Shown here piece by piece: positions 1 to 64,000 of a DNA stretch of 64,000 nucleotides. The translations under genes were made by a program, and so were the position numbers. This DNA comes from Rhodovibrio salinarum DSM 9154. GTDB lineage: Bacteria; Pseudomonadota; Alphaproteobacteria; Kiloniellales; Rhodovibrionaceae. The stretch lies in assembly GCF_000515255.1 (NCBI RefSeq), contig NZ_KI911559.1, positions 1 to 64,000 on the forward strand. The letters are read 5' to 3'. Each line of letters opens with the position of its first letter. Positions within the stretch are counted from its first letter, which is position 1. A model generated the notes under the pieces. The model was not told the origin of the DNA, ran no database searches, and saw only the letters and a list, made by a program, of their open reading frames with translations.

Positions 1-588
1 GTAGAGCGGCAGGTAGCAGTAACAGTCGTAGTAGCCGTGAAAGAACCGTCCTTCCTGGCGGCCGTGGATCGGGTCGTCCGTGGCGTCCAGGTCGAGCGTG
101 ATGCGTGCCGGAGGCTTGGCGTGCGCGTCCAGGAAGAGATCGACGAACAGGTGTTCGATCGCGTCCGGATCGTGGGCGATCTTGCGGTACCGGTCGCCGT
201 CGACCGGGGCGTGCTCCAGCCGGTTCAGCGTGCTTTTGCCGGCCAGCGGCGCGCAGCGGGCCCGGCGCGCCTCCAGCCTGCCGAGAACGGGCCCGAGCAC
301 CGGGTCACGGCGCAGGTCGTCGTGATCGTTCAGATCCTCGTAGCCGAGCGCGATGCCGAACACGCGCTGGCCGACCAGGGTGCGGACATCATGAACGACG
401 CGACCTGCTGTCCGGCCATCCGTGAAGCAGGCGGCGAACCGGTCAACCAGGTTGATCGCCTTGTCGGTCGCGCCCAGCAGCAGCGCGCCGGCGTCCGAGG
501 TGATCGCCCCACCGCCAAAATCCGCCACCAACTCGCGGCGATCGAGGCGTGCGAAAAGCATAGAGTCCGGGTTACACTGTGTCGGCAT
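1..588 (-). mobile_element. IS1380-family transposase, N-terminal 196 residues (cut by window edge)
   Basis: The minus strand reads open from an ATG at 588 to the window edge. It gives the N-terminal half of a DDE transposase: an FGGGAITSDAGALLL region near residue 27, then LTLDLDATDDPIHG-type sequence leading into QEGRFFHGYYDCYCYLPLY at the edge. The LDxDxTDDPxHGxQ stretch is the first catalytic-Asp block of the IS1380 family. The family moves by cut-and-paste using terminal inverted repeats. The rest of the gene lies outside the window, so intactness cannot be judged. The right end of the element should lie a little beyond 588, possibly near 670-692 (tgagagatccgggttagccg), but I cannot confirm an inverted repeat without the other end. 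No frameshift is visible in the part seen. Confidence 0.85.
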
Positions 589-718
589 CGGGGGCTCCGC
601 TGAGATCGGGTTAAGTGTCTGTTGGCGCTTACACTTTCGCCGATTTCAGACCCCGATGCACCTTCCTTCGTGAGAGATCCGGGTTAGCCGGCCGACGATA
701 TTGCCCCTTGTTCCGCAC

Positions 719-759
719 ACAAAAAAAACGCCGCGCGTGCTTTGGGCACGCGCGGCGTT
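719..759 (-). terminator. Rho-independent terminator of the aminotransferase gene
   Basis: A 14-bp perfect stem (727-740 with 746-759, five-base loop) is followed on the minus strand by eight T residues (721-728 as A on the plus strand, partly inside the stem foot). It sits 34 bases past the stop codon of the class III aminotransferase, as expected for its terminator. Confidence 0.9.
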
Positions 760-792
760 CCATTGCGGTAACTCCGGCGGAATGCAGCCGCG

Positions 793-2208
793 TTACGCCG
801 CGTTGAGCAAGCCTTCGCGGGTGAGCTGATCGGTGAGCGCGTCGACGGCTTCCTTCGACGTCTCGACCAGACGGTCAACCTCCGCGCGGGTGATCGACAG
901 CGGCGGGGCGAAACCCAGAATGTCGCCGTGCGGCAGGGCCCGGGCGATCAGCCCACGCTCCAGGCAGGCACCGGCGATCTTGGCGCCGACCTTATGGCCG
1001 GGATCAAATGCAGTCTGGCTGGCCGGGTCGGCGACGAACTCCAGCGCGGCCAGCAGGCCAACCCCGCGCACCTCGCCAACCAGCGGGTGACCATCGAACG
1101 TCTCGTGCAGACGCTGCTGCAGGTAGCCGCCGGTGTCGCGGGCATTGCCGGTCAGGTCCTCGCCTTCCAGGATGTCCAGGTTGGCCAGCGCCGCGGCCGC
1201 GCCCAGCGGGTGGGCGGAATAGGTGTAGCCGTGGCTGAACGGACCGAACTGGTCGGATCCCTGCTGCAGCACCTCCCAGACCTTCTCGCCGATCATCGCG
1301 CCCGACAGCGGCACGTAAGCGCTGGTCAGCCCCTTGGCGATCGTCACCAGGTCCGGCTTCATGCCGTAGTGCTGCGAACCGTAGTAACTGCCGGTCCGTC
1401 CGAAGCCGCAAACCACCTCGTCAGCGATCAACAGCACGTCGTGCTTGTCCAGCACCTTCTGGATTTCCGCCCAATAGCCCTCGGGCGGCGGGATGATGCC
1501 ACCGGTGCCGAGCACCGGCTCGCCGATGAAGGCGGCGACCGTCTCGGGCCCCTCGGCCTCGATCTGCGCGTCCAACTCGGCCGCCAGCCGCTTGGAGAAC
1601 TCCTGCTCGCTCTCGCCCTTGCGCGCATTCCAGTAGTAGTGCGGCGTGGCGGCATGCTTAATCCGCTCCATCGGCAGGTCGAAAGCCTGGTGGAACACCG
1701 GCAGGCCGGTCATCGAGCCGGAGCAGACGCTGGCGCCATGGTAGCCGCGCTGGCGGGCGATGATCTTCTTCTTCTCCGGCTTGCCGCGCACGTTGTTGTA
1801 GTACCAGACCAGCTTCGCCTGGGTCTCGTTCGCGTCCGAGCCGGACATGCCGTAGTAGACCCGCTGCATGTTGTTCGGCGCGTTGCGCAGCAGCCGATCC
1901 GACAGGCGGATCGTCGGCTCGTTCGAATGCATGGCGTAGGCATGGTAGTAGGCCAGTTGGCTCGCTTGCGCGTGGATCGCATCCGCGATCTCCTTGCGGC
2001 CGTAGCCGACGTTCACGCAGTACAGGCCGGCGAAGCCGTCGAGGTACGCGCGCCCCTTCTGATCGTGGATCGTGACCCCGGAACCACCGGTGACGATGCG
2101 CAGGTCGCCCAGTTCCCCGGCCGCATAGTCCTTGGCGTGCGTGAACGGGTGCAGGACGGACTGCCGGTCCATCTCCTCCAGCGAGAGATTGTGGCTGCGC
2201 TCAGTCAT
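793..2208 (-). CDS. class III pyridoxal-phosphate aminotransferase (omega-amino acid:pyruvate type)
   Basis: 471 residues, normal for class III aminotransferases, which move an amino group from an omega-amino acid or amine to pyruvate or another keto acid using PLP. Visible landmarks are the phosphate-binding SGSDANE segment (about 122-128), the IADEVVCGFGRTG block with the PLP-pairing Asp263, and the Schiff-base lysine K292 in TIAKGLTSAY. The start at 2208 has a good ribosome site (AAGGGGA). A strong terminator follows, so the gene is probably monocistronic. Sequence style matches putrescine/taurine/beta-alanine:pyruvate enzymes; the exact substrate cannot be read from sequence. A role in compatible-solute or polyamine nitrogen turnover is possible but is only inference from the ectoine-type genes 20 kb away. 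Confidence 0.88.
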   Translation of the reverse strand: MTERSHNLSLEEMDRQSVLHPFTHAKDYAAGELGDLRIVTGGSGVTIHDQKGRAYLDGFAGLYCVNVGYGRKEIADAIHAQASQLAYYHAYAMHSNEPTIRLSDRLLRNAPNNMQRVYYGMSGSDANETQAKLVWYYNNVRGKPEKKKIIARQRGYHGASVCSGSMTGLPVFHQAFDLPMERIKHAATPHYYWNARKGESEQEFSKRLAAELDAQIEAEGPETVAAFIGEPVLGTGGIIPPPEGYWAEIQKVLDKHDVLLIADEVVCGFGRTGSYYGSQHYGMKPDLVTIAKGLTSAYVPLSGAMIGEKVWEVLQQGSDQFGPFSHGYTYSAHPLGAAAALANLDILEGEDLTGNARDTGGYLQQRLHETFDGHPLVGEVRGVGLLAALEFVADPASQTAFDPGHKVGAKIAGACLERGLIARALPHGDILGFAPPLSITRAEVDRLVETSKEAVDALTDQLTREGLLNAA

Positions 2209-2500
2209 CGGTTTATCCCCTTGTGTTTCTCGTTGTCTGCTGCGGACGTCGTCTATCGATGCCCAGCCTTAGCCGCCCGCATATGGCAGCGTCGAGGCCG
2301 CAAGATGGCTTTCCGACGGTCATCACCGCCGGCCCGCATGGCTTCTGCGAACGCCCGCGATCCGCGCGTCCGGGTGTACCAGCGCAGATACCGTTTGTGT
2401 GTTCAAACCTGACCGGCTGTGACGGCAGGCCTATCGGGCGTCGGGCGGATACGCAGATAGGTTTTCTGCAGGCTGGCATCCGCGCTAAACGGCCACGGAA

Positions 2501-3058
2501 CTAGGCCGATTGGCCGGCCGGTGGAGGCATCGTGTCCAGCGCCTCCGGCGGGTTCGCGCGGGGAGCGAAGGCGCGGTGCCCGCGCACCTCGTCGAAATGC
2601 TTGAGCGCCCAGTGCACGCTTGGAAACGCGAGCTCCGACCACGGCAACGCATCCCAGTCGAACAGGGCAACCTCCTGACTTTCCGGTCCGGCCGCAATGT
2701 CAGGCGTGGTCAGGCTAGCCCGGTAGATCAGCTGCACCTGACTGATCCGCTCGATCGTGTAGACCGCCAGCAACTGGTCGATTGCGATATCGGCGGTCGC
2801 TTCTTCCCAGGCTTCCCGACGCGCGCCCGCTTCGGCTCCCTCATTCAACTCCAGATAGCCTGCCGGGAGCGTCCAGTAGCCCACGCAGGGCGGAATCGCG
2901 CGGCGGCACAGCAGGATACGGCGATCGTATTCGACCACCGAGCCGACAACGATCTTCGGGTTCTGGTAGTAAACGAAGCCGCAATCGCCGCAGACGAGAC
3001 GCTCTCGGTCGTCACCCTGCGGAATCTTCCGGACGAATGGGGAATCGGGCGCGGTCAT
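2501..3058 (-). CDS. Nudix hydrolase with N-terminal zinc-ribbon half
   Basis: 185 residues. The N-terminus carries a CGDCG knuckle (C23, C26) followed by FVYYQNPKIVVGSVV, the short zinc-ribbon lead-in seen in NudC-like and other Nudix proteins. A good Nudix box follows from about residue 67 (GYLELNEGAEAGARREAWEE), containing the metal-binding REAWEE helix. Such enzymes hydrolyse nucleoside diphosphates linked to another moiety. The open frame extends upstream to 3223, but the extension is Ala/Pro/Arg-rich and matches no domain, so the ATG at 3058 is chosen; it begins MTAPDSPFVRKIP, just before the zinc knuckle. Only two cysteines are seen, so zinc binding may need another partner. Substrate unknown. 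Confidence 0.85.
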   Translation of the reverse strand: MTAPDSPFVRKIPQGDDRERLVCGDCGFVYYQNPKIVVGSVVEYDRRILLCRRAIPPCVGYWTLPAGYLELNEGAEAGARREAWEEATADIAIDQLLAVYTIERISQVQLIYRASLTTPDIAAGPESQEVALFDWDALPWSELAFPSVHWALKHFDEVRGHRAFAPRANPPEALDTMPPPAGQSA

Positions 3059-3176
3059 GACGGCTGGGAGTGTGGCGCCCGAACCGGTCGCCGGCAAGGC
3101 GCGGCCGGGCCCCCTACCTCCCGGCCGCACGTCGCCCGCCAGGGCAACGGGTGAACAAGACCTTTCGTATCCGTGC

Positions 3177-3437
3177 CTACACGCGGATGTCGAGGAAGGT
3201 GCCGCGCGGATAGCTGGTGCCATCGGCTGCGGCGCGCGCAGCGGACGCGCTCGGATCGGTGGGCCGGGCGGCCTGTGCGGCGTCCGACTGGGTCTTGCCT
3301 TGGATCTGCGCGGGGTCGGTCGGCTTCGCCGCGGCCTTGGCCTGCGCCGCCTGCCCTGGCTGCTGTGGCTTCGCCAAACCTTCCAGGGCCCGGAAGAAGC
3401 TCAGGCCCGGACTGACCTGTCCGTTGGGTACCTGCAT
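3177..3437 (-). CDS. small conserved-looking protein ending PRGTFLDIRV
   Basis: 86 residues, rich in Ala, Gln and Pro in the middle (about 22-65), with a hydrophobic start (LSFFRALEGLAKP) and a defined C-terminus (SYPRGTFLDIRV). Alphaproteobacteria carry short proteins of this style with a conserved RG-x-x-x-D-x-x-V tail, often near motility genes, but I do not recall a named family and assign no function. It faces the intergenic region with two CtrA-type boxes (3525-3539, 3683-3698), so it may be under cell-cycle control. It could still be a chance frame, but the ordered C-terminus and promoter context argue that it is real. Confidence 0.5.
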   Translation of the reverse strand: MQVPNGQVSPGLSFFRALEGLAKPQQPGQAAQAKAAAKPTDPAQIQGKTQSDAAQAARPTDPSASAARAAADGTSYPRGTFLDIRV

Positions 3438-3524
3438 GGCGTTGTCTTGCGCTCCAAATGACGACGCATCCGCCGAGTCGCTAACGCGTCGAGAATTACG
3501 ATACGTGGTTTAGCCCGACGGCTC

Positions 3525-3539
3525 TTAAAGGTCGGTTAA
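3525..3539. promoter_or_regulatory. CtrA-type box TTAA-N7-TTAA (perfect)
   Basis: TTAA at 3525-3528 and TTAA at 3536-3539 are separated by exactly seven bases (aggtcgg). This matches the direct-repeat half-sites bound by the alphaproteobacterial master cell-cycle regulator CtrA. It lies 88 bases upstream of the minus-strand small gene and about 320 bases upstream of the DUF2336 start. Confidence 0.6.
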
Positions 3540-3682
3540 TTCGCCGCACGCGCCGTAGGCCGAGCGCGTTCGATTTTTTCTACAATTTGAGATAGTTACG
3601 ACGTTTCTGCCCACACCGTCTCGCTTAAAATCACCCCGGAAACCGGCGTGCATATCCGTAATTTTCCTGCTATTTCGGTGCG

Positions 3683-3698
3683 TTAGTCCTTTCTTAAC
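3683..3698. promoter_or_regulatory. CtrA-type box TTAG-N7-TTAAC (one mismatch)
   Basis: TTAG at 3683-3686, seven bases, then TTAAC at 3694-3698. One base differs from the CtrA consensus TTAA-N7-TTAAC. A second box in the same intergenic region strengthens the case for CtrA control. Its position about 160 bases before the ATG at 3858 suits a promoter for the DUF2336 / kinase operon. Confidence 0.55.
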
Positions 3699-3857
3699 AT
3701 CGCTTGCATGAAATAACAGTTGTCAGTTTTCGCCAAGTGCGCACAGGGCGGGACAGATGGCCTGAAGCGCTTCCGTGCAAGGGCAGTGGGGGATGTTCGG
3801 GATGCGTCGCGTCTGCTGAAGGCGTGCGACGGGCGGATCCTCGACAAGGCATCGATT

Positions 3858-5000
3858 ATGGCACAACCCGATCACGTTGCAGATCTGCTGGAGCTTGCCC
3901 GCGACCGGTCTCTGGCCGCCCGGCAGACCCTTGTCGACATGATCGGCGACCTCTTCTGCGAGCGCAGCTCGGTCCTAAGCGAACGCGAGCGCGCGCTGAT
4001 GACCGAAATTCTGGAAAAGCTGGTCGGCGGATTCGAAACCGACGTACGCCGGCAGCTGGCCGACCGGCTGGCCGACAAACCGGCCGCCCCACCCGGTCTG
4101 CTCGATGTCCTGGCAAACGATGAGATCGAGGTGGCGCGCCCGGTGTTGATGCGTTCGCGCGTCCTGCGCGAGGCTGATCTGATCGCCGTCGTGCGCAACC
4201 GAACCCGCCAGCACCAGCTGGCCGTCGCGATGCGCCAGGAAGTCAGCGCGCCGGTCGCGGACGCGCTGGTGGGAACCGGCGACAGCGGCGTGATTGAAGC
4301 GCTGTTGCGTAACGAAAGCGCGCAAATCTCGCAAGCCACGATGGATTATCTGGTGGAGCAGGCGCAGACGGTCGACAGCTTTCAGGAACCCTTGGTCTGG
4401 CGCGGCGATCTGGCCCCGGCGCTGGCCCAACGCCTGTACTGGTTCGTCTCGGCCGCGCTGCGGGAACGGCTGCTGGCCCGCTTCGACATTCAGCCAAACG
4501 CACTCGACGACGCGCTGGAAGCTGCCACCCAAGTGCTGACCGATACCGTCGAGACGCATCCCGACCAACCGACAGCGGCGCAAAAGCTGGCCCGGCACAT
4601 CGCCCAGACGCATGGCATCGACCAAGCTCTTTTGCTGAAGACGCTACGCGCCGGTGAGATTCCGTTGTTCGAGGCGCTGTTTGCCGAACTAAGCGGCATC
4701 CGCCCACCGCGCCTGCAGCACGTGTTGTACGAAACCGGCGGCAAAGGGCTGGCCATCGTCTGCAAGGCGCTGGACATCGACAAGGCAACCTTCACCCCGA
4801 TCTACCTCCTAAGTCGCAAGGGCGAGAGCGGCGCGCAGGTCGTCAATCCCAAGGCGCTCTCCAGCGTGATGAGCTTTTTCACCAGGGTCCGTATGGCGGA
4901 CGCTCAGGAGGTGTTGCGCAGCTGGCAACGCGACCACCGCTATCAGGACGCCCTCCTGACACTCGCGGAGGACCTCTGTGTCGATTCCGGACGGCCCTAA
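3858..5000 (+). CDS. DUF2336 domain-containing protein
   Basis: 380 residues from the ATG at 3858 (AAGG eight bases upstream). The N-terminus MAQPDHVADLLELARDRSL followed by an FCERSSVLSERERALMTEIL segment is typical of DUF2336, an alphaproteobacterial all-helical family built of short repeats. No catalytic motif is visible. The family's function is unknown, though members often sit beside signalling genes. Here its stop overlaps the start of a PAS histidine kinase by 23 bases, so the two are translationally coupled and probably act together. An alternative TTG start at 3720 would add 46 residues but has no ribosome site and would lie very close to the CtrA box at 3683. Confidence 0.8.
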   Translation: MAQPDHVADLLELARDRSLAARQTLVDMIGDLFCERSSVLSERERALMTEILEKLVGGFETDVRRQLADRLADKPAAPPGLLDVLANDEIEVARPVLMRSRVLREADLIAVVRNRTRQHQLAVAMRQEVSAPVADALVGTGDSGVIEALLRNESAQISQATMDYLVEQAQTVDSFQEPLVWRGDLAPALAQRLYWFVSAALRERLLARFDIQPNALDDALEAATQVLTDTVETHPDQPTAAQKLARHIAQTHGIDQALLLKTLRAGEIPLFEALFAELSGIRPPRLQHVLYETGGKGLAIVCKALDIDKATFTPIYLLSRKGESGAQVVNPKALSSVMSFFTRVRMADAQEVLRSWQRDHRYQDALLTLAEDLCVDSGRP

Positions 5001-6249
5001 CAGCGCAGACAACGATGCGATGGCCGCTGGCCCGATATCCACGGGACTGGCGGATACGGCTCCCGCGCACACGCAGGCAGCGTACACGCAGCCGGCGCGC
5101 GACGAGACGGCGGCCCTGCGCGCCGAGTTGGCCCGCACGCGCGCGCGGCTCGACGACATCTCCCGCCTGGTCTCGGACTGGATCTGGGAGGTCGACCGCA
5201 ACGCACGTATCGTCTCGGTTTCGCCACGGGTCATGGCGGCCCTGGGCTATCATCCGATGGAGCTGGTCGGCCGCCCCTTCACCGAGGTGATCGGTCTTGA
5301 GCTGCCGATCACGGCCTCCCATCCCGACGGGCCGGTCCACGCCCGCCCGTTTCGCGACCGGGAAGTCCAGATCACGAACCACTGCGGCCAACCCCGGAGC
5401 TTCCGGCTGTCGGGTCTGCCGGTGTTCTGTCAGACCACCGGCCGGTTCGAAGGCTACCGCGGCACGGCGCAGGATGTGACCGAACTGCGCGCGCGCGAAG
5501 CCGCGCTTTTGGAAGCCAAGAACACCGCCGAGGAAGCCAACCGCACGAAGAGCGATTTCCTGGCGCAGATGAGCCACGAGCTGCGCACGCCGCTGAACGC
5601 GATCCTGGGCTTTTCGGAGATCATGCAGAGTGAAGCCCTGGGCCCGATCGGAACGCCGCAATACAAAGGCTACATCGCCGACATCGCCACCAGCGCCCAG
5701 CACCTGTCCCAGATGATCAACGACGTCCTCGACGTCGCCAAGCTGGAGGCGGGCAAGTTCCAGATCTACGAAGACGTGGTGAACCCCGCCGAGTTGATCG
5801 ACCGGGCGCTGCGGATCGTCACGCCCCGCGCCCGCGACGCCGGCGTCGAGCTCACAAAACCGCAGATTCCAGCCGGCATCACCCTGCTCGCGGACGAACA
5901 AAAGCTGCTACAGGTGTTGCTGAACCTGCTGTCAAACGCGATCAAGTTCACGCCCAGCGGCGGGCATGTGTCCTTGAAAGCCGAAGTCGACGGCACAGGT
6001 GCGTACGGGCTGTCGATCACGGACACCGGAATCGGCATGAGCGCAAAGGATCAGGAGGTCGCGCTCTCTCCGTTCGGGCAAGTCGATAGCTCGCTCTCCC
6101 GCCGCTACGAAGGAACCGGGCTCGGCCTGCCGCTGTCGAAGGCGCTGGTGGAACTGCACGGCGGCCGGCTGGAGATCGACAGTGCGCCCGAGGCCGGGAC
6201 GTCCGTGCGCGTTACCCTGCCCATCGGGCGGGTCGAAGCGGCCGCCTGA
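4978..6249 (+). CDS. PAS-domain sensor histidine kinase
   Basis: 423 residues with no membrane segment, so a cytoplasmic sensor. Order: a low-complexity N-terminus (1-45), a short coiled stretch, a PAS domain (about 60-170, starting VSDWIWEVDRNARIVSVSP), then HisKA with FLAQMSHELRTPLNAILGFS and phospho-acceptor H200, and a HATPase with LLNLLSNAIKFTPSGG (N box), ITDTGIGMS (G1) and GTGLGLPLSKAL (G2). It resembles PleC/DivJ-like kinases of alphaproteobacteria. The GTG start at 4978 has GGAGG upstream and lies inside the end of the DUF2336 gene. No cognate response regulator is adjacent. Given the CtrA boxes upstream, a role in the cell-cycle phosphorelay is a fair guess, not shown. Confidence 0.9.
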   Translation: MSIPDGPNSADNDAMAAGPISTGLADTAPAHTQAAYTQPARDETAALRAELARTRARLDDISRLVSDWIWEVDRNARIVSVSPRVMAALGYHPMELVGRPFTEVIGLELPITASHPDGPVHARPFRDREVQITNHCGQPRSFRLSGLPVFCQTTGRFEGYRGTAQDVTELRAREAALLEAKNTAEEANRTKSDFLAQMSHELRTPLNAILGFSEIMQSEALGPIGTPQYKGYIADIATSAQHLSQMINDVLDVAKLEAGKFQIYEDVVNPAELIDRALRIVTPRARDAGVELTKPQIPAGITLLADEQKLLQVLLNLLSNAIKFTPSGGHVSLKAEVDGTGAYGLSITDTGIGMSAKDQEVALSPFGQVDSSLSRRYEGTGLGLPLSKALVELHGGRLEIDSAPEAGTSVRVTLPIGRVEAAA

Positions 6250-6263
6250 CGGAGCGCCGCCTC

Positions 6264-7109
6264 TTACGCCGGATCCCATTGCGGCGCCCAGGACGGATCG
6301 ATGACCCGCGTGCCGCCCATCAGCTGAGCGATCCGCGCCTGATCCTCCCGATCCAACGCGAAATCGAAGATCTCGAAATTGGCGCGGGCGTGCTCGACCG
6401 AAGACGATTTCGGGATCGCCGCAACGTCGCCCTGCTCGACCAGCCAGCGCAGCGCAACCTGTGCGGCCGTCTTGCCGTGCTTCTCGCCGATCGCCTGCAG
6501 CGTCGGATCGTTCGGCACCCGCCCCTGGGCGAGCGGACAGTAAGCGGTTAGGAACAGCCCCAACCGACGTGCTTCCTGAAGCACCGGCTGCTGGTTCAGG
6601 AAAGGGTGGTATTCGACCTGGTTGCAGACGATGTCCGCGCCGTTCTGCTCCACAGCTTCCTGCATCAAGCCCACCGTGAAGTTGGACACGCCGACGTAAC
6701 GCACCTTGCCGGCGCGCTGCAGATCCGCCAGGGCGCGCAGCGATTCCGACAGCGGCACCCTCGCGTTCGGCCAGTGGATCAGCAATAGATCCAGATAGTC
6801 GGTCTGCAGCTTGGTCAGACTGTCGTCGGCGGCCGCGGTCAGGTCATCGTAGTGCAGTTGATCCATCCAGACCTTGGAGGTCAGGAACACCTGATCGCGC
6901 GGCACTTCCGATTCCCGGATGCCGGCGCCCACGGCCTCCTCGTTGCCGTACCTTTTGGCCGTGTCGACATGGCGATAACCGATCGACAGCGCCGCTTTCA
7001 CCATATCGCGGCAAACCGCCCCCTCGAGCGTGAAGGTGCCGAAGCCGAGCGCGGGCACACGCACACCGTAGGAGGAAATGATCGTCTGTTGATCGGTCGT
7101 CGCCGTCAT
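6264..7109 (-). CDS. aldo/keto reductase (2,5-diketogluconate reductase type)
   Basis: 281 residues, the usual length for NADPH-dependent aldo/keto reductases. The catalytic tetrad is visible: D49 (GYRHVDTAKRYGNEEA), Y54, K79 (TSKVW) and H112 (LLLIHWPN). The C-terminal cofactor segment (AIPKSSSVEHARANFEIFDF) is also present. The enzyme reduces carbonyl substrates; the target is not deducible. The ATG at 7109 has AAGGA upstream. It converges on the PAS kinase gene with only 14 bases between the stops. Confidence 0.9.
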   Translation of the reverse strand: MTATTDQQTIISSYGVRVPALGFGTFTLEGAVCRDMVKAALSIGYRHVDTAKRYGNEEAVGAGIRESEVPRDQVFLTSKVWMDQLHYDDLTAAADDSLTKLQTDYLDLLLIHWPNARVPLSESLRALADLQRAGKVRYVGVSNFTVGLMQEAVEQNGADIVCNQVEYHPFLNQQPVLQEARRLGLFLTAYCPLAQGRVPNDPTLQAIGEKHGKTAAQVALRWLVEQGDVAAIPKSSSVEHARANFEIFDFALDREDQARIAQLMGGTRVIDPSWAPQWDPA

Positions 7110-7233
7110 GCTCGTTCCTTCGCCGTCGGTCGTCTTGTCACTCTTGAGGTTTCGCCCAAAAGATGGGAATCCCCCTGCGATAGCGCCAGGGGCGTCACGG
7201 AAGCGTCATCCGGTCTGCCGTCGATCAAGGAGG

Positions 7234-8064
7234 TCAGCCGTCGCGGGTCTCCATCCAGGCGAGCGCCTTTGAGATCCAGCCGGGCTCCAGCCGGTGCCCG
7301 CCATCGTGCAGGCAGACCTTGAGCCGGCCGCGCGCACACGAGGTCCACATCCGGCATCGCAGCCCGTCGTCCGTCCCCTGTCGATCGGGTGCGGCCGGAC
7401 AGGCATTGTGCCGCTTGAGCAGGCCAAGCGCGCGCACCGTATCGCCCTGCCGCCAATTGTCGCCGATCGGGCGGCCTTCCAGCGGCACCACCTCGTCGCT
7501 CAGACCATGGATATGCATTAGATCGATGCCCGGGGCCGGACAGGCCTCCGGCAGCGGTCGCCAGAACGCCCCCGCGACCGCCGCAAAGGCCGTGTAGTCG
7601 CCGCCGCGATAGCAGGCAACGTCCCAAACCATCGACGCGCCCTGCGAGAAGCCCGCGAGGAGCAGCGGCTTACCGGCCAGGGCGAACCGCTGCACGGCGT
7701 CCCGGCGCACCTGCTCCAGGAAAGCCAGCTCGTCGCGGTCGTGATCGGCGGGAGAGCCAACGTGGTTCCAGGTGCCGTCCCGACCGTGCGGGGCGATCAG
7801 CAGATGGCCGGCCGACTGCACCGCCCGGACCAGGGCCGCGTTCTGGATCACCCGACGACCGCTACCCTTGTAGCCGTGCAGGAAGATCACCGCCCCCTGA
7901 ACCGAACGGTCATCCGCCTTTGGCACGGCGGCGGAGTAGTAGCGGCCCAGCTCGACCCGGCACGGCGCGTCGACGCCGCCGCAGGCATCGGCATCCCCCG
8001 GTATCAGATAAGCCGCCGCAAACATCCCAAGGGCGGCAAGGCTGGCGCGCCACCCCACCGTCAA
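7234..8064 (-). CDS. secreted alpha/beta hydrolase (PHB-depolymerase/feruloyl-esterase-like)
   Basis: 276 residues. A signal peptide (MTVGWRASLAALGMFAAAYL) predicts export. The fold markers are the oxyanion HGYKGSG (63-69), the nucleophile elbow GFSQGASM with S140, an acidic residue in HGLSDEVVPLEG and a histidine in DGGHRLEP. Six or more cysteines suggest disulphides. This matches the LpqC / polyhydroxybutyrate-depolymerase-like esterase group; the true ester substrate is unknown. Its start overlaps the stop of the upstream OpgH gene by 4 bases (ATGA type), so the two are coupled. This raises the possibility that the hydrolase trims or modifies the periplasmic glucan or its substituents. Confidence 0.8.
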   Translation of the reverse strand: MTVGWRASLAALGMFAAAYLIPGDADACGGVDAPCRVELGRYYSAAVPKADDRSVQGAVIFLHGYKGSGRRVIQNAALVRAVQSAGHLLIAPHGRDGTWNHVGSPADHDRDELAFLEQVRRDAVQRFALAGKPLLLAGFSQGASMVWDVACYRGGDYTAFAAVAGAFWRPLPEACPAPGIDLMHIHGLSDEVVPLEGRPIGDNWRQGDTVRALGLLKRHNACPAAPDRQGTDDGLRCRMWTSCARGRLKVCLHDGGHRLEPGWISKALAWMETRDG

Positions 8065-10022
8065 TCGACCCGCGAGCCGGTCGCGCGCTGGGGAAAGCCG
8101 GCTTGCCCCGTGCCGGGCTCGTCACCGGCGCCCCGGGTGCGGGTGGGCACTGGCGCACCGGGCCGCCGCTCCTCCGGGATCGCGCAGACGCCCAGACGCG
8201 CCAGCCGGCGCCCCAGCCTGGGCGACGAGCTGACGACCGTCATCGGGACGGCAAGCAGCAAGCCGATTAAGACCGGCGCCGCCCAGGGCAGCACGGCCGG
8301 CGCGAACGCCGCGAGCAAGCCACCGGCAAGCAGCCCGAATGCCGTCTGCGGCCACATGCCCGTCACTGCATCGCGCCAGGACACCCGGTGACCGTCACGC
8401 ACCTGCGCTTCCCACTTGACCTTGCGCCCCAGGGCCAGGCCGGCGACGAACACGCTCTGTGCCAGCATGACGACCGGCGCGATCAGCATGGAGAACACGA
8501 GCTCCGCCAGCCCGCCGCCGAGCACGTGCAACGCGCCGCCGTAGGCGCGCCGACGGCTGGGATCGAGCAGGGCGTGGGTGTAGCCGATCAGCTTGGGCGC
8601 GAAGGTGATGCCCATCATGGTGACGAACAGGGCGATCGCGACCTCCGGGCCCGGCCGCCCCATGAAGCCACCCATCTCCAGCTGCGGGCCGAAAGTGCCA
8701 ATGACGGCCTGGCTCATGCCCAGGATCATGAACAAGAGCCACGCCGGCGCGCCGGTGTACATCAGGATGGCCAGGGTCAGGTTCACCCGGCCCATGCCGG
8801 TGAACCATGGCTTCCCGAGCAGTTTCAGGTACTGCATGTTGCCCTGGCACCAACGCAGGTCGCGCTTGATGAAATCCGGCAGGGTCGGCGGCATCTCCTC
8901 GTAGCTGCCGCCCTCGACGGGCAGCACCCGGACCTCATAGCCGCCAGCGCGCATCAGCGCGGCTTCCACCTGATCGTGGCTCAGGATGTCGCCGCCCAGC
9001 GGCGGCGTGCCCGGCAACGGCTCCAGGTGGCAGAACTGCTTGAAGGCGTCGGTACGGATCACCGCGTTGTGGCCCCAGTAGGGGCAGGAACCGCCCTGCC
9101 ACCAGGCCGCGCCCACGGTATGCACCAGCATGCCGTGGCGCATGCCGAACTGGAAAAGACGCGCGAACGCGCTCTCGGTCGGCATACCCACAGCCAGCGA
9201 CTGCAGAATCCCAAGCCGCGGGTTGGCGTCCATGATCCGCACCAGCCGATCGACCGTGCGCCCGTGCATCGCACTGTCGGCGTCGAGCACGACCATGTAG
9301 TCGAAATCCTGACCGCGGGTCTCGACGAACGCCCACAGGTTGCCGGCCTTGTAGCCCTGGTTTTCCGTGCGGTGGCGGTAGTGCAGCCGCGCCGCACCGT
9401 CCGCGTCCGCGCACTGCCAGGCACGCAGGCGGCGCTGCTCGTCCGCGCGGATTTCGGGATCGGTGCTGTCGGACAGCAGGAACACCTCGTAACGACCGCC
9501 CACCCCAAGGCTATCCAAGGAGGCTAGAAGCTTTTGCAGATGGCGGAAGACGCGATCGGTGTCCTCGTTGAACACCGGCATGACGATCGCCACCCGGGCG
9601 CTTGAGCGTTTCACCCGGTTGCGATGAAACGGCGCCACCACGTCCAGATGGTTGCGGGCGGCCAACATAACGGCGGCGCCGATCACGGAATTCCAGAAGC
9701 CGATCACCACCATCGGAATCGACAGGCAGAAACACAGCAGCAGCAGCGATTCCACCGGCGCCAGACCGTCGCCGGCCAACAGCGCCGCCATCGTGGCGAC
9801 CGCAGCCAGCCAGGTGCCCCCGCACAGCGTCGCGAACGCCGCCCGGCGCCAGCCGATTCGCTCGTGAGAGCTGGAGGGTTTCTCACAGCTGTCAGACGCA
9901 GTGTGAATGTCCTGACTGTGGAGGTGTTCCGGACGCCCGGCAGCTGTCCGGCCGAGGGACGCGGCGCCGGTGCCGTTGGGCAAGCTGCTGTCAGTTGAGA
10001 CGCGCATCGATCGCTCAGCCAT
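8061..10022 (-). CDS. mdoH: glucans biosynthesis glucosyltransferase MdoH/OpgH
   Basis: 653 residues, shorter than the E. coli enzyme (about 850) mainly at the termini. It is an inner-membrane family-2 glycosyltransferase that makes and exports the beta-1,2-linked backbone of osmoregulated periplasmic glucans. Visible are two N-terminal membrane segments (about 58-115), a catalytic domain with VVLDADSAMHG, a DILSHDQVEAALM acidic block and the RDLRWCQGNMQYL motif (QxxRW-like), then a C-terminal multi-pass region. The first 55 residues are polar and probably cytoplasmic. AAAGGACAGG precedes the ATG. The usual partner opgG is not in the window; instead a secreted esterase is coupled downstream. 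Confidence 0.88.
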   Translation of the reverse strand: MAERSMRVSTDSSLPNGTGAASLGRTAAGRPEHLHSQDIHTASDSCEKPSSSHERIGWRRAAFATLCGGTWLAAVATMAALLAGDGLAPVESLLLLCFCLSIPMVVIGFWNSVIGAAVMLAARNHLDVVAPFHRNRVKRSSARVAIVMPVFNEDTDRVFRHLQKLLASLDSLGVGGRYEVFLLSDSTDPEIRADEQRRLRAWQCADADGAARLHYRHRTENQGYKAGNLWAFVETRGQDFDYMVVLDADSAMHGRTVDRLVRIMDANPRLGILQSLAVGMPTESAFARLFQFGMRHGMLVHTVGAAWWQGGSCPYWGHNAVIRTDAFKQFCHLEPLPGTPPLGGDILSHDQVEAALMRAGGYEVRVLPVEGGSYEEMPPTLPDFIKRDLRWCQGNMQYLKLLGKPWFTGMGRVNLTLAILMYTGAPAWLLFMILGMSQAVIGTFGPQLEMGGFMGRPGPEVAIALFVTMMGITFAPKLIGYTHALLDPSRRRAYGGALHVLGGGLAELVFSMLIAPVVMLAQSVFVAGLALGRKVKWEAQVRDGHRVSWRDAVTGMWPQTAFGLLAGGLLAAFAPAVLPWAAPVLIGLLLAVPMTVVSSSPRLGRRLARLGVCAIPEERRPGAPVPTRTRGAGDEPGTGQAGFPQRATGSRVD

Positions 10023-10327
10023 GCCTGTCCTTTCGCCGCGTTCGCGGACGGTTGTTCTAGCGGTGCATGCCGGCAGCTACGGTTCCCCCGATCCGCAGGT
10101 CCTAGCCGGACAGAAGATCAGCCTGGACCCACGACCTGCCAAGTCAGATCATCGACTTGACACCCTTTTATGCGAAATAGACCGCTGGCCACGCTTGGTC
10201 GCCGCCATGCAGATCGTATCCAAATCCACATAAGCTTACGGCTATCCACGGCGCGCGGATGACCTGAATATACTTATGGTCAGGGGCCGGCGGAAACGTT
10301 CTCCCCCCACACGCTCCGGAAGCTGCC
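10023..10327. other. intergenic region between hisI and mdoH
   Basis: Both flanking genes read on the minus strand. The 305 bases should hold the mdoH promoter. The only structure I see is a small inverted repeat, CAAGTC (10140-10145) with GACTTG (10154-10159), which could be an operator. No gene is supported here. Confidence 0.5.
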
Positions 10328-10726
10328 TTACAGCGGCTCCGGGCCGGCCTCTCCGGCACGTCGATAGAAACAGCTGCGCGCCCCAGTGTGGCAAGCCGCG
10401 CCGGTCTGCCGAATCAACAGCAGTAGCGTGTCGCCGTCGCAGTCGACCCGGGCCTCGACCAGTTCCTGGATGTGCCCGCTGGTATCCCCCTTGCGCCACA
10501 TCGCCTGCCGGGAGCGCGACCAGTAGGTCACCCGACCGCCCGTCAGGGTCGCGATCAAGGCCTCGCGGTTCATCCAGGCGAGCATCAACACCTCGCCGCT
10601 GTCGTGCTGCTGGGCAACGACGGGGACGAGGCCGTGGCTGTCGAACGCGACCGCGTCAGCGAAAGCGACCGCAGCCGTCTCGCTCAGCCGCAAAGCATCC
10701 ACCTCATTGCTCATGTGCACGTTCAT
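10328..10726 (-). CDS. hisI: phosphoribosyl-AMP cyclohydrolase (histidine biosynthesis)
   Basis: 132 residues, the length of a monofunctional HisI without the HisE half. It opens the adenine ring of phosphoribosyl-AMP in step 3 of histidine biosynthesis. Zinc and magnesium ligands are in place: [10 protein letters not shown] (D95, C96, D97, D99) and [18 protein letters not shown] (C112, C119). [13 protein letters not shown] and [19 protein letters not shown] are diagnostic. It stands apart from other his genes, as is common in alphaproteobacteria. Two ATGs (10726 and four codons on) are possible starts. Confidence 0.96.
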
Positions 10727-10976
10727 GATGACTTAACCCATCGACGGTGTAGTAGAGATCGGCTAGACGGGCGCCCGCTGAAACTTCCTGACGGGTAACC
10801 CCCACGTGAAGCGGTACCCCCCTTGGCGTGCGGACATCAGCCCTCATATCAGGGAGAGTCCCAAAATCCCACGCCTGCGTTTCGCAAGCGCTACGGAGGA
10901 CGCCGAGCCAGGGGGTTGCCCTGGCGCGCCATCCCCGTCAAGCTGAGACGAGGCAGATACGTATAGCCGAGGAGCC

Positions 10977-12245
10977 ATGAGCAAGTCCGGCGACGGCAAC
11001 AACCAGCAGCAGACCCTCTACTGCTCCTTCTGCGGCAAGAGCCAGCATGAGGTGAAGAAGCTCATCGCCGGTCCGGCCGTTTTCGTCTGCAACGAGTGCG
11101 TCGAGCTCTGCGCGGAGATCATCCACGACGAGCAGAAGCAGAGCTTTACCCGCGGCGACGGCGGCCTGCCGACACCCCAGCAGATCAAGCAGGTCCTGGA
11201 CGAGTACGTGATCGGCCAGGAGCATGCCAAGCGCGTGCTCTCGGTCGCGGTGCATAACCACTACAAGCGCCTGGAACACGTCGCAGGCGAGAACGACGTC
11301 GAGCTGTCGAAGTCCAACATCCTGCTGATCGGCCCCACCGGCAGCGGCAAGACCCTGCTGGCGCAGACGATGGCGCGCATCCTGGACGTGCCGTTTGCTA
11401 TCGCCGACGCCACCACCCTGACCGAATCGGGGTACGTCGGCGACGACGTGGAGTCGATCATCCAGAAGCTCCTGCAAGCTTCCGACTACAACGTCGAGCG
11501 CGCGCAGAAGGGCATCATCTACGTCGACGAGATCGACAAGATCACCCGCAAGTCGGATAACCCGTCGACCACGCGCGACGTCTCCGGCGAAGGCGTGCAG
11601 CAGGCCCTCCTGAAGATCATGGAGGGCACCACCGCCTCCGTCCCGCCGCAGGGCGGGCGGAAGCATCCGCAGCAGGAGTACCTGCACGTCGACACGACGA
11701 ACATCCTGTTCGTCTGCGGCGGTGCCTTCGCGGGTCTGGACAAGATCGTCAGCCAGCGCGGCCGATCTTCCTCGATCGGCTTCGGTGCGGACGTGCGCGC
11801 GCCCGAAGAACGCCAGACCGGCGATCTGCTCAAGGACACCGAGCCCGAGGATCTGCTGAAGTTCGGCCTGATCCCGGAGTTCGTCGGCCGTGTGCCCGTG
11901 GTGGCCACGCTGCACGATCTGGACAAGGACGCCCTGATCGACATCCTGACCAAGCCGAAGAACGCCCTGGTGAAGCAGTACCAGCGCCTCTTCGAAATGG
12001 AAGGCGTCGAGCTGGAGTTCACCGAGGGCGCGCTGGAAGCCGTCGCGGAAAAGGCGATCGCCCGCGGTGCCGGCGCCCGTGGCCTGCGTTCGATCATGGA
12101 GAACGTACTGCTTGAACCGATGTTCGAGCTGCCAGGCTACGAGGATGTCGAGCGTTTGACGGTCACGCGCGAGGTGATCGAAGGGACCGGCACGCCGGTC
12201 TTCACCTACCGCGACAACCAGAAACAATCACAAGGCGGCGGCTAA
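10977..12245 (+). CDS. clpX: ATP-dependent Clp protease ATP-binding subunit ClpX
   Basis: 422 residues, full length. The N-terminal C4 zinc domain has C16-x2-C19 and C38-x2-C41. The AAA+ module has GPTGSGKT (119-126), the [10 protein letters not shown] Walker B, and the [13 protein letters not shown] sensor-2 region. ClpX unfolds tagged proteins for the ClpP peptidase and remodels complexes; in alphaproteobacteria it degrades CtrA among others. Unusually, clpP is not upstream and lon is not downstream: hisI and a membrane protein flank it. A clear terminator follows. The 250-base leader (10727-10976) shows no gene. Confidence 0.98.
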
Positions 12246-12268
12246 CCTCCGCCGGCCCCGGATGGAAC

Positions 12269-12304
12269 AAGGCCCGGCACATCGCCTCGTGCCGGGCCTT
12301 TTTC
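12269..12304 (+). terminator. Rho-independent terminator of clpX
   Basis: A 12-bp stem (AAGGCCCGGCAC with GTGCCGGGCCTT) with an eight-base loop, followed by a T run, 24 bases after the clpX stop. It isolates clpX from the membrane-protein gene downstream. Confidence 0.92.
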
Positions 12305-12403
12305 TGTGCACGGCACCCCGGCCGTGCCCCCTGTTCCTCTTCTCTTCCTCAAGGGAGGGAGCGTGCCTTCCCTGCGCTCTCTCACGCCCGCCCACCAAGC
12401 CGC

Positions 12404-13774
12404 ATGCTCAACCGACGAATCGCGCCCACCGCCTGGCTCTACCTCGCCGTCTACCTGCTAACTCTGGTTGACGCCCTGCGCCCGACACCGGTCGTGGCGG
12501 GCATCGCGGCGGTGGGGTTGATGACGTTCGTCATCCTGCAGGCGCCCGCGATCCGCATGCCGCAACGCATCGCCGCCGCCGTGCTGATCACGGCCGGGCT
12601 GGCGGCGGCCTGGAGCCGGGACGGGTCTGCGGGCGCGCTTGCCGACCTGATGAGTGGGGCCGAACGGGCGCTGCCCTTCATGGTGCTGTTTGCGGCGGTG
12701 ATGTGCCTGCAGGTGCCCGCCCTCGCCAGTCCGTCGTTCCGTCAGTTGGGCGAACGCGTGGTCGCCCAACCGCCCGGTCGGCGCTTCCTGATGCTGGCGT
12801 TCGCCGGGCACTACCTGGGCGCCGTCCTCAACCTTGCCGGGCTGCAGCTGGTCGCCAGCCTGCTCGACCCGGACATGCGCCCGCGCCTGCGCCGGCGTCT
12901 GACGCTCGCGGTGGTGCGCGGGTTTTCGGGCGCGGTCATGTGGTCGCCCTTTTTCGTCGGCATGGGCGTGATCCTGACGGTCGTGCCCGATGTCTCGTGG
13001 CTGCAACTGGCCCCCGCGGGGCTCGCGATCGGCAGCGGGCTGGTCGGGCTTGCCTGGGCCCTCGACCGGACAACACGCGGGCCGCGCGATCCCAGAGGCG
13101 ACCGCCCGGCGCCACCGGAAGGCAAGCTGGGCCGGGGCATCCTCGGCGTGCTGACGATCTTCGCCACCCTAACCGCATCCGTGGTCGCCCTGTCCGAGGG
13201 CGCGGGCCTGTCGATCGTGATCTCGCTCGGCCTGATCGCCCCCACCCTTTCGATCGTTTGGGCCGCCCTGTTGCGCCGCACCGGCGCGGCCGAGCCGGCG
13301 CCAGTGTTGAGTAGCGTGGTCACGCACCTGCCTGGCCTGCGCAACGAGGCCGCGCTGTTCCTGGCGGCCACCGTGTTCGCGGTCGGCGTCAGCCACGCCG
13401 TGCAACCGGATGCCGTTGCCGGCAGTCTCGGCCTGGCCGACTGGCCATCCGCCTTGCGCGCGGCCGTGCTCGCGGTCACCGGCACGTTCTTGGGGGGCTT
13501 GGGCATACATCCGGTGGTGCTCGCGATCCTGGTGGGCGACGTGCTCGGTCCAGCAGCCCTGGGACTGAGCCCGCTTGCGGTGGCGCTGCTGTTGGCGGTG
13601 ATCTGGGGCATGGGCACGCAGATGTCGCCCTTCTCGGCAACCGTCATGCACGTCTCCCGGATGCTCGACGTTTCGGTGTTTCGGGTCGCCTGGTTGTGGA
13701 ACGCGCCCTATTGCCTGCCCGCCGCCGCCCTGGCCGGGACGGCGGTGGCCGGAGTCGCCGCCCTTCTCGGCTGA
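12404..13774 (+). CDS. polytopic membrane protein, probable transporter, family not identified
   Basis: 456 residues, very hydrophobic, with roughly 11-12 membrane segments starting near residue 15. The two halves look related, each with a Gly-rich re-entrant-like stretch (MWSPFFVGMGVIL near 180 and GTFLGGLGIHPVVLAIL near 363). The motif WGMGTQMSPFSATVMH near 405 resembles the SPxx loops of ion-transporter / DctM-like permeases. I take it as an inner-membrane transporter of unknown substrate. It is alone between terminators and a proline-rich gene. The start at 12404 has no strong ribosome site. Confidence 0.65.
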   Translation: MLNRRIAPTAWLYLAVYLLTLVDALRPTPVVAGIAAVGLMTFVILQAPAIRMPQRIAAAVLITAGLAAAWSRDGSAGALADLMSGAERALPFMVLFAAVMCLQVPALASPSFRQLGERVVAQPPGRRFLMLAFAGHYLGAVLNLAGLQLVASLLDPDMRPRLRRRLTLAVVRGFSGAVMWSPFFVGMGVILTVVPDVSWLQLAPAGLAIGSGLVGLAWALDRTTRGPRDPRGDRPAPPEGKLGRGILGVLTIFATLTASVVALSEGAGLSIVISLGLIAPTLSIVWAALLRRTGAAEPAPVLSSVVTHLPGLRNEAALFLAATVFAVGVSHAVQPDAVAGSLGLADWPSALRAAVLAVTGTFLGGLGIHPVVLAILVGDVLGPAALGLSPLAVALLLAVIWGMGTQMSPFSATVMHVSRMLDVSVFRVAWLWNAPYCLPAAALAGTAVAGVAALLG

Positions 13775-13855
13775 TCGCCCCCAGGGGTCTGGACGACCAA
13801 CCGGTCGATGCGGGAGCATGGGCGAAACGGCGTACTGTTACAGGAGGCGGCGCCC

Positions 13856-14146
13856 ATGGACCGCATGCCCCACGAGCCGGTGCCCGGCCTTTTTGTCGTC
13901 GACGGCCACCGTCCCGTTCCAACGGCTCAGCCGCCCCGGCCGCCACAGCCCCCGCAACCGCCCGAAGAAGAACCGCCCGGCCCGGACGAGACGCCCCCCG
14001 TACCGCCGGAGCATGAGCCCGATCCCCCGATCGAGGAGCCGCCCGGCGGCCCCGGCCCGGAAATTCCACCGGACATCCCCCCGATGGAAGAGCCGCCCCA
14101 GCCACCCGGCATGCAGGCGTTCAACGGTCGCGGTTCGAGTGAATGA
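13856..14146 (+). CDS. proline-rich small protein coupled to a DUF309 gene
   Basis: 96 residues from the ATG at 13856, with GGAGG nine bases before it. The first 20 residues (MDRMPHEPVPGLFVVDGHRP) look ordered. The rest is almost wholly Pro, Glu, Gly and Asp in short repeats (PPQPPQPPEEEPPGP), so it is disordered and acidic. No signal peptide. Its stop overlaps the start of the DUF309 gene by 4 bases. The good ribosome site and coupling support a real gene. Function unknown; a flexible linker or binding partner for the DUF309 protein is one possibility. Confidence 0.65.
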   Translation: MDRMPHEPVPGLFVVDGHRPVPTAQPPRPPQPPQPPEEEPPGPDETPPVPPEHEPDPPIEEPPGGPGPEIPPDIPPMEEPPQPPGMQAFNGRGSSE

Positions 14147-14688
14147 GCCAGGCACCGCCGCGCTACCTGCCGGCGCGGGCATTGCCCCCCTATGCCTACT
14201 TGCCGTACCGCGACCCGGCGGGCCGTCATCCGCATCCCGTACGCGACCCCGGCGGCCATGTCCGCAACGGCGCCCCCGGCCCCGAGGTCACCGGTCCGCC
14301 GGACCCTGATGCCTGGCGGAGCACGCCGGCTTTCCTGTGGGGCATCGATCTGTTCAACGCCGGTTACGCCTGGGAGGCGCACGAGGCGTGGGAGGATCTA
14401 TGGCGCGCCGCCGACAGGCCGGAGGCGGCCGAACTGCTGCACGGGCTGATCAAATTGGCCGCCGCCGGCGTCAAAGCCGGTGTCGGCAATACTCGCGGCG
14501 TCGCGCGCCACGCCACCGCCGCCGCGGAGCTGTTCGCCCAACTCGCCGCGCAGGGACATGACCGCCTGTTCGGTCTCGACCCGCATGCGCTGGCGCGCGC
14601 GGCACAAGCCTGGGCGGAGCAGCCGGACACAGGGCTCGCCACCGCCCCGACGTTGCGGCCGGACGATAAGCCCGCCGCGACACCTTAG
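14143..14688 (+). CDS. DUF309 domain-containing protein
   Basis: 181 residues. Residues about 68-115 carry the family signature: GIDLFNAGYAWEAHEAWEDLW, then LLHGLIKLAAAGVKAGVGN. The conserved His and Glu of HEAWE look like a metal or catalytic site in a small helical bundle. The biochemical role of the family is unknown. The first 55 residues are Pro/Arg-rich and low-complexity, echoing the upstream proline-rich protein to which this gene is coupled by a 4-base overlap. Confidence 0.85.
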   Translation: MSQAPPRYLPARALPPYAYLPYRDPAGRHPHPVRDPGGHVRNGAPGPEVTGPPDPDAWRSTPAFLWGIDLFNAGYAWEAHEAWEDLWRAADRPEAAELLHGLIKLAAAGVKAGVGNTRGVARHATAAAELFAQLAAQGHDRLFGLDPHALARAAQAWAEQPDTGLATAPTLRPDDKPAATP

Positions 14689-14767
14689 CGCCGTGGTCAA
14701 CAACCCTATTCGGGCGTATCATTCTGGATGGAGGGTGTTTGAGCTGAAGGGCACGGGAGAACACGCT

Positions 14768-15217
14768 ATGGCGATCGACGAAGAACGCCTGACCACCACG
14801 GAACTCGAAACGTTGGCCGCGCTATCGCTAGCCGGCGACGACGTCACGATTGCCGGTCTGGGCGACCTGCTCGATGTCGACTGGGACACTGCCGACACCC
14901 GCGTTGGCGCGCTTGAGGCCAAGGGCGTGGCGGTCGCGCGCGAACGGCGGATGACCGGCGAACGCGCCTTTCTCGCCGAAACCGACCGGCTGGACTGGTT
15001 CCGCGCCCGCGCGATCCTGTACAGCGAGCCGGAGCGGCCGAATGCCCTTCCCTATCCGCGTCCGGAGACGGCGACCGACCGCCGGATCGAGGCCGGCGCC
15101 TTCGTCGTCCTGATCGCAGCGCTCGTGGGCGGCATTGGCTATCAAGGCGCGCGCGTCATCCCGCCGGAAACCGTCGCCCAGGCCGCCGTCCTGCTGGAGT
15201 GGCTGCCGACGTTCTAA
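14768..15217 (+). CDS. small membrane-anchored protein with a helix-turn-helix-like N-terminus
   Basis: 149 residues. Residues 1-75 (ELETLAALSLAGDDVTIAGLGDLLDVDWDTADTRVGALEA in part) read like a winged-helix fold, as in MarR-type domains, with no clear DNA-contact basic patch. A single hydrophobic segment (about 115-135, GAFVVLIAALVGGIGYQGA) anchors the C-terminus. GGGAGAA precedes the ATG. I recognise no named family. A membrane-tethered regulator is one reading; a structural protein is another. Confidence 0.6.
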   Translation: MAIDEERLTTTELETLAALSLAGDDVTIAGLGDLLDVDWDTADTRVGALEAKGVAVARERRMTGERAFLAETDRLDWFRARAILYSEPERPNALPYPRPETATDRRIEAGAFVVLIAALVGGIGYQGARVIPPETVAQAAVLLEWLPTF

Positions 15218-15241
15218 GCCCACCGCCCGCACACCGCACTG

Positions 15242-15274
15242 CCCCCAATCCCTTCAGGAAGAAGGGATTGGGGG
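15242..15274. terminator. perfect 14-bp hairpin between convergent genes
   Basis: CCCCCAATCCCTTC (15242-15255) pairs fully with GAAGGGATTGGGGG (15261-15274) around a five-base loop. It lies between the stop of the small membrane protein and the stop of pyruvate carboxylase, where a two-way terminator is expected, but it lacks a T run on either strand. Confidence 0.55.
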
Positions 15275-15306
15275 GATGCGAGCGCCGGGGCGCCGCTTTT
15301 GTTCCG

Positions 15307-18300
15307 TTACGTCTCCAGCCGGACCACGAGGTCGTGCTGCTCGACGCGGGTGCCGGGCTGCAGGACGATCTCGGAGACCTTGCCGTCGGTCTGGGCGTAG
15401 ACGGCCGTTTCCATCTTCATCGCCTCGATCGTGAACAGGCGGTCGCCCTCGGCGACCTTCTGGCCCGGCTGGACGGAGATGCCGACCAGCATGCCCGGCA
15501 TCGGCGCGCCAATCTGGCCGGGGTCGCTCTCGTCCGCCTTTTGGTTGGCGCGCCCCTGGGCGGCCAGGCTCTTATCCTGCACGGTGACGGTACGCGGCTG
15601 GCCGTTCAGCTCGAAGAAGACGGTGCGCCGGCCTTCCTGGTCGGCTTGGCTAGTCGTTAGGTAGTTCACGATCAGCCGCTTGCCCTCCTCGATCTCGATC
15701 GCGAACTCCTCGCCCACGTTCGGGCCATAGAAGAACTGCGGGGTGGGCACGCGGGACACGTCGGAATAGGTGCGCTCGTGCTTGACGTAGTCGAGCGTAA
15801 CGGCCGGGTACATCAGATAACTGGCGAGCAGCTTGTCGTCCGGCTTGCGCCGGGCCTTCTTCTCCAGGTCCTGGCGCTCGGCGTCCAAGTCGGTCGCCGC
15901 CAGCACCGCGCCAGGCCGCTCGGTCATCGGCTGCTCGTCGCCCAGCACCTTCTGCTGTAGCCCCTTGGGGAAGCCGCCCACCGGCTGGCCGATCTCGCCG
16001 CGGAAGAACTCCTTCACCGAGTTGGGGAAGGCGATCTCCTTCTCGGGGTCGAGCACCTCTTCCTTGGTCAGGCTGTTGGAAACCATGTAGAGCGCCATGT
16101 CGCCCACAACCTTGGAGGTCGGCGTCACCTTGACGATGTTGCCGAACATCTCGTTGACTTGCGCATAGGCCCGGGCGACCTCCGGCCAGTGCGCCTCCAG
16201 GCCCATCGCGCGCGCCTGCTCGGCCAGGTTGGTGTACTGCCCGCCCGGCATGCCGTGCTCGTAAACCTCGCTCGCGCCCGCGCGCATGTCGGGCTCGAAC
16301 GGGCGGTAGTATTTGCGCACGCCGCGCCAGTAGTCGGAAACCTCCAGTAGCGCCTCCTTGTCCAGCCCGGTGTCGCGCGCACCGCCGCGCAGGGCAGCCG
16401 CGATCGAGCCCAGATTGGGCTGCGAGGTCAGGCCGCTCATCGCGTCCATCGCCGCGTCCGCGGCATCCACGCCGGCTTCGCTTGCTGCCAGCACGCTGGC
16501 CGCGGCAATGCCGCTGGTATCGTGGGTGTGGAAGTGCACCGGGATGCCGATTTCCTGCTTCAGGGCGGAGACCAGCTGGGTGGCGGCGGCCGGCTTGCAC
16601 AGGCCGGCCATGTCCTTGATGCCCAGGATGTTGGCGCCAGCGGCCTCCAGCTCCTTAGCCAGGTTGACATAGTACTTGAGGGTGTACTTATCCTCGCGCG
16701 GGTCGGTCAGGTCGCCAGCGTAGCAGATCGCCGCCTCGCACAACTTGCCCTGCTCGCGCACGGCATCCATCGACAGGCGCATGTTCTCGACCCAGTTCAG
16801 CGAGTCGAAAATGCGGAAGACGTCGACGCCGGCCTCCGCGGCCTGGGCGACGAAGAACTTCACCACGTTGTCCGGGTAGTTCTTGTAGCCGACGCCGTTG
16901 GCCCCGCGCAGCAGCATCTGGAACAGTACGTTCGGCACCTGCTGACGCAGCCGCGCCAGACGGTCCCAGGGGTCTTCCTTCAGGAAGCGCATCGAGACGT
17001 CGAAGGTCGCCCCGCCCCAACATTCCAGCGAGAACAGCTCGGGCATCCGGCGGGCGTAGTGCGGCGCGGCCGAGAGCAGATCGTAGGTGCGGAACCGCGT
17101 GGCCAGCAGCGACTGGTGGGCGTCGCGCATCGTGGTGTCGGTCAGCAGCAGCCGCTTCTGGTCGAGCATCCACTGCGAGAAGCCTTCCGGACCCAGCTCG
17201 TCCAGCTTCTGCTTGGTCCCGACCGGCGGGTTGATGTCGGGCAGATGCGGCAGGCGCGCGGGCGGGCAATCGCCCGGCCAAGTCCGCCCCGCGACCTCCG
17301 GGTTGCCGTTGACCAGCACGTCGCCCAGGAAGGACAGCAACCGGGTCGCCCGGTCGCGCCGCGGCGGGAAGTCGAACAGCTCTGGGGTGTCGTCGATGAA
17401 GCGGGTGGTGATATCGCCGCCGCGGAACTTGGGATGGGTGATCAACTGTTCCAGGAAGCGCAGGTTGGTCGCCACGCCGCGAATCCGGAACTCCCGGATC
17501 GCCCGCTCCATCCGCTTGGCCGCCTCCTCCGGGGTCGGCGCCCAGGCGGTCACCTTCTCCAGCAGGGAATCGTAGAACGGCGTGATCACGGCGCCGGAGA
17601 AAGCCGTGCCCCCGTCGAGACGGATGCCAAAGCCGGTCGCCCCACGGTAGGCGGCGATCTGGCCGTAGTCGGGGATGAACTTGTTCTGCGGGTCCTCGGT
17701 CGTGATCCGGCACTGGATGGCGTGGCCGAACAGCTCGATCTCGTCCTGCACCGGCACGCCGCTATCCGCCTCGTCGCCGATCTTCGAGCCCTGAGCGACC
17801 CGGATCTGCGCCTTCACCAGGTCGACGCCGGTGACCTCCTCGGTGACGGTGTGCTCGACCTGGATGCGCGGGTTCACCTCGATGAAGAAGAACTCGCCAC
17901 TGTCCGCATCCAGCAGGAACTCGACCGTGCCGGCGTTCACGTAGCCGGCGGTGCGCGCCAGCTTGACGGCCGCGTCGCACAGCGCCTGGCGCGTCTGCGG
18001 CGCCAGATCCGGGGCCGGTGCGCGCTCGACCACCTTCTGATGGCGGCGCTGCAGCGAGCAGTCGCGCTCCCACAGGTGCACGACCGTGCCGTGGTGGTCG
18101 CCCAGCACCTGCACCTCGATGTGCCGGGCGCGGCGCACCAGCTTTTCCAGGAACACCTCGTCGTTGCCGAAGGCCGCCTTGGCTTCGCGACGGGCGGCGG
18201 CGATCTCGTCCGGCAATTGGTCGCCGTTCTCGACCACGCGCATGCCGCGGCCGCCGCCGCCCCAGCTCGCCTTCAGCATCACCGGGTAGCCGACCTGTTC

Positions 18301-18774
18301 GGCGATCCCGCGCACCTCGCCATCATCATGCGGCAGAGCGCTGGAAGCCGGCATCACGGGAATCTGCGCCTTCTCCGCCAGGTGGCGCGCTTCCATCTTG
18401 GAGCCGAACTGCTCCATCACCTCCGGCGGCGGGCCGATGAAGGTGATCCCGGCATCGCGGCAGGCCCGGGCGAAGTGCGGGTTTTCCGACAGGAAGCCGT
18501 AGCCCGGGTGAATCGCATCCGCGCCCGACTCGCGCGCGATCCGAAGCACCTCGTCGATGTCGAGGTAGGCGCTGACCGGCTCCTGCCCGGCGCCAACCTG
18601 ATAGCTCTCGTCCGCCTTGAAACGGTGCAGGGCGAAACGGTCCTCGTGGCTGTAGATCGCCACGGTCCGAATGCCCATCTCGCTCGCCGCGCGGAACACC
18701 CGGATGGCGATCTCGCTGCGGTTCGCGACCAGAAGCTTGTTGAACGTTTTAAAGCCGGACGTGCTTTCGGCCAT
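15307..18774 (-). CDS. pyc: pyruvate carboxylase
   Basis: 1155 residues from the ATG at 18774, the standard length of the single-chain enzyme. It carboxylates pyruvate to oxaloacetate (anaplerosis) using biotin and ATP. Order: biotin carboxylase (from LLVANRSEIAIRVFRA, about 15-470), carboxyltransferase (TTMRDAHQSLLATRFRT, about 555-830, with GGATFDVSMRFL and the acetyl-CoA/CT linker), then the biotinyl domain with EAMKMETAVYAQ and biotinyl K1120. An upstream in-frame extension to 18849 is less likely. With malate synthase G also in the window it fits a strain growing on C2/C3 substrates. Confidence 0.97.
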   Translation of the reverse strand: MAESTSGFKTFNKLLVANRSEIAIRVFRAASEMGIRTVAIYSHEDRFALHRFKADESYQVGAGQEPVSAYLDIDEVLRIARESGADAIHPGYGFLSENPHFARACRDAGITFIGPPPEVMEQFGSKMEARHLAEKAQIPVMPASSALPHDDGEVRGIAEQVGYPVMLKASWGGGGRGMRVVENGDQLPDEIAAARREAKAAFGNDEVFLEKLVRRARHIEVQVLGDHHGTVVHLWERDCSLQRRHQKVVERAPAPDLAPQTRQALCDAAVKLARTAGYVNAGTVEFLLDADSGEFFFIEVNPRIQVEHTVTEEVTGVDLVKAQIRVAQGSKIGDEADSGVPVQDEIELFGHAIQCRITTEDPQNKFIPDYGQIAAYRGATGFGIRLDGGTAFSGAVITPFYDSLLEKVTAWAPTPEEAAKRMERAIREFRIRGVATNLRFLEQLITHPKFRGGDITTRFIDDTPELFDFPPRRDRATRLLSFLGDVLVNGNPEVAGRTWPGDCPPARLPHLPDINPPVGTKQKLDELGPEGFSQWMLDQKRLLLTDTTMRDAHQSLLATRFRTYDLLSAAPHYARRMPELFSLECWGGATFDVSMRFLKEDPWDRLARLRQQVPNVLFQMLLRGANGVGYKNYPDNVVKFFVAQAAEAGVDVFRIFDSLNWVENMRLSMDAVREQGKLCEAAICYAGDLTDPREDKYTLKYYVNLAKELEAAGANILGIKDMAGLCKPAAATQLVSALKQEIGIPVHFHTHDTSGIAAASVLAASEAGVDAADAAMDAMSGLTSQPNLGSIAAALRGGARDTGLDKEALLEVSDYWRGVRKYYRPFEPDMRAGASEVYEHGMPGGQYTNLAEQARAMGLEAHWPEVARAYAQVNEMFGNIVKVTPTSKVVGDMALYMVSNSLTKEEVLDPEKEIAFPNSVKEFFRGEIGQPVGGFPKGLQQKVLGDEQPMTERPGAVLAATDLDAERQDLEKKARRKPDDKLLASYLMYPAVTLDYVKHERTYSDVSRVPTPQFFYGPNVGEEFAIEIEEGKRLIVNYLTTSQADQEGRRTVFFELNGQPRTVTVQDKSLAAQGRANQKADESDPGQIGAPMPGMLVGISVQPGQKVAEGDRLFTIEAMKMETAVYAQTDGKVSEIVLQPGTRVEQHDLVVRLET

Positions 18775-19026
18775 GCGGTCAAAGCCCTCGTTTACCAATC
18801 GACTGACGTAAAAGGAGGGCAGGATACCCCGCCCCCGAATGCGCACCATGTTCGCAGGTGCAATACGGCGCGCGCTACAGTTTTACGAACGCCCGCCGGG
18901 GTCAAGCGTGCGCTACCACGCCTCGTGATGCGCCAGACGCGTCGTTCGCAGCGTAGACAAAGCACTTCGTCTGAGCCCTCTCCCACGCGCGGAGAAGCCC
19001 CTCATACCGCAACTGACTGTGCGGGC
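18775..19026. other. intergenic region upstream of pyc with a C-rich inverted-repeat fragment
   Basis: No gene is supported. The stretch near 18976-18999 (ccctctcccacgcgcggaga and following) resembles the pyrimidine-rich palindromic repeats scattered between genes in GC-rich genomes, and may be a degenerate copy. Confidence 0.4.
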
Positions 19027-19767
19027 TCAGTAATTCCCGCGATAGCGCGGGCGGTTCTGCGTGGCGACGTAGAAGTCGACCAGCGTGGCGAAGTCGAACA
19101 CCGGCAGGCCGGTCGCCTGCTGCACCGCATGGCCGTAGGGCGTCAGGTCCGCGCATTCCAGCAGGATCGCGCCCATGTCGGGATGCACGTCGAGCATATG
19201 CCGGGCCAGTTCGGCGATATCGCGTTCCAGCGCGTCGGTGTCGACCGTGCCGCTGTCCTGCATGAACGGCTCGTCGAACGACGGATAGCGGTCCATCCCA
19301 AAGCCGTGGACCGGATCATGCTCCGGATCGACACCGGCCAGCCGCAGCAGCTCCGGCGTCAGGCTGCCCTGGCTGGCGGTCATCACGCCCACAGGGCGCG
19401 TGCGTGCGAAGGCGGAGAGCATCATCGGCAGCTGCAAGAGCGAGGACAGGAACACCGGCACCCGCACCGCCCGCGCGGCCGCCTCCTGGTGGCGCAGCAG
19501 GAAGCCGCAGTTGGAGGTGATCCCGCGCACCCCCTGGGCTTCCAGATCCTTGGCGGTTTCCACCACCGCCTCCCGCAGGTCCGACTCGTTGCGGTAGATC
19601 AGCCGCTCGATGTCGCAGCCCGGCACGGTGCGGTAGAGCACCGGGTATTTCCAGGTGGAGGCGTTGCCGACATCGCCCGGCACGAACGGCTGCTCCACGT
19701 CGAGCAGCAGCACGCCCAGCTCGTGCCCGTAGGATTCGGCGCGCTTGCGGGTGTGGTAGATGGGCAT
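19027..19767 (-). CDS. aspartate/glutamate racemase family protein
   Basis: 246 residues of the Asp/Glu/hydantoin racemase fold, which uses paired cysteines for cofactor-free proton transfer. The two cysteines are in expected contexts: GITSNCGFLLRHQ (first half) and AILLECADLTPYG (second half). The start MPIYHTRKRAESYG and LSSLLQLPMMLSAF fit a subgroup common in marine and soil alphaproteobacteria whose substrate is unknown. It lies 77 bases downstream of the ectoine-hydrolase-like M24 gene on the same strand, so it may share its pathway. EutA of ectoine utilisation belongs to the same superfamily, but the N-terminal sequence here does not look like EutA. Confidence 0.75.
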   Translation of the reverse strand: MPIYHTRKRAESYGHELGVLLLDVEQPFVPGDVGNASTWKYPVLYRTVPGCDIERLIYRNESDLREAVVETAKDLEAQGVRGITSNCGFLLRHQEAAARAVRVPVFLSSLLQLPMMLSAFARTRPVGVMTASQGSLTPELLRLAGVDPEHDPVHGFGMDRYPSFDEPFMQDSGTVDTDALERDIAELARHMLDVHPDMGAILLECADLTPYGHAVQQATGLPVFDFATLVDFYVATQNRPRYRGNY

Positions 19768-19844
19768 GGACGCAATCGCGCTCCCTTGGTCGCCGTGGCG
19801 CCGTCATGCTGGCACGGGCAGTCGCCCGGCGGCAGGGGGCGGCG

Positions 19845-21014
19845 CTAGTCCTTCACCACCAGCGGCCGGGGCACGTCGGCCAGGCATTCCGCGCCCTTGT
19901 CCGTGACGCGGAAGGTCTCGGAGATTTCCAGGCCCCAGTCGTCCATCCAGATGCCGAGGATCATGTGGAAGCACATGTTCTCCTGCAGCTCGGTACGGTC
20001 GCCGGGGCGCAGGGACATGGTGTGCTCGCCCCAGTCGGGCGGGTAGTTGCAGCCGGTGGAGTAGCCGATCCGACTGTCCTTGGTCAGGCCGTACTTGGCC
20101 ACGCATTCGCGCCAGGCGTACTCGACATCCTCGCACAGCGCGCCCGGCTTCACCGCGTCGAGGGCGGCGTCCATGCCTTCCAGCACCCAACTGGCGGCAT
20201 CCGACAGCTTCTGCGGTGGCTGACCGAGAAACACCGTACGCGCCTGCGGGCAGTGATAGCGCTGGTGGCAGCCGGCGAGTTCCAGGATCGTCGCCTCGCC
20301 CCGGTTGAACGGCTGATCCGACCAGGTCAGGTGCGGGGTCGAGGTGCCCTCGCCACTGGGCAACATGGGAACGATCGAGGTGTAATCGCCGCCATACTCC
20401 GGCGTGCCGGAGATCTGCGCGTGTATGATGTCGGCGGCCGCGTCGCACTGGCGCACGCCTTCCTGCACCCGCTCGATCCCGGTGGTCATGCACTTCTCCA
20501 GGATGCGCGCGGCCCGGCGCATCAGATCGATCTCCGCCTCCGACTTCACCGCGCGCACCCAGTTGACGAGCAGCGCGGCGTCCTGGAAGCGGGCGTTGGG
20601 CAACTGGTGGTGCAGCGAGAAGTAGGAGGTGGCGGTGAAGTAGTAGCTATCCATCTCCAGGCCGATCACCTGCTCGCCCCAGCCCCAGGCGATGATCCGG
20701 TCGGCCACATAGTCGAACGGGTGCTTGATCAGCGACTGCACATAGTCGTCCGGGTAGCCGATGATGTTCTCGCGGGTCAGGTAGGTCGTCACCTCCGCCG
20801 CGCGCGCGTCCATCTTACGGCCGATCCAGATCGGCTGCGCCGCTTCCAGGTGCACCAGCACCAGCTGCGGCACGTAGAACGACCAGCCGTCATAGCCGGT
20901 CAGGTAGTTCATGTTCGCAGGGTCGGTGACCAGCAGCAGGTCGATGCCGCGCTCGTGCATGCGGGTCTTGGTCGCGTGCAAGCGGGCGTCGTATTCGGCT
21001 TGGCTGAACTGCAT
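19845..21014 (-). CDS. M24-family creatinase-fold hydrolase, ectoine hydrolase (DoeA/EutD)-like
   Basis: 389 residues from the ATG at 21014 (MQFSQAEYDARL). Close features to DoeA/EutD, which open the ectoine ring to N-acetyl-diaminobutyrate: VTDPANMNYLTGYDGWSFYV, NARFQDAALLVNWVRAVKS, then AGCHQRYHCPQARTVFLG and DRTELQENMCFHMILGIWMD. In the third of these the two metal-binding aspartates of aminopeptidase P are replaced, as in creatinase and ectoine hydrolases, so it is not a metallo-peptidase. The nearby TeaABCD-like transporter and AsnC regulator support a solute-degradation role. DoeB, the next enzyme, is not in the window. A Xaa-Pro-peptidase-like enzyme of another specificity remains possible. 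Confidence 0.75.
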   Translation of the reverse strand: MQFSQAEYDARLHATKTRMHERGIDLLLVTDPANMNYLTGYDGWSFYVPQLVLVHLEAAQPIWIGRKMDARAAEVTTYLTRENIIGYPDDYVQSLIKHPFDYVADRIIAWGWGEQVIGLEMDSYYFTATSYFSLHHQLPNARFQDAALLVNWVRAVKSEAEIDLMRRAARILEKCMTTGIERVQEGVRQCDAAADIIHAQISGTPEYGGDYTSIVPMLPSGEGTSTPHLTWSDQPFNRGEATILELAGCHQRYHCPQARTVFLGQPPQKLSDAASWVLEGMDAALDAVKPGALCEDVEYAWRECVAKYGLTKDSRIGYSTGCNYPPDWGEHTMSLRPGDRTELQENMCFHMILGIWMDDWGLEISETFRVTDKGAECLADVPRPLVVKD

Positions 21015-21255
21015 GACGGTCGCGGTGTCCCTGAAAAGCGCTGGCCGGCCGTGCGCGGAGTCATCGGGCCGGATCAAGGCGCCGGGTGTCGGGTTGTTTA
21101 GTCCCGGACCATTCACCTTTTGACAGGCAATCGGCGCAGAGACCACTCAGGCGCTGTAGCTCACTGAGAAGACCCTGGCAAGTGGGTGTCTGATCCCAAG
21201 CATTCCGCAGTTTCCTTGCGGCCGCGCGCGGGCATGGCCGCAAGCGGTGCGACGG

Positions 21256-21705
21256 CTACTTCACCGTGATCACGTTGCACTTGGCCAGGCTCGCCACCTT
21301 GTGGCTGACGCTGCCCAGCAGCAGGCCGGAGACGTCGCCCAATCCCCGGCTGCCCAGCACGATCGCGTCGGCGCCGACCTCCTCGGCGGTGGAGACGATC
21401 GTGCGCGCCGGCTGGCCACGTTTCACCCGGGCGTCAATCTTGGGGATCGTGTGCTTGCGCGCGTGATGCTCGGCATCCGCAAGCACCTCCTCCGCGATCT
21501 TCTGCAACTCGTCGTCGGTGTGCTGCGGCTCCAGGGAGCGGGTGGTGCGGACCAGCGAATGGGTAGATTCCGGGACCCGGGTGGGCTTGAACACCGACAG
21601 CAGCACCAGTTCGGCGCCATAGGTCTCTGCCAGATCGGCCGACAGTTCCACCGCGCGCACCGAGTGCTCGGAGCCGTCGACGGCCGCCAGAATCTTCGAA
21701 AACAT
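21256..21705 (-). CDS. universal stress protein UspA family (TeaD-like)
   Basis: 149 residues from the ATG at 21705 (MFSKILAAVDGSEHSVRAVE). It carries the complete ATP-binding motif G-2x-G-9x-G-S in GSRGLGDVSGLLLGS, so it is the nucleotide-binding type. Its place directly after the TRAP large-permease gene copies the Halomonas teaABCD arrangement, where TeaD binds ATP and tunes ectoine uptake. A hairpin with a short T-rich tail lies between the permease gene and this one, so its expression may be partly uncoupled. Confidence 0.87.
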   Translation of the reverse strand: MFSKILAAVDGSEHSVRAVELSADLAETYGAELVLLSVFKPTRVPESTHSLVRTTRSLEPQHTDDELQKIAEEVLADAEHHARKHTIPKIDARVKRGQPARTIVSTAEEVGADAIVLGSRGLGDVSGLLLGSVSHKVASLAKCNVITVK

Positions 21706-21725
21706 GCCAGCTCTCCCGAAAAGGC

Positions 21726-21756
21726 CTTGGGGCGGCGCTGCACGCGCCGCCCCAAG
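21726..21756 (-). terminator. hairpin between TRAP large-permease and usp genes
   Basis: CTTGGGGCGGCG pairs with CGCCGCCCCAAG across a seven-base loop. On the minus strand it is followed by GCCTTTTC. It could be a weak terminator or attenuator that lowers usp transcription relative to the transporter. Confidence 0.5.
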
Positions 21757-21808
21757 CGATCGCCCACCCCAGTATAGCCGCCCAACGCCCAGGCGGCCAC
21801 GTCTGTCG

Positions 21809-23110
21809 CTAGTCGCGGCCAAACGCCAGATCGCGCAGGAACAGCGCAAGTTCCGGGAACACGATCAGCAGTACCGACACGCCGACCAGCATCAGGATGA
21901 ACGGCGGCGTACCCCGGATCACCTCCAGGTAGGGTCGTCGGAACACCGCGATCGCGGTGAAGATATCGCAGCCGAACGGGGGCGTTGCCGAGCCGATCGC
22001 CGCCTGCAACGTCACGATCACCCCGACCAGGATCGGATCGATCCCCGCGGCCTCGACGTAAGGTTTGAACAGCGGCACCAGGATCAGGATCACCACGATC
22101 GGATCGACGAACATGCAGCCGACAAAGAAGGAGATCGCGATGATTGCCAGGATCTGCCACTGCCCCATGTCGCCCATGCCGATGCCGCCCAGCAGCATCT
22201 GCGGAATCTGGGCGAACGAGATGGTCCAGGAGAACGCCGTACCCGCGGCGACCAGAATGAACACCACCGCAGTGATCAACCCGGTCGACATAGCGATCTG
22301 CGGGATATCCGACAGCTTCACCGAGCGGAAGATGATGACTTCCAGGATGAACGCGTAGAGCACGGAGATCGCCGCCGCCTCGGTCGGCGAGAAGGTGCCG
22401 GTGTAGATGCCGCCGACGATGATCACCGGGAAGCCGAGCGGCAGCAGCGCGCGGCGCATCGCCAGCAAGCGTTCCGACCAGTTGGCGCGCGGCTCGATCG
22501 GCACGTTCTGCCAACGCGCAGCGATCCAGCAGTAGACGCTGAACAGCAGCAGGATGAACAGGCCCGGGCCGATGCCGGCGATGAACAGCTCGCCGATCGA
22601 GGCCCCAGCGACGACGCCGTAGATGATCATACCGATCGACGGCGGGATCAGCAGGGCGATGTCACTGGCGTTGATCGTCAGCGCGATGGTGAAGGGGTCC
22701 TTGTAGCCCGCCTTCAGCATCTTCGGCCGCAGCGGACCGCCGATCGCCACCACCGTCGCCTGGGTCGAGCCGGACACCGCGCCGAATAGCGTGCAGCTGG
22801 CGGCCGTGGTGATCGCCAAGCCGCCGCGCAGGTGCCCGACGAAGCGCAGCACCATGTCCAAGAGGCGGTCGGCAGCGTGCCCCTTGGTCACGATGTCGGC
22901 GGCAAAGATGAACATGGGCACCGCGATCAGCGCGATCGGCTTCACGCCGCCCACCATCTGCTGGATGATGATCTCCGGGTTGATGCCGCCGAAGAAGAAG
23001 AAGAACCCCACGAGCGCCGCCGCGATCAGCGGGATCATCATCGGGAAGCCCAGCAGCAGCAAAACGATCATCACCGTGATCAGCGGCGTGACCATACCTT
23101 CGCTACCCAT
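21809..23110 (-). CDS. TRAP transporter large permease (DctM/TeaC-like)
   Basis: 433 residues with about 12 membrane segments, the transport channel of a tripartite sodium-coupled importer. Recognisable DctM features are ILLLLGFPMMIPL at the start, the FIFAADIVTKGHAADRLLDMV block, GAVSGSTQATVVAIGG, and ITVGVIVTLQ-like segments near the C-terminus (PILVGVIVTLQAAIGSATPP). It is preceded by the small permease gene (96 bases apart) and followed by usp. The partner binding protein is encoded divergently at 24445. Confidence 0.95.
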   Translation of the reverse strand: MGSEGMVTPLITVMIVLLLLGFPMMIPLIAAALVGFFFFFGGINPEIIIQQMVGGVKPIALIAVPMFIFAADIVTKGHAADRLLDMVLRFVGHLRGGLAITTAASCTLFGAVSGSTQATVVAIGGPLRPKMLKAGYKDPFTIALTINASDIALLIPPSIGMIIYGVVAGASIGELFIAGIGPGLFILLLFSVYCWIAARWQNVPIEPRANWSERLLAMRRALLPLGFPVIIVGGIYTGTFSPTEAAAISVLYAFILEVIIFRSVKLSDIPQIAMSTGLITAVVFILVAAGTAFSWTISFAQIPQMLLGGIGMGDMGQWQILAIIAISFFVGCMFVDPIVVILILVPLFKPYVEAAGIDPILVGVIVTLQAAIGSATPPFGCDIFTAIAVFRRPYLEVIRGTPPFILMLVGVSVLLIVFPELALFLRDLAFGRD

Positions 23111-23206
23111 CTCAGCCCCTCGCCTTGCGGATGAACGGGATCACGGCACGCGGCTCCGGCCGCAGCGTCGACGGACGTGGCGTACGGCCGGACGCGTACG
23201 GCGCGC

Positions 23207-23821
23207 TCACGTGCCCGACCCCACGGTCGGATCGCCTTCGTCGTACGCGTCGACCTCGGTATAGGAGATGTAGACCTCCTCCTCCTGCAGGTTGCGCGCA
23301 ATCGCCATCAGGTACTGGATACCGGTGATGATGAAGCCGACCGGCACCCAGATGTAGGTGAGCCAGAGCGGCACCCGCAGCGCCGGGGTGACTGTGCCGC
23401 GGTCCATCAGCCCGCCGATGTAGTTCATCGCATAGTACGCCAGCAGGAACATCACAGCCGCCGTGCCGGCGCACATCACGATCATCATGGCCTTCTTGAT
23501 CGGCTCGCTCATCTGATCGTAGATCGCCGACATGCGGATGTGCCGCCCCTTGCGCGAGGCATAGCCGAGCCCGACCCAAGTGATCAGCACGATCAGGAAC
23601 TGGTTGACCTCCTCAGCAAAGTACAAGCTTTGCTGGAAGACATTCCGACCGAACACGTTGGCGATGGTGACCAACGCCATGATCAAAACGCCGTAGGAGA
23701 GAACGTACTTCTCGAATAGCTCGAAGACGCGGTCGACCGCCGAAAGGGCCGCCATCGGACCGCTTCTGGGCCGGCGGGGTGGCCTCCCGCTAGCCTGACT
23801 ACTGCCGTTTGACTGGGTCAT
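23207..23821 (-). CDS. TRAP transporter small permease (DctQ/TeaB-like)
   Basis: 204 residues from the ATG at 23821, which has GGGGGA upstream; a later ATG (MAALSAVDRVFEL) is an alternative start that would drop a basic, Ser/Gly-rich lead. Four membrane segments follow, including the typical NQFLIVLITWVGLGYASRKGRHIRM stretch, whose RKGRHIRM loop is characteristic of DctQ. It pairs with the large permease in the membrane. The C-terminal tail is acidic. Confidence 0.92.
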   Translation of the reverse strand: MTQSNGSSQASGRPPRRPRSGPMAALSAVDRVFELFEKYVLSYGVLIMALVTIANVFGRNVFQQSLYFAEEVNQFLIVLITWVGLGYASRKGRHIRMSAIYDQMSEPIKKAMMIVMCAGTAAVMFLLAYYAMNYIGGLMDRGTVTPALRVPLWLTYIWVPVGFIITGIQYLMAIARNLQEEEVYISYTEVDAYDEGDPTVGSGT

Positions 23822-24444
23822 GGTCCCCCAAACGTGGCCGTCATACCCTGCAACTCCACGCACCGCACAGGCGCGCGGCACATGCCCGCAGAGCAGACCT
23901 CGGCATGAAAGTCGGTGAAGCCCCTGTGGACGCGCCGCGCTTGTGCCGCGCAACGCTTGATTGAAAGCCGCCCGCAAACCCGCTTTCCGCCCGGAAAGTT
24001 GCTGTCGGGGCGATGCGTACTTTGATCCAAGATGATCCCGGGGCTTGCACGGCCTGTCAACGCTACGGTGTCGCTTTTATGGCATGCACAGCCCCGTGCG
24101 GGTGTGCAAGGCATCACGAAAGCCTTGGCCTGTATTCTGAAACCCCCGCTGGTCGGGCCATCACGGGCCGGCGGGTTGCGCATCCGAAACAAGCCCCCTA
24201 GGCTTAGTCAACGTCGCTGATCGGTCGCAAACGGGGGCGAGAGGGTGCGTAGCCCCCCGCGATCGGCGAAACCGGTTGGCCCTGGGCCGTGCCTTATCGG
24301 CCCATACACGACGACCTGTCCGCCGGCTGGTTGCAGCGCCGTGCGTTACGGCCATCGACACCATCTGGCAGAGCAATAGACCGCGCCGGATTGCCGGTGG
24401 GCAGCAAGCAACATCAGCCCTAAAGGGATAGGGAGGCTTTCCCC
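23822..24444. other. 623-base divergent regulatory region of the TRAP transporter
   Basis: It separates the small-permease gene (minus) from the binding-protein gene (plus) and should contain both promoters. The clearest structure is an inverted repeat, TGCACA (24085-24090) with TGTGCA (24103-24108), plus CCC/GGG inside, which could be an operator for the AsnC-type regulator. Open frames here are Cys/Arg-rich with no domain and no ribosome site, so no gene is called. Confidence 0.5.
24085..24108. promoter_or_regulatory. inverted repeat TGCACA-N12-TGTGCA, candidate operator
   Basis: The six-base arms pair perfectly, with an inner CCC/GGG. The repeat is about 340 bases upstream of the binding-protein start and 264 upstream of the small-permease start. 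Lrp/AsnC proteins often bind several imperfect palindromes; no second copy was noticed. Confidence 0.3.
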
Positions 24445-25479
24445 ATGAAACCCACGCTTCGTTGGAGCCTGAGTGCCGTTTCCGCCGCCGCGCTTTCGCT
24501 CGGCGTCATGGCCGGTTCGGCCCAGGCCGCGCAGTGGAAGTTCGCCCTCGAAGAGGTCGACGGCAGCGTCCAGGACGCCTACGCCGAGGCGTTCAAGAAG
24601 CGGATCGAGGAGAAATCCGGCGGCGACGTCACGGTCAACATCTACCCGTACGGCTCGCTCGGCACCTCGACCCAGCTCACCGAACTGGTGGCCAACGGCG
24701 CCCTGCAGTTCGCCAACGCCTCGCCGGGCCACCTCGGCAAGCTGATCGAGCCGATCCAGGTCTTCTCGATCCCCTACCTGCTGCCCGAGAACGACGAGTG
24801 CACGAAGAAGATCCTCGGCTCGAGCGATGTGCTGTACGACAGCCTGTCGGACGAGTTCGAGAACCAGGGCCTGAAGCTGCTGACCATGTATCCCGAGGGG
24901 GAGATGGTCTGGACGGCGAACAAGAAGGTCACCTCGCCGGAGGATTTCGAGAACTTCAAGATTCGCGTGATGACCTCGCCGCTGCTCGTCCGCGCGTACG
25001 AGGCGTTCGGCGCGAACCCGACCCCGATGCCCTACTCCGAGGTCTATTCCGGCCTACAGCTGGGCCAGATCGACGGTCAGGTGAACCCGATCTTCGCGAT
25101 CCAGGAGATGAAGTTCTACGAGGTTCAGGATTACATGATCTGGGCCGGCCAGCAGGAGTTCACCACCACCGTCGTGGCGAACGCGGACTTCTACGATGGC
25201 CTGTCCGAGGAGCATAAGCAGCTGGTCGACTCGACCGTCGACGAGATGGTCGACGTGATCTTCAAGACCCAGAACCAGTACAACCAGGAGCGTCTGGAGA
25301 AGATCAAGGCGAGCGACAATGCCCCGGAAATGGTCCATCTGTCCGACGAACAGCGCGCGCCCTTCCGCGAAGCGGCCAAGAAGGTCGAGGCGAAGTTCGT
25401 CGAGATGACCGGCGAGCCGGGCGAGAAGGTGCTGAACGCCCTGAAGCAGGAAATCAAGACGTGCGAGCAGTCGATGTAA
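24445..25479 (+). CDS. TRAP substrate-binding protein DctP family, TeaA (ectoine-binding)-like
   Basis: 344 residues with a signal peptide (MKPTLRWSLSAVSAAALSLG, cleavage after AQA near 28), so periplasmic. It binds the ligand and delivers it to the two permease subunits. It shares features with Halomonas TeaA: ALEEVDGSVQDAYAEAF at the mature N-terminus (TeaA: AHEEYEGDVQD), KLLTMYPEGEMVWTAN, FENFKIRVMTSPLL with the ligand-carboxylate arginine, and GQIDGQVNPIFAIQE. Ectoine or hydroxyectoine is therefore the best ligand guess. Strong ribosome site upstream and a terminator after. Another small zwitterion or organic acid cannot be excluded. Confidence 0.88.
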   Translation: MKPTLRWSLSAVSAAALSLGVMAGSAQAAQWKFALEEVDGSVQDAYAEAFKKRIEEKSGGDVTVNIYPYGSLGTSTQLTELVANGALQFANASPGHLGKLIEPIQVFSIPYLLPENDECTKKILGSSDVLYDSLSDEFENQGLKLLTMYPEGEMVWTANKKVTSPEDFENFKIRVMTSPLLVRAYEAFGANPTPMPYSEVYSGLQLGQIDGQVNPIFAIQEMKFYEVQDYMIWAGQQEFTTTVVANADFYDGLSEEHKQLVDSTVDEMVDVIFKTQNQYNQERLEKIKASDNAPEMVHLSDEQRAPFREAAKKVEAKFVEMTGEPGEKVLNALKQEIKTCEQSM

Positions 25480-25559
25480 CCACCGGCCTCGGTCGGTTAC
25501 CCGCACGCAGGCGATTGGCCTGAGCGCCCGCGACCGCCCGGGCCTGAAATAGGCGGACG

Positions 25560-25597
25560 AACGGCCGGAAGGGCCCCCCTTCCGGCCGTTCCTTTAT
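25560..25597 (+). terminator. terminator after the TRAP binding-protein gene
   Basis: AACGGCCGGAAGGG (25560-25573) pairs with CCCTTCCGGCCGTT (25577-25590), a 14-bp stem with a three-base loop, followed by CCTTTATG. The T tract is short, so it may also serve as an RNA-stabilising hairpin that keeps the binding protein more abundant than the regulator downstream. Confidence 0.7.
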
Positions 25598-25754
25598 GAG
25601 TTTGCAGGGGCATGGAGCGCGCTGGCGGGCGCTTCCACTACGCGGCCGGGAGAGGCCACCACACCTCTTCCCGGGGCTAAGCTTTTGCGCCATTGTCCGG
25701 GGCCGCGGCACGCCATGTGCTACCCCGGTCAAATTCCGCTTTCGCTGACGCCCG

Positions 25755-26261
25755 ATGTCCTCGATCAAGCTCGACGCGTACGATGTCCGCATCCTGGCCA
25801 CCCTTCAGCAGGAAGGGCGGATCACCAAGCTGAAGCTGGCCGAACGCATCGGTCTGTCGCCCAGCCCGTGTTGGGAGCGCATGCGCCGGCTGGAGCAGGC
25901 GGGGGTCATCCGCGGTTTCCACGCCGATATCGATGCCGCGAAGGTGGTGCGGGTCACCACCGTGTTCGTCGAGGTGACGCTGTCCAGCCACCGCGGTGAA
26001 GATTTCGCCCGTTTCGAGGCCGCCGTAAACGCGCGGGAGGAGATCCTCGAATGCTGGTCGATCTCGGGCGGCAGCGACTATCTATTGAAGGTGGTGACCA
26101 CCGACATCGAGCGCTATCAGGCGCTGATCGACGACCTGCTCGCCGCCGAGATCGCGATCAGCCGCTATTTCACCTACATCGTTACCAAGCGCGTCAAGCA
26201 AGCCCCCGGCGCACCATTGGCAACCCTCCAACGCCTCGCCCACGACGAAACGGCGGGCTGA
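25755..26261 (+). CDS. Lrp/AsnC-family transcriptional regulator (DoeX-like by context)
   Basis: 168 residues. The N-terminal winged helix (LDAYDVRILATLQQEGRITK, then LAERIGLSPSPCWERMRRLE) is the AsnC DNA-binding domain. The C-terminal RAM ligand-binding domain follows (ILECWSISGGSDYLLKVVT). In Halomonas the ectoine-degradation operon is controlled by DoeX of this same family, so a role in sensing ectoine breakdown and controlling the adjacent transporter is likely; this is context inference. It lies 275 bases behind the TRAP binding-protein gene. Confidence 0.88.
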   Translation: MSSIKLDAYDVRILATLQQEGRITKLKLAERIGLSPSPCWERMRRLEQAGVIRGFHADIDAAKVVRVTTVFVEVTLSSHRGEDFARFEAAVNAREEILECWSISGGSDYLLKVVTTDIERYQALIDDLLAAEIAISRYFTYIVTKRVKQAPGAPLATLQRLAHDETAG

Positions 26262-26356
26262 CCGTCCCCACGCCCGCATGCCGGGACATGACGGACGGCG
26301 GCCGGAGCAACCCGCCGTGTGACCAGAAAGATCGCGAAAAGTGGCCGTAGGCGACC

Positions 26357-26965
26357 CTAGTCCGTCTTGCCGCCAATCACGCGGGTGATTTCCTTCGCCT
26401 CGGGACCATAGGCCCCCTCGGCCTCGGCGAGGGCGTAGCTCACCTCCATGCCGGGTTCGAGGTCATCGAGGGTCTCGCCCTTCACGGCTGTATCTTGGAA
26501 GAACAGGCTTTGTCCGGCGTGCGTTTCCAGCATGCCGTGGCGACGCTCCGAATCGACCCGGGTGATCGTGCCGCGGGCCTGACCGGCGGCGGGATGCGGC
26601 TGCTTGTGCTGATGGTCGAAGTGCTTGTCGATATAGGCATTGACGCGCCGGCCGGCGACTTCGAAAGCCTCGTTGATCACGCTGTACTGGTCGGCGTGAT
26701 TGACCGCCTCGTGCGGACGATCTTCTTTCTGCGCCACCAGCGTGTCCGTGCCCGGAATCGACACCTCGACCTTGCAGTGCAAGGTGCTCTTGTCGACCTG
26801 TTTGTGATCGGCGTCGAGGACGACGCGTACATTCGTGATATGCTTGTGAAAGCGGTCCAGCTTCTGCGCCTGCTTCAGCACCTGATGGCGCAGATGGTCC
26901 GAACTTTCCATGCCGTGGAAGGTGATGTCGACGGGAATACGCAGGTCCGCGTCGTTCACGGCCAT
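26357..26965 (-). CDS. HPF/RaiA ribosome-associated protein with a C-terminal cold-shock-like domain
   Basis: 202 residues from the ATG at 26965. Residues about 7-110 are the HPF/RaiA (S30AE) fold: ITFHGMESSDHLRHQVLKQA, LDRFHKHITNVRVVLDA, with lysine-rich contacts. Residues about 132-202 look like a cold-shock beta-barrel (RGTITRVDSERRHGMLETHA and following), but the RNP1 aromatic residues (usually KGFGFI) are weakened to HGMLE. Such fusions occur in alphaproteobacteria and differ from long HPF, whose C-terminal domain dimerises 70S. It probably binds ribosomes in stationary phase or salt stress. Confidence 0.82.
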   Translation of the reverse strand: MAVNDADLRIPVDITFHGMESSDHLRHQVLKQAQKLDRFHKHITNVRVVLDADHKQVDKSTLHCKVEVSIPGTDTLVAQKEDRPHEAVNHADQYSVINEAFEVAGRRVNAYIDKHFDHQHKQPHPAAGQARGTITRVDSERRHGMLETHAGQSLFFQDTAVKGETLDDLEPGMEVSYALAEAEGAYGPEAKEITRVIGGKTD

Positions 26966-27225
26966 TGGGTCTCTCCTTCGTTGTTCGTCGTCTCTCGCGC
27001 GACGCCCGCCGGTCGCTTCGACACGGGCATCAAGCCTAACCCTGTCATTACGTCGTAAATTCCATCGCTTCGTGCAACAGGGCATATCGCCACCGCACTC
27101 GCCGGCCACTGAAAGTCACACGAACTCGTTGACGGAGAGGCCTTTTTCACGATGTCGGCCGACACACCACGCACAGCCTGCGCAGAAAGACTTGGGCGGT
27201 GCCGCCCGCCGCTAGCGGTAGATCA

Positions 27226-28815
27226 TCACCCCGACAGCGGCAGCCGGGCCGTGATCCGCAGGCCGTGCGGGCTCGCATTTTCCGCCTGGATCTCGCCGCC
27301 CATCGCTTCGACATTGCGGCGGACCAGCCACAACCCGATACCGAAATGCTGGCTGCCAGCGGTCGGGCTTTGGGCGATACGCGCGCTCTCGGCGTCTTCC
27401 TGCGCCTGCGTCATCGGCTGGTCTTCGCCATTGCCCCCCGACGCAGGTGCGTCGCCGCCATTGGGTTGGCTGGCCCGCGAGGAGACGTAGCGTTCGAAGA
27501 TCTGCTGGATGCGGTCCGCCTCGACCCCGGGGCCGGCGTCGGTCACGGAGAGCAGTGCGTCGTTCTGCTCCCGCCGAACCGCCACCTCGATCTTTCCGCC
27601 TTCCGGCGAGAAGTCGATGGCGTTGTCCAGCAGGTTCTCCAGCACGGTCTCCAGCATGTCCTCGGACGCCAACACCTCGACCCGGTTGGCCAGCTTGCGT
27701 TCCAGGCGCACGCCCTTGGCCGCCGCCGTGTCGGTATAGCCATCCAGCGTCGAGCCGACGAACCGCGGCAGGTCGACCCGTTCGCGCGGTGCCTCCATCA
27801 GTTCGGCAGTCGCCTCATCCATCCGACGGGACGCCGCAACCAGCGCATCGAGCCGGTCGAGGGAACGCTCGATCAATTCGATCGAACGCTGGGCGCGCGG
27901 GTTCTGCTCAGCCGCCATGCGCCGCAGCGGCTCGACCGACTGCGCGATCGTGGCGATCGGGGTCTTGAAGGCGTGAGCATTATCCTCCGCGGCATGGCGG
28001 ATGGCGTGGGCGGCGTTGCGCAAGGTCGCGACCATCCGGTCGAACTCGGCTGCCACACCTTCCAGCTCGGGCACGCGGTTGATCTCGGTGAACTGGGCCC
28101 CGCCCTCGGAGATGCCCTGGACGCGGATCATCCGCGCCGCCCGGGCGAACCGGCGTAGCGCGCGCCAGATCCCGACGAACATCAGAATCACCAGAACCGC
28201 CATGATGACGTAGATGAAGAAGGCGGCCTGCACTTCCGGCGTCTGCCAGTACGGGTTGCCAAGTGCCGCGCCGAGCGCGGCGTTCGTGCCATGGGACGTG
28301 ATGACCGCCCAACAGCCGGCGTCCGTCATGACCGGCGTGACGGGCGTCAGGACCTCTTCCTCACCCGCCGGATTCCGGTACCGCACGCCCAGCGGCCGAT
28401 TGCCGGCACAAGTGTCCTGCAGCTTTTCGAACACGCCGGTTTCGACCAGTTCGGCGCGCTCCTGTTCCAGGTATTCCCCGGAAACGGCGGGCGCGGAGGC
28501 GATATAGAAAAAGCCGCTGGGATCATCGGCGTTCGATGGGCGCAACAGCAGCTTGATCTTCAGCCCATCGACCCCGCCCAGACGCTTCAGCGCCTGCCCG
28601 ATACCGCGCAGCGCCTCGCCATCGTATTCCTTGAGCTGTGGACGCAACGATTCGCCGATGACCATGCCTTGGTTCTCAAGGCTGCTCAGCAGCAGCTTGC
28701 GCTTGTCCTGGTCGGCATCCTGGAACTGCTGGTAAAGCAATAGCGGCACCGCGAAGAAGACGATCACAACAATCGCCGTCTTCGCCGCCACTGAATGCAG
28801 GAAGGCGCGAATCAT
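27226..28815 (-). CDS. membrane sensor histidine kinase with HAFKTP H-box
   Basis: 529 residues from the ATG at 28815, preceded by GGAGGAGAG. Two membrane segments (about 5-30 and 197-217) enclose a periplasmic sensor of about 165 residues. HAMP-like linker follows, then the H-box AEDNAHAFKTPIATIA with H281, an N box LENLLDNAIDFSPEGG, G1 VTDAGPGVE and a final GIGLWLVRRNVEAMGG. The ATP lid contains an unusual hydrophilic insert (about 55 residues, GGDAPASGGNGEDQPMTQAQ and on). The response-regulator gene lies 91 bases upstream on the same strand, so the two form a two-component system. The signal sensed is unknown. Confidence 0.9.
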   Translation of the reverse strand: MIRAFLHSVAAKTAIVVIVFFAVPLLLYQQFQDADQDKRKLLLSSLENQGMVIGESLRPQLKEYDGEALRGIGQALKRLGGVDGLKIKLLLRPSNADDPSGFFYIASAPAVSGEYLEQERAELVETGVFEKLQDTCAGNRPLGVRYRNPAGEEEVLTPVTPVMTDAGCWAVITSHGTNAALGAALGNPYWQTPEVQAAFFIYVIMAVLVILMFVGIWRALRRFARAARMIRVQGISEGGAQFTEINRVPELEGVAAEFDRMVATLRNAAHAIRHAAEDNAHAFKTPIATIAQSVEPLRRMAAEQNPRAQRSIELIERSLDRLDALVAASRRMDEATAELMEAPRERVDLPRFVGSTLDGYTDTAAAKGVRLERKLANRVEVLASEDMLETVLENLLDNAIDFSPEGGKIEVAVRREQNDALLSVTDAGPGVEADRIQQIFERYVSSRASQPNGGDAPASGGNGEDQPMTQAQEDAESARIAQSPTAGSQHFGIGLWLVRRNVEAMGGEIQAENASPHGLRITARLPLSG

Positions 28816-28906
28816 TGCGCGGCTCTCCTCCGCCGACCACACGACAGACCCGGCGGTCGCCGCTCAGCAATCGCCCACGACGCCCCCGTGCAGGTGCGTT
28901 GCGGCC

Positions 28907-29665
28907 TCACTCGCGAGCCTTGTCGTCGCGCCAACGGTAACCAAATCCCGGGTAATTCTCGATGGCTTCGAAATTGCCGTCCAGGGCGCGGAATTTTTGC
29001 CGAATCCGCTTGATCAGCGTGCGGACGTTCCCACGGTAGCCTTCCTCACCACTCCCGGCGATAAAGCCCGCTCCGTGCACCTGGTCGTACAGTTCGCGGT
29101 AGCGCACATCCCGACCGGGACGAGCTGCCAGCAAATCGACGATCCGGAACTCGTTCAGCGTTAACGGCACCTCGTTGCCTTTCCAGTAGGCACGCGAGGT
29201 TTCGCGGTTGAGTTCCAGATGGCCGATCGTCTCGACGATACTGCCCTCGCCTGCGGGCTGATCGCTCGCGGGGGCACCGTCGGGGCGCTTGACCGACAAT
29301 TCGATCCGCTTCTTCAGGATCGACAGGCTGCGCGATTTCTCGACGAAATCGACCGCACCGTGGTGCAGCGCCGCTTCCTCATAGATCTGATCGCCCAGCA
29401 CCGTCAGGAAGATCACCGGAACATCGATTTCATGTTCGCGAATGGCGCGCAGCAACTGGATGCCGGTCATCCCAGGCATGCGCCAGTCCAACACGACCAG
29501 ATCAGCGCGGTTGCCGGCGCGGAGATACTCCAGGGCTGGCTGCCCCTCGCCGAAGTCGGTGACCTCGTAACCGTCGTCTTTCAGATTCTGCGTCAAAGAT
29601 TCGCGGAACATCGGGTCGTCGTCGACAACGACGAGCCGCGCTTCGGCCTCCTCATGCTCGCTCAC
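28907..29665 (-). CDS. DNA-binding response regulator, OmpR type
   Basis: 252 residues. Receiver domain with the acidic pair at D15-D17, phospho-acceptor D60 (VVLDWRMPG), T88 and K110 (VDFVEKS), then a winged-helix effector from about 145 (HLELNRETSRAYWKGNEVPL, ending AIENYPGFGYRWRD). It is the cognate partner of the kinase downstream. Its start overlaps the stop of a lipoprotein gene by 4 bases, so lipoprotein, regulator and kinase form one operon. Confidence 0.93.
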   Translation of the reverse strand: MSEHEEAEARLVVVDDDPMFRESLTQNLKDDGYEVTDFGEGQPALEYLRAGNRADLVVLDWRMPGMTGIQLLRAIREHEIDVPVIFLTVLGDQIYEEAALHHGAVDFVEKSRSLSILKKRIELSVKRPDGAPASDQPAGEGSIVETIGHLELNRETSRAYWKGNEVPLTLNEFRIVDLLAARPGRDVRYRELYDQVHGAGFIAGSGEEGYRGNVRTLIKRIRQKFRALDGNFEAIENYPGFGYRWRDDKARE

Positions 29666-30345
29666 TGAGCATTCTCCCCCTCTAGCCGCGCGCCCTCTTG
29701 GGCGGCTGCGTCGTCGGTGTGATCCGGCGCCGCGTTCTCAGAGAAATCCGGTCCACCGTTCGTGCCGGCCTGTTGATCAAGTTCCTCGGCGGTGGGCACG
29801 CGTGCGCTCTTGCGGCCACCGCCACTGGTGTCGGCCTGCGGCAGCGGTGCCGCACGGCTGCGACCGCGCTTCGCCAAGGTGTACCAGCAAAACGGCCGAC
29901 TCCCGACAAACTCACTGCCAGCTTCGAGGTCAAGGGCCAGTGTACGCTGTTCCTGGCTCTCAAGGTCGAAATAAAAGAACAGTTCGAGGCGGCACCCCGC
30001 AATCGCATAGGTCCATACGGTGGCGGGCGATTCCTCCTCGACCTGGCTGGGCGGCCCGAGCAGCTGCCAGGTTTGGTCCGTCGTCAGACCAGTCAGACGC
30101 TCCTCGCTCAATTCCCCGCGCTGGGGCGGACGGGACGGTTTGGGCAGCGACGCCCAGCGCCTCTCCCGCGCCGCCGCATCTTCCTCGGCAGGGTCATCCT
30201 GGTCACTGCGGACCGAGGAGGTGTCGTCCAAGCCGGCAGCCGATGAATCGTTCCCCGCCTCATCGGAACGTTGCATGGGCGGAAATGCTTGGCACGCCGT
30301 CAGCGACAGCAGCAACAGGGCTAGCAGGGTAGTCTTCAAGCTCAA
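29662..30345 (-). CDS. lipoprotein of unknown function in a two-component operon
   Basis: 227 residues. Signal peptide MSLKTTLLALLLLSLTAC with a clean lipobox (LTAC, Cys18). Disordered acidic stretches flank a folded core (about 75-155) that includes LTGLTTDQTWQLLGPPSQVEE, VWTYAIAGCRLELFFYFD and LVGSRPFCWY-like sequence; two core cysteines may pair. I recognise no named family, though the GLTxDQxxxLLGxPxxxxxE pattern resembles SmpA/BamE-type domains, which sit at the outer membrane. Coupling to the regulator downstream suggests it could be the envelope sensor or target of the system. Confidence 0.78.
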   Translation of the reverse strand: MSLKTTLLALLLLSLTACQAFPPMQRSDEAGNDSSAAGLDDTSSVRSDQDDPAEEDAAARERRWASLPKPSRPPQRGELSEERLTGLTTDQTWQLLGPPSQVEEESPATVWTYAIAGCRLELFFYFDLESQEQRTLALDLEAGSEFVGSRPFCWYTLAKRGRSRAAPLPQADTSGGGRKSARVPTAEELDQQAGTNGGPDFSENAAPDHTDDAAAQEGARLEGENAQ

Positions 30346-30722
30346 TCGCTCCCGTTCGCCCGCGCGCGTGGCGGCGGGACGCTTTTCATACCCTATAAGG
30401 ACGTCCGGATCTTTGCGACCCTGTAAACACCCACCGGAGATATACGTCCCGTGGCACCCCGGACACGTTCCGTCAATAGTCTAAAAGTTTCGGCGAGAAC
30501 CTTAAAGTGTGCCAGCTCCACCTCGCCCGTTCCGAGCTTGCGCCACCATGTCGCAGTTCGATTCAAGTTTTAACTGATGTTTGGCTGCCGAACTGTAAGG
30601 CAGCTCTTTAAGCCTACTGTGGTTCCGGTAAGATTTAGCATAAAGCATCTGAAAACTCTTTAACGTGTCTGACAAATCGATTATGTCTTACACAGTTTTC
30701 GGAATCGGAGGAAAGATCCAAA
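30346..30722. other. AT-rich divergent promoter region upstream of mucR
   Basis: These 377 bases are clearly AT-richer than the surroundings (for example 30570-30720) and hold the promoters of the lipoprotein-two-component operon (minus) and mucR (plus). MucR proteins bind AT-rich targets and repress their own promoter, so autoregulation is plausible. No gene or RNA is recognised. Confidence 0.55.
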
Positions 30723-31160
30723 ATGAGCGAATCGAACGAAAGTCCGAACAACCAAACGATCGCGGAAATGACCACGCGGATCGTCTCGGCTTATGTAGGG
30801 CACAACTCAGTCGAACCCGACCAAGTACCTCAAGTAATCCAGGCCGTGGCACGCGACCTGAAGAATTTGCAGTCCGGTGAGACGCAGGCCACTCAGGGTG
30901 AGGCCCAGCCGGCGGTCAGCCCGCGCAAGTCGATCGGTAAGGATCATCTCGTCTGCCTGGTTTGCGGCCGCAAGCAGAAAGCCCTGAAGCGGCACCTCGC
31001 CAAGGCGCACGACATGACCCCCGAACAATACCGCGAGACTTACGGTCTGCGTCCGGACTACCCGATGGTCGCGCCCAACACCTCGAAGCGCCGCTCGGAA
31101 ATCGCGCGCTCGATCGGTCTTGGCCGTCGGGAAGGTGAAGGCGGTTCCGAGGCCGCCTAA
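30723..31160 (+). CDS. mucR: MucR/Ros family zinc-finger transcriptional regulator
   Basis: 145 residues. The hallmark zinc finger is CLVCGRKQKALKRHLAKAH with C78, C81, H91 and H96, and the downstream signature DMTPEQYRETYGLRPDYPMV. The N-terminal helix (TTRIVSAYVGHNSV) mediates oligomerisation. MucR is a global H-NS-like regulator in alphaproteobacteria controlling exopolysaccharide, motility and cell cycle. Ribosome site GGAGGAAAG upstream. A terminator follows at 31252. Confidence 0.95.
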   Translation: MSESNESPNNQTIAEMTTRIVSAYVGHNSVEPDQVPQVIQAVARDLKNLQSGETQATQGEAQPAVSPRKSIGKDHLVCLVCGRKQKALKRHLAKAHDMTPEQYRETYGLRPDYPMVAPNTSKRRSEIARSIGLGRREGEGGSEAA

Positions 31161-31251
31161 GGCGCCCGGCTGCCTACCTGCGTCTGCAAAGGCGGGACCG
31201 CACGCAACAGGTTCCCCGTCCTTTCGCGATCTTGCGCTAACACGCGCAACG

Positions 31252-31283
31252 CGCCGCTGTCGGTCCACCGACGGCGGCGTTTT
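31252..31283 (+). terminator. Rho-independent terminator of mucR
   Basis: CGCCGCTGTCGGT and ACCGACGGCGGCG form a 13-base stem (one wobble or mismatch) with a two-base loop, followed by TTTT. It lies 91 bases beyond the mucR stop. Confidence 0.85.
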
Positions 31284-31368
31284 CATGTCTTTCGACCGTC
31301 TGTCGAACGGCCCTGTCCACTGAATGATGCAGAGGGGGTGGACAGATTGGGGGTACCTTCTTATCTCA

Positions 31369-31493
31369 GGGGTGCATCGCGATGCCAGAAGTGGTCCGGC
31401 CCCTCGCGTGTAAGACCTATCGGCACCAACCCGTGTGAGGCCTTCTCACGGCGTTGTGTGCACGGCTTCCGACGCCGGACCACTCAGGCACCC
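31369..31493 (+). ncRNA. candidate structured non-coding RNA (bubble-and-stem architecture)
   Basis: Nested pairing by eye: closing stem GGGTGC (31370-31375) with GCACCC (31488-31493); a perfect 11-bp stem AGTGGTCCGGC (31390-31400) with GCCGGACCACT (31474-31484); a large internal loop; and an upper arm where CACCAAC pairs with GTTGTGTG and GTGTGAG with CTCAC around 31424-31460. A perfect 12-base palindrome (31374-31385) overlaps the lower bulge. This recalls the long-stem-with-bubble form of 6S RNA, but I see no 6S neighbours (zapA, fau). The strand is a guess; the structure could also be a leader for the lipoprotein 240 bases on. Confidence 0.4.
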
Positions 31494-31671
31494 GTCCTTA
31501 CTTCAGCGTGTTCTGCTGGCAATCCTAAATACTGGTGTGCCAAGTAACGATGGGCGAATTGCATGTATTGCATCCCCAGCCGCCTGCTGACACGCACCGT
31601 TCACCCCCTCGATCCTTGAAGACGGACGGCTTTCCCGTCACCTCGCGACGCGGACGCCCATGGTGGGGCAC

Positions 31672-31688
31672 ACCTTCGATTCGAAGGT
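31672..31688. promoter_or_regulatory. palindrome ACCTTCGA-T-TCGAAGGT, candidate operator
   Basis: The eight-base arms pair perfectly around one central base. It lies 41-57 bases before the glycine-zipper lipoprotein start, in the place of a promoter operator or a short leader hairpin. Confidence 0.4.
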
Positions 31689-31728
31689 TGTGCGCCATCA
31701 GCTCTTCAGGCCCTGAGGGAGAAATGTC

Positions 31729-32214
31729 ATGCGGCACGCAAGCAAGGTCATCGTTGCGCTGTTCGCCATCGGCCTGTCGGCCACCGGCTGCGCCCGTGAC
31801 AATACAAGTGGCGGCGAGCTCGCCGGCGGCGCCGGCGGCGCGGTCCTCGGCGGCCTTGCCGGCAGCCAGATCGGCGGCGGCACCGGCAAGTTGATCGCTA
31901 CCGGCGCGGGCGCGGTGATCGGCGCGCTGGTTGGCTCCGAGGTTGGCCGGCGCCTTTCCGAGGGCGACGAGGAGCGCTTGACGCAGACCACCCAAGACAG
32001 CCTCGAGAACAACCAGACCGGCCAGACGTCGAGCTGGGATAATCCGGATACCGGGCACCGGGGCACGGTCACGCCGACGGAAACCTACAAGACCGACTCG
32101 GGGCGGTACTGCCGGGAATTCCAGCACACGATCTATGTCGATGGCGAAGCCAAGGACGCGTACGGCACAGCCTGCCGGCAGCCGGACGGCAGTTGGAAGA
32201 TCGTTCAGAGCTGA
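31729..32214 (+). CDS. glycine-zipper lipoprotein (17-kDa surface-antigen-like)
   Basis: 161 residues. The signal peptide ends in a lipobox (LSATGC, Cys21). A glycine-zipper pair follows (GGAGGAVLGGLAGSQIGGGT, then GAGAVIGALVGSEVGRRLSE), then a C-terminal domain with SGRYCREFQHTIYVDG and AYGTACRQPDGSWKIV, typical of the RT0821 / rickettsial 17-kDa antigen family. It is an outer-membrane or periplasmic envelope protein. GAGGGAGAAATGTC precedes the ATG. A terminator follows directly. Confidence 0.9.
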   Translation: MRHASKVIVALFAIGLSATGCARDNTSGGELAGGAGGAVLGGLAGSQIGGGTGKLIATGAGAVIGALVGSEVGRRLSEGDEERLTQTTQDSLENNQTGQTSSWDNPDTGHRGTVTPTETYKTDSGRYCREFQHTIYVDGEAKDAYGTACRQPDGSWKIVQS

Positions 32215-32248
32215 CGACTCTACGCGCCCTGTCCGCAGGACTATGCAG

Positions 32249-32287
32249 CTACGCCGGCTAGGAGCCCCCTGGCCGGCGTAGTTTTTT
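32249..32287 (+). terminator. Rho-independent terminator of the glycine-zipper lipoprotein
   Basis: CTACGCCGGC (32249-32258) pairs with GCCGGCGTAG (32272-32281) over a 13-base loop, followed by six T residues. Confidence 0.93.
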
Positions 32288-32470
32288 GCGAGGAGGGGTA
32301 CGATCTTTTTTGTCGATTCCAGCCCGAATTTATGTCAGGAATTCCAGCGGTTATCGCGTATTGCGAAACCTATTAGAAAGAAACACGACTTAACCTCCGT
32401 GAAATGGGCGGAGATGCCTCCAGGCATCCGGCTGGCTAACGGGTACGGATGCACGAAAGGGACCAGGACG

Positions 32471-32659
32471 ATGTCCATCCAGCCGCTTGCGATCCAGCGC
32501 CTTCGTCAGCTGCCGATCCGGGTGCTGCGTGTCCTCGACCCGGCCGCCAACTGGCTGCGCCGGGAACTCGACGCCGCCCGCCGAGATACCCTGGACGATC
32601 AGTTCATGGCCACCACGCGGGGCAACGCCTATCGCCGACCGGAGCGATTGCCGCACTAA
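32471..32659 (+). CDS. small basic protein, unknown
   Basis: 62 residues, rich in Arg and Leu (SIQPLAIQRLRQLPIRVLRV, then LDPAANWLRRELDAARRDTL). An amphipathic helical protein without membrane segment or known motif. AGGAC lies just before the ATG. Its stop overlaps the stop of the opposing YdcF-like gene by 4 bases. It is plausible as a small gene but could be spurious. Confidence 0.4.
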   Translation: MSIQPLAIQRLRQLPIRVLRVLDPAANWLRRELDAARRDTLDDQFMATTRGNAYRRPERLPH

Positions 32660-33171
32660 AGTGCCTGGCGTTTCGCCCGCCGCGCGGCCCGGCGCAACCG
32701 TCCCAGCCGACCGAGATAGACGACCAACCCGGCCACCTCGCGCATCCAGAAGACGGGCTTCCCCGCCGTACCCGGCACCGGCGCAGGCCAGCAGCGCACC
32801 CCAGCAAGGCGGAAGCACAACCAAGCGCGCGGCATATGCGGCCAGTCGGTGACCAACAAACCACCGCACAGACCGTTCCGGCGCAGAAGCCGGGCCGCCA
32901 ACACCGCGTTCTGCAGCGTGTTACGGGAACGCCCCTCCACCAGGATCGCGGCCGTCGGAACACCGCTATCCTGGGCAACCGCCGCGATCGCCGCAGCCTC
33001 CGGCACGGGACCGCCTCCCACCGCGACCAGAACCCGCCCGGGACGTGCCAGGGTCAAGGCCGCGCCGTGCCGCGCCCGGCGCAGTAACGCCGGATTCGCC
33101 CCACCGCGGCCGTCCCGGAAGGCGGCGCCCAGCACGATCACACCTTCCCGTCCGCTGTCCGTCTGGATCAT
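32656..33171 (-). CDS. YdcF-like (DUF218) protein
   Basis: 171 residues. The DUF218 core shows GVIVLGAAFRDGRGGANPAL, VLVAVGGG, and the signature VEGRSRNTLQNAVLAARLLR (normally E-x-x-S-x-x-T-x-x-N), then LLVTDWPHMPRAWLCFRLAG. The YdcF/SanA family binds nucleotides or acts in envelope processes; the reaction is unsettled. It lacks the N-terminal membrane segments of long homologues, though a C-terminal hydrophobic stretch (VAGLVVYLGRLG) is present. Confidence 0.8.
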   Translation of the reverse strand: MIQTDSGREGVIVLGAAFRDGRGGANPALLRRARHGAALTLARPGRVLVAVGGGPVPEAAAIAAVAQDSGVPTAAILVEGRSRNTLQNAVLAARLLRRNGLCGGLLVTDWPHMPRAWLCFRLAGVRCWPAPVPGTAGKPVFWMREVAGLVVYLGRLGRLRRAARRAKRQAL

Positions 33172-33328
33172 GGGATTGGCGATAGCCGATCACCGCCCGC
33201 ATGGCCAGACGGTCAGCGCCGACCCGGCACCGCTCAATCGCAACGGCGTCCTTGCACGGCTGCGGAAAATCGCCACCATGCAGGGGTGAAATGGCTGCGA
33301 ATCCCGTTTGGATCGAGTTGTCTGTCTG

Positions 33329-34045
33329 ATGCGCCCTATCCTTGAGATCGCCGGCCTGACCCGCCGGTTCGGGCGCATCGCTGCGGTCGACCAGGTGTCG
33401 TTCACCCTCGATGCCGGCGAGGTACTAGGATTCCTGGGACCGAACGGTGCCGGCAAGTCGACCAGCATGAAGATGATCGCCGGGGCATTGGCGATCAGCG
33501 ATGGCACGGTGCGCGTATGCGGCCACGACGTCGCGACCGATCGGCGTGCCGCGCAGCGCTGCCTCGGGTACCTGCCGGAAGGCGCCCCGCTGTACCCCGA
33601 CATGACGCCGCGCGCGTTGCTCGACACCGCCGCCCGCCTGCGCGGCTACAACCGAACTGACCGGCGGCGGCAGATCGACTGGACGGTCGGGCGGCTGGAA
33701 CTGCAGAGCGCGTTCGACCGGCCGATCGAGACGCTGTCCAAGGGGTTCAAGCGGCGGGTGGCGTTGGCGCAGGCGATCCTACATCAACCGGAGCTGCTGA
33801 TCCTGGACGAGCCGACGGACGGCCTCGACCCCAACCAGAAGCACGAGGTGCGCGGCCTGCTGCGCGAGCTGGCCCACGACCGGGCGATCCTAATCTCCAC
33901 CCACGTGCTGGAAGAAGTGGAGGCCATGTGCAGCCGCTGCATCGTGATCTCGGCCGGCCGGACGGTCGTCGATTCCACCCCGGCGGAACTCGCCGCGCGC
34001 GGCCCGCTGGACCAGGTGTTCCGGCACCTGACCCGGGCTGCCTGA
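33329..34045 (+). CDS. ABC transporter ATP-binding protein (GldA-like)
   Basis: 238 residues from the ATG at 33329 (MRPILEIAGLTRRFG); a TTG seven codons upstream is an alternative. Walker A GPNGAGKSTSMKM, Q-loop region GYLPEGAPLYPDMTP, a signature-like LSKGFKRRVALAQAI, Walker B LLILDEPTDGLDPNQ, and the H-loop STHVLEEVEAM are all present. First gene of a four-gene operon (ATPase, ABC-2 permease, GldG-like, DUF4340) that resembles the gliding-motility Gld exporter set, but in non-gliding proteobacteria it is of unknown substrate. Confidence 0.92.
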   Translation: MRPILEIAGLTRRFGRIAAVDQVSFTLDAGEVLGFLGPNGAGKSTSMKMIAGALAISDGTVRVCGHDVATDRRAAQRCLGYLPEGAPLYPDMTPRALLDTAARLRGYNRTDRRRQIDWTVGRLELQSAFDRPIETLSKGFKRRVALAQAILHQPELLILDEPTDGLDPNQKHEVRGLLRELAHDRAILISTHVLEEVEAMCSRCIVISAGRTVVDSTPAELAARGPLDQVFRHLTRAA

Positions 34046-34048
34046 GCC

Positions 34049-34822
34049 ATGCGCGGGCACGCAGAAACGCCAGCCACCCCCGGCGCCGCCGTCGTCACCT
34101 TGACGCTGGCGAAACGGGAACTGGCAGCCTATTTCGCCAGTCCACTCGCCTACGTCTTCATCACAGCCTTCCTGGTGCTGTCCGCGCTCCTGACCTTCCA
34201 GCTCGGCGGCTTCTTCGCCCGTGGGCAAGCCGACCTGCTGCCGTTCTTCCGCTTCCACCCCTGGCTTTACCTCATCCTGGTCCCGGCGGTCGGCATGCGC
34301 CTGTGGGCGGAGGAACGGCGCAACGGCACGCTGGAACTCCTGCTTAGCCTGCCGGTGACGACCGGCCAGCTGGTGGTCGCCAAGTTCGCGGCCGGCTGGG
34401 CGTTCCTCGGCCTCGCGCTCGCGTTGACCGCGCCGATGTGGCTCGCCGTCAGCTACCTGGGCGCGCCCGACCACGGCGCGATCCTGGCTGGCTACCTCGG
34501 CTCCTGGCTGATGGCAGGCGGCTATCTGGCGGTCGCCGCCTGCCTGTCGGCGGCGACCCAGAACCAGGTGGTCGCCTTCGTGCTGGCGCTCGCGGCGTGC
34601 TTCGCGCTGCTCGCCGGCGGCAGCGAGGTCGGCCAGGGCTTCCTCAGCGAGGTTCTGCCGACCGGACTCGCCGACGCGCTGGCGCAAATGTCGGTGCTGA
34701 GCCGCTTCGACGACTTCCAGCAAGGCGTGGTCGCGTTCACCGACGTCGTGTTCTTTGCCTCCCTGATCACCTGCGCGCTGGTGGCCAACACCGCGCTGGT
34801 CGAACTCAAGCGCGACGCGTAA
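34049..34822 (+). CDS. ABC-2 type permease (GldF-like)
   Basis: 257 residues, six membrane segments. KRELAAYFASPLAYVFITAF is the typical GldF/NosY-like first helix, followed by RLWAEERRNGTLELLLSLPV, the conserved elbow-helix E-RR-GTLE-L motif of ABC-2 permeases. It starts three bases after the ATPase stop and forms the membrane half of that transporter. Confidence 0.92.
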   Translation: MRGHAETPATPGAAVVTLTLAKRELAAYFASPLAYVFITAFLVLSALLTFQLGGFFARGQADLLPFFRFHPWLYLILVPAVGMRLWAEERRNGTLELLLSLPVTTGQLVVAKFAAGWAFLGLALALTAPMWLAVSYLGAPDHGAILAGYLGSWLMAGGYLAVAACLSAATQNQVVAFVLALAACFALLAGGSEVGQGFLSEVLPTGLADALAQMSVLSRFDDFQQGVVAFTDVVFFASLITCALVANTALVELKRDA

Positions 34823-34839
34823 CCCCGAAGGCCGCTCTC

Positions 34840-36630
34840 GTGTTCAGCCGTCGCACCCGCTCCCGCCTGACACTCCCGCTCGCGGTTCTGTGCTTCCTGG
34901 CGGTTAACGCCTTCGCGCTGCAGGCGTTGGATACCGCGCGCCTGGATCTGACGGCGGACAGTCGGCACACGCTGTCGCAGACGACCCGGCGCGTGCTGGC
35001 CGACATTCCGGAACCGATCACGCTGTCTTACTACCGCTCCGAGGCGGTGAGGACCGCGGGCCCGCCGCTTGCCGACTATGCCCGGCGGGTGTCGGCGATG
35101 CTCGACCGGTACGTGCGCCTGTCGGACGGCAAGCTGCGCCTGCAGCGCTTCACGCCGGCCCCCTATTCGCCCGAAGAAGACCGGGCCCTGGCCGACGGCC
35201 TGACCGCCCTGCAACTGGGCCGGGACGGCGAGACCGCCTACTTCGGCCTGGTCGGGCGCAACAGCACCGACGACCGCGAGACCATCCCCTTGTTCGCGCC
35301 CGAGCGCGCGGCCTTCCTGGAACACGATCTGACCCGCGCGATCCGTCGCCTGGCGCATCCGCAGGCCCCGCGCGTCGGCCTGCTGACCGGCTTGCCGATG
35401 ACGGGCGATCCCGCCGCCGGTACCCCGGACTGGCGCATCCTGGAACGGCTGCGCCAGGACTACGAGGTGGTCAAAATCGATAGCGACGACACAAAGCTGC
35501 CGGAGGCGTTGAACCTCTTGATCCTGGCCCAGCCGTCCGGCCTGGACGACGAGCTGGCGACTGCGATCCGGCGCTATGCCGAGCAGGGCAGCGCCGTGCT
35601 CGCCTTCGCCGACCCGTTCGCGGAGACGCTGGCCCTCGCGAGCGCGCCCGGCACGCCCTACGGCGACGGGCTGCAGACGCTGGCGCCGCTGCTGCACGAC
35701 TGGGGCGTTGCGATCGACCCTGACATGGTGGTTGGCGACCGCGCGCACGCCCGTCGGGTGCGTGCCCGGGTGGGCGGTCGAGAAACGGCCGTCGACTACC
35801 TGCCCTGGCTTCTGCTGCCGGGCGCGCGACTGTCGGCGGACGATCCGGCGACCGCGAACCTGCCCGGCCTGGCGCTGAACTCCGCCGGGCGGCTACGCGC
35901 GCTGGACGGCACCCACCTGACCCCGCTGGCGACGAGCGGCGATCAATCCGCCGACATCGCGATCGGGCGCCTCGCCACCCGCCCGAACCCGGGGCGCCTG
36001 CTGGCCGACTTCGCGCCAGACGGCGAACCACGCGTGCTGGCCGCCCGGGTCCAGCGGCCCGAGGGATCCGGCGCGCTGGTCGTGGTCGCCGACAGCGACC
36101 TGCTGGACGATGCCGTCTGGACCCGCCGACAGGAGGTGATGGGCGAGCAGCGGCGCGTCGCGGCGACCGGCAACGGCGATTTCGTGCTCAACCTGGTGGA
36201 TACGCTGACCGGCGGGCAGGCGCTGCTCGGCCTGCGCGGGCGCGGCCTGAGCGACCGTCCCTTCACCGTGATCGAGCAGATCCGCCGGCAGGCGGAGGCG
36301 CAGTACCGCGCCCGCGAGCAGCAACTGGCCGAGCGGGTCGACCAGGCCCGCACACGCATCGCCGCCCTGCAGCGGCGCGAGCAGGAAACCGGCGTCGTGC
36401 TGTCCGACGACCAGCAGGCGGAGATCGAGCGCTTGCGCGCCGACATGCTGGACGCACGCGGGGAACTGCGCGATGTGCAGCACCAGCTGCGCGCGGGCGT
36501 GGCCAGAATCGAATCCCGGGTGCAGGCGCTGGTCACCTGGACCGTGCCGGCGCTGGTCGCGCTGGCCGCCCTCGCGCTCGCGCTGCTGCGCCGCTGGCGC
36601 CGCGCCCGCACGCCAGCGGCGCGCGGCTAG
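34840..36630 (+). CDS. GldG-like auxiliary ABC component (DUF7088/GldG family)
   Basis: 596 residues from the GTG at 34840 (AAGG eight bases upstream). An N-terminal membrane helix (LTLPLAVLCFLAVNAFALQA) leads to the periplasmic GldG domain, starting LDLTADSRHTLSQTTRRVLA and EPITLSYYRSE. Near 475-555 there is a long coiled coil (QAEAQYRAREQQLAERVDQA and on) before a C-terminal helix (WTVPALVALAALALALLRRW). The domain has a thioredoxin-like/ThuA-like fold in relatives. It is an obligate companion of GldF-type permeases; its function is unknown. Confidence 0.88.
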   Translation: MFSRRTRSRLTLPLAVLCFLAVNAFALQALDTARLDLTADSRHTLSQTTRRVLADIPEPITLSYYRSEAVRTAGPPLADYARRVSAMLDRYVRLSDGKLRLQRFTPAPYSPEEDRALADGLTALQLGRDGETAYFGLVGRNSTDDRETIPLFAPERAAFLEHDLTRAIRRLAHPQAPRVGLLTGLPMTGDPAAGTPDWRILERLRQDYEVVKIDSDDTKLPEALNLLILAQPSGLDDELATAIRRYAEQGSAVLAFADPFAETLALASAPGTPYGDGLQTLAPLLHDWGVAIDPDMVVGDRAHARRVRARVGGRETAVDYLPWLLLPGARLSADDPATANLPGLALNSAGRLRALDGTHLTPLATSGDQSADIAIGRLATRPNPGRLLADFAPDGEPRVLAARVQRPEGSGALVVVADSDLLDDAVWTRRQEVMGEQRRVAATGNGDFVLNLVDTLTGGQALLGLRGRGLSDRPFTVIEQIRRQAEAQYRAREQQLAERVDQARTRIAALQRREQETGVVLSDDQQAEIERLRADMLDARGELRDVQHQLRAGVARIESRVQALVTWTVPALVALAALALALLRRWRRARTPAARG

Positions 36631-36642
36631 GGAGCAGGCCCG

Positions 36643-37659
36643 ATGTCGCTGCGCACCCTGATCGTCCTGGCCCTGATCACGCTGCTCGCGGGCGGCGGTG
36701 CACTGACGCTGGCCGCGCTGGCGCCGCGCCCGGCGCAGGTACAGTTGGCGGGCGAACCGGTGCTGCCCGGCCTGGCAGCGCGCCTGTCCGAGGTCCATCG
36801 CGTGGCGGTGGAGGTCCGCGACAAGCCGGGCGTGGTACTGACGCGCGAGGACGACGGCTGGGCGGTCGCGAGCGCCCACGGCTACCCGGCCCGGACCGAA
36901 CGGGTAAACCGCCTGCTGGTCGGGCTCGCCAATCTGGAGAAAATCGCGCCTAAAACCGCCGATCCCGGGCGTTTCCAGCGCCTGGCGGTCGGCGACCCGG
37001 CGGACGATCCCCTGGCCCGGCGGGTCACGCTGACCGGCAGGGACGGTCAGGAGATCGCGCAGTTGATCGTCGGCAAGCAGCGCCACGAACTGACCGGCCG
37101 GGCCGCCAACGGCACGTACGTGCGCGTGCCGGGCGAGGAGCGCGCCTGGCTCGCCGCCGGGCTCGCGGACCTGTCGGATGACGCCTACCCTTTCCTCGAC
37201 ACGGCGGTGATCGACCTGCCGGCCGGCCAGATCCGGCGGATCGAGATCGCACGCGTCGGCGGCGGCCGGCTGGTCGCGGTGCGCCCATCAGAAAACGCGC
37301 CGGCGCTGGCGATCGCCGACGTGCCGCAGGGCCGCCAGCTCGACGTCGCCGCCGTGCGCCGGCTGGGCGCGCTGCTCTCGGAGATCAAATTCGATCGCGT
37401 CGAACCGGCAAATGCCCTGACGGACGCCACCCGCGTCGCGGCGACGACGGTCTTCACGTTCGACGGTCTGCGCCTGGCGGTCCGGGTGTTCGACCGCGAC
37501 GGGCGCTTCTGGCTCACCCTGTCCGCCAGCGCAGACACGCCGGCCGCCCAGGACCGCGCCAATCGCCTGAACGCGCGCGTGGACGGCTGGGCCTACATGG
37601 TCGCCGACTACATCGCCGAACGCCTGACCCGGACCCAAGCGGACGTGCTGGCGAAGTGA
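36643..37659 (+). CDS. DUF4340 domain-containing protein
   Basis: 338 residues. One N-terminal membrane helix (LIVLALITLLAGGGALTLAA), then two DUF4340 copies in the periplasm, seen as RVAVEVRDKPGVVLTREDDG-WAVASAHGYPARTERVNRLL (first) and RRIEIARVGGGRLVAVRPS (second). Twelve bases after the GldG-like gene, it completes the four-gene operon. The family always accompanies Gld-type ABC genes in this kind of operon. Function unknown. Confidence 0.88.
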   Translation: MSLRTLIVLALITLLAGGGALTLAALAPRPAQVQLAGEPVLPGLAARLSEVHRVAVEVRDKPGVVLTREDDGWAVASAHGYPARTERVNRLLVGLANLEKIAPKTADPGRFQRLAVGDPADDPLARRVTLTGRDGQEIAQLIVGKQRHELTGRAANGTYVRVPGEERAWLAAGLADLSDDAYPFLDTAVIDLPAGQIRRIEIARVGGGRLVAVRPSENAPALAIADVPQGRQLDVAAVRRLGALLSEIKFDRVEPANALTDATRVAATTVFTFDGLRLAVRVFDRDGRFWLTLSASADTPAAQDRANRLNARVDGWAYMVADYIAERLTRTQADVLAK

Positions 37660-37673
37660 AGAATATACGTCAC

Positions 37674-37698
37674 TCAAGAATATAATATATATTCTTGA
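37674..37698. terminator. AT-rich 11-bp hairpin at the island's left edge
   Basis: TCAAGAATATA (37674-37684) pairs perfectly with TATATTCTTGA (37688-37698). It lies between the DUF4340 stop (37659) and the Fic/Doc stop (37712), so it can serve both convergent genes. It marks where base composition drops sharply. Confidence 0.55.
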
Positions 37699-37711
37699 AT
37701 TATATGATTTC

Positions 37712-38599
37712 TTACCTATGCGCCAAGCTTATTAGAGGCTCCTGATATTTTGCAATCAGACAATGGACAGGATCTTCATCTTTGAAAAAAGTAGCCGAAT
37801 CCACGCCTTTTTTAGCTGTCAATCCGGTTTTTTCACGAACCGTCTTGATTGCACCTTGCCCCACTTCTTTAGTCCAGGAAGGGAAACCAATCTGAGCCAC
37901 TTTTACGCCAACCTTTTCTTTGGGTCCCACTATCCCAAAAACGCGACGCCTCTCCTCGATCCGAACCACATCAATCGTATTACCACTTGGATTTTGAAGG
38001 TCAAACCCAAATCGGTTTAATGTTTTTTTTAGGCGAGCGTAAGTTATTGAATAGAATCTAGTGTCAAGCTTTCTAGTGTTACCCTTAAGAAACCAGTGTA
38101 TAGTTTTAATTTCAGGGTCCGGATCGTTTTCTTTGCAAAGATCTTTAAAAATTCTATATTTATTTAATTGATTATCGGCCACACATACAGCAAAATCTTC
38201 CAACTCCTTGTTTTTTGGAGTTGGAACTAGGTTTAATTTATATAAATTATAAATGAGGCTCAAGAAAGCGGTTCTTTTATTTGCATCATGAAATGGGTGG
38301 TCTTTAATAATGCCAAAAAACATCGTTGCGCATTTCTCAAGCGGATGCTGCCACTTCTCCTTCCCGCCAAATGCTACATGAGGCCGCAGAAGCGCTGAAT
38401 GTAAAAGATCAATATCTCGGGGCCCAACACCAGATATCCCGCCTCCTGACATATAAAAAAATTCAGCTACGAGGAAATGAGCTTTCAATACATCATGTAT
38501 ACCCAATGTAAATTGAGTGTGATACAGATTATCGTCACCAATCTGGTTTGTCCAGAACTGAAACTCAGCCTGGAGATCCTCACTTATATCTAACGTCAT
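37712..38599 (-). CDS. Fic/Doc-family protein with a HicA-like C-terminal domain
   Basis: 295 residues. Residues about 25-150 are a Doc-type Fic domain: GVGPRDIDLLHSALLRPH, then the active motif HPFHDANKRT (101-110). Like Doc it has a lysine where AMPylating Fic proteins have glycine, so kinase-type activity on a translation factor is likelier than AMP transfer. Residues about 183-262 resemble the HicA dsRNA-binding fold: LKKTLNRFGFDL, then VAQIGFPSWTKEVGQGAIKT and REKTGLT, where HicA has KE-x-x-x-G-T-x-x-x-I-x-x-x-A-G-L. The HicA catalytic GSH is replaced by SGNTI. The gene is AT-rich with codon use unlike its neighbours, and no Phd or HicB antitoxin gene is adjacent, so it is probably transferred DNA. 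Confidence 0.75.
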   Translation of the reverse strand: MTLDISEDLQAEFQFWTNQIGDDNLYHTQFTLGIHDVLKAHFLVAEFFYMSGGGISGVGPRDIDLLHSALLRPHVAFGGKEKWQHPLEKCATMFFGIIKDHPFHDANKRTAFLSLIYNLYKLNLVPTPKNKELEDFAVCVADNQLNKYRIFKDLCKENDPDPEIKTIHWFLKGNTRKLDTRFYSITYARLKKTLNRFGFDLQNPSGNTIDVVRIEERRRVFGIVGPKEKVGVKVAQIGFPSWTKEVGQGAIKTVREKTGLTAKKGVDSATFFKDEDPVHCLIAKYQEPLISLAHR

Positions 38600-38955
38600 T
38601 AAATTATTTTACCATATTCATACACCCCACAGTCGAAAGATACCTAGCCGCACAAACGTTCGCAAGCAGCAAATTAACTCATACGACACACATGTACTCT
38701 TATCAATACCCACCTCGATGACCAGCCCTCTTCACGAAATGAAAATCAAAATGAAATACGCAGCATCATGGTATTAACATTATTTAAAATAATAATATAT
38801 TTATAAAATACAACCGAGTTACCTGAAAATTTTTCCGTTACCAATAGCTTTGATTTTCAATACATGAATTGACCAATAAAATCAAACAATTTCATATGGT
38901 AAACTCTGTGCGCATGTCCCGTATAAACCCGGAAAAGGTCTGAGAGGCTGCCCCC
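38600..38955. other. AT-rich spacer behind the Fic/Doc gene
   Basis: About 290 bases (38600-38890) are very AT-rich, with long A/T runs (38770-38830) and no open frame of note; GC-rich sequence resumes near 38900. This is the upstream region of the Fic/Doc gene. I looked for an antitoxin gene here and found none. I found no clear direct repeats or tRNA at the edges. Confidence 0.6.
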
Positions 38956-39747
38956 CTACCCCGCCAACGGAAAGCGCTCGACCAGGTCGAAGGCGCTGCC
39001 GCGGTCGGGCTGGGTGACCAGGGAGAGGGCGTCCAGGGTCCAGTCCATCGTGAGCAGCGGGGCCAGCTGCGGCTGCAGAGCACGGGCCAGCAGGGTGCGG
39101 GTCTGGCCATCGCACGGACCCGCCAGGGTGATGTGGAAGCGGAAGGTATCGAAGACGTAAGGGTAGCCCCACCGCTGCAGGTGCTCCGCCTGACGGGGGG
39201 TCAGGCCATCGGCCCGGCGGCGTTCCAGCTCCTGCCCCGTCAGGGGGGCGCGGTAGGCGTCGAACGCCTGCACGACATTCGCGGCGAGCTCGTCCAGCTC
39301 GGACGCCGGGCGGCTTGGCCGCAGCACGAGATAGGGGCCGAGTTCGGCCAGTTCCGGTTCTGGGATCGCAACGGAGCCGTGCTGAGCGGCGAAATCCGCG
39401 ATCGCCTGCCCCAGCGATTCCGGCGCCACGCCGTCAGCCAGGTGGAAGGGCGCACGCAGCGTGGCGTGCAGGCCATAGTGCGCCGGCCCCTCGGTCGCCT
39501 CGATCAGGGTCTCGGCCTCGACGCCGATCGCCTTCGCCAACGCGGGCCGACCGGGACCAAACAGCTGCTCGCCCAGGATCGACAGCGGCCCGTCCGGCGG
39601 TGGGGTCCAGTAGATCGCGTACCGGGCCTCCGCCGGGTCGGGCGTCTGGTCCGGCGTCACCTCGGGGGCACCATCATCGGGCGCCAGATTGCCCGCGTCC
39701 GTGACGGGCGTGGGCTTGGTCGGCTCGTCGCGCGCGCTGTCGTCCAT
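38956..39747 (-). CDS. DUF1045 protein, 2H phosphoesterase superfamily
   Basis: 263 residues from the ATG at 39747 (a GTG at 39780 would add 11). The two HxT motifs of 2H phosphoesterases are present: LHATLRAPFHLADG and FRFHITLAGPCDG. The family is found in phosphonate (phn) operons as a possible cyclic-phosphate hydrolase, but no phn gene is in the window. The first 55 residues are acidic, Pro-rich and disordered. It stands alone downstream of malate synthase. Confidence 0.82.
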   Translation of the reverse strand: MDDSARDEPTKPTPVTDAGNLAPDDGAPEVTPDQTPDPAEARYAIYWTPPPDGPLSILGEQLFGPGRPALAKAIGVEAETLIEATEGPAHYGLHATLRAPFHLADGVAPESLGQAIADFAAQHGSVAIPEPELAELGPYLVLRPSRPASELDELAANVVQAFDAYRAPLTGQELERRRADGLTPRQAEHLQRWGYPYVFDTFRFHITLAGPCDGQTRTLLARALQPQLAPLLTMDWTLDALSLVTQPDRGSAFDLVERFPLAG

Positions 39748-39936
39748 ACCGGTCAATTGCGTTCGGTTGCCTCGTTCCACGGGTCGGCGCGTCCTGTACC
39801 CCAGTCACGCGCCCATCGCAAAGGCCGAATGCAAATAAGCGGCGTATCAGGCCGTCTCGGCACCGCACACACACGGCGTCCAGCGGGTCCCCCGCTTATA
39901 GCGAGAAGACCCGCAGCCATGCCATGGCCGATCGGG

Positions 39937-42102
39937 TTAACCGCCGTGGACGCGCTTCGCCTCGGCGCGGCGGGCGTGCAGGACCGGTTCGGTGTAGCCG
40001 CTCGGTTGTTCGCGGCCCTTGAAGATCAGATCCTTGGCCGCCTGGAACGCGACCGACGCGTCGAAGTCCTTGGACATCGGGCGATAGGCTGGATCGCCCT
40101 GGTTCTGCCGATCGACCACCTCGGCCATCCGCTTGAGCGTATCCAGAACCTGCGTCTGATCGACCACCCCATGGTACAGCCAGTTGGCGATGTGCTGGCT
40201 GGAGATCCGCAGGGTGGCGCGGTCCTCCATCAGGCCGACATCGTTGATGTCGGGCACCTTGGAGCAGCCGACGCCCTGTTCCACCCAGCGCACCACATAG
40301 CCCAGGATGCCCTGGCAGTTGTTATCCAGCTCCTGCTGGATGGCCTCGGGCTCCCAGTTGGTGTCGGCCGCCACCGGCAGGGTCAGCAGGTCGTCGAGGC
40401 TGGCACGCTCCTGCCCCTTGAGTTCATCCTGCACCGCCTTGACGTCGACCTGGTGGTAGTGGATGGCGTGCAACGTGGCCGCGGTCGGCGAGGGCACCCA
40501 GGCGGTATTGGCGCCCGCCTTGGGGTGACCGACCTTGGCCTCCAGCATGTCGGCCATGCGGTCCGGCATCGGCCACATCCCCTTGCCGATCTGGGCGACG
40601 CCCTGCAGGCCGCACTTCAGGCCAATATCGACGTTGCGGTCCTCGTAAGCCTGGATCCAGCGCGTACCCTTCATCTCGCCCTTGCGGACCATCGGGCCGG
40701 CTTCCATGTCGGTGTGGATCTCGTCGCCGGTGCGGTCCAGGAAGCCGGTGTTGATGAACACCACCCGGTCCTTGGCGGCGCGGATGCACTCCTTGAGGTT
40801 GGCGCTGGTCCGGCGCTCCTCGTCCATGATGCCCATCTTCAGGGTGTTGCGCGCCATCCCCAGCATCTCCTCGACGCGCGCGAACAGCGCGTCGGAGAAG
40901 CGGACCTCCTCGGAACCGTGCATCTTCGGCTTGACGATGTAGACGCTGCCCGCGCGCGAGTTCACCACGCTGCCGCTGCGCTTCAGATCGTGCACCGCGA
41001 TCAGGCTGGTAAAGACGGCGTCCAGGAGGCCCTCCGGCGCTTCCTGACCGTCCTGGTCAAGCACCATGCCGATCGTCATCAGGTGGCCGACGTTGCGCAC
41101 CAGCATCAGCGAGCGGCCCGGCAGGGTCAGCTTTTCCCCATTCGGCGTGGTGTAGTAGCGGTCGGCCTTCAGCTTGCGCTCGACCGTCGTGCCGCCCTTC
41201 TCGAAGCTCTCCTTGAGCCAGCCCTGCGTCAAACCAAGCCAGTTGCGGTAGACGCCGACCTTGTCCTCGGCATCGACGGCGGCGACCGAATCCTCGCAGT
41301 CCATGATCGTGGTGACCGCAGCCTCCATGATCACGTCGGAAACGCCGGCCGCATCGGTCTTGCCGATCGGATGGCTGGGATCGATCTCGATCTCGACGTG
41401 CAAGCCGTGGTTTTCCAGCAGCACCGTCTCCGGCTGGCTCTCGGTGCCGACGAAACCGGCCAAACGCGCCGGATCACTCAACCCGACCGGGCCCTGCGCG
41501 GTGTCCACCACCAGCGCACGGTGCTCCACCCGGTAGCCGATCGCATCCTTATGGCTGCCGCGCTCCAGCGGCGCGACCTGATCCAGCACCTCGCGCGCCT
41601 TCGCGATCACCTGCTCGCCGCGCTTGGGGTTGAAGTCACGGGTAATCTCTGCTCCGTCGGTCTCGGGGATCGCATCGGAGCCGTACAGCGCATCGTACAG
41701 GCTGCCCCAGCGCGCGTTCGCGGCATTGAGGGCGAAGCGCGCGTTCGACATCGGCACCACAAGCTGCGGACCGGCAGTGGTCGAGAACTCGGGGTCGACG
41801 TTCTGCGTGCCGACGGTAAAGTCCTCGCCTTCCGGTTCCAGGTAGCCGATCTCCTCCAGGAACGCCTTGTAGGCGGCGAGATCGTGTTCTTGGCCCCGAC
41901 GCTCCTTGTGCCAGGCGTCGATCTGCTGCTGCAGCTCTTCCCGGCGCGCGAGCAGTTCCTTGTTCTTCGGCGCGAAATCGTGCACCAGCCGGTCCAGGTC
42001 TTCCCAGAAGCGCCCGGCCTCCAGGCCCGTTCCGGGCAAGGCCTCATCCTCGATAAATTTCACGAGGGATTCGGCGACCTTCAGGTTGCCCTTCTGGATC
42101 AT
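39937..42102 (-). CDS. glcB: malate synthase G
   Basis: 721 residues, standard for the G isoform. It condenses glyoxylate with acetyl-CoA to malate, completing the glyoxylate shunt or glycolate use. Recognisable stretches: the N-terminus [37 protein letters not shown] (metal and glyoxylate site), [31 protein letters not shown], and [22 protein letters not shown] lies before the ATG. With pyruvate carboxylase in the window, C2 growth is supported. No isocitrate lyase is here. Confidence 0.97.
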
Positions 42103-42267
42103 CGCGGCGGTGCCTCCTTAAATACTATTGGGCGGACATCGTCCTTGCGCAGCCGATCAACGCGGGCAGCCGTCATGCTGCAAGACCGCGATCGAACCGG
42201 TGCGAGAATGAGCCGCAACCATAACGCTGACGACGCGTTTGTGAAGTGTTGGGCACCGCACCAAATC

Positions 42268-43209
42268 TTAGCCCTCGCAATCTTCCCGCCATGAAGCGAG
42301 CGAGACCCAGGTGAGTTCATGCTTGTTGTGGTGCAGATGCATCAACCGGCTGCCCGGTAGCGCGGCGAAGGCGTCCATGGCCGCGACGTCCGTTTCTCCC
42401 TGAAACTTCACGGTGCAGACGAAGTTGCGCGCGGCCCCGGCGTCCAACCAGCGCGTTATCAGGCGATAGAGCCGCTGGGGATAGCAGACGACGTCGGAAC
42501 ACACCCAATCGACCGGCCCGTCGACCTTGGGGTCAAGCGCAAAAGCGCTGTCCCGGCGGGATTCAACGCCCGGCATCGCCGCCACCTGCGGGGCCAGCTC
42601 GGCCTTATCCACCGCAACCACCCGCGCGCCCAAACTGGCGAGCACCCAGGTCCAGCCGCCGGGTGCGGCACCGAGGTCGAGGCAAAGATCGCCCGGCCCC
42701 GGCCGATCATCTAGCAGGCTCAGCGCCTCCCACAGCTTGAGGTAGGCGCGGTTGGGCGGCGTCTCCCGGTCCTCGACGAACCGGGCCTGGCCATGCGGAA
42801 ACGGGCTGCGCGTGGTTGGCGATGCCAACATCCGATCCGCGTCCAACAACGTCCAGCCGCCAAGCGACGCTGACGGCGGACGGTCGGGGAAGGCGAGCGG
42901 CTTCATCGAGACGTGCGGCAGTTGCTGGGCGATCAGGTTGGCGCGGCGGACCTGCGCGGGCGGGGTCAGGAGCGCCCAGTTGCGCTGCAGGGCCTTGAGC
43001 GTTCGGGCCGCCTGCTTGATCGAAGGCACCGGCAGCTCGCGCGCGTCGACCCAGACGTCCTCCGCCCAGGCGGGGTCAACCGCCGGCGGGTCGGCCAGCA
43101 ACAGCCGGTCGCCATGCCAGCCGCGCAGCCGCACGCCGGCACGCGCGAGCTCGCGCTCCAGCTCCGCTTCGAAGCCCACGGCGGGGATATAGCCAACCAA
43201 CTGCGCCAT
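42268..43209 (-). CDS. SAM-dependent methyltransferase, RlmM/FtsJ-like
   Basis: 313 residues from the ATG at 43209 (MAQLVGYIPAVGFEAELERE); upstream in-frame codons to 43287 are less likely. The N-terminal THUMP-like half precedes a Rossmann methyltransferase: CLDLGAAPGGWTWVLASLGA (SAM loop), VVAVDKAEL, DWVCSDVVCYPQRLYRL and FVCTVKFQGETD. This is the layout of RlmM, which 2'-O-methylates C2498 of 23S rRNA. The alphaproteobacterial members are shorter than E. coli RlmM, and the RNA site is not proven here. Confidence 0.78.
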   Translation of the reverse strand: MAQLVGYIPAVGFEAELERELARAGVRLRGWHGDRLLLADPPAVDPAWAEDVWVDARELPVPSIKQAARTLKALQRNWALLTPPAQVRRANLIAQQLPHVSMKPLAFPDRPPSASLGGWTLLDADRMLASPTTRSPFPHGQARFVEDRETPPNRAYLKLWEALSLLDDRPGPGDLCLDLGAAPGGWTWVLASLGARVVAVDKAELAPQVAAMPGVESRRDSAFALDPKVDGPVDWVCSDVVCYPQRLYRLITRWLDAGAARNFVCTVKFQGETDVAAMDAFAALPGSRLMHLHHNKHELTWVSLASWREDCEG

Positions 43210-43322
43210 CGCGGGCGCCTCTAGCACGCCGCCCCGCTCGCGCGCCACGGGGTTGGCGTCGGCTTTGCGCCTGCTAGACTGAGGCAACCCCGAATCTCCA
43301 AATCATAAAAGGGTGCGCGCCG

Positions 43323-43526
43323 GTGACCACGAGCGACGAAACAAAACCAAGCGCACTATCGATTGACGCCTGTCTCAACACACACTGTCCCTGGTCTGGA
43401 GACCCGGTCTCGCCAGATTCCCTGACTATCTATCGCGACCAGGTCGTGGGGTTCTGCAACCCTGAATGCCGAGACAAGTTCGACCGGGCGCAAACCGCGT
43501 TCAACAGGCTGATCGGCCATGACTGA
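43323..43526 (+). CDS. small YHS-like cysteine protein
   Basis: 67 residues from a GTG start. Cysteines in C-x3-HCPWSGDPVSPDSLTIYRDQ and VGFCNPECRDKFDRAQTA form a YHS/TRASH-like metal-binding knuckle (CP...G..V...S.......VGFC...C...F). Related small domains occur alone or fused to glutathione transferases. It probably binds zinc or copper. The last 8 bases overlap the VOC gene, so the two are coupled. Confidence 0.7.
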   Translation: MTTSDETKPSALSIDACLNTHCPWSGDPVSPDSLTIYRDQVVGFCNPECRDKFDRAQTAFNRLIGHD

Positions 43527-43986
43527 GACCCCAGACGGTTCGCCGGAGGCCTCCCGTCCGCTGGATCAGCGGATCAGCGTGGTCACACTCGGGGTACGCG
43601 ATTTGGCGCGGGCACGGACCTTCTACGAGGCGCTCGGCTGGCGGGTCGCGACGGAGGACGGCGCCGAGCGGATCGTTGCCTTTCAATTGCCCGGCATGGC
43701 GCTGGTCCTCTATCCGCGCGCCGAGTTGGAAGCGGACGCCGGGGTAGAAATGTCGGGAAACGGCCACCCACCGATCACATTGGCCATCAATATGGATACG
43801 CCCGAGGCTGTAGACGCGGCTTTAGCACGCGCGACGACAGCCGGCGGCGTCCTGGTCAAACCCGGGCAAAAGGTATTCTGGGGCGGCTATTCCGGCTACT
43901 TCAGCGATCCAGACGGCGTGCTTTGGGAAGTCGCGCACAATCCCTTCGCCACATTGGGTCCAGATGGTGCCTTTACCTGGCACTAG
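43519..43986 (+). CDS. VOC-family (glyoxalase/bleomycin-resistance-like) protein
   Basis: 155 residues. One VOC module pair: ISVVTLGVRDLARARTFYEA then GYSGYFSDPDGVLWEVAHNP, with the EVAHNPFA end typical of lactoylglutathione-lyase-like proteins. Metal ligands are not certain. Such enzymes isomerise or cleave using a divalent metal. Coupled to the small YHS-like gene ahead, which may be its metal or thiol partner. Confidence 0.87.
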   Translation: MTETPDGSPEASRPLDQRISVVTLGVRDLARARTFYEALGWRVATEDGAERIVAFQLPGMALVLYPRAELEADAGVEMSGNGHPPITLAINMDTPEAVDAALARATTAGGVLVKPGQKVFWGGYSGYFSDPDGVLWEVAHNPFATLGPDGAFTWH

Positions 43987-44142
43987 GACGAGCGTGCGGA
44001 AAACCTCGCGACGACACATCGGATCGCAGCCAACCAGCCGCGGCCCTGGCGCACCGCCCCCGCAAACTGTCCTGCTACTGGTGAGCTGTTCGTTCGCGCA
44101 GGGTATACTCGAGTTTCTGCAGGAAATGGTGCTGACGTTCGA

Positions 44143-44775
44143 TTAGCGGACCGGACAGCGCACCGGGGCAGCGCCGCCAGCCGGGACGCGGCGGAACACC
44201 GCCATCTGGCTGGAGGTGCCCAAACGCGGGTGCGCCGGGCCGATGTCGTGCAGGCTGGCGCTGTAGCCGTGCGCGGCGGCAACGCGGCCGGCCCAGGTGC
44301 GCAACTGCACGCGCGACCATTCGAACCGGTGATCCGGATGGCGGAAGCGCCCACCGGTGCGGCCGTACAGCGGGTTGTAGTCCGCGTTCGGGGTGGTCAC
44401 GACGACGAGGCCGGGCCGCAGCACGGCGAACACACCATGCTCCAGCGCCGAGAGGCGGCCGGGGTCGATGTGCTCAACCGTCTCGACCAGCGCCGCCGCG
44501 TCGAAACCGGCGAGCCGCGCGTCCGGGCGCAGCAGATCGCCCTGCACCAGCCGCAGCCGATCGCCGTCCGGCAGGCCGTAGGGGTCGAGCGCTGCCTGCG
44601 CCGCCTTCAGTTCGCCCGGATCAACGTCCAGCCCGACGACCTCGCGCGCCCAGTCCGCCTGCGCCAAGCGCAACAACAGTGGCCCCGGCCCGCAGCCGAG
44701 GTCGAGCACCCGCGCCACGCACGCGCCGCGCAGCACGGCCATCACGGCTTCCAGACGCTGGGCATTCTGCAACAC
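44143..44775 (-). CDS. Hen1-like RNA 3'-terminal 2'-O-methyltransferase domain, standalone
   Basis: 210 residues from a GTG at 44775 (GGAG ten bases upstream; other starts are possible). The N-terminus QRLEAVMAVLRGACVARVLD leads into LGCGPGPLLLRLAQ. The Hen1 metal site is complete: ETVEHIDPGRLSALE supplies the E-x-x-E-H ligands and FRHPDHRFEWSRVQL the fourth His, with LVVVTTPNADYNPLY between. In bacteria Hen1 usually works with Pnkp to seal and methylate damaged RNA; no Pnkp gene is in the window. It lies 50 bases downstream of the dienelactone hydrolase gene on the same strand. Confidence 0.78.
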   Translation of the reverse strand: MLQNAQRLEAVMAVLRGACVARVLDLGCGPGPLLLRLAQADWAREVVGLDVDPGELKAAQAALDPYGLPDGDRLRLVQGDLLRPDARLAGFDAAALVETVEHIDPGRLSALEHGVFAVLRPGLVVVTTPNADYNPLYGRTGGRFRHPDHRFEWSRVQLRTWAGRVAAAHGYSASLHDIGPAHPRLGTSSQMAVFRRVPAGGAAPVRCPVR

Positions 44776-44825
44776 GGGGGATCGGCTCCGGTGTGCAACC
44801 ACCTGCTGAAGACAGCGCTGCGCGC

Positions 44826-45599
44826 CTATTTCAGTTCGCGCGCGAGGAAGTCCTGCAAGGCAGCCCAGGAGCGCAGATCGGCCTGCGGGTGGTAGCGTTC
44901 CTGCGACGCCCATACGGTGAAGGCGTGACGGGCGCCGCCGTAGAGCTCGACCCGGTAATCCGCACCGGCGTCGTCGAGACGCCCAGCCAGGTCGGCGACC
45001 GCGTCCAATCCGGAAACGCTGTCCTGCGTGCCGTGCAGGATCAGAAGCGGGCCCTGAACGTCCGCGTAGTCCTGCCCCTCGGGCGTGCCGAGACCGCCGT
45101 GGAAGGACACGAAGCCATCCAGCTCGGCGCCGGAGCGGGCGAGCTCCAGTACCGCGGACCCGCCGAAGCAGTAGCCGATCGCGACCACATCATCGTCGCT
45201 CGCGCCCTCCAACGCATCGATCTGGTCGAGCGCCCCCTGCAGACGCGCACGCATCGCTTCGCGATCCTGGTAGAGCGCGCCGCTCTCGCGCTTCTTGCCG
45301 TCCAGCGTGTCCGGGCGTACCCCCTGCCCGTACAGGTCGGCGGCGAAGGCGGCATAGCCCTGCTCCGCCAGCATCTGGGCGCGCCGGCGTTCATAATCGC
45401 CCAGGCCATCCCAGTCGTGGACGATCAGCACCGTGGGCTGCTCGTCGCCCAGGGCCGTATTGCGGGCGTAGTAGCCCTCGTAGGTCTCGCCGTCGACCTC
45501 GTAGGTCACGGTTTCCCCGACAATCTCCGCCGCGGCCGGCGTGGCCAACAGCGTCAGCGCCGGCACGGCGGCAATGGCGACCTTGTGCGCGAATGGCAT
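44826..45599 (-). CDS. secreted dienelactone hydrolase family protein
   Basis: 257 residues from the ATG at 45599 (GGGAGG upstream). The signal peptide (MPFAHKVAIAAVPALTLLAT, cleaved near AAA-E) directs it to the periplasm. Alpha/beta hydrolase with nucleophile C144 in AIGYCFGGSAV, acid in HGTQDSV and His in GGARHAFTV, the Cys-Asp-His triad typical of dienelactone hydrolases. Many exported members have no known lactone substrate. The chain fits the length of the family. Confidence 0.88.
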   Translation of the reverse strand: MPFAHKVAIAAVPALTLLATPAAAEIVGETVTYEVDGETYEGYYARNTALGDEQPTVLIVHDWDGLGDYERRRAQMLAEQGYAAFAADLYGQGVRPDTLDGKKRESGALYQDREAMRARLQGALDQIDALEGASDDDVVAIGYCFGGSAVLELARSGAELDGFVSFHGGLGTPEGQDYADVQGPLLILHGTQDSVSGLDAVADLAGRLDDAGADYRVELYGGARHAFTVWASQERYHPQADLRSWAALQDFLARELK

Positions 45600-45695
45600 G
45601 ACGTCTTGCCTCCCTTGGATATGGGCTGAACCGGGAGCCCCCGGCGTCTCTACAAGGATGGGCGCCCCGCAGCCGTCCGGCAACGTGTCGGGGTG

Positions 45696-46034
45696 TCAAT
45701 CGGCCGGTTCGCGCCGCACGGACCGCGTGGGCCGCCGGCTCGCCCGCCCGCTCCGGCGCGGCCGACGATCGTTCACCCAGGCAAGCAGCCGCGCATGTCC
45801 CCGGCGCCGGAGCCTGCGCATCCAGCCAACATCATCCGACAAGAGCGCGAGCCCAAGCGGCAACATCCAGATGCCCAGCACCGGCAAAAACCAGAGCAAG
45901 CCGCCGGCAACGAACGCCCCGCCCAACAACCGCCGCGCCCACGGCGAGCGTCCCTGGCGCACCCGCCGGTCGGTCTGCACGACATGCTGCAGAACCTGCA
46001 CGGTCATCGCTTTCAGACGGGGAACGAGGGACAT
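45696..46034 (-). CDS. PGPGW-type small membrane protein
   Basis: 112 residues from the ATG at 46034 (MSLVPRLKAMTVQVLQHVVQ). A hydrophobic double span (GGAFVAGGLLWFLPVLGIWM, then LPLGLALL) is followed by a very basic tail (RRPRRSGRASRRPTRS). This resembles the PGPGW transmembrane family. Function unknown. No strong ribosome site is seen. Confidence 0.65.
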   Translation of the reverse strand: MSLVPRLKAMTVQVLQHVVQTDRRVRQGRSPWARRLLGGAFVAGGLLWFLPVLGIWMLPLGLALLSDDVGWMRRLRRRGHARLLAWVNDRRPRRSGRASRRPTRSVRREPAD

Positions 46035-46341
46035 GGAAGGTCCGAGATAAGAGGTTGCTGGGACAAAGCCCATGGCACTGCGGCAGCGTGCCACGCAATG
46101 TTCACGCCTGGCACGCGCGGCGGCGCGGACCATCCGTCAGCGCGGCTACGTTCATCTTACGACCGCAAACGTGACTGGATCATGGCTTGTCCGGGCGCCG
46201 GCCAGAATTTACATCGACGAAACCGACGTTACCTCGCGATCCCGCGCCAGCACGCGCGGGGTGTTTTTTGGTCGATCCTAGACGACTGGCGTGCCACGGC
46301 CCGTCTTGAGACGACCTGCAACGATCCTTGGGAGACCCGCG
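46035..46341. other. divergent intergenic region with an orphan terminator
   Basis: These 307 bases separate the PGPGW gene (minus) and ctpA (plus). A strong plus-strand terminator sits inside at 46241-46269 with no protein gene before it on that strand, suggesting a small RNA from roughly 46100-46270. No open frame of note. Confidence 0.5.
46241..46269 (+). terminator. orphan Rho-independent terminator
   Basis: CCCGCGC (46241-46247) pairs with GCGCGGG (46254-46260), then GTG and six T residues. It reads on the plus strand, 73 bases before the ctpA start. Either it ends a small RNA or it is a leader attenuator for ctpA. Confidence 0.8.
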
Positions 46342-47649
46342 ATGCGCGCGTTCCTCGCCGTAACGGCCGCGTTCCTGCTGGGCGCCGCCGTCACCAGCCT
46401 GCCGATGACCCGCAGCGCGCTCAGTCAGAGCGACGGCGACGGCCCGACGCTGGAGGACCTGCAGAACGTCATGAAGCAGGTGCAAGGGACCTACGTCGAG
46501 GATGTGTCGCGGCAGGACCTGATCCGCTCGGCAATCGACGGCATGGTGTCCGACCTGGACCCGCACTCGGGCTATCTCGATCCAGAGCAGTTCCAGTCGA
46601 TGCAGGTCAATACCAAGGGCGAATACGGCGGCCTCGGCTTGCGCGTCGCCGAGGAAGAGCATGGCTTTATCGAGGTGATCTCCCCGATCGAGGGGACCCC
46701 CGCGGCGGCCAGCGACATCCAAGCGGGCGATCTGATCGTGGGCGTCGACGGCACGTCGACCCGGCAGCTCGACCTGAGCGAAGCGGTCAAGATGATGCGC
46801 GGCGAGCCGGGCACGGAGATCACCCTCACCCTGCGCCGCAACGAGCAGGAGCCGTTCGACGTCACGCTGGCGCGCGAGCAGGTCACCATCGAGCCGGTAC
46901 GCACGGAGGCATTCCAGCAGATCGGCTATCTGCGGATCACCCGCTTCAACGAGCATGCGGGCGAAGCTGTCTCGAAGGCGATCGACACGCTGCGCGAGGA
47001 CAAAATCGACGGGCCGATGCGCGGCCTCGTGCTTGACCTGCGCAACAACCCCGGCGGTCTGCTGAAGCAGGCGATCAAGGTTTCCGACGCCTTCCTCGAC
47101 GACAAGGAGGTCGTGTCCGCCCGCGGACGTGGCGGCAGCGTCTCCAAGAGCTACGCCAGCCAGGCCGGGCGGCAGGTCGGCGACATCCCGATCGTGGTAC
47201 TGATCAACGCCGGCTCCGCCTCGGCCAGCGAGATCGTCGCCGGCGCGCTGCGCGACCACGACCGGGCGATCGTGATGGGCACCCGCAGCTTCGGCAAGGG
47301 CTCCATCCAGACGGTCAAGCCGCTGGAGAGCGGCGGCGCGCTGCGTCTCACCACCGCGCGCTACTACACGCCCAGCGGCGACAGCATCCAGGCCGAAGGC
47401 ATCGCGCCGGACATCCAAGTCGCCCAGGCGAAGATCACCAAACAGACCCCCAGCCGGAGCCTGCGCGAGCAGGACCTGCGTGGCGCCCTGGACAACGACG
47501 AGTCGGGTGGCGGCGACCAGCAGGCCGAGTCCGGGCAGTCCGAGGACTCGGAAGACGGCGAAACCGACCGTCTGGCCAAGGACTACCAGCTCAACCGCGC
47601 CGTGACGCTGCTGCGGGGTGTGGCGTTGATGGAGCAGAAGGCGCGGTAG
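46342..47649 (+). CDS. ctpA: S41 family carboxy-terminal processing peptidase
   Basis: 435 residues from the ATG at 46342 (GGGAGA upstream). A signal peptide or anchor (RAFLAVTAAFLLGAAVTSLP) puts it in the periplasm. Order: N-terminal helical part, PDZ domain (about 90-170, GEYGGLGLRVAEEEHGFIEV), then the protease core with VLDLRNNPGGLLKQAI, catalytic S294 (NAGSASASEIVAG) and K319 (TRSFGKGSIQTV), 25 residues apart as in CtpA. The C-terminus is acidic. It trims or degrades periplasmic and envelope proteins. Confidence 0.94.
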   Translation: MRAFLAVTAAFLLGAAVTSLPMTRSALSQSDGDGPTLEDLQNVMKQVQGTYVEDVSRQDLIRSAIDGMVSDLDPHSGYLDPEQFQSMQVNTKGEYGGLGLRVAEEEHGFIEVISPIEGTPAAASDIQAGDLIVGVDGTSTRQLDLSEAVKMMRGEPGTEITLTLRRNEQEPFDVTLAREQVTIEPVRTEAFQQIGYLRITRFNEHAGEAVSKAIDTLREDKIDGPMRGLVLDLRNNPGGLLKQAIKVSDAFLDDKEVVSARGRGGSVSKSYASQAGRQVGDIPIVVLINAGSASASEIVAGALRDHDRAIVMGTRSFGKGSIQTVKPLESGGALRLTTARYYTPSGDSIQAEGIAPDIQVAQAKITKQTPSRSLREQDLRGALDNDESGGGDQQAESGQSEDSEDGETDRLAKDYQLNRAVTLLRGVALMEQKAR

Positions 47650-47679
47650 GCGCCCCTTCTCCCGCGAGGAGATAGAACA

Positions 47680-47726
47680 GGCGAGGGCGGAACGCCTTGG
47701 CTCTCCCCAAGAGTCCCGCCCTCGCC
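47680..47726. repeat. nested intergenic palindrome
   Basis: GGCGAGGGCGG (47680-47690) pairs perfectly with CCGCCCTCGCC (47716-47726), with an inner CTTGG/CCAAG stem. Flanking cttctcccgcgagg and ccttcgcggaagag are loosely complementary as well. It lies between convergent ctpA and the MlaC-like gene, so it may act as a two-way terminator. It has the look of the C/G-rich palindromic repeats found between genes. Confidence 0.6.
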
Positions 47727-47745
47727 TTCGCGGAAGAGGGTATAG

Positions 47746-48450
47746 CTAGTTTTGCGCCCAGTTCGGGGCGCTATCGGATTGCAGGCGGCTTTCCAGCTTG
47801 GCGAGCAAGGCTTCGACCCGGCCGCCATTCTGCTCGATCACGCTGGCATACTCGCTGCGCAGCGTGATCGCCATGGAGACCCCCTCGGCCATGATGTCGA
47901 CGATCTGGTAGCCCCCATCGCCGGTCGGACGAACCCGCCAGGCGAGTTTGACCGGGGCACGGTCGGGCACGTCGACACGGGTGATCACGCGCGCAATGCC
48001 CTGGGCCTGCGGGTCCGCGATCGCCCGGTCGATCGTCACCTGGTCCATCGAGAGGTGCTGGAAGGTAGGCAGGAAGCGCGTCAGCGCGACTTCGCGCAGC
48101 AGGGCCATGAAACGCTCCCGCTGGTCCTCGCTCGCCACGCGCCAATAGCGCCCCAGCACGAAACGCGCCAGTTCGCGTCCGGCGAAATTCTCCTTCAGGA
48201 GCCGGCGTCCGCGCTCGGCCCGCTGCTCGGGGCTGATGTCCTGGGCGCTCAACTGGTCGATCGCAGTGCGCGACAGCTCGGTGATATAGTTCGCCGCGCC
48301 CTCAGCCAGTGCGTCGTCGCTCTGCGCCGCATGAACGCTGCCAGAGCCGGAGAAGCCAAGCAGCAGCGCCACGAACCCGGCCGCAAAGGTGCACAGCAGA
48401 TTGCGCCGGCACAGTCCCGCAACTCGGTGCACGCCATCCTGAATCGTCAT
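47746..48450 (-). CDS. MlaC-like phospholipid/lipid-binding periplasmic protein
   Basis: 234 residues from the ATG at 48450. A signal sequence (LLCTFAAGFVALLLGFSGSG, ending HAA) precedes the MlaC/Ttg2D domain: NYITELSRTAIDQL, then RYWRVASEDQRERFMALLRE, TFQHLSMDQVTIDRAIADPQ and YQIVDIMAEGVSMAITLRSE. MlaC shuttles phospholipid across the periplasm; HpnM homologues go with hopanoid MMPL exporters. The mla permease genes are not adjacent. It is divergent from the polyene cluster, which has an MMPL exporter but no visible LolA-like carrier. Confidence 0.87.
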   Translation of the reverse strand: MTIQDGVHRVAGLCRRNLLCTFAAGFVALLLGFSGSGSVHAAQSDDALAEGAANYITELSRTAIDQLSAQDISPEQRAERGRRLLKENFAGRELARFVLGRYWRVASEDQRERFMALLREVALTRFLPTFQHLSMDQVTIDRAIADPQAQGIARVITRVDVPDRAPVKLAWRVRPTGDGGYQIVDIMAEGVSMAITLRSEYASVIEQNGGRVEALLAKLESRLQSDSAPNWAQN

Positions 48451-48696
48451 GGGATCGGGTATCCTGTGTGATTGGGTGGCAAGTCGCGCACGACTTAGGC
48501 GTATGCCTGTAATTGGGTCAAACGGGCGGCGACGGCCAGACCGCACACGGTCACGCGTAATCGCCAGCCTTTGTCACGGCCTCGACGCTGCCTCGAGGCC
48601 AGTTTAGACTCCCAAAGACCTACCAAATACCGCCCGCCGCGCAGCGGTCTTTAAACTTATCCGGCAACCTCAACACATGGACATCAGAGGTCGAAC

Positions 48697-48975
48697 GTGA
48701 GCGTCACCGAGCACAGCAAATCTGAACTGGAACAAGAACTCGCGGAAGCGATGGTGCGGGTGCTCGAGCTTGAGGTATCGACCGATGAAATCGATCCCGA
48801 CGCCGCCCTGTTCGGCGAAGGGCTGGGCCTGGATTCCATCGACGCGCTGGAGTTGTCGTTGGAGATCACCCGGCGCTACGGCGTTGAGATCAGGGGAGAG
48901 GACGACCGCAACGATCGGATCTTCGCGTCCCTGCGCGCGCTGGCGAGCCACGTGCAGGAAAACCGCACGAAATGA
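48697..48975 (+). CDS. acyl carrier protein of the polyene cluster
   Basis: 92 residues from a GTG with AGAGG upstream. The phosphopantetheine serine is S47 in GEGLGLDSIDALEL. It carries the growing polyene as a thioester. It is the first gene of the plus-strand block; textbook aryl polyene clusters carry two carrier proteins in tandem, here only one. Confidence 0.93.
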   Translation: MSVTEHSKSELEQELAEAMVRVLELEVSTDEIDPDAALFGEGLGLDSIDALELSLEITRRYGVEIRGEDDRNDRIFASLRALASHVQENRTK

Positions 48976-48988
48976 CCTCGGAATCGAC

Positions 48989-49684
48989 ATGACCGCAACC
49001 GGCGCGGCGCGGCCCGACGCGCCCGAACGCGCCAGCACCCGCACGCTGCTCGCCCGCGCGCTGCTCGCCCTGAGCGCGTTGGTCGGCGTTCACTTGGCCG
49101 TACTCGCCGACCGCAGCGCGCTCGCCTTGGCGTGCCTGATCTGGGGGGTGGCTGCTGCGCTGCTGCTGAACGCGCTCAGCGCGCACGGTCGCAAGCGCGC
49201 GCTACTCGGCGGCTTGGCCGTTCTTGTGGCTGTGCTCGGCGCGCTGCAGGCCAGCGCACCGGCGTTCGATCCACGCCTTGCGCTGGTGTTGCCGCCCACG
49301 CTCGGCAATCTCACGGTCAGTGGCGTGTTCGCCTACACCCTGCTGCCCGGGCACGAGCCGGCGATCCTGCGGGTCGCACGCGTTTCCCGCGGGCAGGTGC
49401 CGGCGGACCTCGCCGCCTATGCCGTCAAGGTCACCCGCGTCTGGGCCATCCTGCCCGCCGCGATCATGCTGGCGGCGCTGAGCGCCTTGGCCCTGGGTGG
49501 GCTCGACGCCTGGTCCTGGATCGCCAACGTCGCCAATCCGGTGCTGTTGGTTGCGACCTTTCTGGGCGAACATGCCGTACGCGGCTGGAAGATGCCGCAG
49601 TACGGCCGTCCCTCGGTGTTCTGGACCCTGTCGGTGATGCTGGACAAGCGTGCGTGGCCGCTGCCACAACGCGGCCATGCATAA
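48989..49684 (+). CDS. membrane protein of the COG4648 type in polyene clusters
   Basis: 231 residues from the ATG at 48989. About five to six membrane segments (LLARALLALSALVGVHLAVL, ALACLIWGVAAALLLNAL, LLGGLAVLVAVLGAL, and others), with YAVKVTRVWAIL and the end FLGEHAVRGWKMPQYGRPSV. The same kind of membrane protein is found between the carrier protein and ligase genes of aryl polyene clusters. Its role is unknown. The stop overlaps the ligase start by 8 bases. Confidence 0.82.
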   Translation: MTATGAARPDAPERASTRTLLARALLALSALVGVHLAVLADRSALALACLIWGVAAALLLNALSAHGRKRALLGGLAVLVAVLGALQASAPAFDPRLALVLPPTLGNLTVSGVFAYTLLPGHEPAILRVARVSRGQVPADLAAYAVKVTRVWAILPAAIMLAALSALALGGLDAWSWIANVANPVLLVATFLGEHAVRGWKMPQYGRPSVFWTLSVMLDKRAWPLPQRGHA

Positions 49685-51077
49685 CGAAAGTGCCCAACCC
49701 GCCGATGATGCCCCGGCCTGGCCGGTCTTCACACCCTACGACCCGGCACGTCCGGCATTTCATACCGATCAAGGTCCGGTCACGCAGGGCACTGTTCTGG
49801 CACGTGCGCAGGCGCTCGCGCGGCGGCTGAGCGCGGACCTGCCCCCCGAAGCGCAGGTCGCCAACTACTGTGAATCCCGGATCGCCTTCACGGTCGCATT
49901 GATCGGCGGCTGGCTGGCCGGCCGGTCCGTCGTGTTGCCACCGGACCGGACCGAGCGCAATCTGCAGCTTCTGCGCGAACGCCTCGACCCACTGGTTGTG
50001 CTCGCGGAACAGGGGTGCACGCTGACCCTGCCGACCCCCATTCATGTCGACACGATCGCCCCAGACGGCCCGCCACCGGCCGAACCGCCAAGCCTGCCGG
50101 GCGACCTTCTGGCCGCGCGCGTGTTCACCTCCGGCTCCACCGGCACGCCGCAGATGAACGACAAGACCTGGGCGATGCTGGCGGCGGCGGGCAAGACCAT
50201 CCCGGCGATGCTGACGCTCGACCGGCTGGAGACGGCCCACGTGGTCGCCACCGTGCCCAGCCAGCATATGTACGGCTTCGAGACGACCGCCCTGATGCCC
50301 CTGCAAGGCGGCGCGGCCGCCTATGCCGACCGGCCGATCTACACCGCCGACGTCGCCCACGCGCTGCATTCGGTGCCGGCCCCGCGTGTGCTGGTCACGA
50401 CGCCGACCCATCTGCGCGCCTTGATCGAGAGCGACACCGTCCTCCCCGCAATCGACCACGTGATCTCCGCCACCGCGCCCCTGGGGTCCGAACTGGCCCA
50501 GGCCGCCGAGCACCGGCTGTCGGCACCGGTGCGGGAGATCTATGGCTTCACCGAGGCCGGCTCGGTCGCCGGGCGGCGCACGCTGGACGGCGACGTCTGG
50601 CAGATGCGCAGCGACTACATCGCCCGGACCGTCCAGGGACCGGAAGGGCCCCAGGCGCTGGTGCACTGCCCGACACTCGGCCAGGACGTCGCCTTCCCGG
50701 ACGTCGTCGAGGTCATGGACGGCAACCGCATCCGCCTCAAGGGACGAGCGCAGGATCTGGTCAACGTCGCCGGCAAGCGGGCCTCGCTCAGCGGACTGGC
50801 GGCGCAGTTGATGGAGATCGACGGCGTGCGCGACGCCGCCTTCGTGCAACCTGACGCCGACACCGGCGCCGGACAGATCGGCCGGCTGATCGCGTTCGCC
50901 GTTGCACCTGATTGGGACCGAGAGGCGCTGCGCACGGCGCTGAAACAGCGCCTGGACCCCGCGTTTGTGCCGCGCCGGCTGATCCTGCTCGACCACCTGC
51001 CACGCAACGCCACCGGCAAGCTGTTGCGTCAGGATCTGGAGGCCTTGCTGGACACCCACCTCGGCCGGCGCTCATGA
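49677..51077 (+). CDS. acyl/aryl-AMP ligase of the polyene cluster
   Basis: 466 residues. AMP-binding fold with P-loop FTSGSTGTP (150-158), an APLG-like and EIYGFTEAGSVAGRR core motif near 290, and the C-terminal lysine K448 in RNATGKLLRQDL. It activates the starter acid (4-hydroxycinnamic-type in aryl polyenes) to load the carrier protein. An ammonia-lyase that would make the aryl starter is not in the window. The chain is a little short of the usual 500 or more residues. Confidence 0.9.
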   Translation: MHNESAQPADDAPAWPVFTPYDPARPAFHTDQGPVTQGTVLARAQALARRLSADLPPEAQVANYCESRIAFTVALIGGWLAGRSVVLPPDRTERNLQLLRERLDPLVVLAEQGCTLTLPTPIHVDTIAPDGPPPAEPPSLPGDLLAARVFTSGSTGTPQMNDKTWAMLAAAGKTIPAMLTLDRLETAHVVATVPSQHMYGFETTALMPLQGGAAAYADRPIYTADVAHALHSVPAPRVLVTTPTHLRALIESDTVLPAIDHVISATAPLGSELAQAAEHRLSAPVREIYGFTEAGSVAGRRTLDGDVWQMRSDYIARTVQGPEGPQALVHCPTLGQDVAFPDVVEVMDGNRIRLKGRAQDLVNVAGKRASLSGLAAQLMEIDGVRDAAFVQPDADTGAGQIGRLIAFAVAPDWDREALRTALKQRLDPAFVPRRLILLDHLPRNATGKLLRQDLEALLDTHLGRRS

Positions 51078-51388
51078 GCGAGCCAGCGCTCACGACCCAA
51101 CTGCGCGTCGACCCGGACGATCCCTGCCTGACCGGACATTTCCCCGACCGTCCGGTGGTCCCGGCCGCCGCCATCCTGGACCGTCTGGCCGCCTGGCTGG
51201 AAACCGCCACGGCGGTGGAAGTCACCGGTGTCGACCGCGCCCGGATCAAGCTGGCGCTGCTGCCCCAGGTCACCTGGCAGGTGCACGCGGGACCGCATGA
51301 TCAGGGCCGGATCAAGGTCACCTGCACACAAGACGACCGCACCGCGCTCAACGCGACCTTTACTGTCGCCGCACGCGACCAACGCTAA
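51074..51388 (+). CDS. hot-dog dehydratase-like protein (ApeI type)
   Basis: 104 residues, one hot-dog domain. The motif LTGHFPDRPVVPAAAILD holds the catalytic-type His of FabA/FabZ-like dehydratases. Start overlaps the ligase stop by 4 bases. In aryl polyene clusters a short hot-dog protein in this place (ApeI) takes part in the elongation cycle with the larger dehydratase. Confidence 0.87.
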   Translation: MSEPALTTQLRVDPDDPCLTGHFPDRPVVPAAAILDRLAAWLETATAVEVTGVDRARIKLALLPQVTWQVHAGPHDQGRIKVTCTQDDRTALNATFTVAARDQR

Positions 51389-51396
51389 AATCCGCC

Positions 51397-52356
51397 ATGC
51401 GCCGCAGTCCGGCCGAGAACACCGACATCCAGCAGCAGTGGCGCCATCTGCCCGAACGCGGCACGCCGGGCATTACACGTTTCTATCTGCACCTGTGCCT
51501 GACACTCGGCCGCACGGCCGCGCGGCCGATCCTCTACGCCATCGCGCTCTATTTCCAGCTGTCCACGCCGGTCGCCCGGCGGGCCTCCCGGCGCTATCTG
51601 GCGCGCGTCCTTAACCGGCGCGCGACGACGCTGGACACCTTCCGTCACATCCTGACCTTCGCCACCACGATCATGGACCGGGTGTTCTTCCTCTCCGGTC
51701 GCGATCGGGCGCTCAAGGTCTCGCTCCACGGCGCCGAACACTTCGACGCCCTGCGCGCGCAGGGACGCGGGTTCTTCCTGATGAGCGCGCACCTCGGCAG
51801 TTTCGAGACGATGCGCGCATTGGGGCGCGCGCACGGTGACCTGCCGATCAAGATTCTCATGTACGTCGATAACGCCACGCGGCTGAACCAGGTGCTGGCC
51901 GAACTGAACCCGGAGGTGATGGCGAACGTGATCCCGCTCGGCCGCCCGGATGCCATGCTGGAGGTCCGCGACTGGATTCAACAAGGCGGCATCGTTGGCA
52001 TCCTGGCCGACCGCAGCACGGCCAACGAAAAGCTGACCAACGTCGACTTTCTGGGAGCCCCCGCACCCTTCCCGCTTGGCCCCTGGCTGCTCGCCGCGAC
52101 GCTGGAAGCGCCAGCGTTGACGAGCTTTGCGCTCTACCGCGGCAACGGACACTACGAGGTCCACTTCGAGCCGTTCGCCGATCCCGTCACCGCCCCGCGC
52201 GGCGCGCGACGCGAGGCTGCCACGGCGTATGCCCGTGCCTACGCCGACCGGCTGGCCACCTATTGCCAGGCCGCCCCCTACAACTGGTTCAACTTCTACG
52301 ACTTCTGGGGCGACGAGCGCCGCAACGCCGCCACGCCCGACAGCCAAGAGGGCTAG
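51397..52356 (+). CDS. LpxL/HtrB-type acyltransferase of the polyene cluster
   Basis: 319 residues. Lysophospholipid-acyltransferase fold with the catalytic motif FFLMSAHLGSFETMRAL (H-x4-E), then ILADRSTANEKLTNVDFLGA. It would esterify the polyene onto a sugar or lipid acceptor at the inner membrane. In the enterobacterial cluster the acyltransferase is fused to a GT2 domain; here the GT2 is a separate gene on the opposite strand (58535-59395). Confidence 0.9.
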   Translation: MRRSPAENTDIQQQWRHLPERGTPGITRFYLHLCLTLGRTAARPILYAIALYFQLSTPVARRASRRYLARVLNRRATTLDTFRHILTFATTIMDRVFFLSGRDRALKVSLHGAEHFDALRAQGRGFFLMSAHLGSFETMRALGRAHGDLPIKILMYVDNATRLNQVLAELNPEVMANVIPLGRPDAMLEVRDWIQQGGIVGILADRSTANEKLTNVDFLGAPAPFPLGPWLLAATLEAPALTSFALYRGNGHYEVHFEPFADPVTAPRGARREAATAYARAYADRLATYCQAAPYNWFNFYDFWGDERRNAATPDSQEG

Positions 52357-52360
52357 CCCG

Positions 52361-54745
52361 GTGCGTGCACGCCTGACCGCCTTGCTCCGACCACTGCTCG
52401 TGCTGGCCTTGCTGGGCGCCCTGGGGGCTGGGCTGCTGAGCCAGGTGCCGATCCGCGCGGACCTCTCGATCCTGCTGCCAGAACGTCAATCGGAGGACCT
52501 GGCCCTGTTGCAGCGTGCGTTGCAGGAAGGGCCGGCCAACCGCACGGTGATGATCGCGCTTCGACCCGTCGATCCGCCGGCCGACGCCAAGGCCCGCACG
52601 GATCAGCTGGCCGAACTCAGCCGCACCATGAAGCGCGCGCTTCAGGACAGCGGCCTGTTCGCGCGCGTCGCCAACGGCAGCCTGTCGCTGGACGACGCCG
52701 CACTGCAGCCCTTCCTGGAACACCGCTACCGCCTGAACCCGGCGCTGGCGGCCGACGCGTTCTCGCCCTCCAGCCTTAACCAGGCATTCGACCGGCTGCT
52801 GGTCGAGCTGCGCGGTCTGGGATCGCCCTTGATCGAGCGGATCATGCCGCGCGACCCGACACTGCGCATCTTCGAGGTGGCCCAGCTGTGGCGCGGCGAC
52901 GCCGGCCCGCGCAAGGCAAACGGCGTTTGGGTCGGGCGCGATGGCACGCGCGCGGTGCTGCTGGCGCGCAGCAAGCGCGCGGCGTTCGACGCGGGCGGAC
53001 AGGGCGAGGTCCTGGACGCGATCGACGCCGCCGTTCGCACGGTCGAACAGACGCACGGCGCGATAACGGCCGTACGCTCCGGGCCGTCGGTGATAGCAGT
53101 GGAAAGCCGCAACACAGCCGAATCGGAATCCCGTCGCCTGCTGATCTGGTCGCTCCCCATCGTGGCGTTGATCCTGCTAATCGCCTTTCGCCGGCCAAGC
53201 GTGCTGGTCGCCAGCGCGGTGCCGATTGCTGCCGGCTTCGTCGCCGGCGCGGGTGCCGTGGCAGCCGTCTTTGGGGAAATTTTGGCGCCCACGCTGGGGT
53301 TCGGGGCGATCCTGATCGGGGTAGGCGTGGACTATCCCCTGCATCTGTTCGCTCACCGCCGGCCCGAGGAGCCCCCAACGCACACCGCCCGGCGGATCTG
53401 GCCGGCGCTGGCGCTGGGCGCGGCCACCACGGCAATCGGTTTCCTGCCGCTGGTGCTGTCCAGCTTCCCCGGCGTGGCACAGCTGGGCGTGTTCACCCTG
53501 GCCGGCCTGCTGGTCGCCGCCGGGGGCGCCCGCTGGATATTGCCCTGGCTGATGCAGCCGGTGCATCTGCCCCCGGCGGAAGCGGTGTGGGACCGGCTGG
53601 CACCGCTGCACGCCGCCCTCGGCCGGCTGCGCCTGCCAACCCTGTTGCTGACGGCCGTGGCGGCCGGCTGGCTGGCGTTGCTGCCGGGATCGCAGGTCTG
53701 GCAGCAGGATCTGCGCGGTCTGAGCCCGATCTCGGAAACCCGCAAACAGGTCGACCAATCCCTGCGCGCCGACCTGGCGGCGACGAACCCGCGCTACCTG
53801 CTGGCCATCGACGCGCCGGATATGGAGACGCTGCTGCAGCGTCAGGAAGCCCTGCAGCCGACCCTGGACAAGCTGATCGCGGACGGGGCGGTGGCGCAGG
53901 TCGATCTGCTGGCCCGCTACCTGCCAAGCGCGGCCCGCCAGCGCGCCCGTCTGGCGTCCCTGCCCGACGCCGCAACGCTGCGCCAGCGGCTGGACCGCGC
54001 GCTCGCCGACCAGCCATTTTCGCCCGGGACATTCGCCCCTTTCGTCACCGACGTTGCGGCGGCCAAGGCAGCCGGCCCGCTGACGCCTTCGGAGATCGCG
54101 GCACCGCTACTGCGCAGCCGCCTCGACACGCTGGCGGTGGAAACCACGCACGGCCAGGTCCGGGGCTTCGGCTTCTTCGAGGGGCTACGCGACGAAGCGC
54201 GGCTGCGCCATGCTTTGGCACACGTCGACGTGCCCGGCGTACGCCTGCTCGACCTCAAGGCGGAGACGGAAGCCCTGATGCAGGGGTATCGGGATGAAAC
54301 GCTGCGCTGGATCGCGGTGGGCGCCTTGCTTGGCCTCGGCGCCCTTGCGATCGGCCTGCGCGGGGCGCGCGCGGTCGGACAGGTCGGCGCGTCGGTGCTG
54401 GTCTCGGTCACGCTCTCGGCTGCGCTGCTGGTCGCGCTCGGCACGCCGTTGACGCTGTTCCATCTACTCGGCCTCATGGTGGTCGCAGGGCTGGGGCTGG
54501 ACTACGCGATTTTTCTGCGCCAAGCCGTCCGCGATGGCGCCAACAGCCCCGAGGCCGGGCGGGATGGCCGGCGCAGTGTGGCGATCTGTGCGCTCACCAG
54601 CCTCTCGGTCTTCGCCATTCTGTCGACCGCCGAGATCCCGATGCTGGGGCAATTGGGCGTCACCGTGGCCCTGGGGGCCGGCGTGTCGCTTTTGAGCGCG
54701 CTGGTGTTCACAGGCGCCCTGCGGACCCATGTTACAGTGTCCTAG
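52361..54745 (+). CDS. MMPL/RND-type exporter of the polyene cluster
   Basis: 794 residues from a GTG. Twelve membrane segments in two halves. Each half has the conserved Asp-Tyr in its proton-relay helix: GVGVDYPLHLFAHR (first) and GLGLDYAIFLRQA (second). Large periplasmic loops follow the first and seventh helices. This resembles HpnN/ActII-3-like MMPL exporters, which move lipids to the outer membrane. Start four bases past the acyltransferase stop. Confidence 0.92.
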   Translation: MRARLTALLRPLLVLALLGALGAGLLSQVPIRADLSILLPERQSEDLALLQRALQEGPANRTVMIALRPVDPPADAKARTDQLAELSRTMKRALQDSGLFARVANGSLSLDDAALQPFLEHRYRLNPALAADAFSPSSLNQAFDRLLVELRGLGSPLIERIMPRDPTLRIFEVAQLWRGDAGPRKANGVWVGRDGTRAVLLARSKRAAFDAGGQGEVLDAIDAAVRTVEQTHGAITAVRSGPSVIAVESRNTAESESRRLLIWSLPIVALILLIAFRRPSVLVASAVPIAAGFVAGAGAVAAVFGEILAPTLGFGAILIGVGVDYPLHLFAHRRPEEPPTHTARRIWPALALGAATTAIGFLPLVLSSFPGVAQLGVFTLAGLLVAAGGARWILPWLMQPVHLPPAEAVWDRLAPLHAALGRLRLPTLLLTAVAAGWLALLPGSQVWQQDLRGLSPISETRKQVDQSLRADLAATNPRYLLAIDAPDMETLLQRQEALQPTLDKLIADGAVAQVDLLARYLPSAARQRARLASLPDAATLRQRLDRALADQPFSPGTFAPFVTDVAAAKAAGPLTPSEIAAPLLRSRLDTLAVETTHGQVRGFGFFEGLRDEARLRHALAHVDVPGVRLLDLKAETEALMQGYRDETLRWIAVGALLGLGALAIGLRGARAVGQVGASVLVSVTLSAALLVALGTPLTLFHLLGLMVVAGLGLDYAIFLRQAVRDGANSPEAGRDGRRSVAICALTSLSVFAILSTAEIPMLGQLGVTVALGAGVSLLSALVFTGALRTHVTVS

Positions 54746-56013
54746 TGACAGAGTCGGCCTTTGACCATCATCCACGGACCCGCTCGCCCGTGACCCCGCT
54801 TGCCATCACCGCGCTCTCGACCGTCAATGCGCTTGGCATCGGCCTCGATGCCACGGCGGAGGGCCTGTGGGCGAACCGTATTGCCCTGCGCCCCTGCGAC
54901 TATGAGGATGCGCACATCGACACCCACATCGGCCGGGTGCCCGGGGTGGAGGACGTGACGCTGCCCACGGCGTTCGCCCGCTTCGACTGCCGCAACAACC
55001 GCCTGGCGGAGATGGCGGTCCGCGCCGATGGCTTCGAAGGGGCGGCACAGGCCGCGATCCGGCGCTATGGCGCGCACCGGGTCGCCCTGATCCTGGGCAC
55101 CTCGACCTCCGGCGTCCGGGCGGGCGAAGTCGCATTTGCCAGGCGCGACCCGAAAACAGACGCGCTCCCGGACGACTTCCGCTTCCACGAAACCCACGAT
55201 CACCATGCCCTGGCCTGGTATGTGTCGGAACGGCTCGGCATCGCGGGACCGACGATGACGGTCTCCACCGCCTGCTCCTCTTCGGCCAAGGTCTTTGCCG
55301 ATGCCCATCAGTTAATCGAGGCCGGGTTGGTCGATGCCGCGATCGTCGGCGGGGCGGACTCGCTCTGTCTGATGACGCTGTACGGCTTCAAATCGCTGGA
55401 CCTGCTGGACACCGGCCCGGCCCGGCCGAACGACGCGGACCGGCGCGGCATCTCGATCGGCGAGGGCGCCGGCCTGGCCCTGGTCGAGCGCGAGGTCGGC
55501 GAGCGCCCGGCACTGGCCCGATTGCTCGGCTACGGCGAAAGCTCGGACGCCCACCACATGTCCGCCCCGCACCCCACCGGTCTGGGCGCGGAGCTATCGA
55601 TGCGTGCGGCACTCGAGCGCGCTGGCTTGGACCCTGGCGCGGTGGACTACATCAACCAGCACGGCACCGGCAGCACGCAAAACGACCAAAGCGAGACCCA
55701 GGCGATTGCCCGGGTGTTCGGCCCCCAACTGCGCTGCAGTTCCACCAAGGGCGCGACCGGCCATACGCTGGGCGCGGCCGGGATCATCGAAACGGCGATC
55801 TGTATCTGCGCGCTGACCCGGGGGTTCCGACCGGGCAACAGTAACCTGGAAACGCTGGACCCCGAGATTCCCACCACCGTGCAGCGCGCGAGCGAAGCGG
55901 CGAGCATCGACGTTGTGCTGATGAACTCCTTCGGTTTCGGCGGCAGCAACTGCAGCCTGCTGCTCGGCCACGGCGATGCCAGCGTGTCGGTTCCGGAGGC
56001 GCGCCAGCCATGA
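54745..56013 (+). CDS. beta-ketoacyl synthase of the polyene cluster
   Basis: 422 residues from a GTG overlapping the exporter stop by one base. Complete catalytic triad: C177 (VSTACSSSAKVF), H306 (NQHGTGSTQN) and H340 (STKGATGHTLGAAG). It condenses malonyl units in chain growth. It is paired with the next gene, a chain-length-factor-like ketosynthase, as in the ApeO/ApeC heterodimer. Confidence 0.95.
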   Translation: MTESAFDHHPRTRSPVTPLAITALSTVNALGIGLDATAEGLWANRIALRPCDYEDAHIDTHIGRVPGVEDVTLPTAFARFDCRNNRLAEMAVRADGFEGAAQAAIRRYGAHRVALILGTSTSGVRAGEVAFARRDPKTDALPDDFRFHETHDHHALAWYVSERLGIAGPTMTVSTACSSSAKVFADAHQLIEAGLVDAAIVGGADSLCLMTLYGFKSLDLLDTGPARPNDADRRGISIGEGAGLALVEREVGERPALARLLGYGESSDAHHMSAPHPTGLGAELSMRAALERAGLDPGAVDYINQHGTGSTQNDQSETQAIARVFGPQLRCSSTKGATGHTLGAAGIIETAICICALTRGFRPGNSNLETLDPEIPTTVQRASEAASIDVVLMNSFGFGGSNCSLLLGHGDASVSVPEARQP

Positions 56014-56807
56014 TCGAGACCACCCTCCTCGGCATCGGTCTGCACGGCCCCGGCATGGCCGGCTGGGCGGACGGCGGCGCGGTCCTGGCCGGCCGTGTGC
56101 CTTACGACCCCGCCATCACCCCGCCGCCGCAACCCGAGAACCTGAGCCCGCGGGAACGTCGGCGGGTGTCCCAGGCGGTGCGCCTGGCACTGGCCGTGGG
56201 ACAGGAATCCGTGCGCCATGCCCGTGTCGACCCAGGCGAGCTGCCGTCGGTGTTCGGCTGGGCGCATGGCGATGGCGCAACCGTCCAGCGCATCCTGATG
56301 GAGCTGTCGACCGACGAGCGCCACGTCTCGCCCAAGGACTTCCACCACTCGGTGCACAACGTCGCGGTCGGCTATTGGGCGATCGCGACCGGCTGCCACC
56401 GGGCCTGCACCAGCGTATCGGCCGGCGCCGATACCTTCCCCGCTGCGCTATTGAAGGCGATGGCACAGATCCGGGCCGATGGCGACCCGGTCCTGCTCGT
56501 GCTGTGCGATACGCCGTTTCCAGAGCCGCTCAACACCGTCTGCCCGGTCGGGGCGCCACTCGGCCTCGCCTTGGTGCTGGGGCCGCCCAGGCAACCCGGG
56601 GCGAAGGCGATCCTGCGCGCTGACTTCACCGCCGGAGGGACGGAGCCAACACCGCCCGAGATCCCGGCGCTGCGCGAACTGTGGCAGTATAACGCCGCTG
56701 CGCGTGCCCTGCCCGTCCTCACCGCCCTGGCACGCGGCGAGGCCATGCGGGAGGGCCTCCCCTACGGCGCCCACGCTCACCTAGACCTAGAGCTGACGCC
56801 GTGCTGA
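56010..56807 (+). CDS. ketosynthase-like chain-length factor (ApeC-like)
   Basis: 265 residues, only the N-terminal two-thirds of a ketosynthase (Ketoacyl-synt_2 type) and lacking both catalytic histidines. It keeps the dimer core PKDFHHSVHNVAVGYWAIAT and HRACTSVSAGADTFPAALL. C133 sits where ketosynthases have their nucleophile, while most relatives I recall have Ser there. It would set chain length with the active ketosynthase. Four-base overlap with that gene. Confidence 0.85.
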   Translation: MIETTLLGIGLHGPGMAGWADGGAVLAGRVPYDPAITPPPQPENLSPRERRRVSQAVRLALAVGQESVRHARVDPGELPSVFGWAHGDGATVQRILMELSTDERHVSPKDFHHSVHNVAVGYWAIATGCHRACTSVSAGADTFPAALLKAMAQIRADGDPVLLVLCDTPFPEPLNTVCPVGAPLGLALVLGPPRQPGAKAILRADFTAGGTEPTPPEIPALRELWQYNAAARALPVLTALARGEAMREGLPYGAHAHLDLELTPC

Positions 56808-57238
56808 ACGGCGGACTGCTGGACCGCGCGGGCATCGCCGCGCGCATTCCGCACGCCGGGGCGATGGTGCTGCTGGACACGGTGGTCGCCAGCGACGGCA
56901 CGACGATCCATGCCCGCACCGACAGCCATCGGCGCCCCGATAACCCGCTACGCCGAGACGGTCGGCTGCACGCGATCGCCGGCAGCGAATACGGTGCGCA
57001 GGCGGCCGCCGTACATGGCCCCCTGCAAGCCGGCGCGCACGCCGTTGCCCAACCGGGCATGGTCGTCTCGGTACGCGAACTGAACTGGACGCGGGCGCGG
57101 CTGGACGATATCGACGGCCCGCTCGACGTGCACGCGACCTGCCTGCTGGCGACCCGGCAGCAGCTCGCCTATGCCTTTACCCTGGCGCACGCGGGCACGA
57201 CGCTGGTCGAAGGAGAGGTCGGAATCATCCTGTCATGA
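56801..57238 (+). CDS. hot-dog 3-hydroxyacyl dehydratase (ApeP type)
   Basis: 145 residues from a GTG. ARIPHAGAMVLLDTVVASDG carries the catalytic His and Asp stretch, and HAIAGSEYGAQAAAVHG the Glu-x-x-Ala-Gln helix of the FabA/ApeP group. It dehydrates 3-hydroxyacyl carrier-protein intermediates to extend the conjugated chain. Overlaps the chain-length-factor gene by 7 bases. Confidence 0.88.
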   Translation: MLNGGLLDRAGIAARIPHAGAMVLLDTVVASDGTTIHARTDSHRRPDNPLRRDGRLHAIAGSEYGAQAAAVHGPLQAGAHAVAQPGMVVSVRELNWTRARLDDIDGPLDVHATCLLATRQQLAYAFTLAHAGTTLVEGEVGIILS

Positions 57239-57248
57239 GCGAGGGCGC

Positions 57249-57983
57249 ATGAGCGAACAACCGCCGCGCCGGGCGCTGGTGACCGGCGGCAGCGGGGCGA
57301 TCGGCGGGGCCATCTGCCGGACCCTGGCCGCCCAGGGCACTGAGGTCATCGTCCACGCCAACACCAACCTTGCCGGTGCCGAAACGGTTGTAGAGGCGAT
57401 CCGCGCCGAGGGCGGCCGGGCGCAAGCGGTCGCCTTCGATGTCACCGACGCGGACGCGACGCAGGCCGCGCTCGAACGGCTCGGCGCGGACGGGACGATC
57501 CGGATCGCGGTGCACGCCGCCGGCATCCACGCCGACGCCACGATGGCCGGCATGGACCGGGCGAGCTGGAACCGGGTCGTCGACGTCTCGCTGAACGGCT
57601 TCTACAACGTCGTGCAGCCGCTCTTGCTGCCGATGACGCGAGGGCGCTGGGGCCGGGTGATCGCGGTTTCCTCGATCTCCGGCATCCTGGGCAACCGTGG
57701 GCAGACCAACTACGCCGCCGCCAAGGCCGGCCAGCACGGCGCGATCAAGTCGCTCGCCCAGGAAGTCGCCAGCCGCGGCATCACCGCCAACGCAGTCGCG
57801 CCGGGCGTGATCGCCACGCCGGACACCGAAGCCAGTTTCGACCCGGCGCGGATCAAGGAGCTGGTCCCGATGCGCCGCGCCGGCCAGCCGGAAGAGGTCG
57901 CCGAGCTGGTCGGCTTCCTCGCCTCCGACAAGGCCTCCTACATCACCGGTCAGGTGATCGCGGTCGCCGGGGGACTGGCTTAG
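57249..57983 (+). CDS. 3-ketoacyl-ACP reductase of the polyene cluster (FabG type)
   Basis: 244 residues. Short-chain dehydrogenase with TGGSGAIG (12-19), S142, Y155 and K159 (NYAAAKAG), and the NAVAPGVIATP segment. It reduces the 3-keto group with NADPH. Last gene of the plus-strand block, ten bases past the dehydratase stop. Confidence 0.94.
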   Translation: MSEQPPRRALVTGGSGAIGGAICRTLAAQGTEVIVHANTNLAGAETVVEAIRAEGGRAQAVAFDVTDADATQAALERLGADGTIRIAVHAAGIHADATMAGMDRASWNRVVDVSLNGFYNVVQPLLLPMTRGRWGRVIAVSSISGILGNRGQTNYAAAKAGQHGAIKSLAQEVASRGITANAVAPGVIATPDTEASFDPARIKELVPMRRAGQPEEVAELVGFLASDKASYITGQVIAVAGGLA

Positions 57984-58010
57984 CGCCGGCTGTCGCCGCC
58001 CCAGTCATCA

Positions 58011-58032
58011 GACACCTAAACGCTTAGGTGTC
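58011..58032. terminator. 9-bp hairpin between convergent genes
   Basis: GACACCTAA (58011-58019) pairs with TTAGGTGTC (58024-58032) around ACGC. It overlaps the stop codon of the lipoprotein gene. No T run; a possible two-way transcription end for the plus-strand block and the lipoprotein. Confidence 0.5.
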
Positions 58033-58491
58033 CGTGCCGTTTGCCGGGCGGATGCTCGACGCTTCGCGGACGATCTCCGTACGGAGGTTCTGGACCCAGC
58101 CGTTGTAGTTGGAGTGGATCTTCCCTTCCGCCGCATCATACTTGAGGTTCGTGCTGTCCTTATAGGTGATCGAGAAAGTCTGGGTGTTGTGCATGATGTC
58201 GACGACAGCGACATGGCTGCGGATCGGCAAGCGGCCGATCAAATGGCCAGGCTGATCCGGGTCGGCGCGCTGGATCTGCCAACCAAGCCTGCCACCCGCG
58301 CGCTTAATGGCGTTTTCGACCTCCATCATCTCCGTCGACGGCGGTGCGGAGAGGGAGGCCTCCTGAACGTTGTAGATATCGGAGGTGCGGCAGCCGGCCA
58401 GCGCGGCGACGAGCAGCACCGCCGCGACAAGGCGGAGCGCCCAGGCGCGCGGATCCAGGCCGGCAGTGGTCGAAGAGATAGTCCCCGTCAT
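58024..58491 (-). CDS. conserved lipoprotein, unknown
   Basis: 155 residues from the ATG at 58491 (GGGGGA upstream). Signal peptide with a lipobox (AALAGC). The body has MEVENAIKRAGGRLGWQIQR, RSHVAVVDIMHNTQTFSITY and YNGWVQNLRTEIVREA, matching a widespread small lipoprotein family with no assigned role (internal IKxAGxxxGW, SxxYSIxY-like, NYNxWxxNL patterns). It sits inside the polyene region on the opposite strand, so it may be part of the export path. Confidence 0.75.
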   Translation of the reverse strand: MTGTISSTTAGLDPRAWALRLVAAVLLVAALAGCRTSDIYNVQEASLSAPPSTEMMEVENAIKRAGGRLGWQIQRADPDQPGHLIGRLPIRSHVAVVDIMHNTQTFSITYKDSTNLKYDAAEGKIHSNYNGWVQNLRTEIVREASSIRPANGTDT

Positions 58492-58534
58492 GATCGTCCC
58501 CCAGTAACGTACAAGCTTGACGCGCGGCCGGCCT

Positions 58535-59395
58535 CTATGGCCGGTGCTCCGCATCTACGGTCCCATGCCGGCGGTCGGCGCGCAATACGCGCACCAAGCC
58601 CGCAGGATCGAAACCGCGGGCCAAGAGCTTGCCCGTCACCATCGCGGTGATCGCCAGGGTATCGGCAAGCGGCCGGTAATAGCTGTGGCGCGGCGGCCGG
58701 GCGGGATAAACGGCGGGCACCGGCACCTCGACGATCCGCCAGCCGCGGCGGGCGGCCTCGATCAGCACCTCGCTCTCGAATACGAAGCCGCTCCGGCGTG
58801 CCGGCAAATCCAGCCGGTCGACCAAGCCGCCCGGATAGACGCGCAGGCCGCACTGCGTGTCCCCGATCCGCTGCCCAGCAGCCCAGGAAATAAAAAAGCC
58901 CGCGATCCGATTGGCGATCCGACGCGCGCGCGGCATTTCAGCCGTATCGTGCACCCGGCTGCCCAGCACTAGCATGTCCGGCGCCGCCCAGCTCAACAGC
59001 CGGGGAATATCGCGGGTACGGTGCTGGCCATCGGCGTCCAGCGTCACGACGGCGTCGAAGCCGGCCGTGCGTGCGGCTGCAAGCCCATCGATCAGGCTCG
59101 TCCCCTTGCCGGCGTTCTCGGCATGGCGGATCAGCTGAACGTCGAGCCGACCCGCTTCCGCCGCCGTGGCGTCGTGGGAGCCGTCGTCCACCACGATCAC
59201 CTCGGCCAGCTGGGCCCGCACCCGCCGGATCAGATCGGCAATCGTGGCCGCTTCGTTGTAAGCCGGGATCAGGGCGACACAGCGACCCACCGACGGGCGC
59301 TCACGCACCAACGCGCCGGGCTCCCCAGCCGGGGCCATCCGGTCGGCTTCCTGCGCGTCCTCCCCCGAATCGAGACTGACGTCGCAGGCGCTCAT
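58535..59395 (-). CDS. family 2 glycosyltransferase of the polyene cluster
   Basis: 286 residues from the ATG at 59395. GT-A fold with ALIPAYNEAATIADLIRRVR, VIVVDDGSHDAT, VTLDADGQHRTRDIP (metal-binding DxD), and SGFVFESEVLIEAARRGWRI. It resembles dolichyl-phosphate-mannose-synthase-like enzymes of aryl polyene clusters that add the sugar head. It overlaps the upstream FAD-enzyme stop by 4 bases, so the two form a minus-strand unit. Confidence 0.88.
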   Translation of the reverse strand: MSACDVSLDSGEDAQEADRMAPAGEPGALVRERPSVGRCVALIPAYNEAATIADLIRRVRAQLAEVIVVDDGSHDATAAEAGRLDVQLIRHAENAGKGTSLIDGLAAARTAGFDAVVTLDADGQHRTRDIPRLLSWAAPDMLVLGSRVHDTAEMPRARRIANRIAGFFISWAAGQRIGDTQCGLRVYPGGLVDRLDLPARRSGFVFESEVLIEAARRGWRIVEVPVPAVYPARPPRHSYYRPLADTLAITAMVTGKLLARGFDPAGLVRVLRADRRHGTVDAEHRP

Positions 59396-60696
59396 TCCGC
59401 CGGCTCCGGCGGCGCGATGGCCGCGGGGCTCTGCTCCGGATCGCGGCGTTGCTCCAGCCAATAGAACAAACGGAAGGCCGCCAACCGCAGGTCCAGGTTG
59501 AGACCGTGGCGGGTGTCGCCGGCCAGCACCGACAGGACCGCCCGGCGCACGCCCAGAAGGTTGCGCGGGTTCATGAACATACGCTGCAACGCCGGCGTGT
59601 TGAACCGGCGGATGAACCAGGAAATCCGCTTCAGATCGCCTTCCACCAGCTTCTGGTGGCGGCGCAACAGGCGCGCCCCGCGCGCGGGATGATCGAGCAG
59701 GCGATCAATCGCCGCGGCAGCCGACTGCGCCCCGATCATCGCCAGGTGCACGCCACTGGAGAACACGGGATCGAGGAAGCAATAGCTATCGCCCAGCAGG
59801 AGATATCCGTCGCCGTACATCCGGTCGGCGCAGTAGCTGTAATTGCCGGTCCCGCGCACCGGGCTCACGCGCTCGGCGTGCTGGACCATCTCCCAGACCT
59901 CGGCACTGCGTTGCAGGGTCTCGGTATAGAAGTCCTCCAGGCTGCCCCGCCGGCGCTTGAAGTGCTCGGGCCCGCAGACAGCGCCGACCGAAACGCGTCC
60001 GTCCGGCAGCGGGATCATCCAGATCCACCCCTGGTCGAACCAGCACACCGCGATGTCGCCGTCGAGCCCCCAGTTGTCCCGTGAGACCCCACGCAAATGG
60101 GCGAAGATCGCAGCGGTGTTGTGCATGCGGTCGGGCTGCCGGTTGGTGAGCTTGCGCGCCAGCAGGCCATCACGCCCGGAGGCGTCGATCACGAAGCGCG
60201 CGCGGTCGGTGCGCCGGCCGATACCGTCGTCCACCGTCAGGACGCTGTCGCCCAGCCTCGGCGCGGCGCTGACCACCTCGGTGCGCTGATGCACGGTCAC
60301 CCCGTTGGCTGCGGCATTGTTCAGCAGCAGGGCATCGAACGACGCGCGCTCGACATGGTAGGCATGTCCCGGGTTGGGATCGAGTGCCTGATCGAAGCGG
60401 AATACCTGGCGGCGGCCATGCTTGGGTGCGACGAACTCCGCCCCCGGCTTGAAGGTGCCCATCGCGCGCACCTGATCGTGCACGCCCAGATCCTCCAGCA
60501 ACGGCACCGTCTTGGGCAGCAGCGATTCACCGACGTGGAATCGGGGATGCTGCGCCTTCTCGTACAGCACAACGGAACGCCCGCGCCGCGCCAGCAAGGT
60601 GGCCACGGTGGCCCCGCCCGGCCCCCCGCCGATGACGGCAACGTCGGCGGGTCCGCTGGGGTCGGGCGCGCCTGAGTCATCGGGCGGTTGGGTCAC
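59392..60696 (-). CDS. FAD-dependent oxidoreductase, halogenase/geranylgeranyl-reductase-like
   Basis: 434 residues from a GTG with GGGGAGA upstream. N-terminal Rossmann motif VIGGGPGGATVATLLARRGR and the second FAD motif HVGESLLPKTVPLLEDLG. It also has GWIWMIP, matching the G-W-x-W-x-I-P signature of flavin-dependent halogenases and relatives, and YLLLGDSYCFLDPVFSSGVH, the common third FAD motif. It could be a monooxygenase or halogenase acting on the aryl polyene, or a reductase. I do not see the lysine of tryptophan halogenases clearly. Confidence 0.85.
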   Translation of the reverse strand: MTQPPDDSGAPDPSGPADVAVIGGGPGGATVATLLARRGRSVVLYEKAQHPRFHVGESLLPKTVPLLEDLGVHDQVRAMGTFKPGAEFVAPKHGRRQVFRFDQALDPNPGHAYHVERASFDALLLNNAAANGVTVHQRTEVVSAAPRLGDSVLTVDDGIGRRTDRARFVIDASGRDGLLARKLTNRQPDRMHNTAAIFAHLRGVSRDNWGLDGDIAVCWFDQGWIWMIPLPDGRVSVGAVCGPEHFKRRRGSLEDFYTETLQRSAEVWEMVQHAERVSPVRGTGNYSYCADRMYGDGYLLLGDSYCFLDPVFSSGVHLAMIGAQSAAAAIDRLLDHPARGARLLRRHQKLVEGDLKRISWFIRRFNTPALQRMFMNPRNLLGVRRAVLSVLAGDTRHGLNLDLRLAAFRLFYWLEQRRDPEQSPAAIAPPEPAE

Positions 60697-60822
60697 GTCG
60701 GCATCTCCCCTGCCTCAGACCGGGCGACCGGCCGGTAAGCCGCTCGCCTGACCGGTCCGAGACCGAAGGTGGGCCGAAACACGCCGGACCGCAACCGCCG
60801 CCCGCCCCGTAGCCGCCGCGGA

Positions 60823-60981
60823 TCAGCGCAACAGGCCGCGGATCAACGACACCGCGAACAACACCAGGAAGATAACAAACAGGACCTTCGCGATCCCGGC
60901 AGCCGTACCGGCAACACCGCCGAAGCCCAGCCCGGCGGCGATCAGTGCGATCACGAGAAACGTCAGAGACCAACCCAACAT
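60823..60981 (-). CDS. DUF1328 small membrane protein
   Basis: 52 residues from the ATG at 60981: [20 protein letters not shown] then [20 protein letters not shown]. Two hydrophobic spans, length and sequence typical of the DUF1328 family (YtjA). A minor envelope or stress protein of unknown function. AGGT lies just before the ATG. Confidence 0.88.
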
Positions 60982-61265
60982 GTAAACCTCACCTTTGTCA
61001 TGAAACGTATTGGCGGCGCCACGTGACGCCGTCATGCATAGACCTGATGGCCAATACCCCGCGGCAAAACACCGGTCATCGGCAAATCACGCTGGGCTCA
61101 CAAGCCGCGAACCTATACTACCGCAACTGTTCAAGCTAATCGCCTCATAATCCTACCTAATGCGCGACCGGTTTGTTGACGACACCGGCTGCGGAACGAC
61201 ACAAGCTCGGGTGTTCAAAACCACCGGGATATGCGTCCCGCAACTACGCGATCAAATCAGGTTTC

Positions 61266-62873
61266 TCACACCACCCGGCCGTCGCGCAGCCGCACCACGC
61301 GGTCGGCGACATCGAAATAGCGCTCGTCGTGCGAGATCACGATCAGCGTTTTGCCCTGCCGTTGCAGGTCCGGCAGCAGTTCCCGGTAGAAGATCTGACG
61401 GAACGCGGGGTCCTGGTCGGCCGCCCATTCGTCGAACACCATGATCGGCCGGCGTTCCAGATATCCCTGAACCAACGCCAGCCGCCGGCGCTGTCCGCTC
61501 GACAGGTCGAGCGTCGAGAAACGACCTTCGTTCAGGCGGACCTTGTGCGCCAGCTCCAGACGTTCGAGGTAGGCCTGCGCGTCGGCCGCCAGCTCCGGGT
61601 CGTTCTCCGGCAGCTGTTCGAACAGGTGATGGTCGCTGAAGACCGTCGTAAACAGTTGACGGTAATGGTCCCGGTCGGAAGCGGACACGGGCGCGCCGTC
61701 CCACAGCACCTGCCCTTCCGAAGGGGGGTAGAGGGCCATCAGCAGCTTCAGGAGCGTGGTCTTGCCCGACCCGTTCTCCCCCACCACGAACAATATCTCG
61801 CCGGCCCGCACCGTAAGATCAATCGGTCCCAGAACGAACGGGTCCGTGCCTTCGGTTTTGGGAAAACGATAGCTGACGCCCACCAGGCGAATCACCTCGG
61901 GCACGGCAGGCTCGGCGTCCGCTGCGCGCGCGGCCAGATGCGGCTCGGGCGAGGCGAAGCGCGCCGAGAGATCGGCGATCTTCTCGAACGCGACCTTGGC
62001 CCGCGTGACGTTCGCGAGCGACTGCAGCACCTGGTCGACCGGCCCCTTCATATAAAGCAGGACCAGCACGTAACCGCTGAGCACTTCCGCCGGGATCGGC
62101 TCGATCCAGGCGGCCCAGCCGAACAGCGCGCCGATGACCAGGAAGAACAGGGCCGAGCCGACCGCGTTGCCGATCACGAAGGTGTTGATCGCGCGCTGAT
62201 TGACGTCACGGATCCGGGCGATCGTCGGCTCAATCTGCCCGTCCAATAGCTGCGCCCGACGGGTCAGGTTGAGCCGCAGCTCCTTCGCGCCGTCGCTCAA
62301 CACCCGGTAGGCCTTGTGCAGTTCGTCCTCGTGCTGTCGCGCCGTCCAGAAGCCGCGGATGCCGCGACGGGTGATCCGGTATTGGACCGCCGTTCCCATC
62401 GCGAGCAGACACAGCGTCAGAACGAACAGCGGCACCGAGAGAACCGCCATGTAGACGAGACAGCCGAGCACCACCGCGAGCGAGATCACGAAACCGGCAA
62501 ACACGAAGGCCACGTCGCTGATCATATCGACATCGTGCGTCAGTACCGGCATCAGCCGATGGCTCCGGAAACGCTCCAAGGCGTCGATCGGCGCGGACAG
62601 GATCTGGCGGGCCAACTGCCCGCGCACCCGCGCTACCAGCCGCTGCCCGACGATGTTGATGCAGATGTCGGAAGCCACCCGCCCCGCCAGCGTCACCAGG
62701 CACAACCCGGCGAATCCCAGGGCCAATTGGCGCGGCCACGCGCCCGCGGTGTGGAGCGTCTGGTTGATCACCGACAGCAGGGCGACCGTCCCGATGCTAG
62801 CGCACGCACCGCAGACGACCGCCAGCAGCAAGATGCCCGCAAAGGGCCGCAGCAGGCCGACAATCCCTTTCAT
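61266..62873 (-). CDS. cyclic peptide (siderophore) export ABC transporter, fused permease-ATPase
   Basis: 535 residues from the ATG at 62873. Six membrane helices (about 4-270) followed by an ATPase: GENGSGKTT with K371, LSSGQ (457-461), and IMVFDEW Walker B. Layout and size match PvdE/YojI-type exporters that send peptide siderophores to the periplasm. Its start overlaps the FhuF gene stop by 4 bases, so export and iron release are coexpressed. The biosynthetic genes are not in the window. Confidence 0.9.
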   Translation of the reverse strand: MKGIVGLLRPFAGILLLAVVCGACASIGTVALLSVINQTLHTAGAWPRQLALGFAGLCLVTLAGRVASDICINIVGQRLVARVRGQLARQILSAPIDALERFRSHRLMPVLTHDVDMISDVAFVFAGFVISLAVVLGCLVYMAVLSVPLFVLTLCLLAMGTAVQYRITRRGIRGFWTARQHEDELHKAYRVLSDGAKELRLNLTRRAQLLDGQIEPTIARIRDVNQRAINTFVIGNAVGSALFFLVIGALFGWAAWIEPIPAEVLSGYVLVLLYMKGPVDQVLQSLANVTRAKVAFEKIADLSARFASPEPHLAARAADAEPAVPEVIRLVGVSYRFPKTEGTDPFVLGPIDLTVRAGEILFVVGENGSGKTTLLKLLMALYPPSEGQVLWDGAPVSASDRDHYRQLFTTVFSDHHLFEQLPENDPELAADAQAYLERLELAHKVRLNEGRFSTLDLSSGQRRRLALVQGYLERRPIMVFDEWAADQDPAFRQIFYRELLPDLQRQGKTLIVISHDERYFDVADRVVRLRDGRVV

Positions 62874-63622
62874 CGCCCCGCCTGCCGGACCTTGGGGAGC
62901 GGACACAGGCTGCCGCAGGTGTCCACCCCGGCCAGCCGGTAGCGCAGGCAACAGACCTTGCGCCGGCGCACCGGCGTACCGGCGTCGTCGAGATAGCGGA
63001 TGTGGCCGGCGAACGGGCTGGCATCCGCGGCCTCCGGCGCCTGCGGATCGATCCAGCGCCTGGCCGCCGCCAGCGCGGCGCGGTCGGCCTCCGGCCGGGC
63101 GGCGGCGACGCGGACCGCCCATTCGTAATAGTGCGCGGCGTTCCCCCAGAGCAGCCGCGGCGACACACGGCTCCAGCCCGCGAGCGCGGCCACCAGGGGA
63201 CCGAGGTGCCCCGCCATCAGACCTTCCGACAGCAGGTCGTCGGGGGTGCCGGGCGCGGTCGCGCCGGCGTACCGGATCGCCTCGGGTTCGCCGTCCGCGG
63301 ACAGCAGAATCTCCGTCTCCGCGAGGCGCATCGGAAGATGCTGGCCCGCGAGCACGACGAGGGCCACTGTGGGCGGGATCACCGTGCCGAAGTATTTGAG
63401 CGTCCAGAACGAGACCGCAGCCACGCGCGCGTCCGTCGGCCAGCGCGCGGCGAACGGTGTCACTACCCGGTCCAACATGGTGGGGGTCATCAGGTCCGCC
63501 GACTGCACGGCCGGGCGCGGATCGTCCGGGCCAGCCACCTTGCCTTGCAGGACCGCAAGGTCGCCGGTCAGCAGGGCCCCCAGATCCAGGCCCGGCGCGC
63601 GGGCTGTGCGTCCCACGCTCAT
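62870..63622 (-). CDS. fhuF: siderophore-iron reductase FhuF family
   Basis: 250 residues from the ATG at 63622. The C-terminal iron-sulphur motif is CCLRY (C224, C225) then TCGSLCPLP (C236, C240), the [2Fe-2S] site that reduces ferric siderophore in the cytoplasm. The last cysteine pair is spaced x3 rather than the x2 I recall from E. coli FhuF, which may be a local variant. Upstream it overlaps the permease gene by 4 bases. Confidence 0.9.
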   Translation of the reverse strand: MSVGRTARAPGLDLGALLTGDLAVLQGKVAGPDDPRPAVQSADLMTPTMLDRVVTPFAARWPTDARVAAVSFWTLKYFGTVIPPTVALVVLAGQHLPMRLAETEILLSADGEPEAIRYAGATAPGTPDDLLSEGLMAGHLGPLVAALAGWSRVSPRLLWGNAAHYYEWAVRVAAARPEADRAALAAARRWIDPQAPEAADASPFAGHIRYLDDAGTPVRRRKVCCLRYRLAGVDTCGSLCPLPKVRQAGR

Positions 63623-64000
63623 CCCCGGCGCGCCAAAAGCCACAGAAAATACGGCGCGCCGACGAAGGTCGCCAGAATCCCGGCAGGGATCTCGTAGGGG
63701 AAGTGCAGCGACCGGCCGAGCCAATCCGCCGCCACCATGATCGCCGCCCCGATCAGCATCGCGGCCAGAAGTTGGTGGCGGGCCCGCACGAACCCGGCCA
63801 TGCGCGCCATGTGCGGCGCCATCAGACCGACGAAGGTCAAGGGACCGGTCAGCAGGGTGGCACCAGCGGTCAGCACGGCCGAGATCGACAGCAGCAGCAG
63901 CCGGCTCCGGCCGACGCGTACGCCCAGGGCTTGGCTCGTCGTCGCGCCGAGCGGCAAGAGACCCAGCCACCGCACAGTCAACAGGCTCAGCCCCAGGCCG
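63619..64000 (-). CDS. FecCD/FhuB-type iron-siderophore permease, C-terminal part (cut by window edge)
   Basis: 127 residues read in from the right edge. Membrane helices include LLLLSISAVLTAGATLLTGP, the family motif TFVGLMAPHMARMAG, LLAAMLIGAAIMVAADWLGR and a C-terminal FPYEIPAGILATFVGAPYFL. This is the end of a BtuC-like ABC permease that imports the ferric siderophore, most like the second half of FhuB. The start is outside the window. Confidence 0.92.
   Translation of the reverse strand, partial: GLGLSLLTVRWLGLLPLGATTSQALGVRVGRSRLLLLSISAVLTAGATLLTGPLTFVGLMAPHMARMAGFVRARHQLLAAMLIGAAIMVAADWLGRSLHFPYEIPAGILATFVGAPYFLWLLARRG

Follow-up and report, generated by a model that had tools for sequence, protein, structure and literature searches.

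Gene content of the locus

The window (the whole 64,000-nucleotide stretch of Rhodovibrio salinarum DSM 9154 that was analysed) carries a block of ten forward-strand genes (48697-57983) facing three reverse-strand genes (58024-60696). All 13 frames were open, the block was intact and the usual motifs were present. The features are given below; E-values against the E. coli Ape proteins were computed on the 18-protein set only (blastp, phmmer).

47746..48450, reverse: MlaC-family periplasmic lipid carrier, divergent neighbour, PF05494 above cut-off; its belonging to the system is uncertain
48697..48975, forward: acyl carrier protein (ACP), ApeE-like; PF00550 and NF006617 above cut-off; ApeE 41% over 81 aa; Ser in LDSID
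48989..49684, forward: COG4648-type membrane protein, ApeG-like; ApeG 26% over 99 aa, E 7e-4 (blastp) and 8e-7 (phmmer) within the 18 Ape proteins; no Pfam match at E <= 0.001
49677..51077, forward: AMP-forming aryl-ACP ligase, ApeH-like; PF00501, PF13193; ApeH 26% over 427 aa; TSGSTG and YGFTE motifs; start at ATG 49677, with GTG 49650 as alternative
51074..51388, forward: hot-dog dehydratase 1, ApeI-like; PF07977 above and PF22818 below cut-off; ApeI 28% over 68 aa, E 2e-4 (18 proteins)
51397..52356, forward: LpxL-type acyltransferase, corresponding to the C-terminal part of ApeJ; PF03279; ApeJ 263-549 aligned, 34%
52357..52360, no strand: 4-base gap from LpxL to the MMPL start at 52361, the site of LolA in most related clusters
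52361..54745, forward: MMPL/RND exporter, ApeM-like; PF03176; ApeM 24% over 524 aa; paralogue of MMPL2 by tree
54745..56013, forward: ketosynthase (KS), ApeO-like; NF006618 above cut-off; 6qsp_A E 1e-71; ApeO 42%; Cys-His-His motifs
56010..56807, forward: chain-length factor (CLF), ApeC-like; PF13723; 6qsp_B E 1e-9; ApeC 29% over 188 aa
56801..57238, forward: hot-dog dehydratase 2, ApeP-like; family profile against solved chain 6qsr_B E 7e-11; PF22817 at E 0.25 only; single-sequence comparison with ApeP gave no significant match
57249..57983, forward: ketoreductase (KR), ApeQ-like; NF004200 above cut-off; ApeQ 44%
58024..58491, reverse: lipoprotein, ApeA-like; ApeA 34% over 123 aa; Cys after a LAG-type box; alternative start 58554
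58535..59395, reverse: GT2 glycosyltransferase, corresponding to the N-terminal part of ApeJ; PF00535; ApeJ 8-228, 36%; longer frame to 59461
59392..60696, reverse: FAD enzyme resembling CmlS-type flavin-dependent halogenases; PF04820 above cut-off; CmlS 3i3l E 1e-57; WIWMIP and KPGAEF motifs

The first-pass annotation had named the ACP, COG4648-type protein, ligase, two dehydratases, LpxL, MMPL, KS, CLF and KR in one block at 48697-60696, with GT2 and the FAD enzyme opposite, and each of these genes was recovered, the block on the forward strand and the other two on the reverse strand. The ApeA-like lipoprotein gene was absent from that list. A methyltransferase-domain frame at 44143-44913 was different from the UbiE-like methyltransferase of related loci. 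A search for sigma-70-like promoters found none (chance expectation about 1).

The locus as an aryl polyene cluster

Eleven of the 13 genes were direct matches to products of the apeA-R cluster of E. coli CFT073 (NC_004431:1143727-1158748), namely ApeA, C, E, G, H, I, M, O and Q, plus ApeJ, which is split here into LpxL and GT2. KS and CLF found their best matches in the two chains of 6qsp, as an ApeO-type KS with an ApeC-type CLF, and dehydratase 2 led by profile to 6qsr_B. These are accompanied by a dedicated ACP and an aryl-ACP ligase (aryl substrate predicted), by the KR and two dehydratases (the match of the first weak, that of the second by profile only), and by ApeJ-type glycosyltransferase and acyltransferase as two separate genes. 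Judged from its sequence, the locus is an intact, compact and mostly ordinary aryl polyene (yellow pigment) cluster, in agreement with the type first proposed. The exporter gene is present in the cluster and LolA is not, and we treat LolA as a usual rather than a defining gene of Ape clusters. The FAD enzyme carries the WxWxIP motif and is closest to solved halogenases of the CmlS type, and halogenation is predicted for it. The host bears BchX and is probably a purple phototroph.

We did not assign the locus to the XanB2-fed xanthomonadin/arcuflavin subtype: an FkbO/Hyg5/XanB2-type chorismatase was not found in the genome by a query that found the enzyme in five genomes outside its alignment. 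Nor was an FlxA-type tyrosine ammonia-lyase, which marks the flexirubin subtype, found. A KS query of the genome hit three places, this cluster and two others that matched only ~250 residues of the query at 41-42%, which ruled out a second complete aryl polyene cluster.

Departures from 90%-conserved columns were in or near the range of the compared loci. The FAD enzyme had 14, compared with 0-11 in four compared loci, and the counts for the other nine proteins tested fell inside the spread seen in five compared loci (ligase 5 vs 4-7, KS 8 vs 4-13, MMPL 12 vs 1-14). The Cys-His-His, LDSID and NYAAAK motifs were intact.

Comparison with related loci

Compared with E. coli CFT073, ApeJ is represented by two genes, the ApeL counterpart lies elsewhere in the genome and the halogenase-like gene is extra. 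Queries with ApeB, D, K, L and N had no match in the window; ApeF (25 bits) and ApeR only cross-matched the single ACP and the ApeO-like KS, respectively. Neither the LolA model nor a HutH query found anything among the window's open reading frames, so that the absences first reported for the window stood. The suggestion that the missing genes might lie just beyond it did not: cluster, LolA, chorismatase and HutH queries were all without a match in the 8 kb to the right and in 10 kb at the opposite end of the contig, which would adjoin the window only on a circular chromosome.

Whether these absences make the cluster reduced, as had been claimed, depends on the gene. Among the best 80 of 544 related loci, an ammonia-lyase was present in 0, the ApeK thioesterase in 1, ApeN in 0 and ApeB in 0, and xanthomonadin clusters lack a second ACP (PMC8253772). 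LolA, judged by a model built from six loci, was present in all 69 of the loci among these 80 that have both LpxL and MMPL, and its absence here is a real oddity. The separation of GT2 from the acyltransferase was confirmed as two genes and lost its standing as a peculiarity, separation being the rule: both were present in 61 of 85 loci, where no frame matched both (all labels per frame kept). Chorismatase was found in at least 24 and the FAD gene in at least 31 of the best 80, presence being a lower bound because each locus was cut off 10 kb to either side or where its contig stopped. Counts of dehydratase 1 in these tallies are too low, as ligase-dehydratase fusions were hidden by one label per frame.

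The xanthomonadin and arcuflavin clusters of Xanthomonas and Azoarcus likewise encode the glycosyltransferase, acyltransferase, exporter and halogenase in genes of their own, and the arc genes of Azoarcus BH72 occupy two unlinked loci (PMC3949708). Those clusters include a XanB2-type chorismatase and LolA, whereas in the present genome no such chorismatase was found and LolA is located at 3.23 Mb.

The closest comparison was with loci of the same order (L093 in genome G028, L094 in G029, L095 in G022), whose KS is 64-70% identical to the KS here. L094 and L095 share the layout, with the same gene set facing ApeA-like, GT2 and FAD genes; L093 shows the biosynthetic side only. Unlike the present locus, all three retain LolA between LpxL and MMPL and have one MMPL2-type match each, and in L093 and L094 the ligase and first dehydratase are fused in one frame. 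Next to the FAD gene, L094 and L095 carry chorismatase, a UbiE-like methyltransferase and MlaC; in G028, chorismatase and MlaC lie on another contig. Five Thioalkalivibrio loci (L035, L045, L050, L056, L065) resemble the present one in being compact, in having KR followed by GT2 and ApeA-like genes and, in four of the five, in the FAD gene inside the locus; they differ in having LolA, and GT2 on the KS strand. In the one Thioalkalivibrio genome searched (G063), chorismatase was found at two places outside the locus.

LolA beside a second exporter at 3.23 Mb

The proposal that missing genes lie elsewhere proved right for LolA. The genome's one LolA_3 match (modest, 28.7 bits at a cut-off of 23) lies 6 bases from a second MMPL gene, MMPL2 (C1:3229389-3231782), the pair occupying C1:3229389-3232562. 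The best matches of this LolA were the cluster LolAs of G028, G022 and G029 (39-43%). In the tree, MMPL2 was sister to the window MMPL (support 100/99), inside the clade of the order relatives' cluster MMPLs. Of the 59 genomes of the order that were searched, five had MMPL2 matches of at least 467 bits, these being the KS carriers in the set, and only this genome had two MMPL2-type copies (two other genomes reached 145-148 bits). LolA is thus at another place and the MMPL is duplicated; loss from the cluster would be the direction of change, and the two loci may act jointly. A crude 16-mer comparison upstream of the ACP, FAD and LolA genes found no shared motif: only the MlaC-FAD pair rose above shuffles, and ACP-LolA did not.

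What is new here is LolA with a second MMPL copy outside an otherwise familiar Ape cluster; the ammonia-lyase and thioesterase absences and the GT2-LpxL separation are not special. Few secondary metabolites are as widespread in bacteria as the aryl polyenes. To our knowledge, how the finished lipid crosses the periplasm has been little tested. Here LolA and a second exporter are naturally separated from the biosynthetic operon and both exporters have been retained over a long divergence, so that the genome can be used to ask which parts must work together.

Source of the starter

Searches of the genome found no XanB2-type chorismatase and no UbiC. The sole ammonia-lyase (PF00221) match was HutH, beside hutI; it passed the hutH cut-off but fell far short of that of FlxA, which ruled it out as a starter enzyme. 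The first reading, that the starter supply must differ, therefore held insofar as the genome is without the chorismatase that its order relatives have by the same query; the ammonia-lyase is not the missing item. A Nitrospira genome (G064) with a similar block was also without a chorismatase match. The genome has ubiE and ubiB, so that ubiquinone, and hence 4-hydroxybenzoate, is expected; the chorismatase and UbiC queries found no route to the latter. Since searches for a cluster-type chorismatase and an aryl ammonia-lyase came back empty, the simplest guess is that the starter comes from the 4-hydroxybenzoate pool shared with ubiquinone. In E. coli CFT073, too, 4-hydroxybenzoate comes from outside the Ape cluster (PMC8253772). 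That a genome with ubiquinone genes gave no match to the aryl-acid sources tested is also relevant to the way in which bacteria of this kind produce 4-hydroxybenzoate.

Proposed pathway and alternatives

We propose that the ligase would adenylate an aromatic acid, probably drawn from the 4-hydroxybenzoate pool feeding ubiquinone, for loading on the ApeE-like carrier, and that KS-CLF, KR and the two dehydratases would extend it to a conjugated polyene. The polyene, perhaps halogenated by the FAD enzyme, would be joined to a membrane lipid by GT2, LpxL and the ApeA-like lipoprotein, and MMPL would carry the pigment lipid toward the outer membrane. The transport genes would have been partitioned, with MMPL duplicated, LolA lost from the cluster and LolA kept with MMPL2 as a two-gene unit. 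Against this, the two exporters are only 56-57% identical and may thus export different lipids. We believe this explanation as a whole is somewhat more probable than all its competitors taken together.

The LolA-MMPL2 pair might instead have been re-purposed for another envelope lipid, the cluster MMPL working without LolA, perhaps with the divergent MlaC. The MlaC gene directly adjoins the ACP gene (one of three MlaC matches in the genome), MlaC lies beside chorismatase in four KS-bearing relatives (L094, L095, L096, G028) while none of the best 80 of 544 related loci had it, and the cluster MMPL and MlaC show weak HpnN/HpnM similarity, far below cut-offs. However, the window MlaC grouped on a long branch with other MlaC proteins from its own family (support 93/93) and not in the relatives' chorismatase-adjacent clade (100/99), which rules it out as an orthologue of their cluster MlaC; the adjacency could therefore be chance. 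Moreover, relatives with that MlaC also retain LolA in the cluster. We regard re-purposing as unlikely.

A polyene built on a non-standard starter rather than hydroxybenzoate would fit a genome in which chorismatase and UbiC were not found and the only ammonia-lyase match is HutH. This appears rather improbable, as the ligase scored highest (446-469 bits) with ligases of order relatives whose genomes have chorismatase, its conserved-column departures were ordinary, and UbiB implies a 4-hydroxybenzoate supply. A decaying or partial cluster that no longer makes pigment, its first steps being the loss of LolA and chorismatase, would also account for the missing UbiE-like methyltransferase match in the window and the excess departures in the FAD enzyme, but is very improbable given 13 open frames, intact motifs, nine other proteins within the range of compared loci and a Nitrospira genome with a similar block that likewise gave no chorismatase match.

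Returning to the compact Ape locus with partitioned transport genes, a bolder and doubtful extension is that the cluster MMPL and LolA-MMPL2 divide between them the transport of one pigment lipid and that an MlaC-type phospholipid carrier was recruited, apparently at least twice, once in the relatives' clade and once in this family. If true, MlaC would be a further periplasmic carrier of aryl polyene lipids, either replacing the usual one or supplementing it.

Gene content of the cluster

The Rhodovibrio salinarum genome (G000) is a single contig (C1) of 4,176,524 bases, 99.01% complete, and the window is its first 64 kb. The cluster comprises ten plus-strand genes, with neighbours overlapping or separated by short gaps, and three minus-strand genes whose end lies 40 bases from the plus-strand block.

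48697–57983, plus strand: ACP, COG4648-type membrane protein, ligase, first dehydratase (DH1), LpxL, MMPL, KS, CLF, second dehydratase (DH2), KR
60696–58024, minus strand: FAD enzyme, GT2, ApeA-like lipoprotein

Family scans confirmed the ACP, ligase, FabA-like dehydratase, LpxL-type acyltransferase, MMPL exporter, KS, CLF, KR, GT2 and halogenase-like FAD enzyme, as called in the first-pass annotation. When compared with the 18 Ape proteins of E. coli CFT073, ACP matched ApeE (41%), KS ApeO (42%) and KR ApeQ (44%); the membrane protein was similar to ApeG, the ligase to ApeH, CLF to ApeC, MMPL to ApeM and, weakly, DH1 to ApeI. A single protein, ApeJ, aligned with LpxL through its C-terminal part and with GT2 through its N-terminal part. 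The lipoprotein, missing from the first-pass list, matched ApeA (34% over 123 aa). DH2 had no significant match to ApeP in single-sequence comparison; a nine-sequence DH2 profile matched 6qsr_B (E 7e-11), from an ApeI–ApeP structure. The best structural matches of KS and CLF were the two chains of 6qsp, the ApeO–ApeC structure. The closest solved relatives of the FAD enzyme, which carries WIWMIP and KPGAEF motifs, were CmlS, ChlB4 and other halogenases. In the window, the ApeH-like ligase and the ApeI-like first dehydratase are separate genes; two relatives have them in one fused frame (L093 13773–15563 and L094 12569–14227, both minus strand).

Aligned with 29 to 85 relatives, proteins of the window departed from 90%-conserved columns about as frequently as those of five compared loci. 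The motifs ACSSS, HGTG and GHTLGA (KS), LDSID (ACP) and NYAAAK (KR) are present.

Departures from 90%-conserved columns (window; compared loci)
Ligase: 5; 4–7
KS: 8; 4–13
CLF: 5; 1–5
LpxL: 3; 0–7
MMPL: 12; 1–14
KR: 5; 2–8
DH2: 3; 1–6
ACP: 1; 1–2
GT2: 2; 0–4
FAD enzyme: 14 (highest); 0–11 (four loci)

Missing genes and the distant LolA

The cluster had been described as reduced, and genes are indeed missing from the window. Most of what had appeared unusual is ordinary among related loci, for which we used the best 80 of 544 from a scan of genome contigs plus five from the window's order. Within the best 80 of 544, ammonia-lyase (HutH query), ApeN and ApeB each had 0 matches and ApeK had 1; across all 85, no ORF matched both GT2 and LpxL, and 61 held both genes. 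According to PMC8253772, deletion of the second ACP or thioesterase merely reduced pigment in E. coli, xanthomonadin clusters are missing the second ACP, and the 18-gene table has no ammonia-lyase. The lack of ammonia-lyase, thioesterase and second ACP, and the GT2/LpxL separation, are thus ordinary.

The missing LolA, unlike the other absences, sets the window cluster apart. LolA was found in all 69 of the 85 loci (80 being the best 80 of 544) that have both LpxL and MMPL, lying no more than 300 bases from MMPL in 65 of them; the window's LpxL gene ends at 52356, with MMPL beginning at 52361. The suggestion that missing genes lie elsewhere held for LolA, which gave one LolA_3 match in the whole genome, followed after 6 bases by a second MMPL gene (MMPL2).

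C1:3231789–3232562, minus strand: LolA, 257 aa
C1:3229389–3231782, minus strand: MMPL2, 797 aa

No further cluster-type genes were seen around this pair. Its distance from the cluster is 3.2 Mb along the contig or, should the chromosome be circular, about 1.0 Mb. A tree of 24 proteins placed the window MMPL and MMPL2 as sisters (100/99), and both grouped with the cluster MMPLs of three relatives from the order, G022, G028 and G029 (100/100). The LolA beside MMPL2 matched best to the cluster copies of LolA in these three relatives (39–43%). KS was found in 6 of 61 genomes, one of which (G043) is outside the 59 drawn from the order for the MMPL2 survey. Among these 59, MMPL2 matches of at least 467 bits were confined to the five carrying KS, lower matches occurred in G020 (148 bits) and G054 (145 bits), and only G000 had two MMPL2-type copies. 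From the tree, the LolA matches and the survey, LolA–MMPL2 most likely derived from the cluster's own transport genes, as a duplicate or transplant retained while the cluster LolA was lost; either copy may be the original. By reading, a very long repeat-rich, surface-protein-like frame lies ~3 kb upstream of the pair (L110 8575–9999 and L115 2–5503), followed by an outer-membrane efflux-like gene.

Starter supply

The ammonia-lyase of G000 was rejected as a starter source: the only PF00221 match in this genome is a histidine ammonia-lyase, above the hutH cut-off and adjoining hutI. In L094 and L095, an FkbO/Hyg5-type chorismatase (PF21168) is near the FAD gene. XanB2-type enzymes produce 3- and 4-hydroxybenzoate, according to PMC3949708. 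Queried with an alignment of three chorismatases, G000 gave no match. Seven of 12 control genomes matched. Two of these, G022 and G029, supplied sequences to the alignment; the other five, G028, G037, a Xanthomonas, a Muproteobacterium and a Thioalkalivibrio, did not. G000, G001, G002, G043 and a Nitrospira gave no match. UbiC (PF04345) was not found in G000, and among 14 control genomes E. coli alone matched. G000 encodes UbiE and UbiB, and 4-hydroxybenzoate is an established ubiquinone precursor; therefore, it must somehow be made. In E. coli, UbiC-made 4-hydroxybenzoate is the predicted pigment starter (PMC8253772), and by analogy we infer that the starter in G000 would be drawn from the same pool as ubiquinone.

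Aryl polyene-type clusters also occur in Nitrospira (L026, L018, L064); in the one genome searched, G064, which holds L026, chorismatase was not matched. A methyltransferase-domain protein (PF13649; 44143–44913, minus strand) is encoded about 3.8 kb from the block; at the threshold applied, it was not similar to the UbiE-like enzyme that relatives carry.

The MlaC neighbour and related clusters

An MlaC-family gene lies on the opposite strand, 246 bases upstream of the block. MlaC matched in 59/59 genomes of the order, so its mere presence is uninformative. In four of the order's genomes, MlaC adjoins the chorismatase.

MlaC–chorismatase pairs
L094: 2–2086
L095: 1440–3233
L096: 4445–6454
G028:C425: 11515–13248

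These four MlaC proteins make up a single clade (100/99). The MlaC of the window groups outside it, alongside copies from its own family (93/93, long branch), and may be a second recruitment or a chance neighbour. The aryl polyene cluster type itself is known. In open-licence literature, aryl polyene is mentioned together with LolA; we found no mention of it together with MlaC, and none in Rhodovibrio or purple bacteria among the matches listed; these absences are weak evidence that the window cluster is a variant not previously described.

Five Thioalkalivibrio loci (L035, L045, L050, L056, L065) are compact aryl polyene clusters, four with a halogenase-like gene within the locus. They are good candidates for the genes of the yellow pigment natronochrome/chloronatronochrome, termed unidentified in a 2011 genome paper (PMC3368412). 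L057 and L041 are clusters whose contigs carry the labels Candidatus Planktophila and Candidatus Eremiobacteraeota, which may reflect transfer or wrong binning.

The host is probably an anoxygenic phototroph, since it encodes chlorophyllide reductase (BchX, above cut-off; L112 6503–7459, about C1:1046502–1047458). An iron-uptake block adjoins the cluster (window 61266–63999 and L087 2515–6255), with a cyclic-peptide-type ABC exporter, FhuF and FecCD permease, continuing, by reading, with a TonB-type receptor and FecR-like gene.
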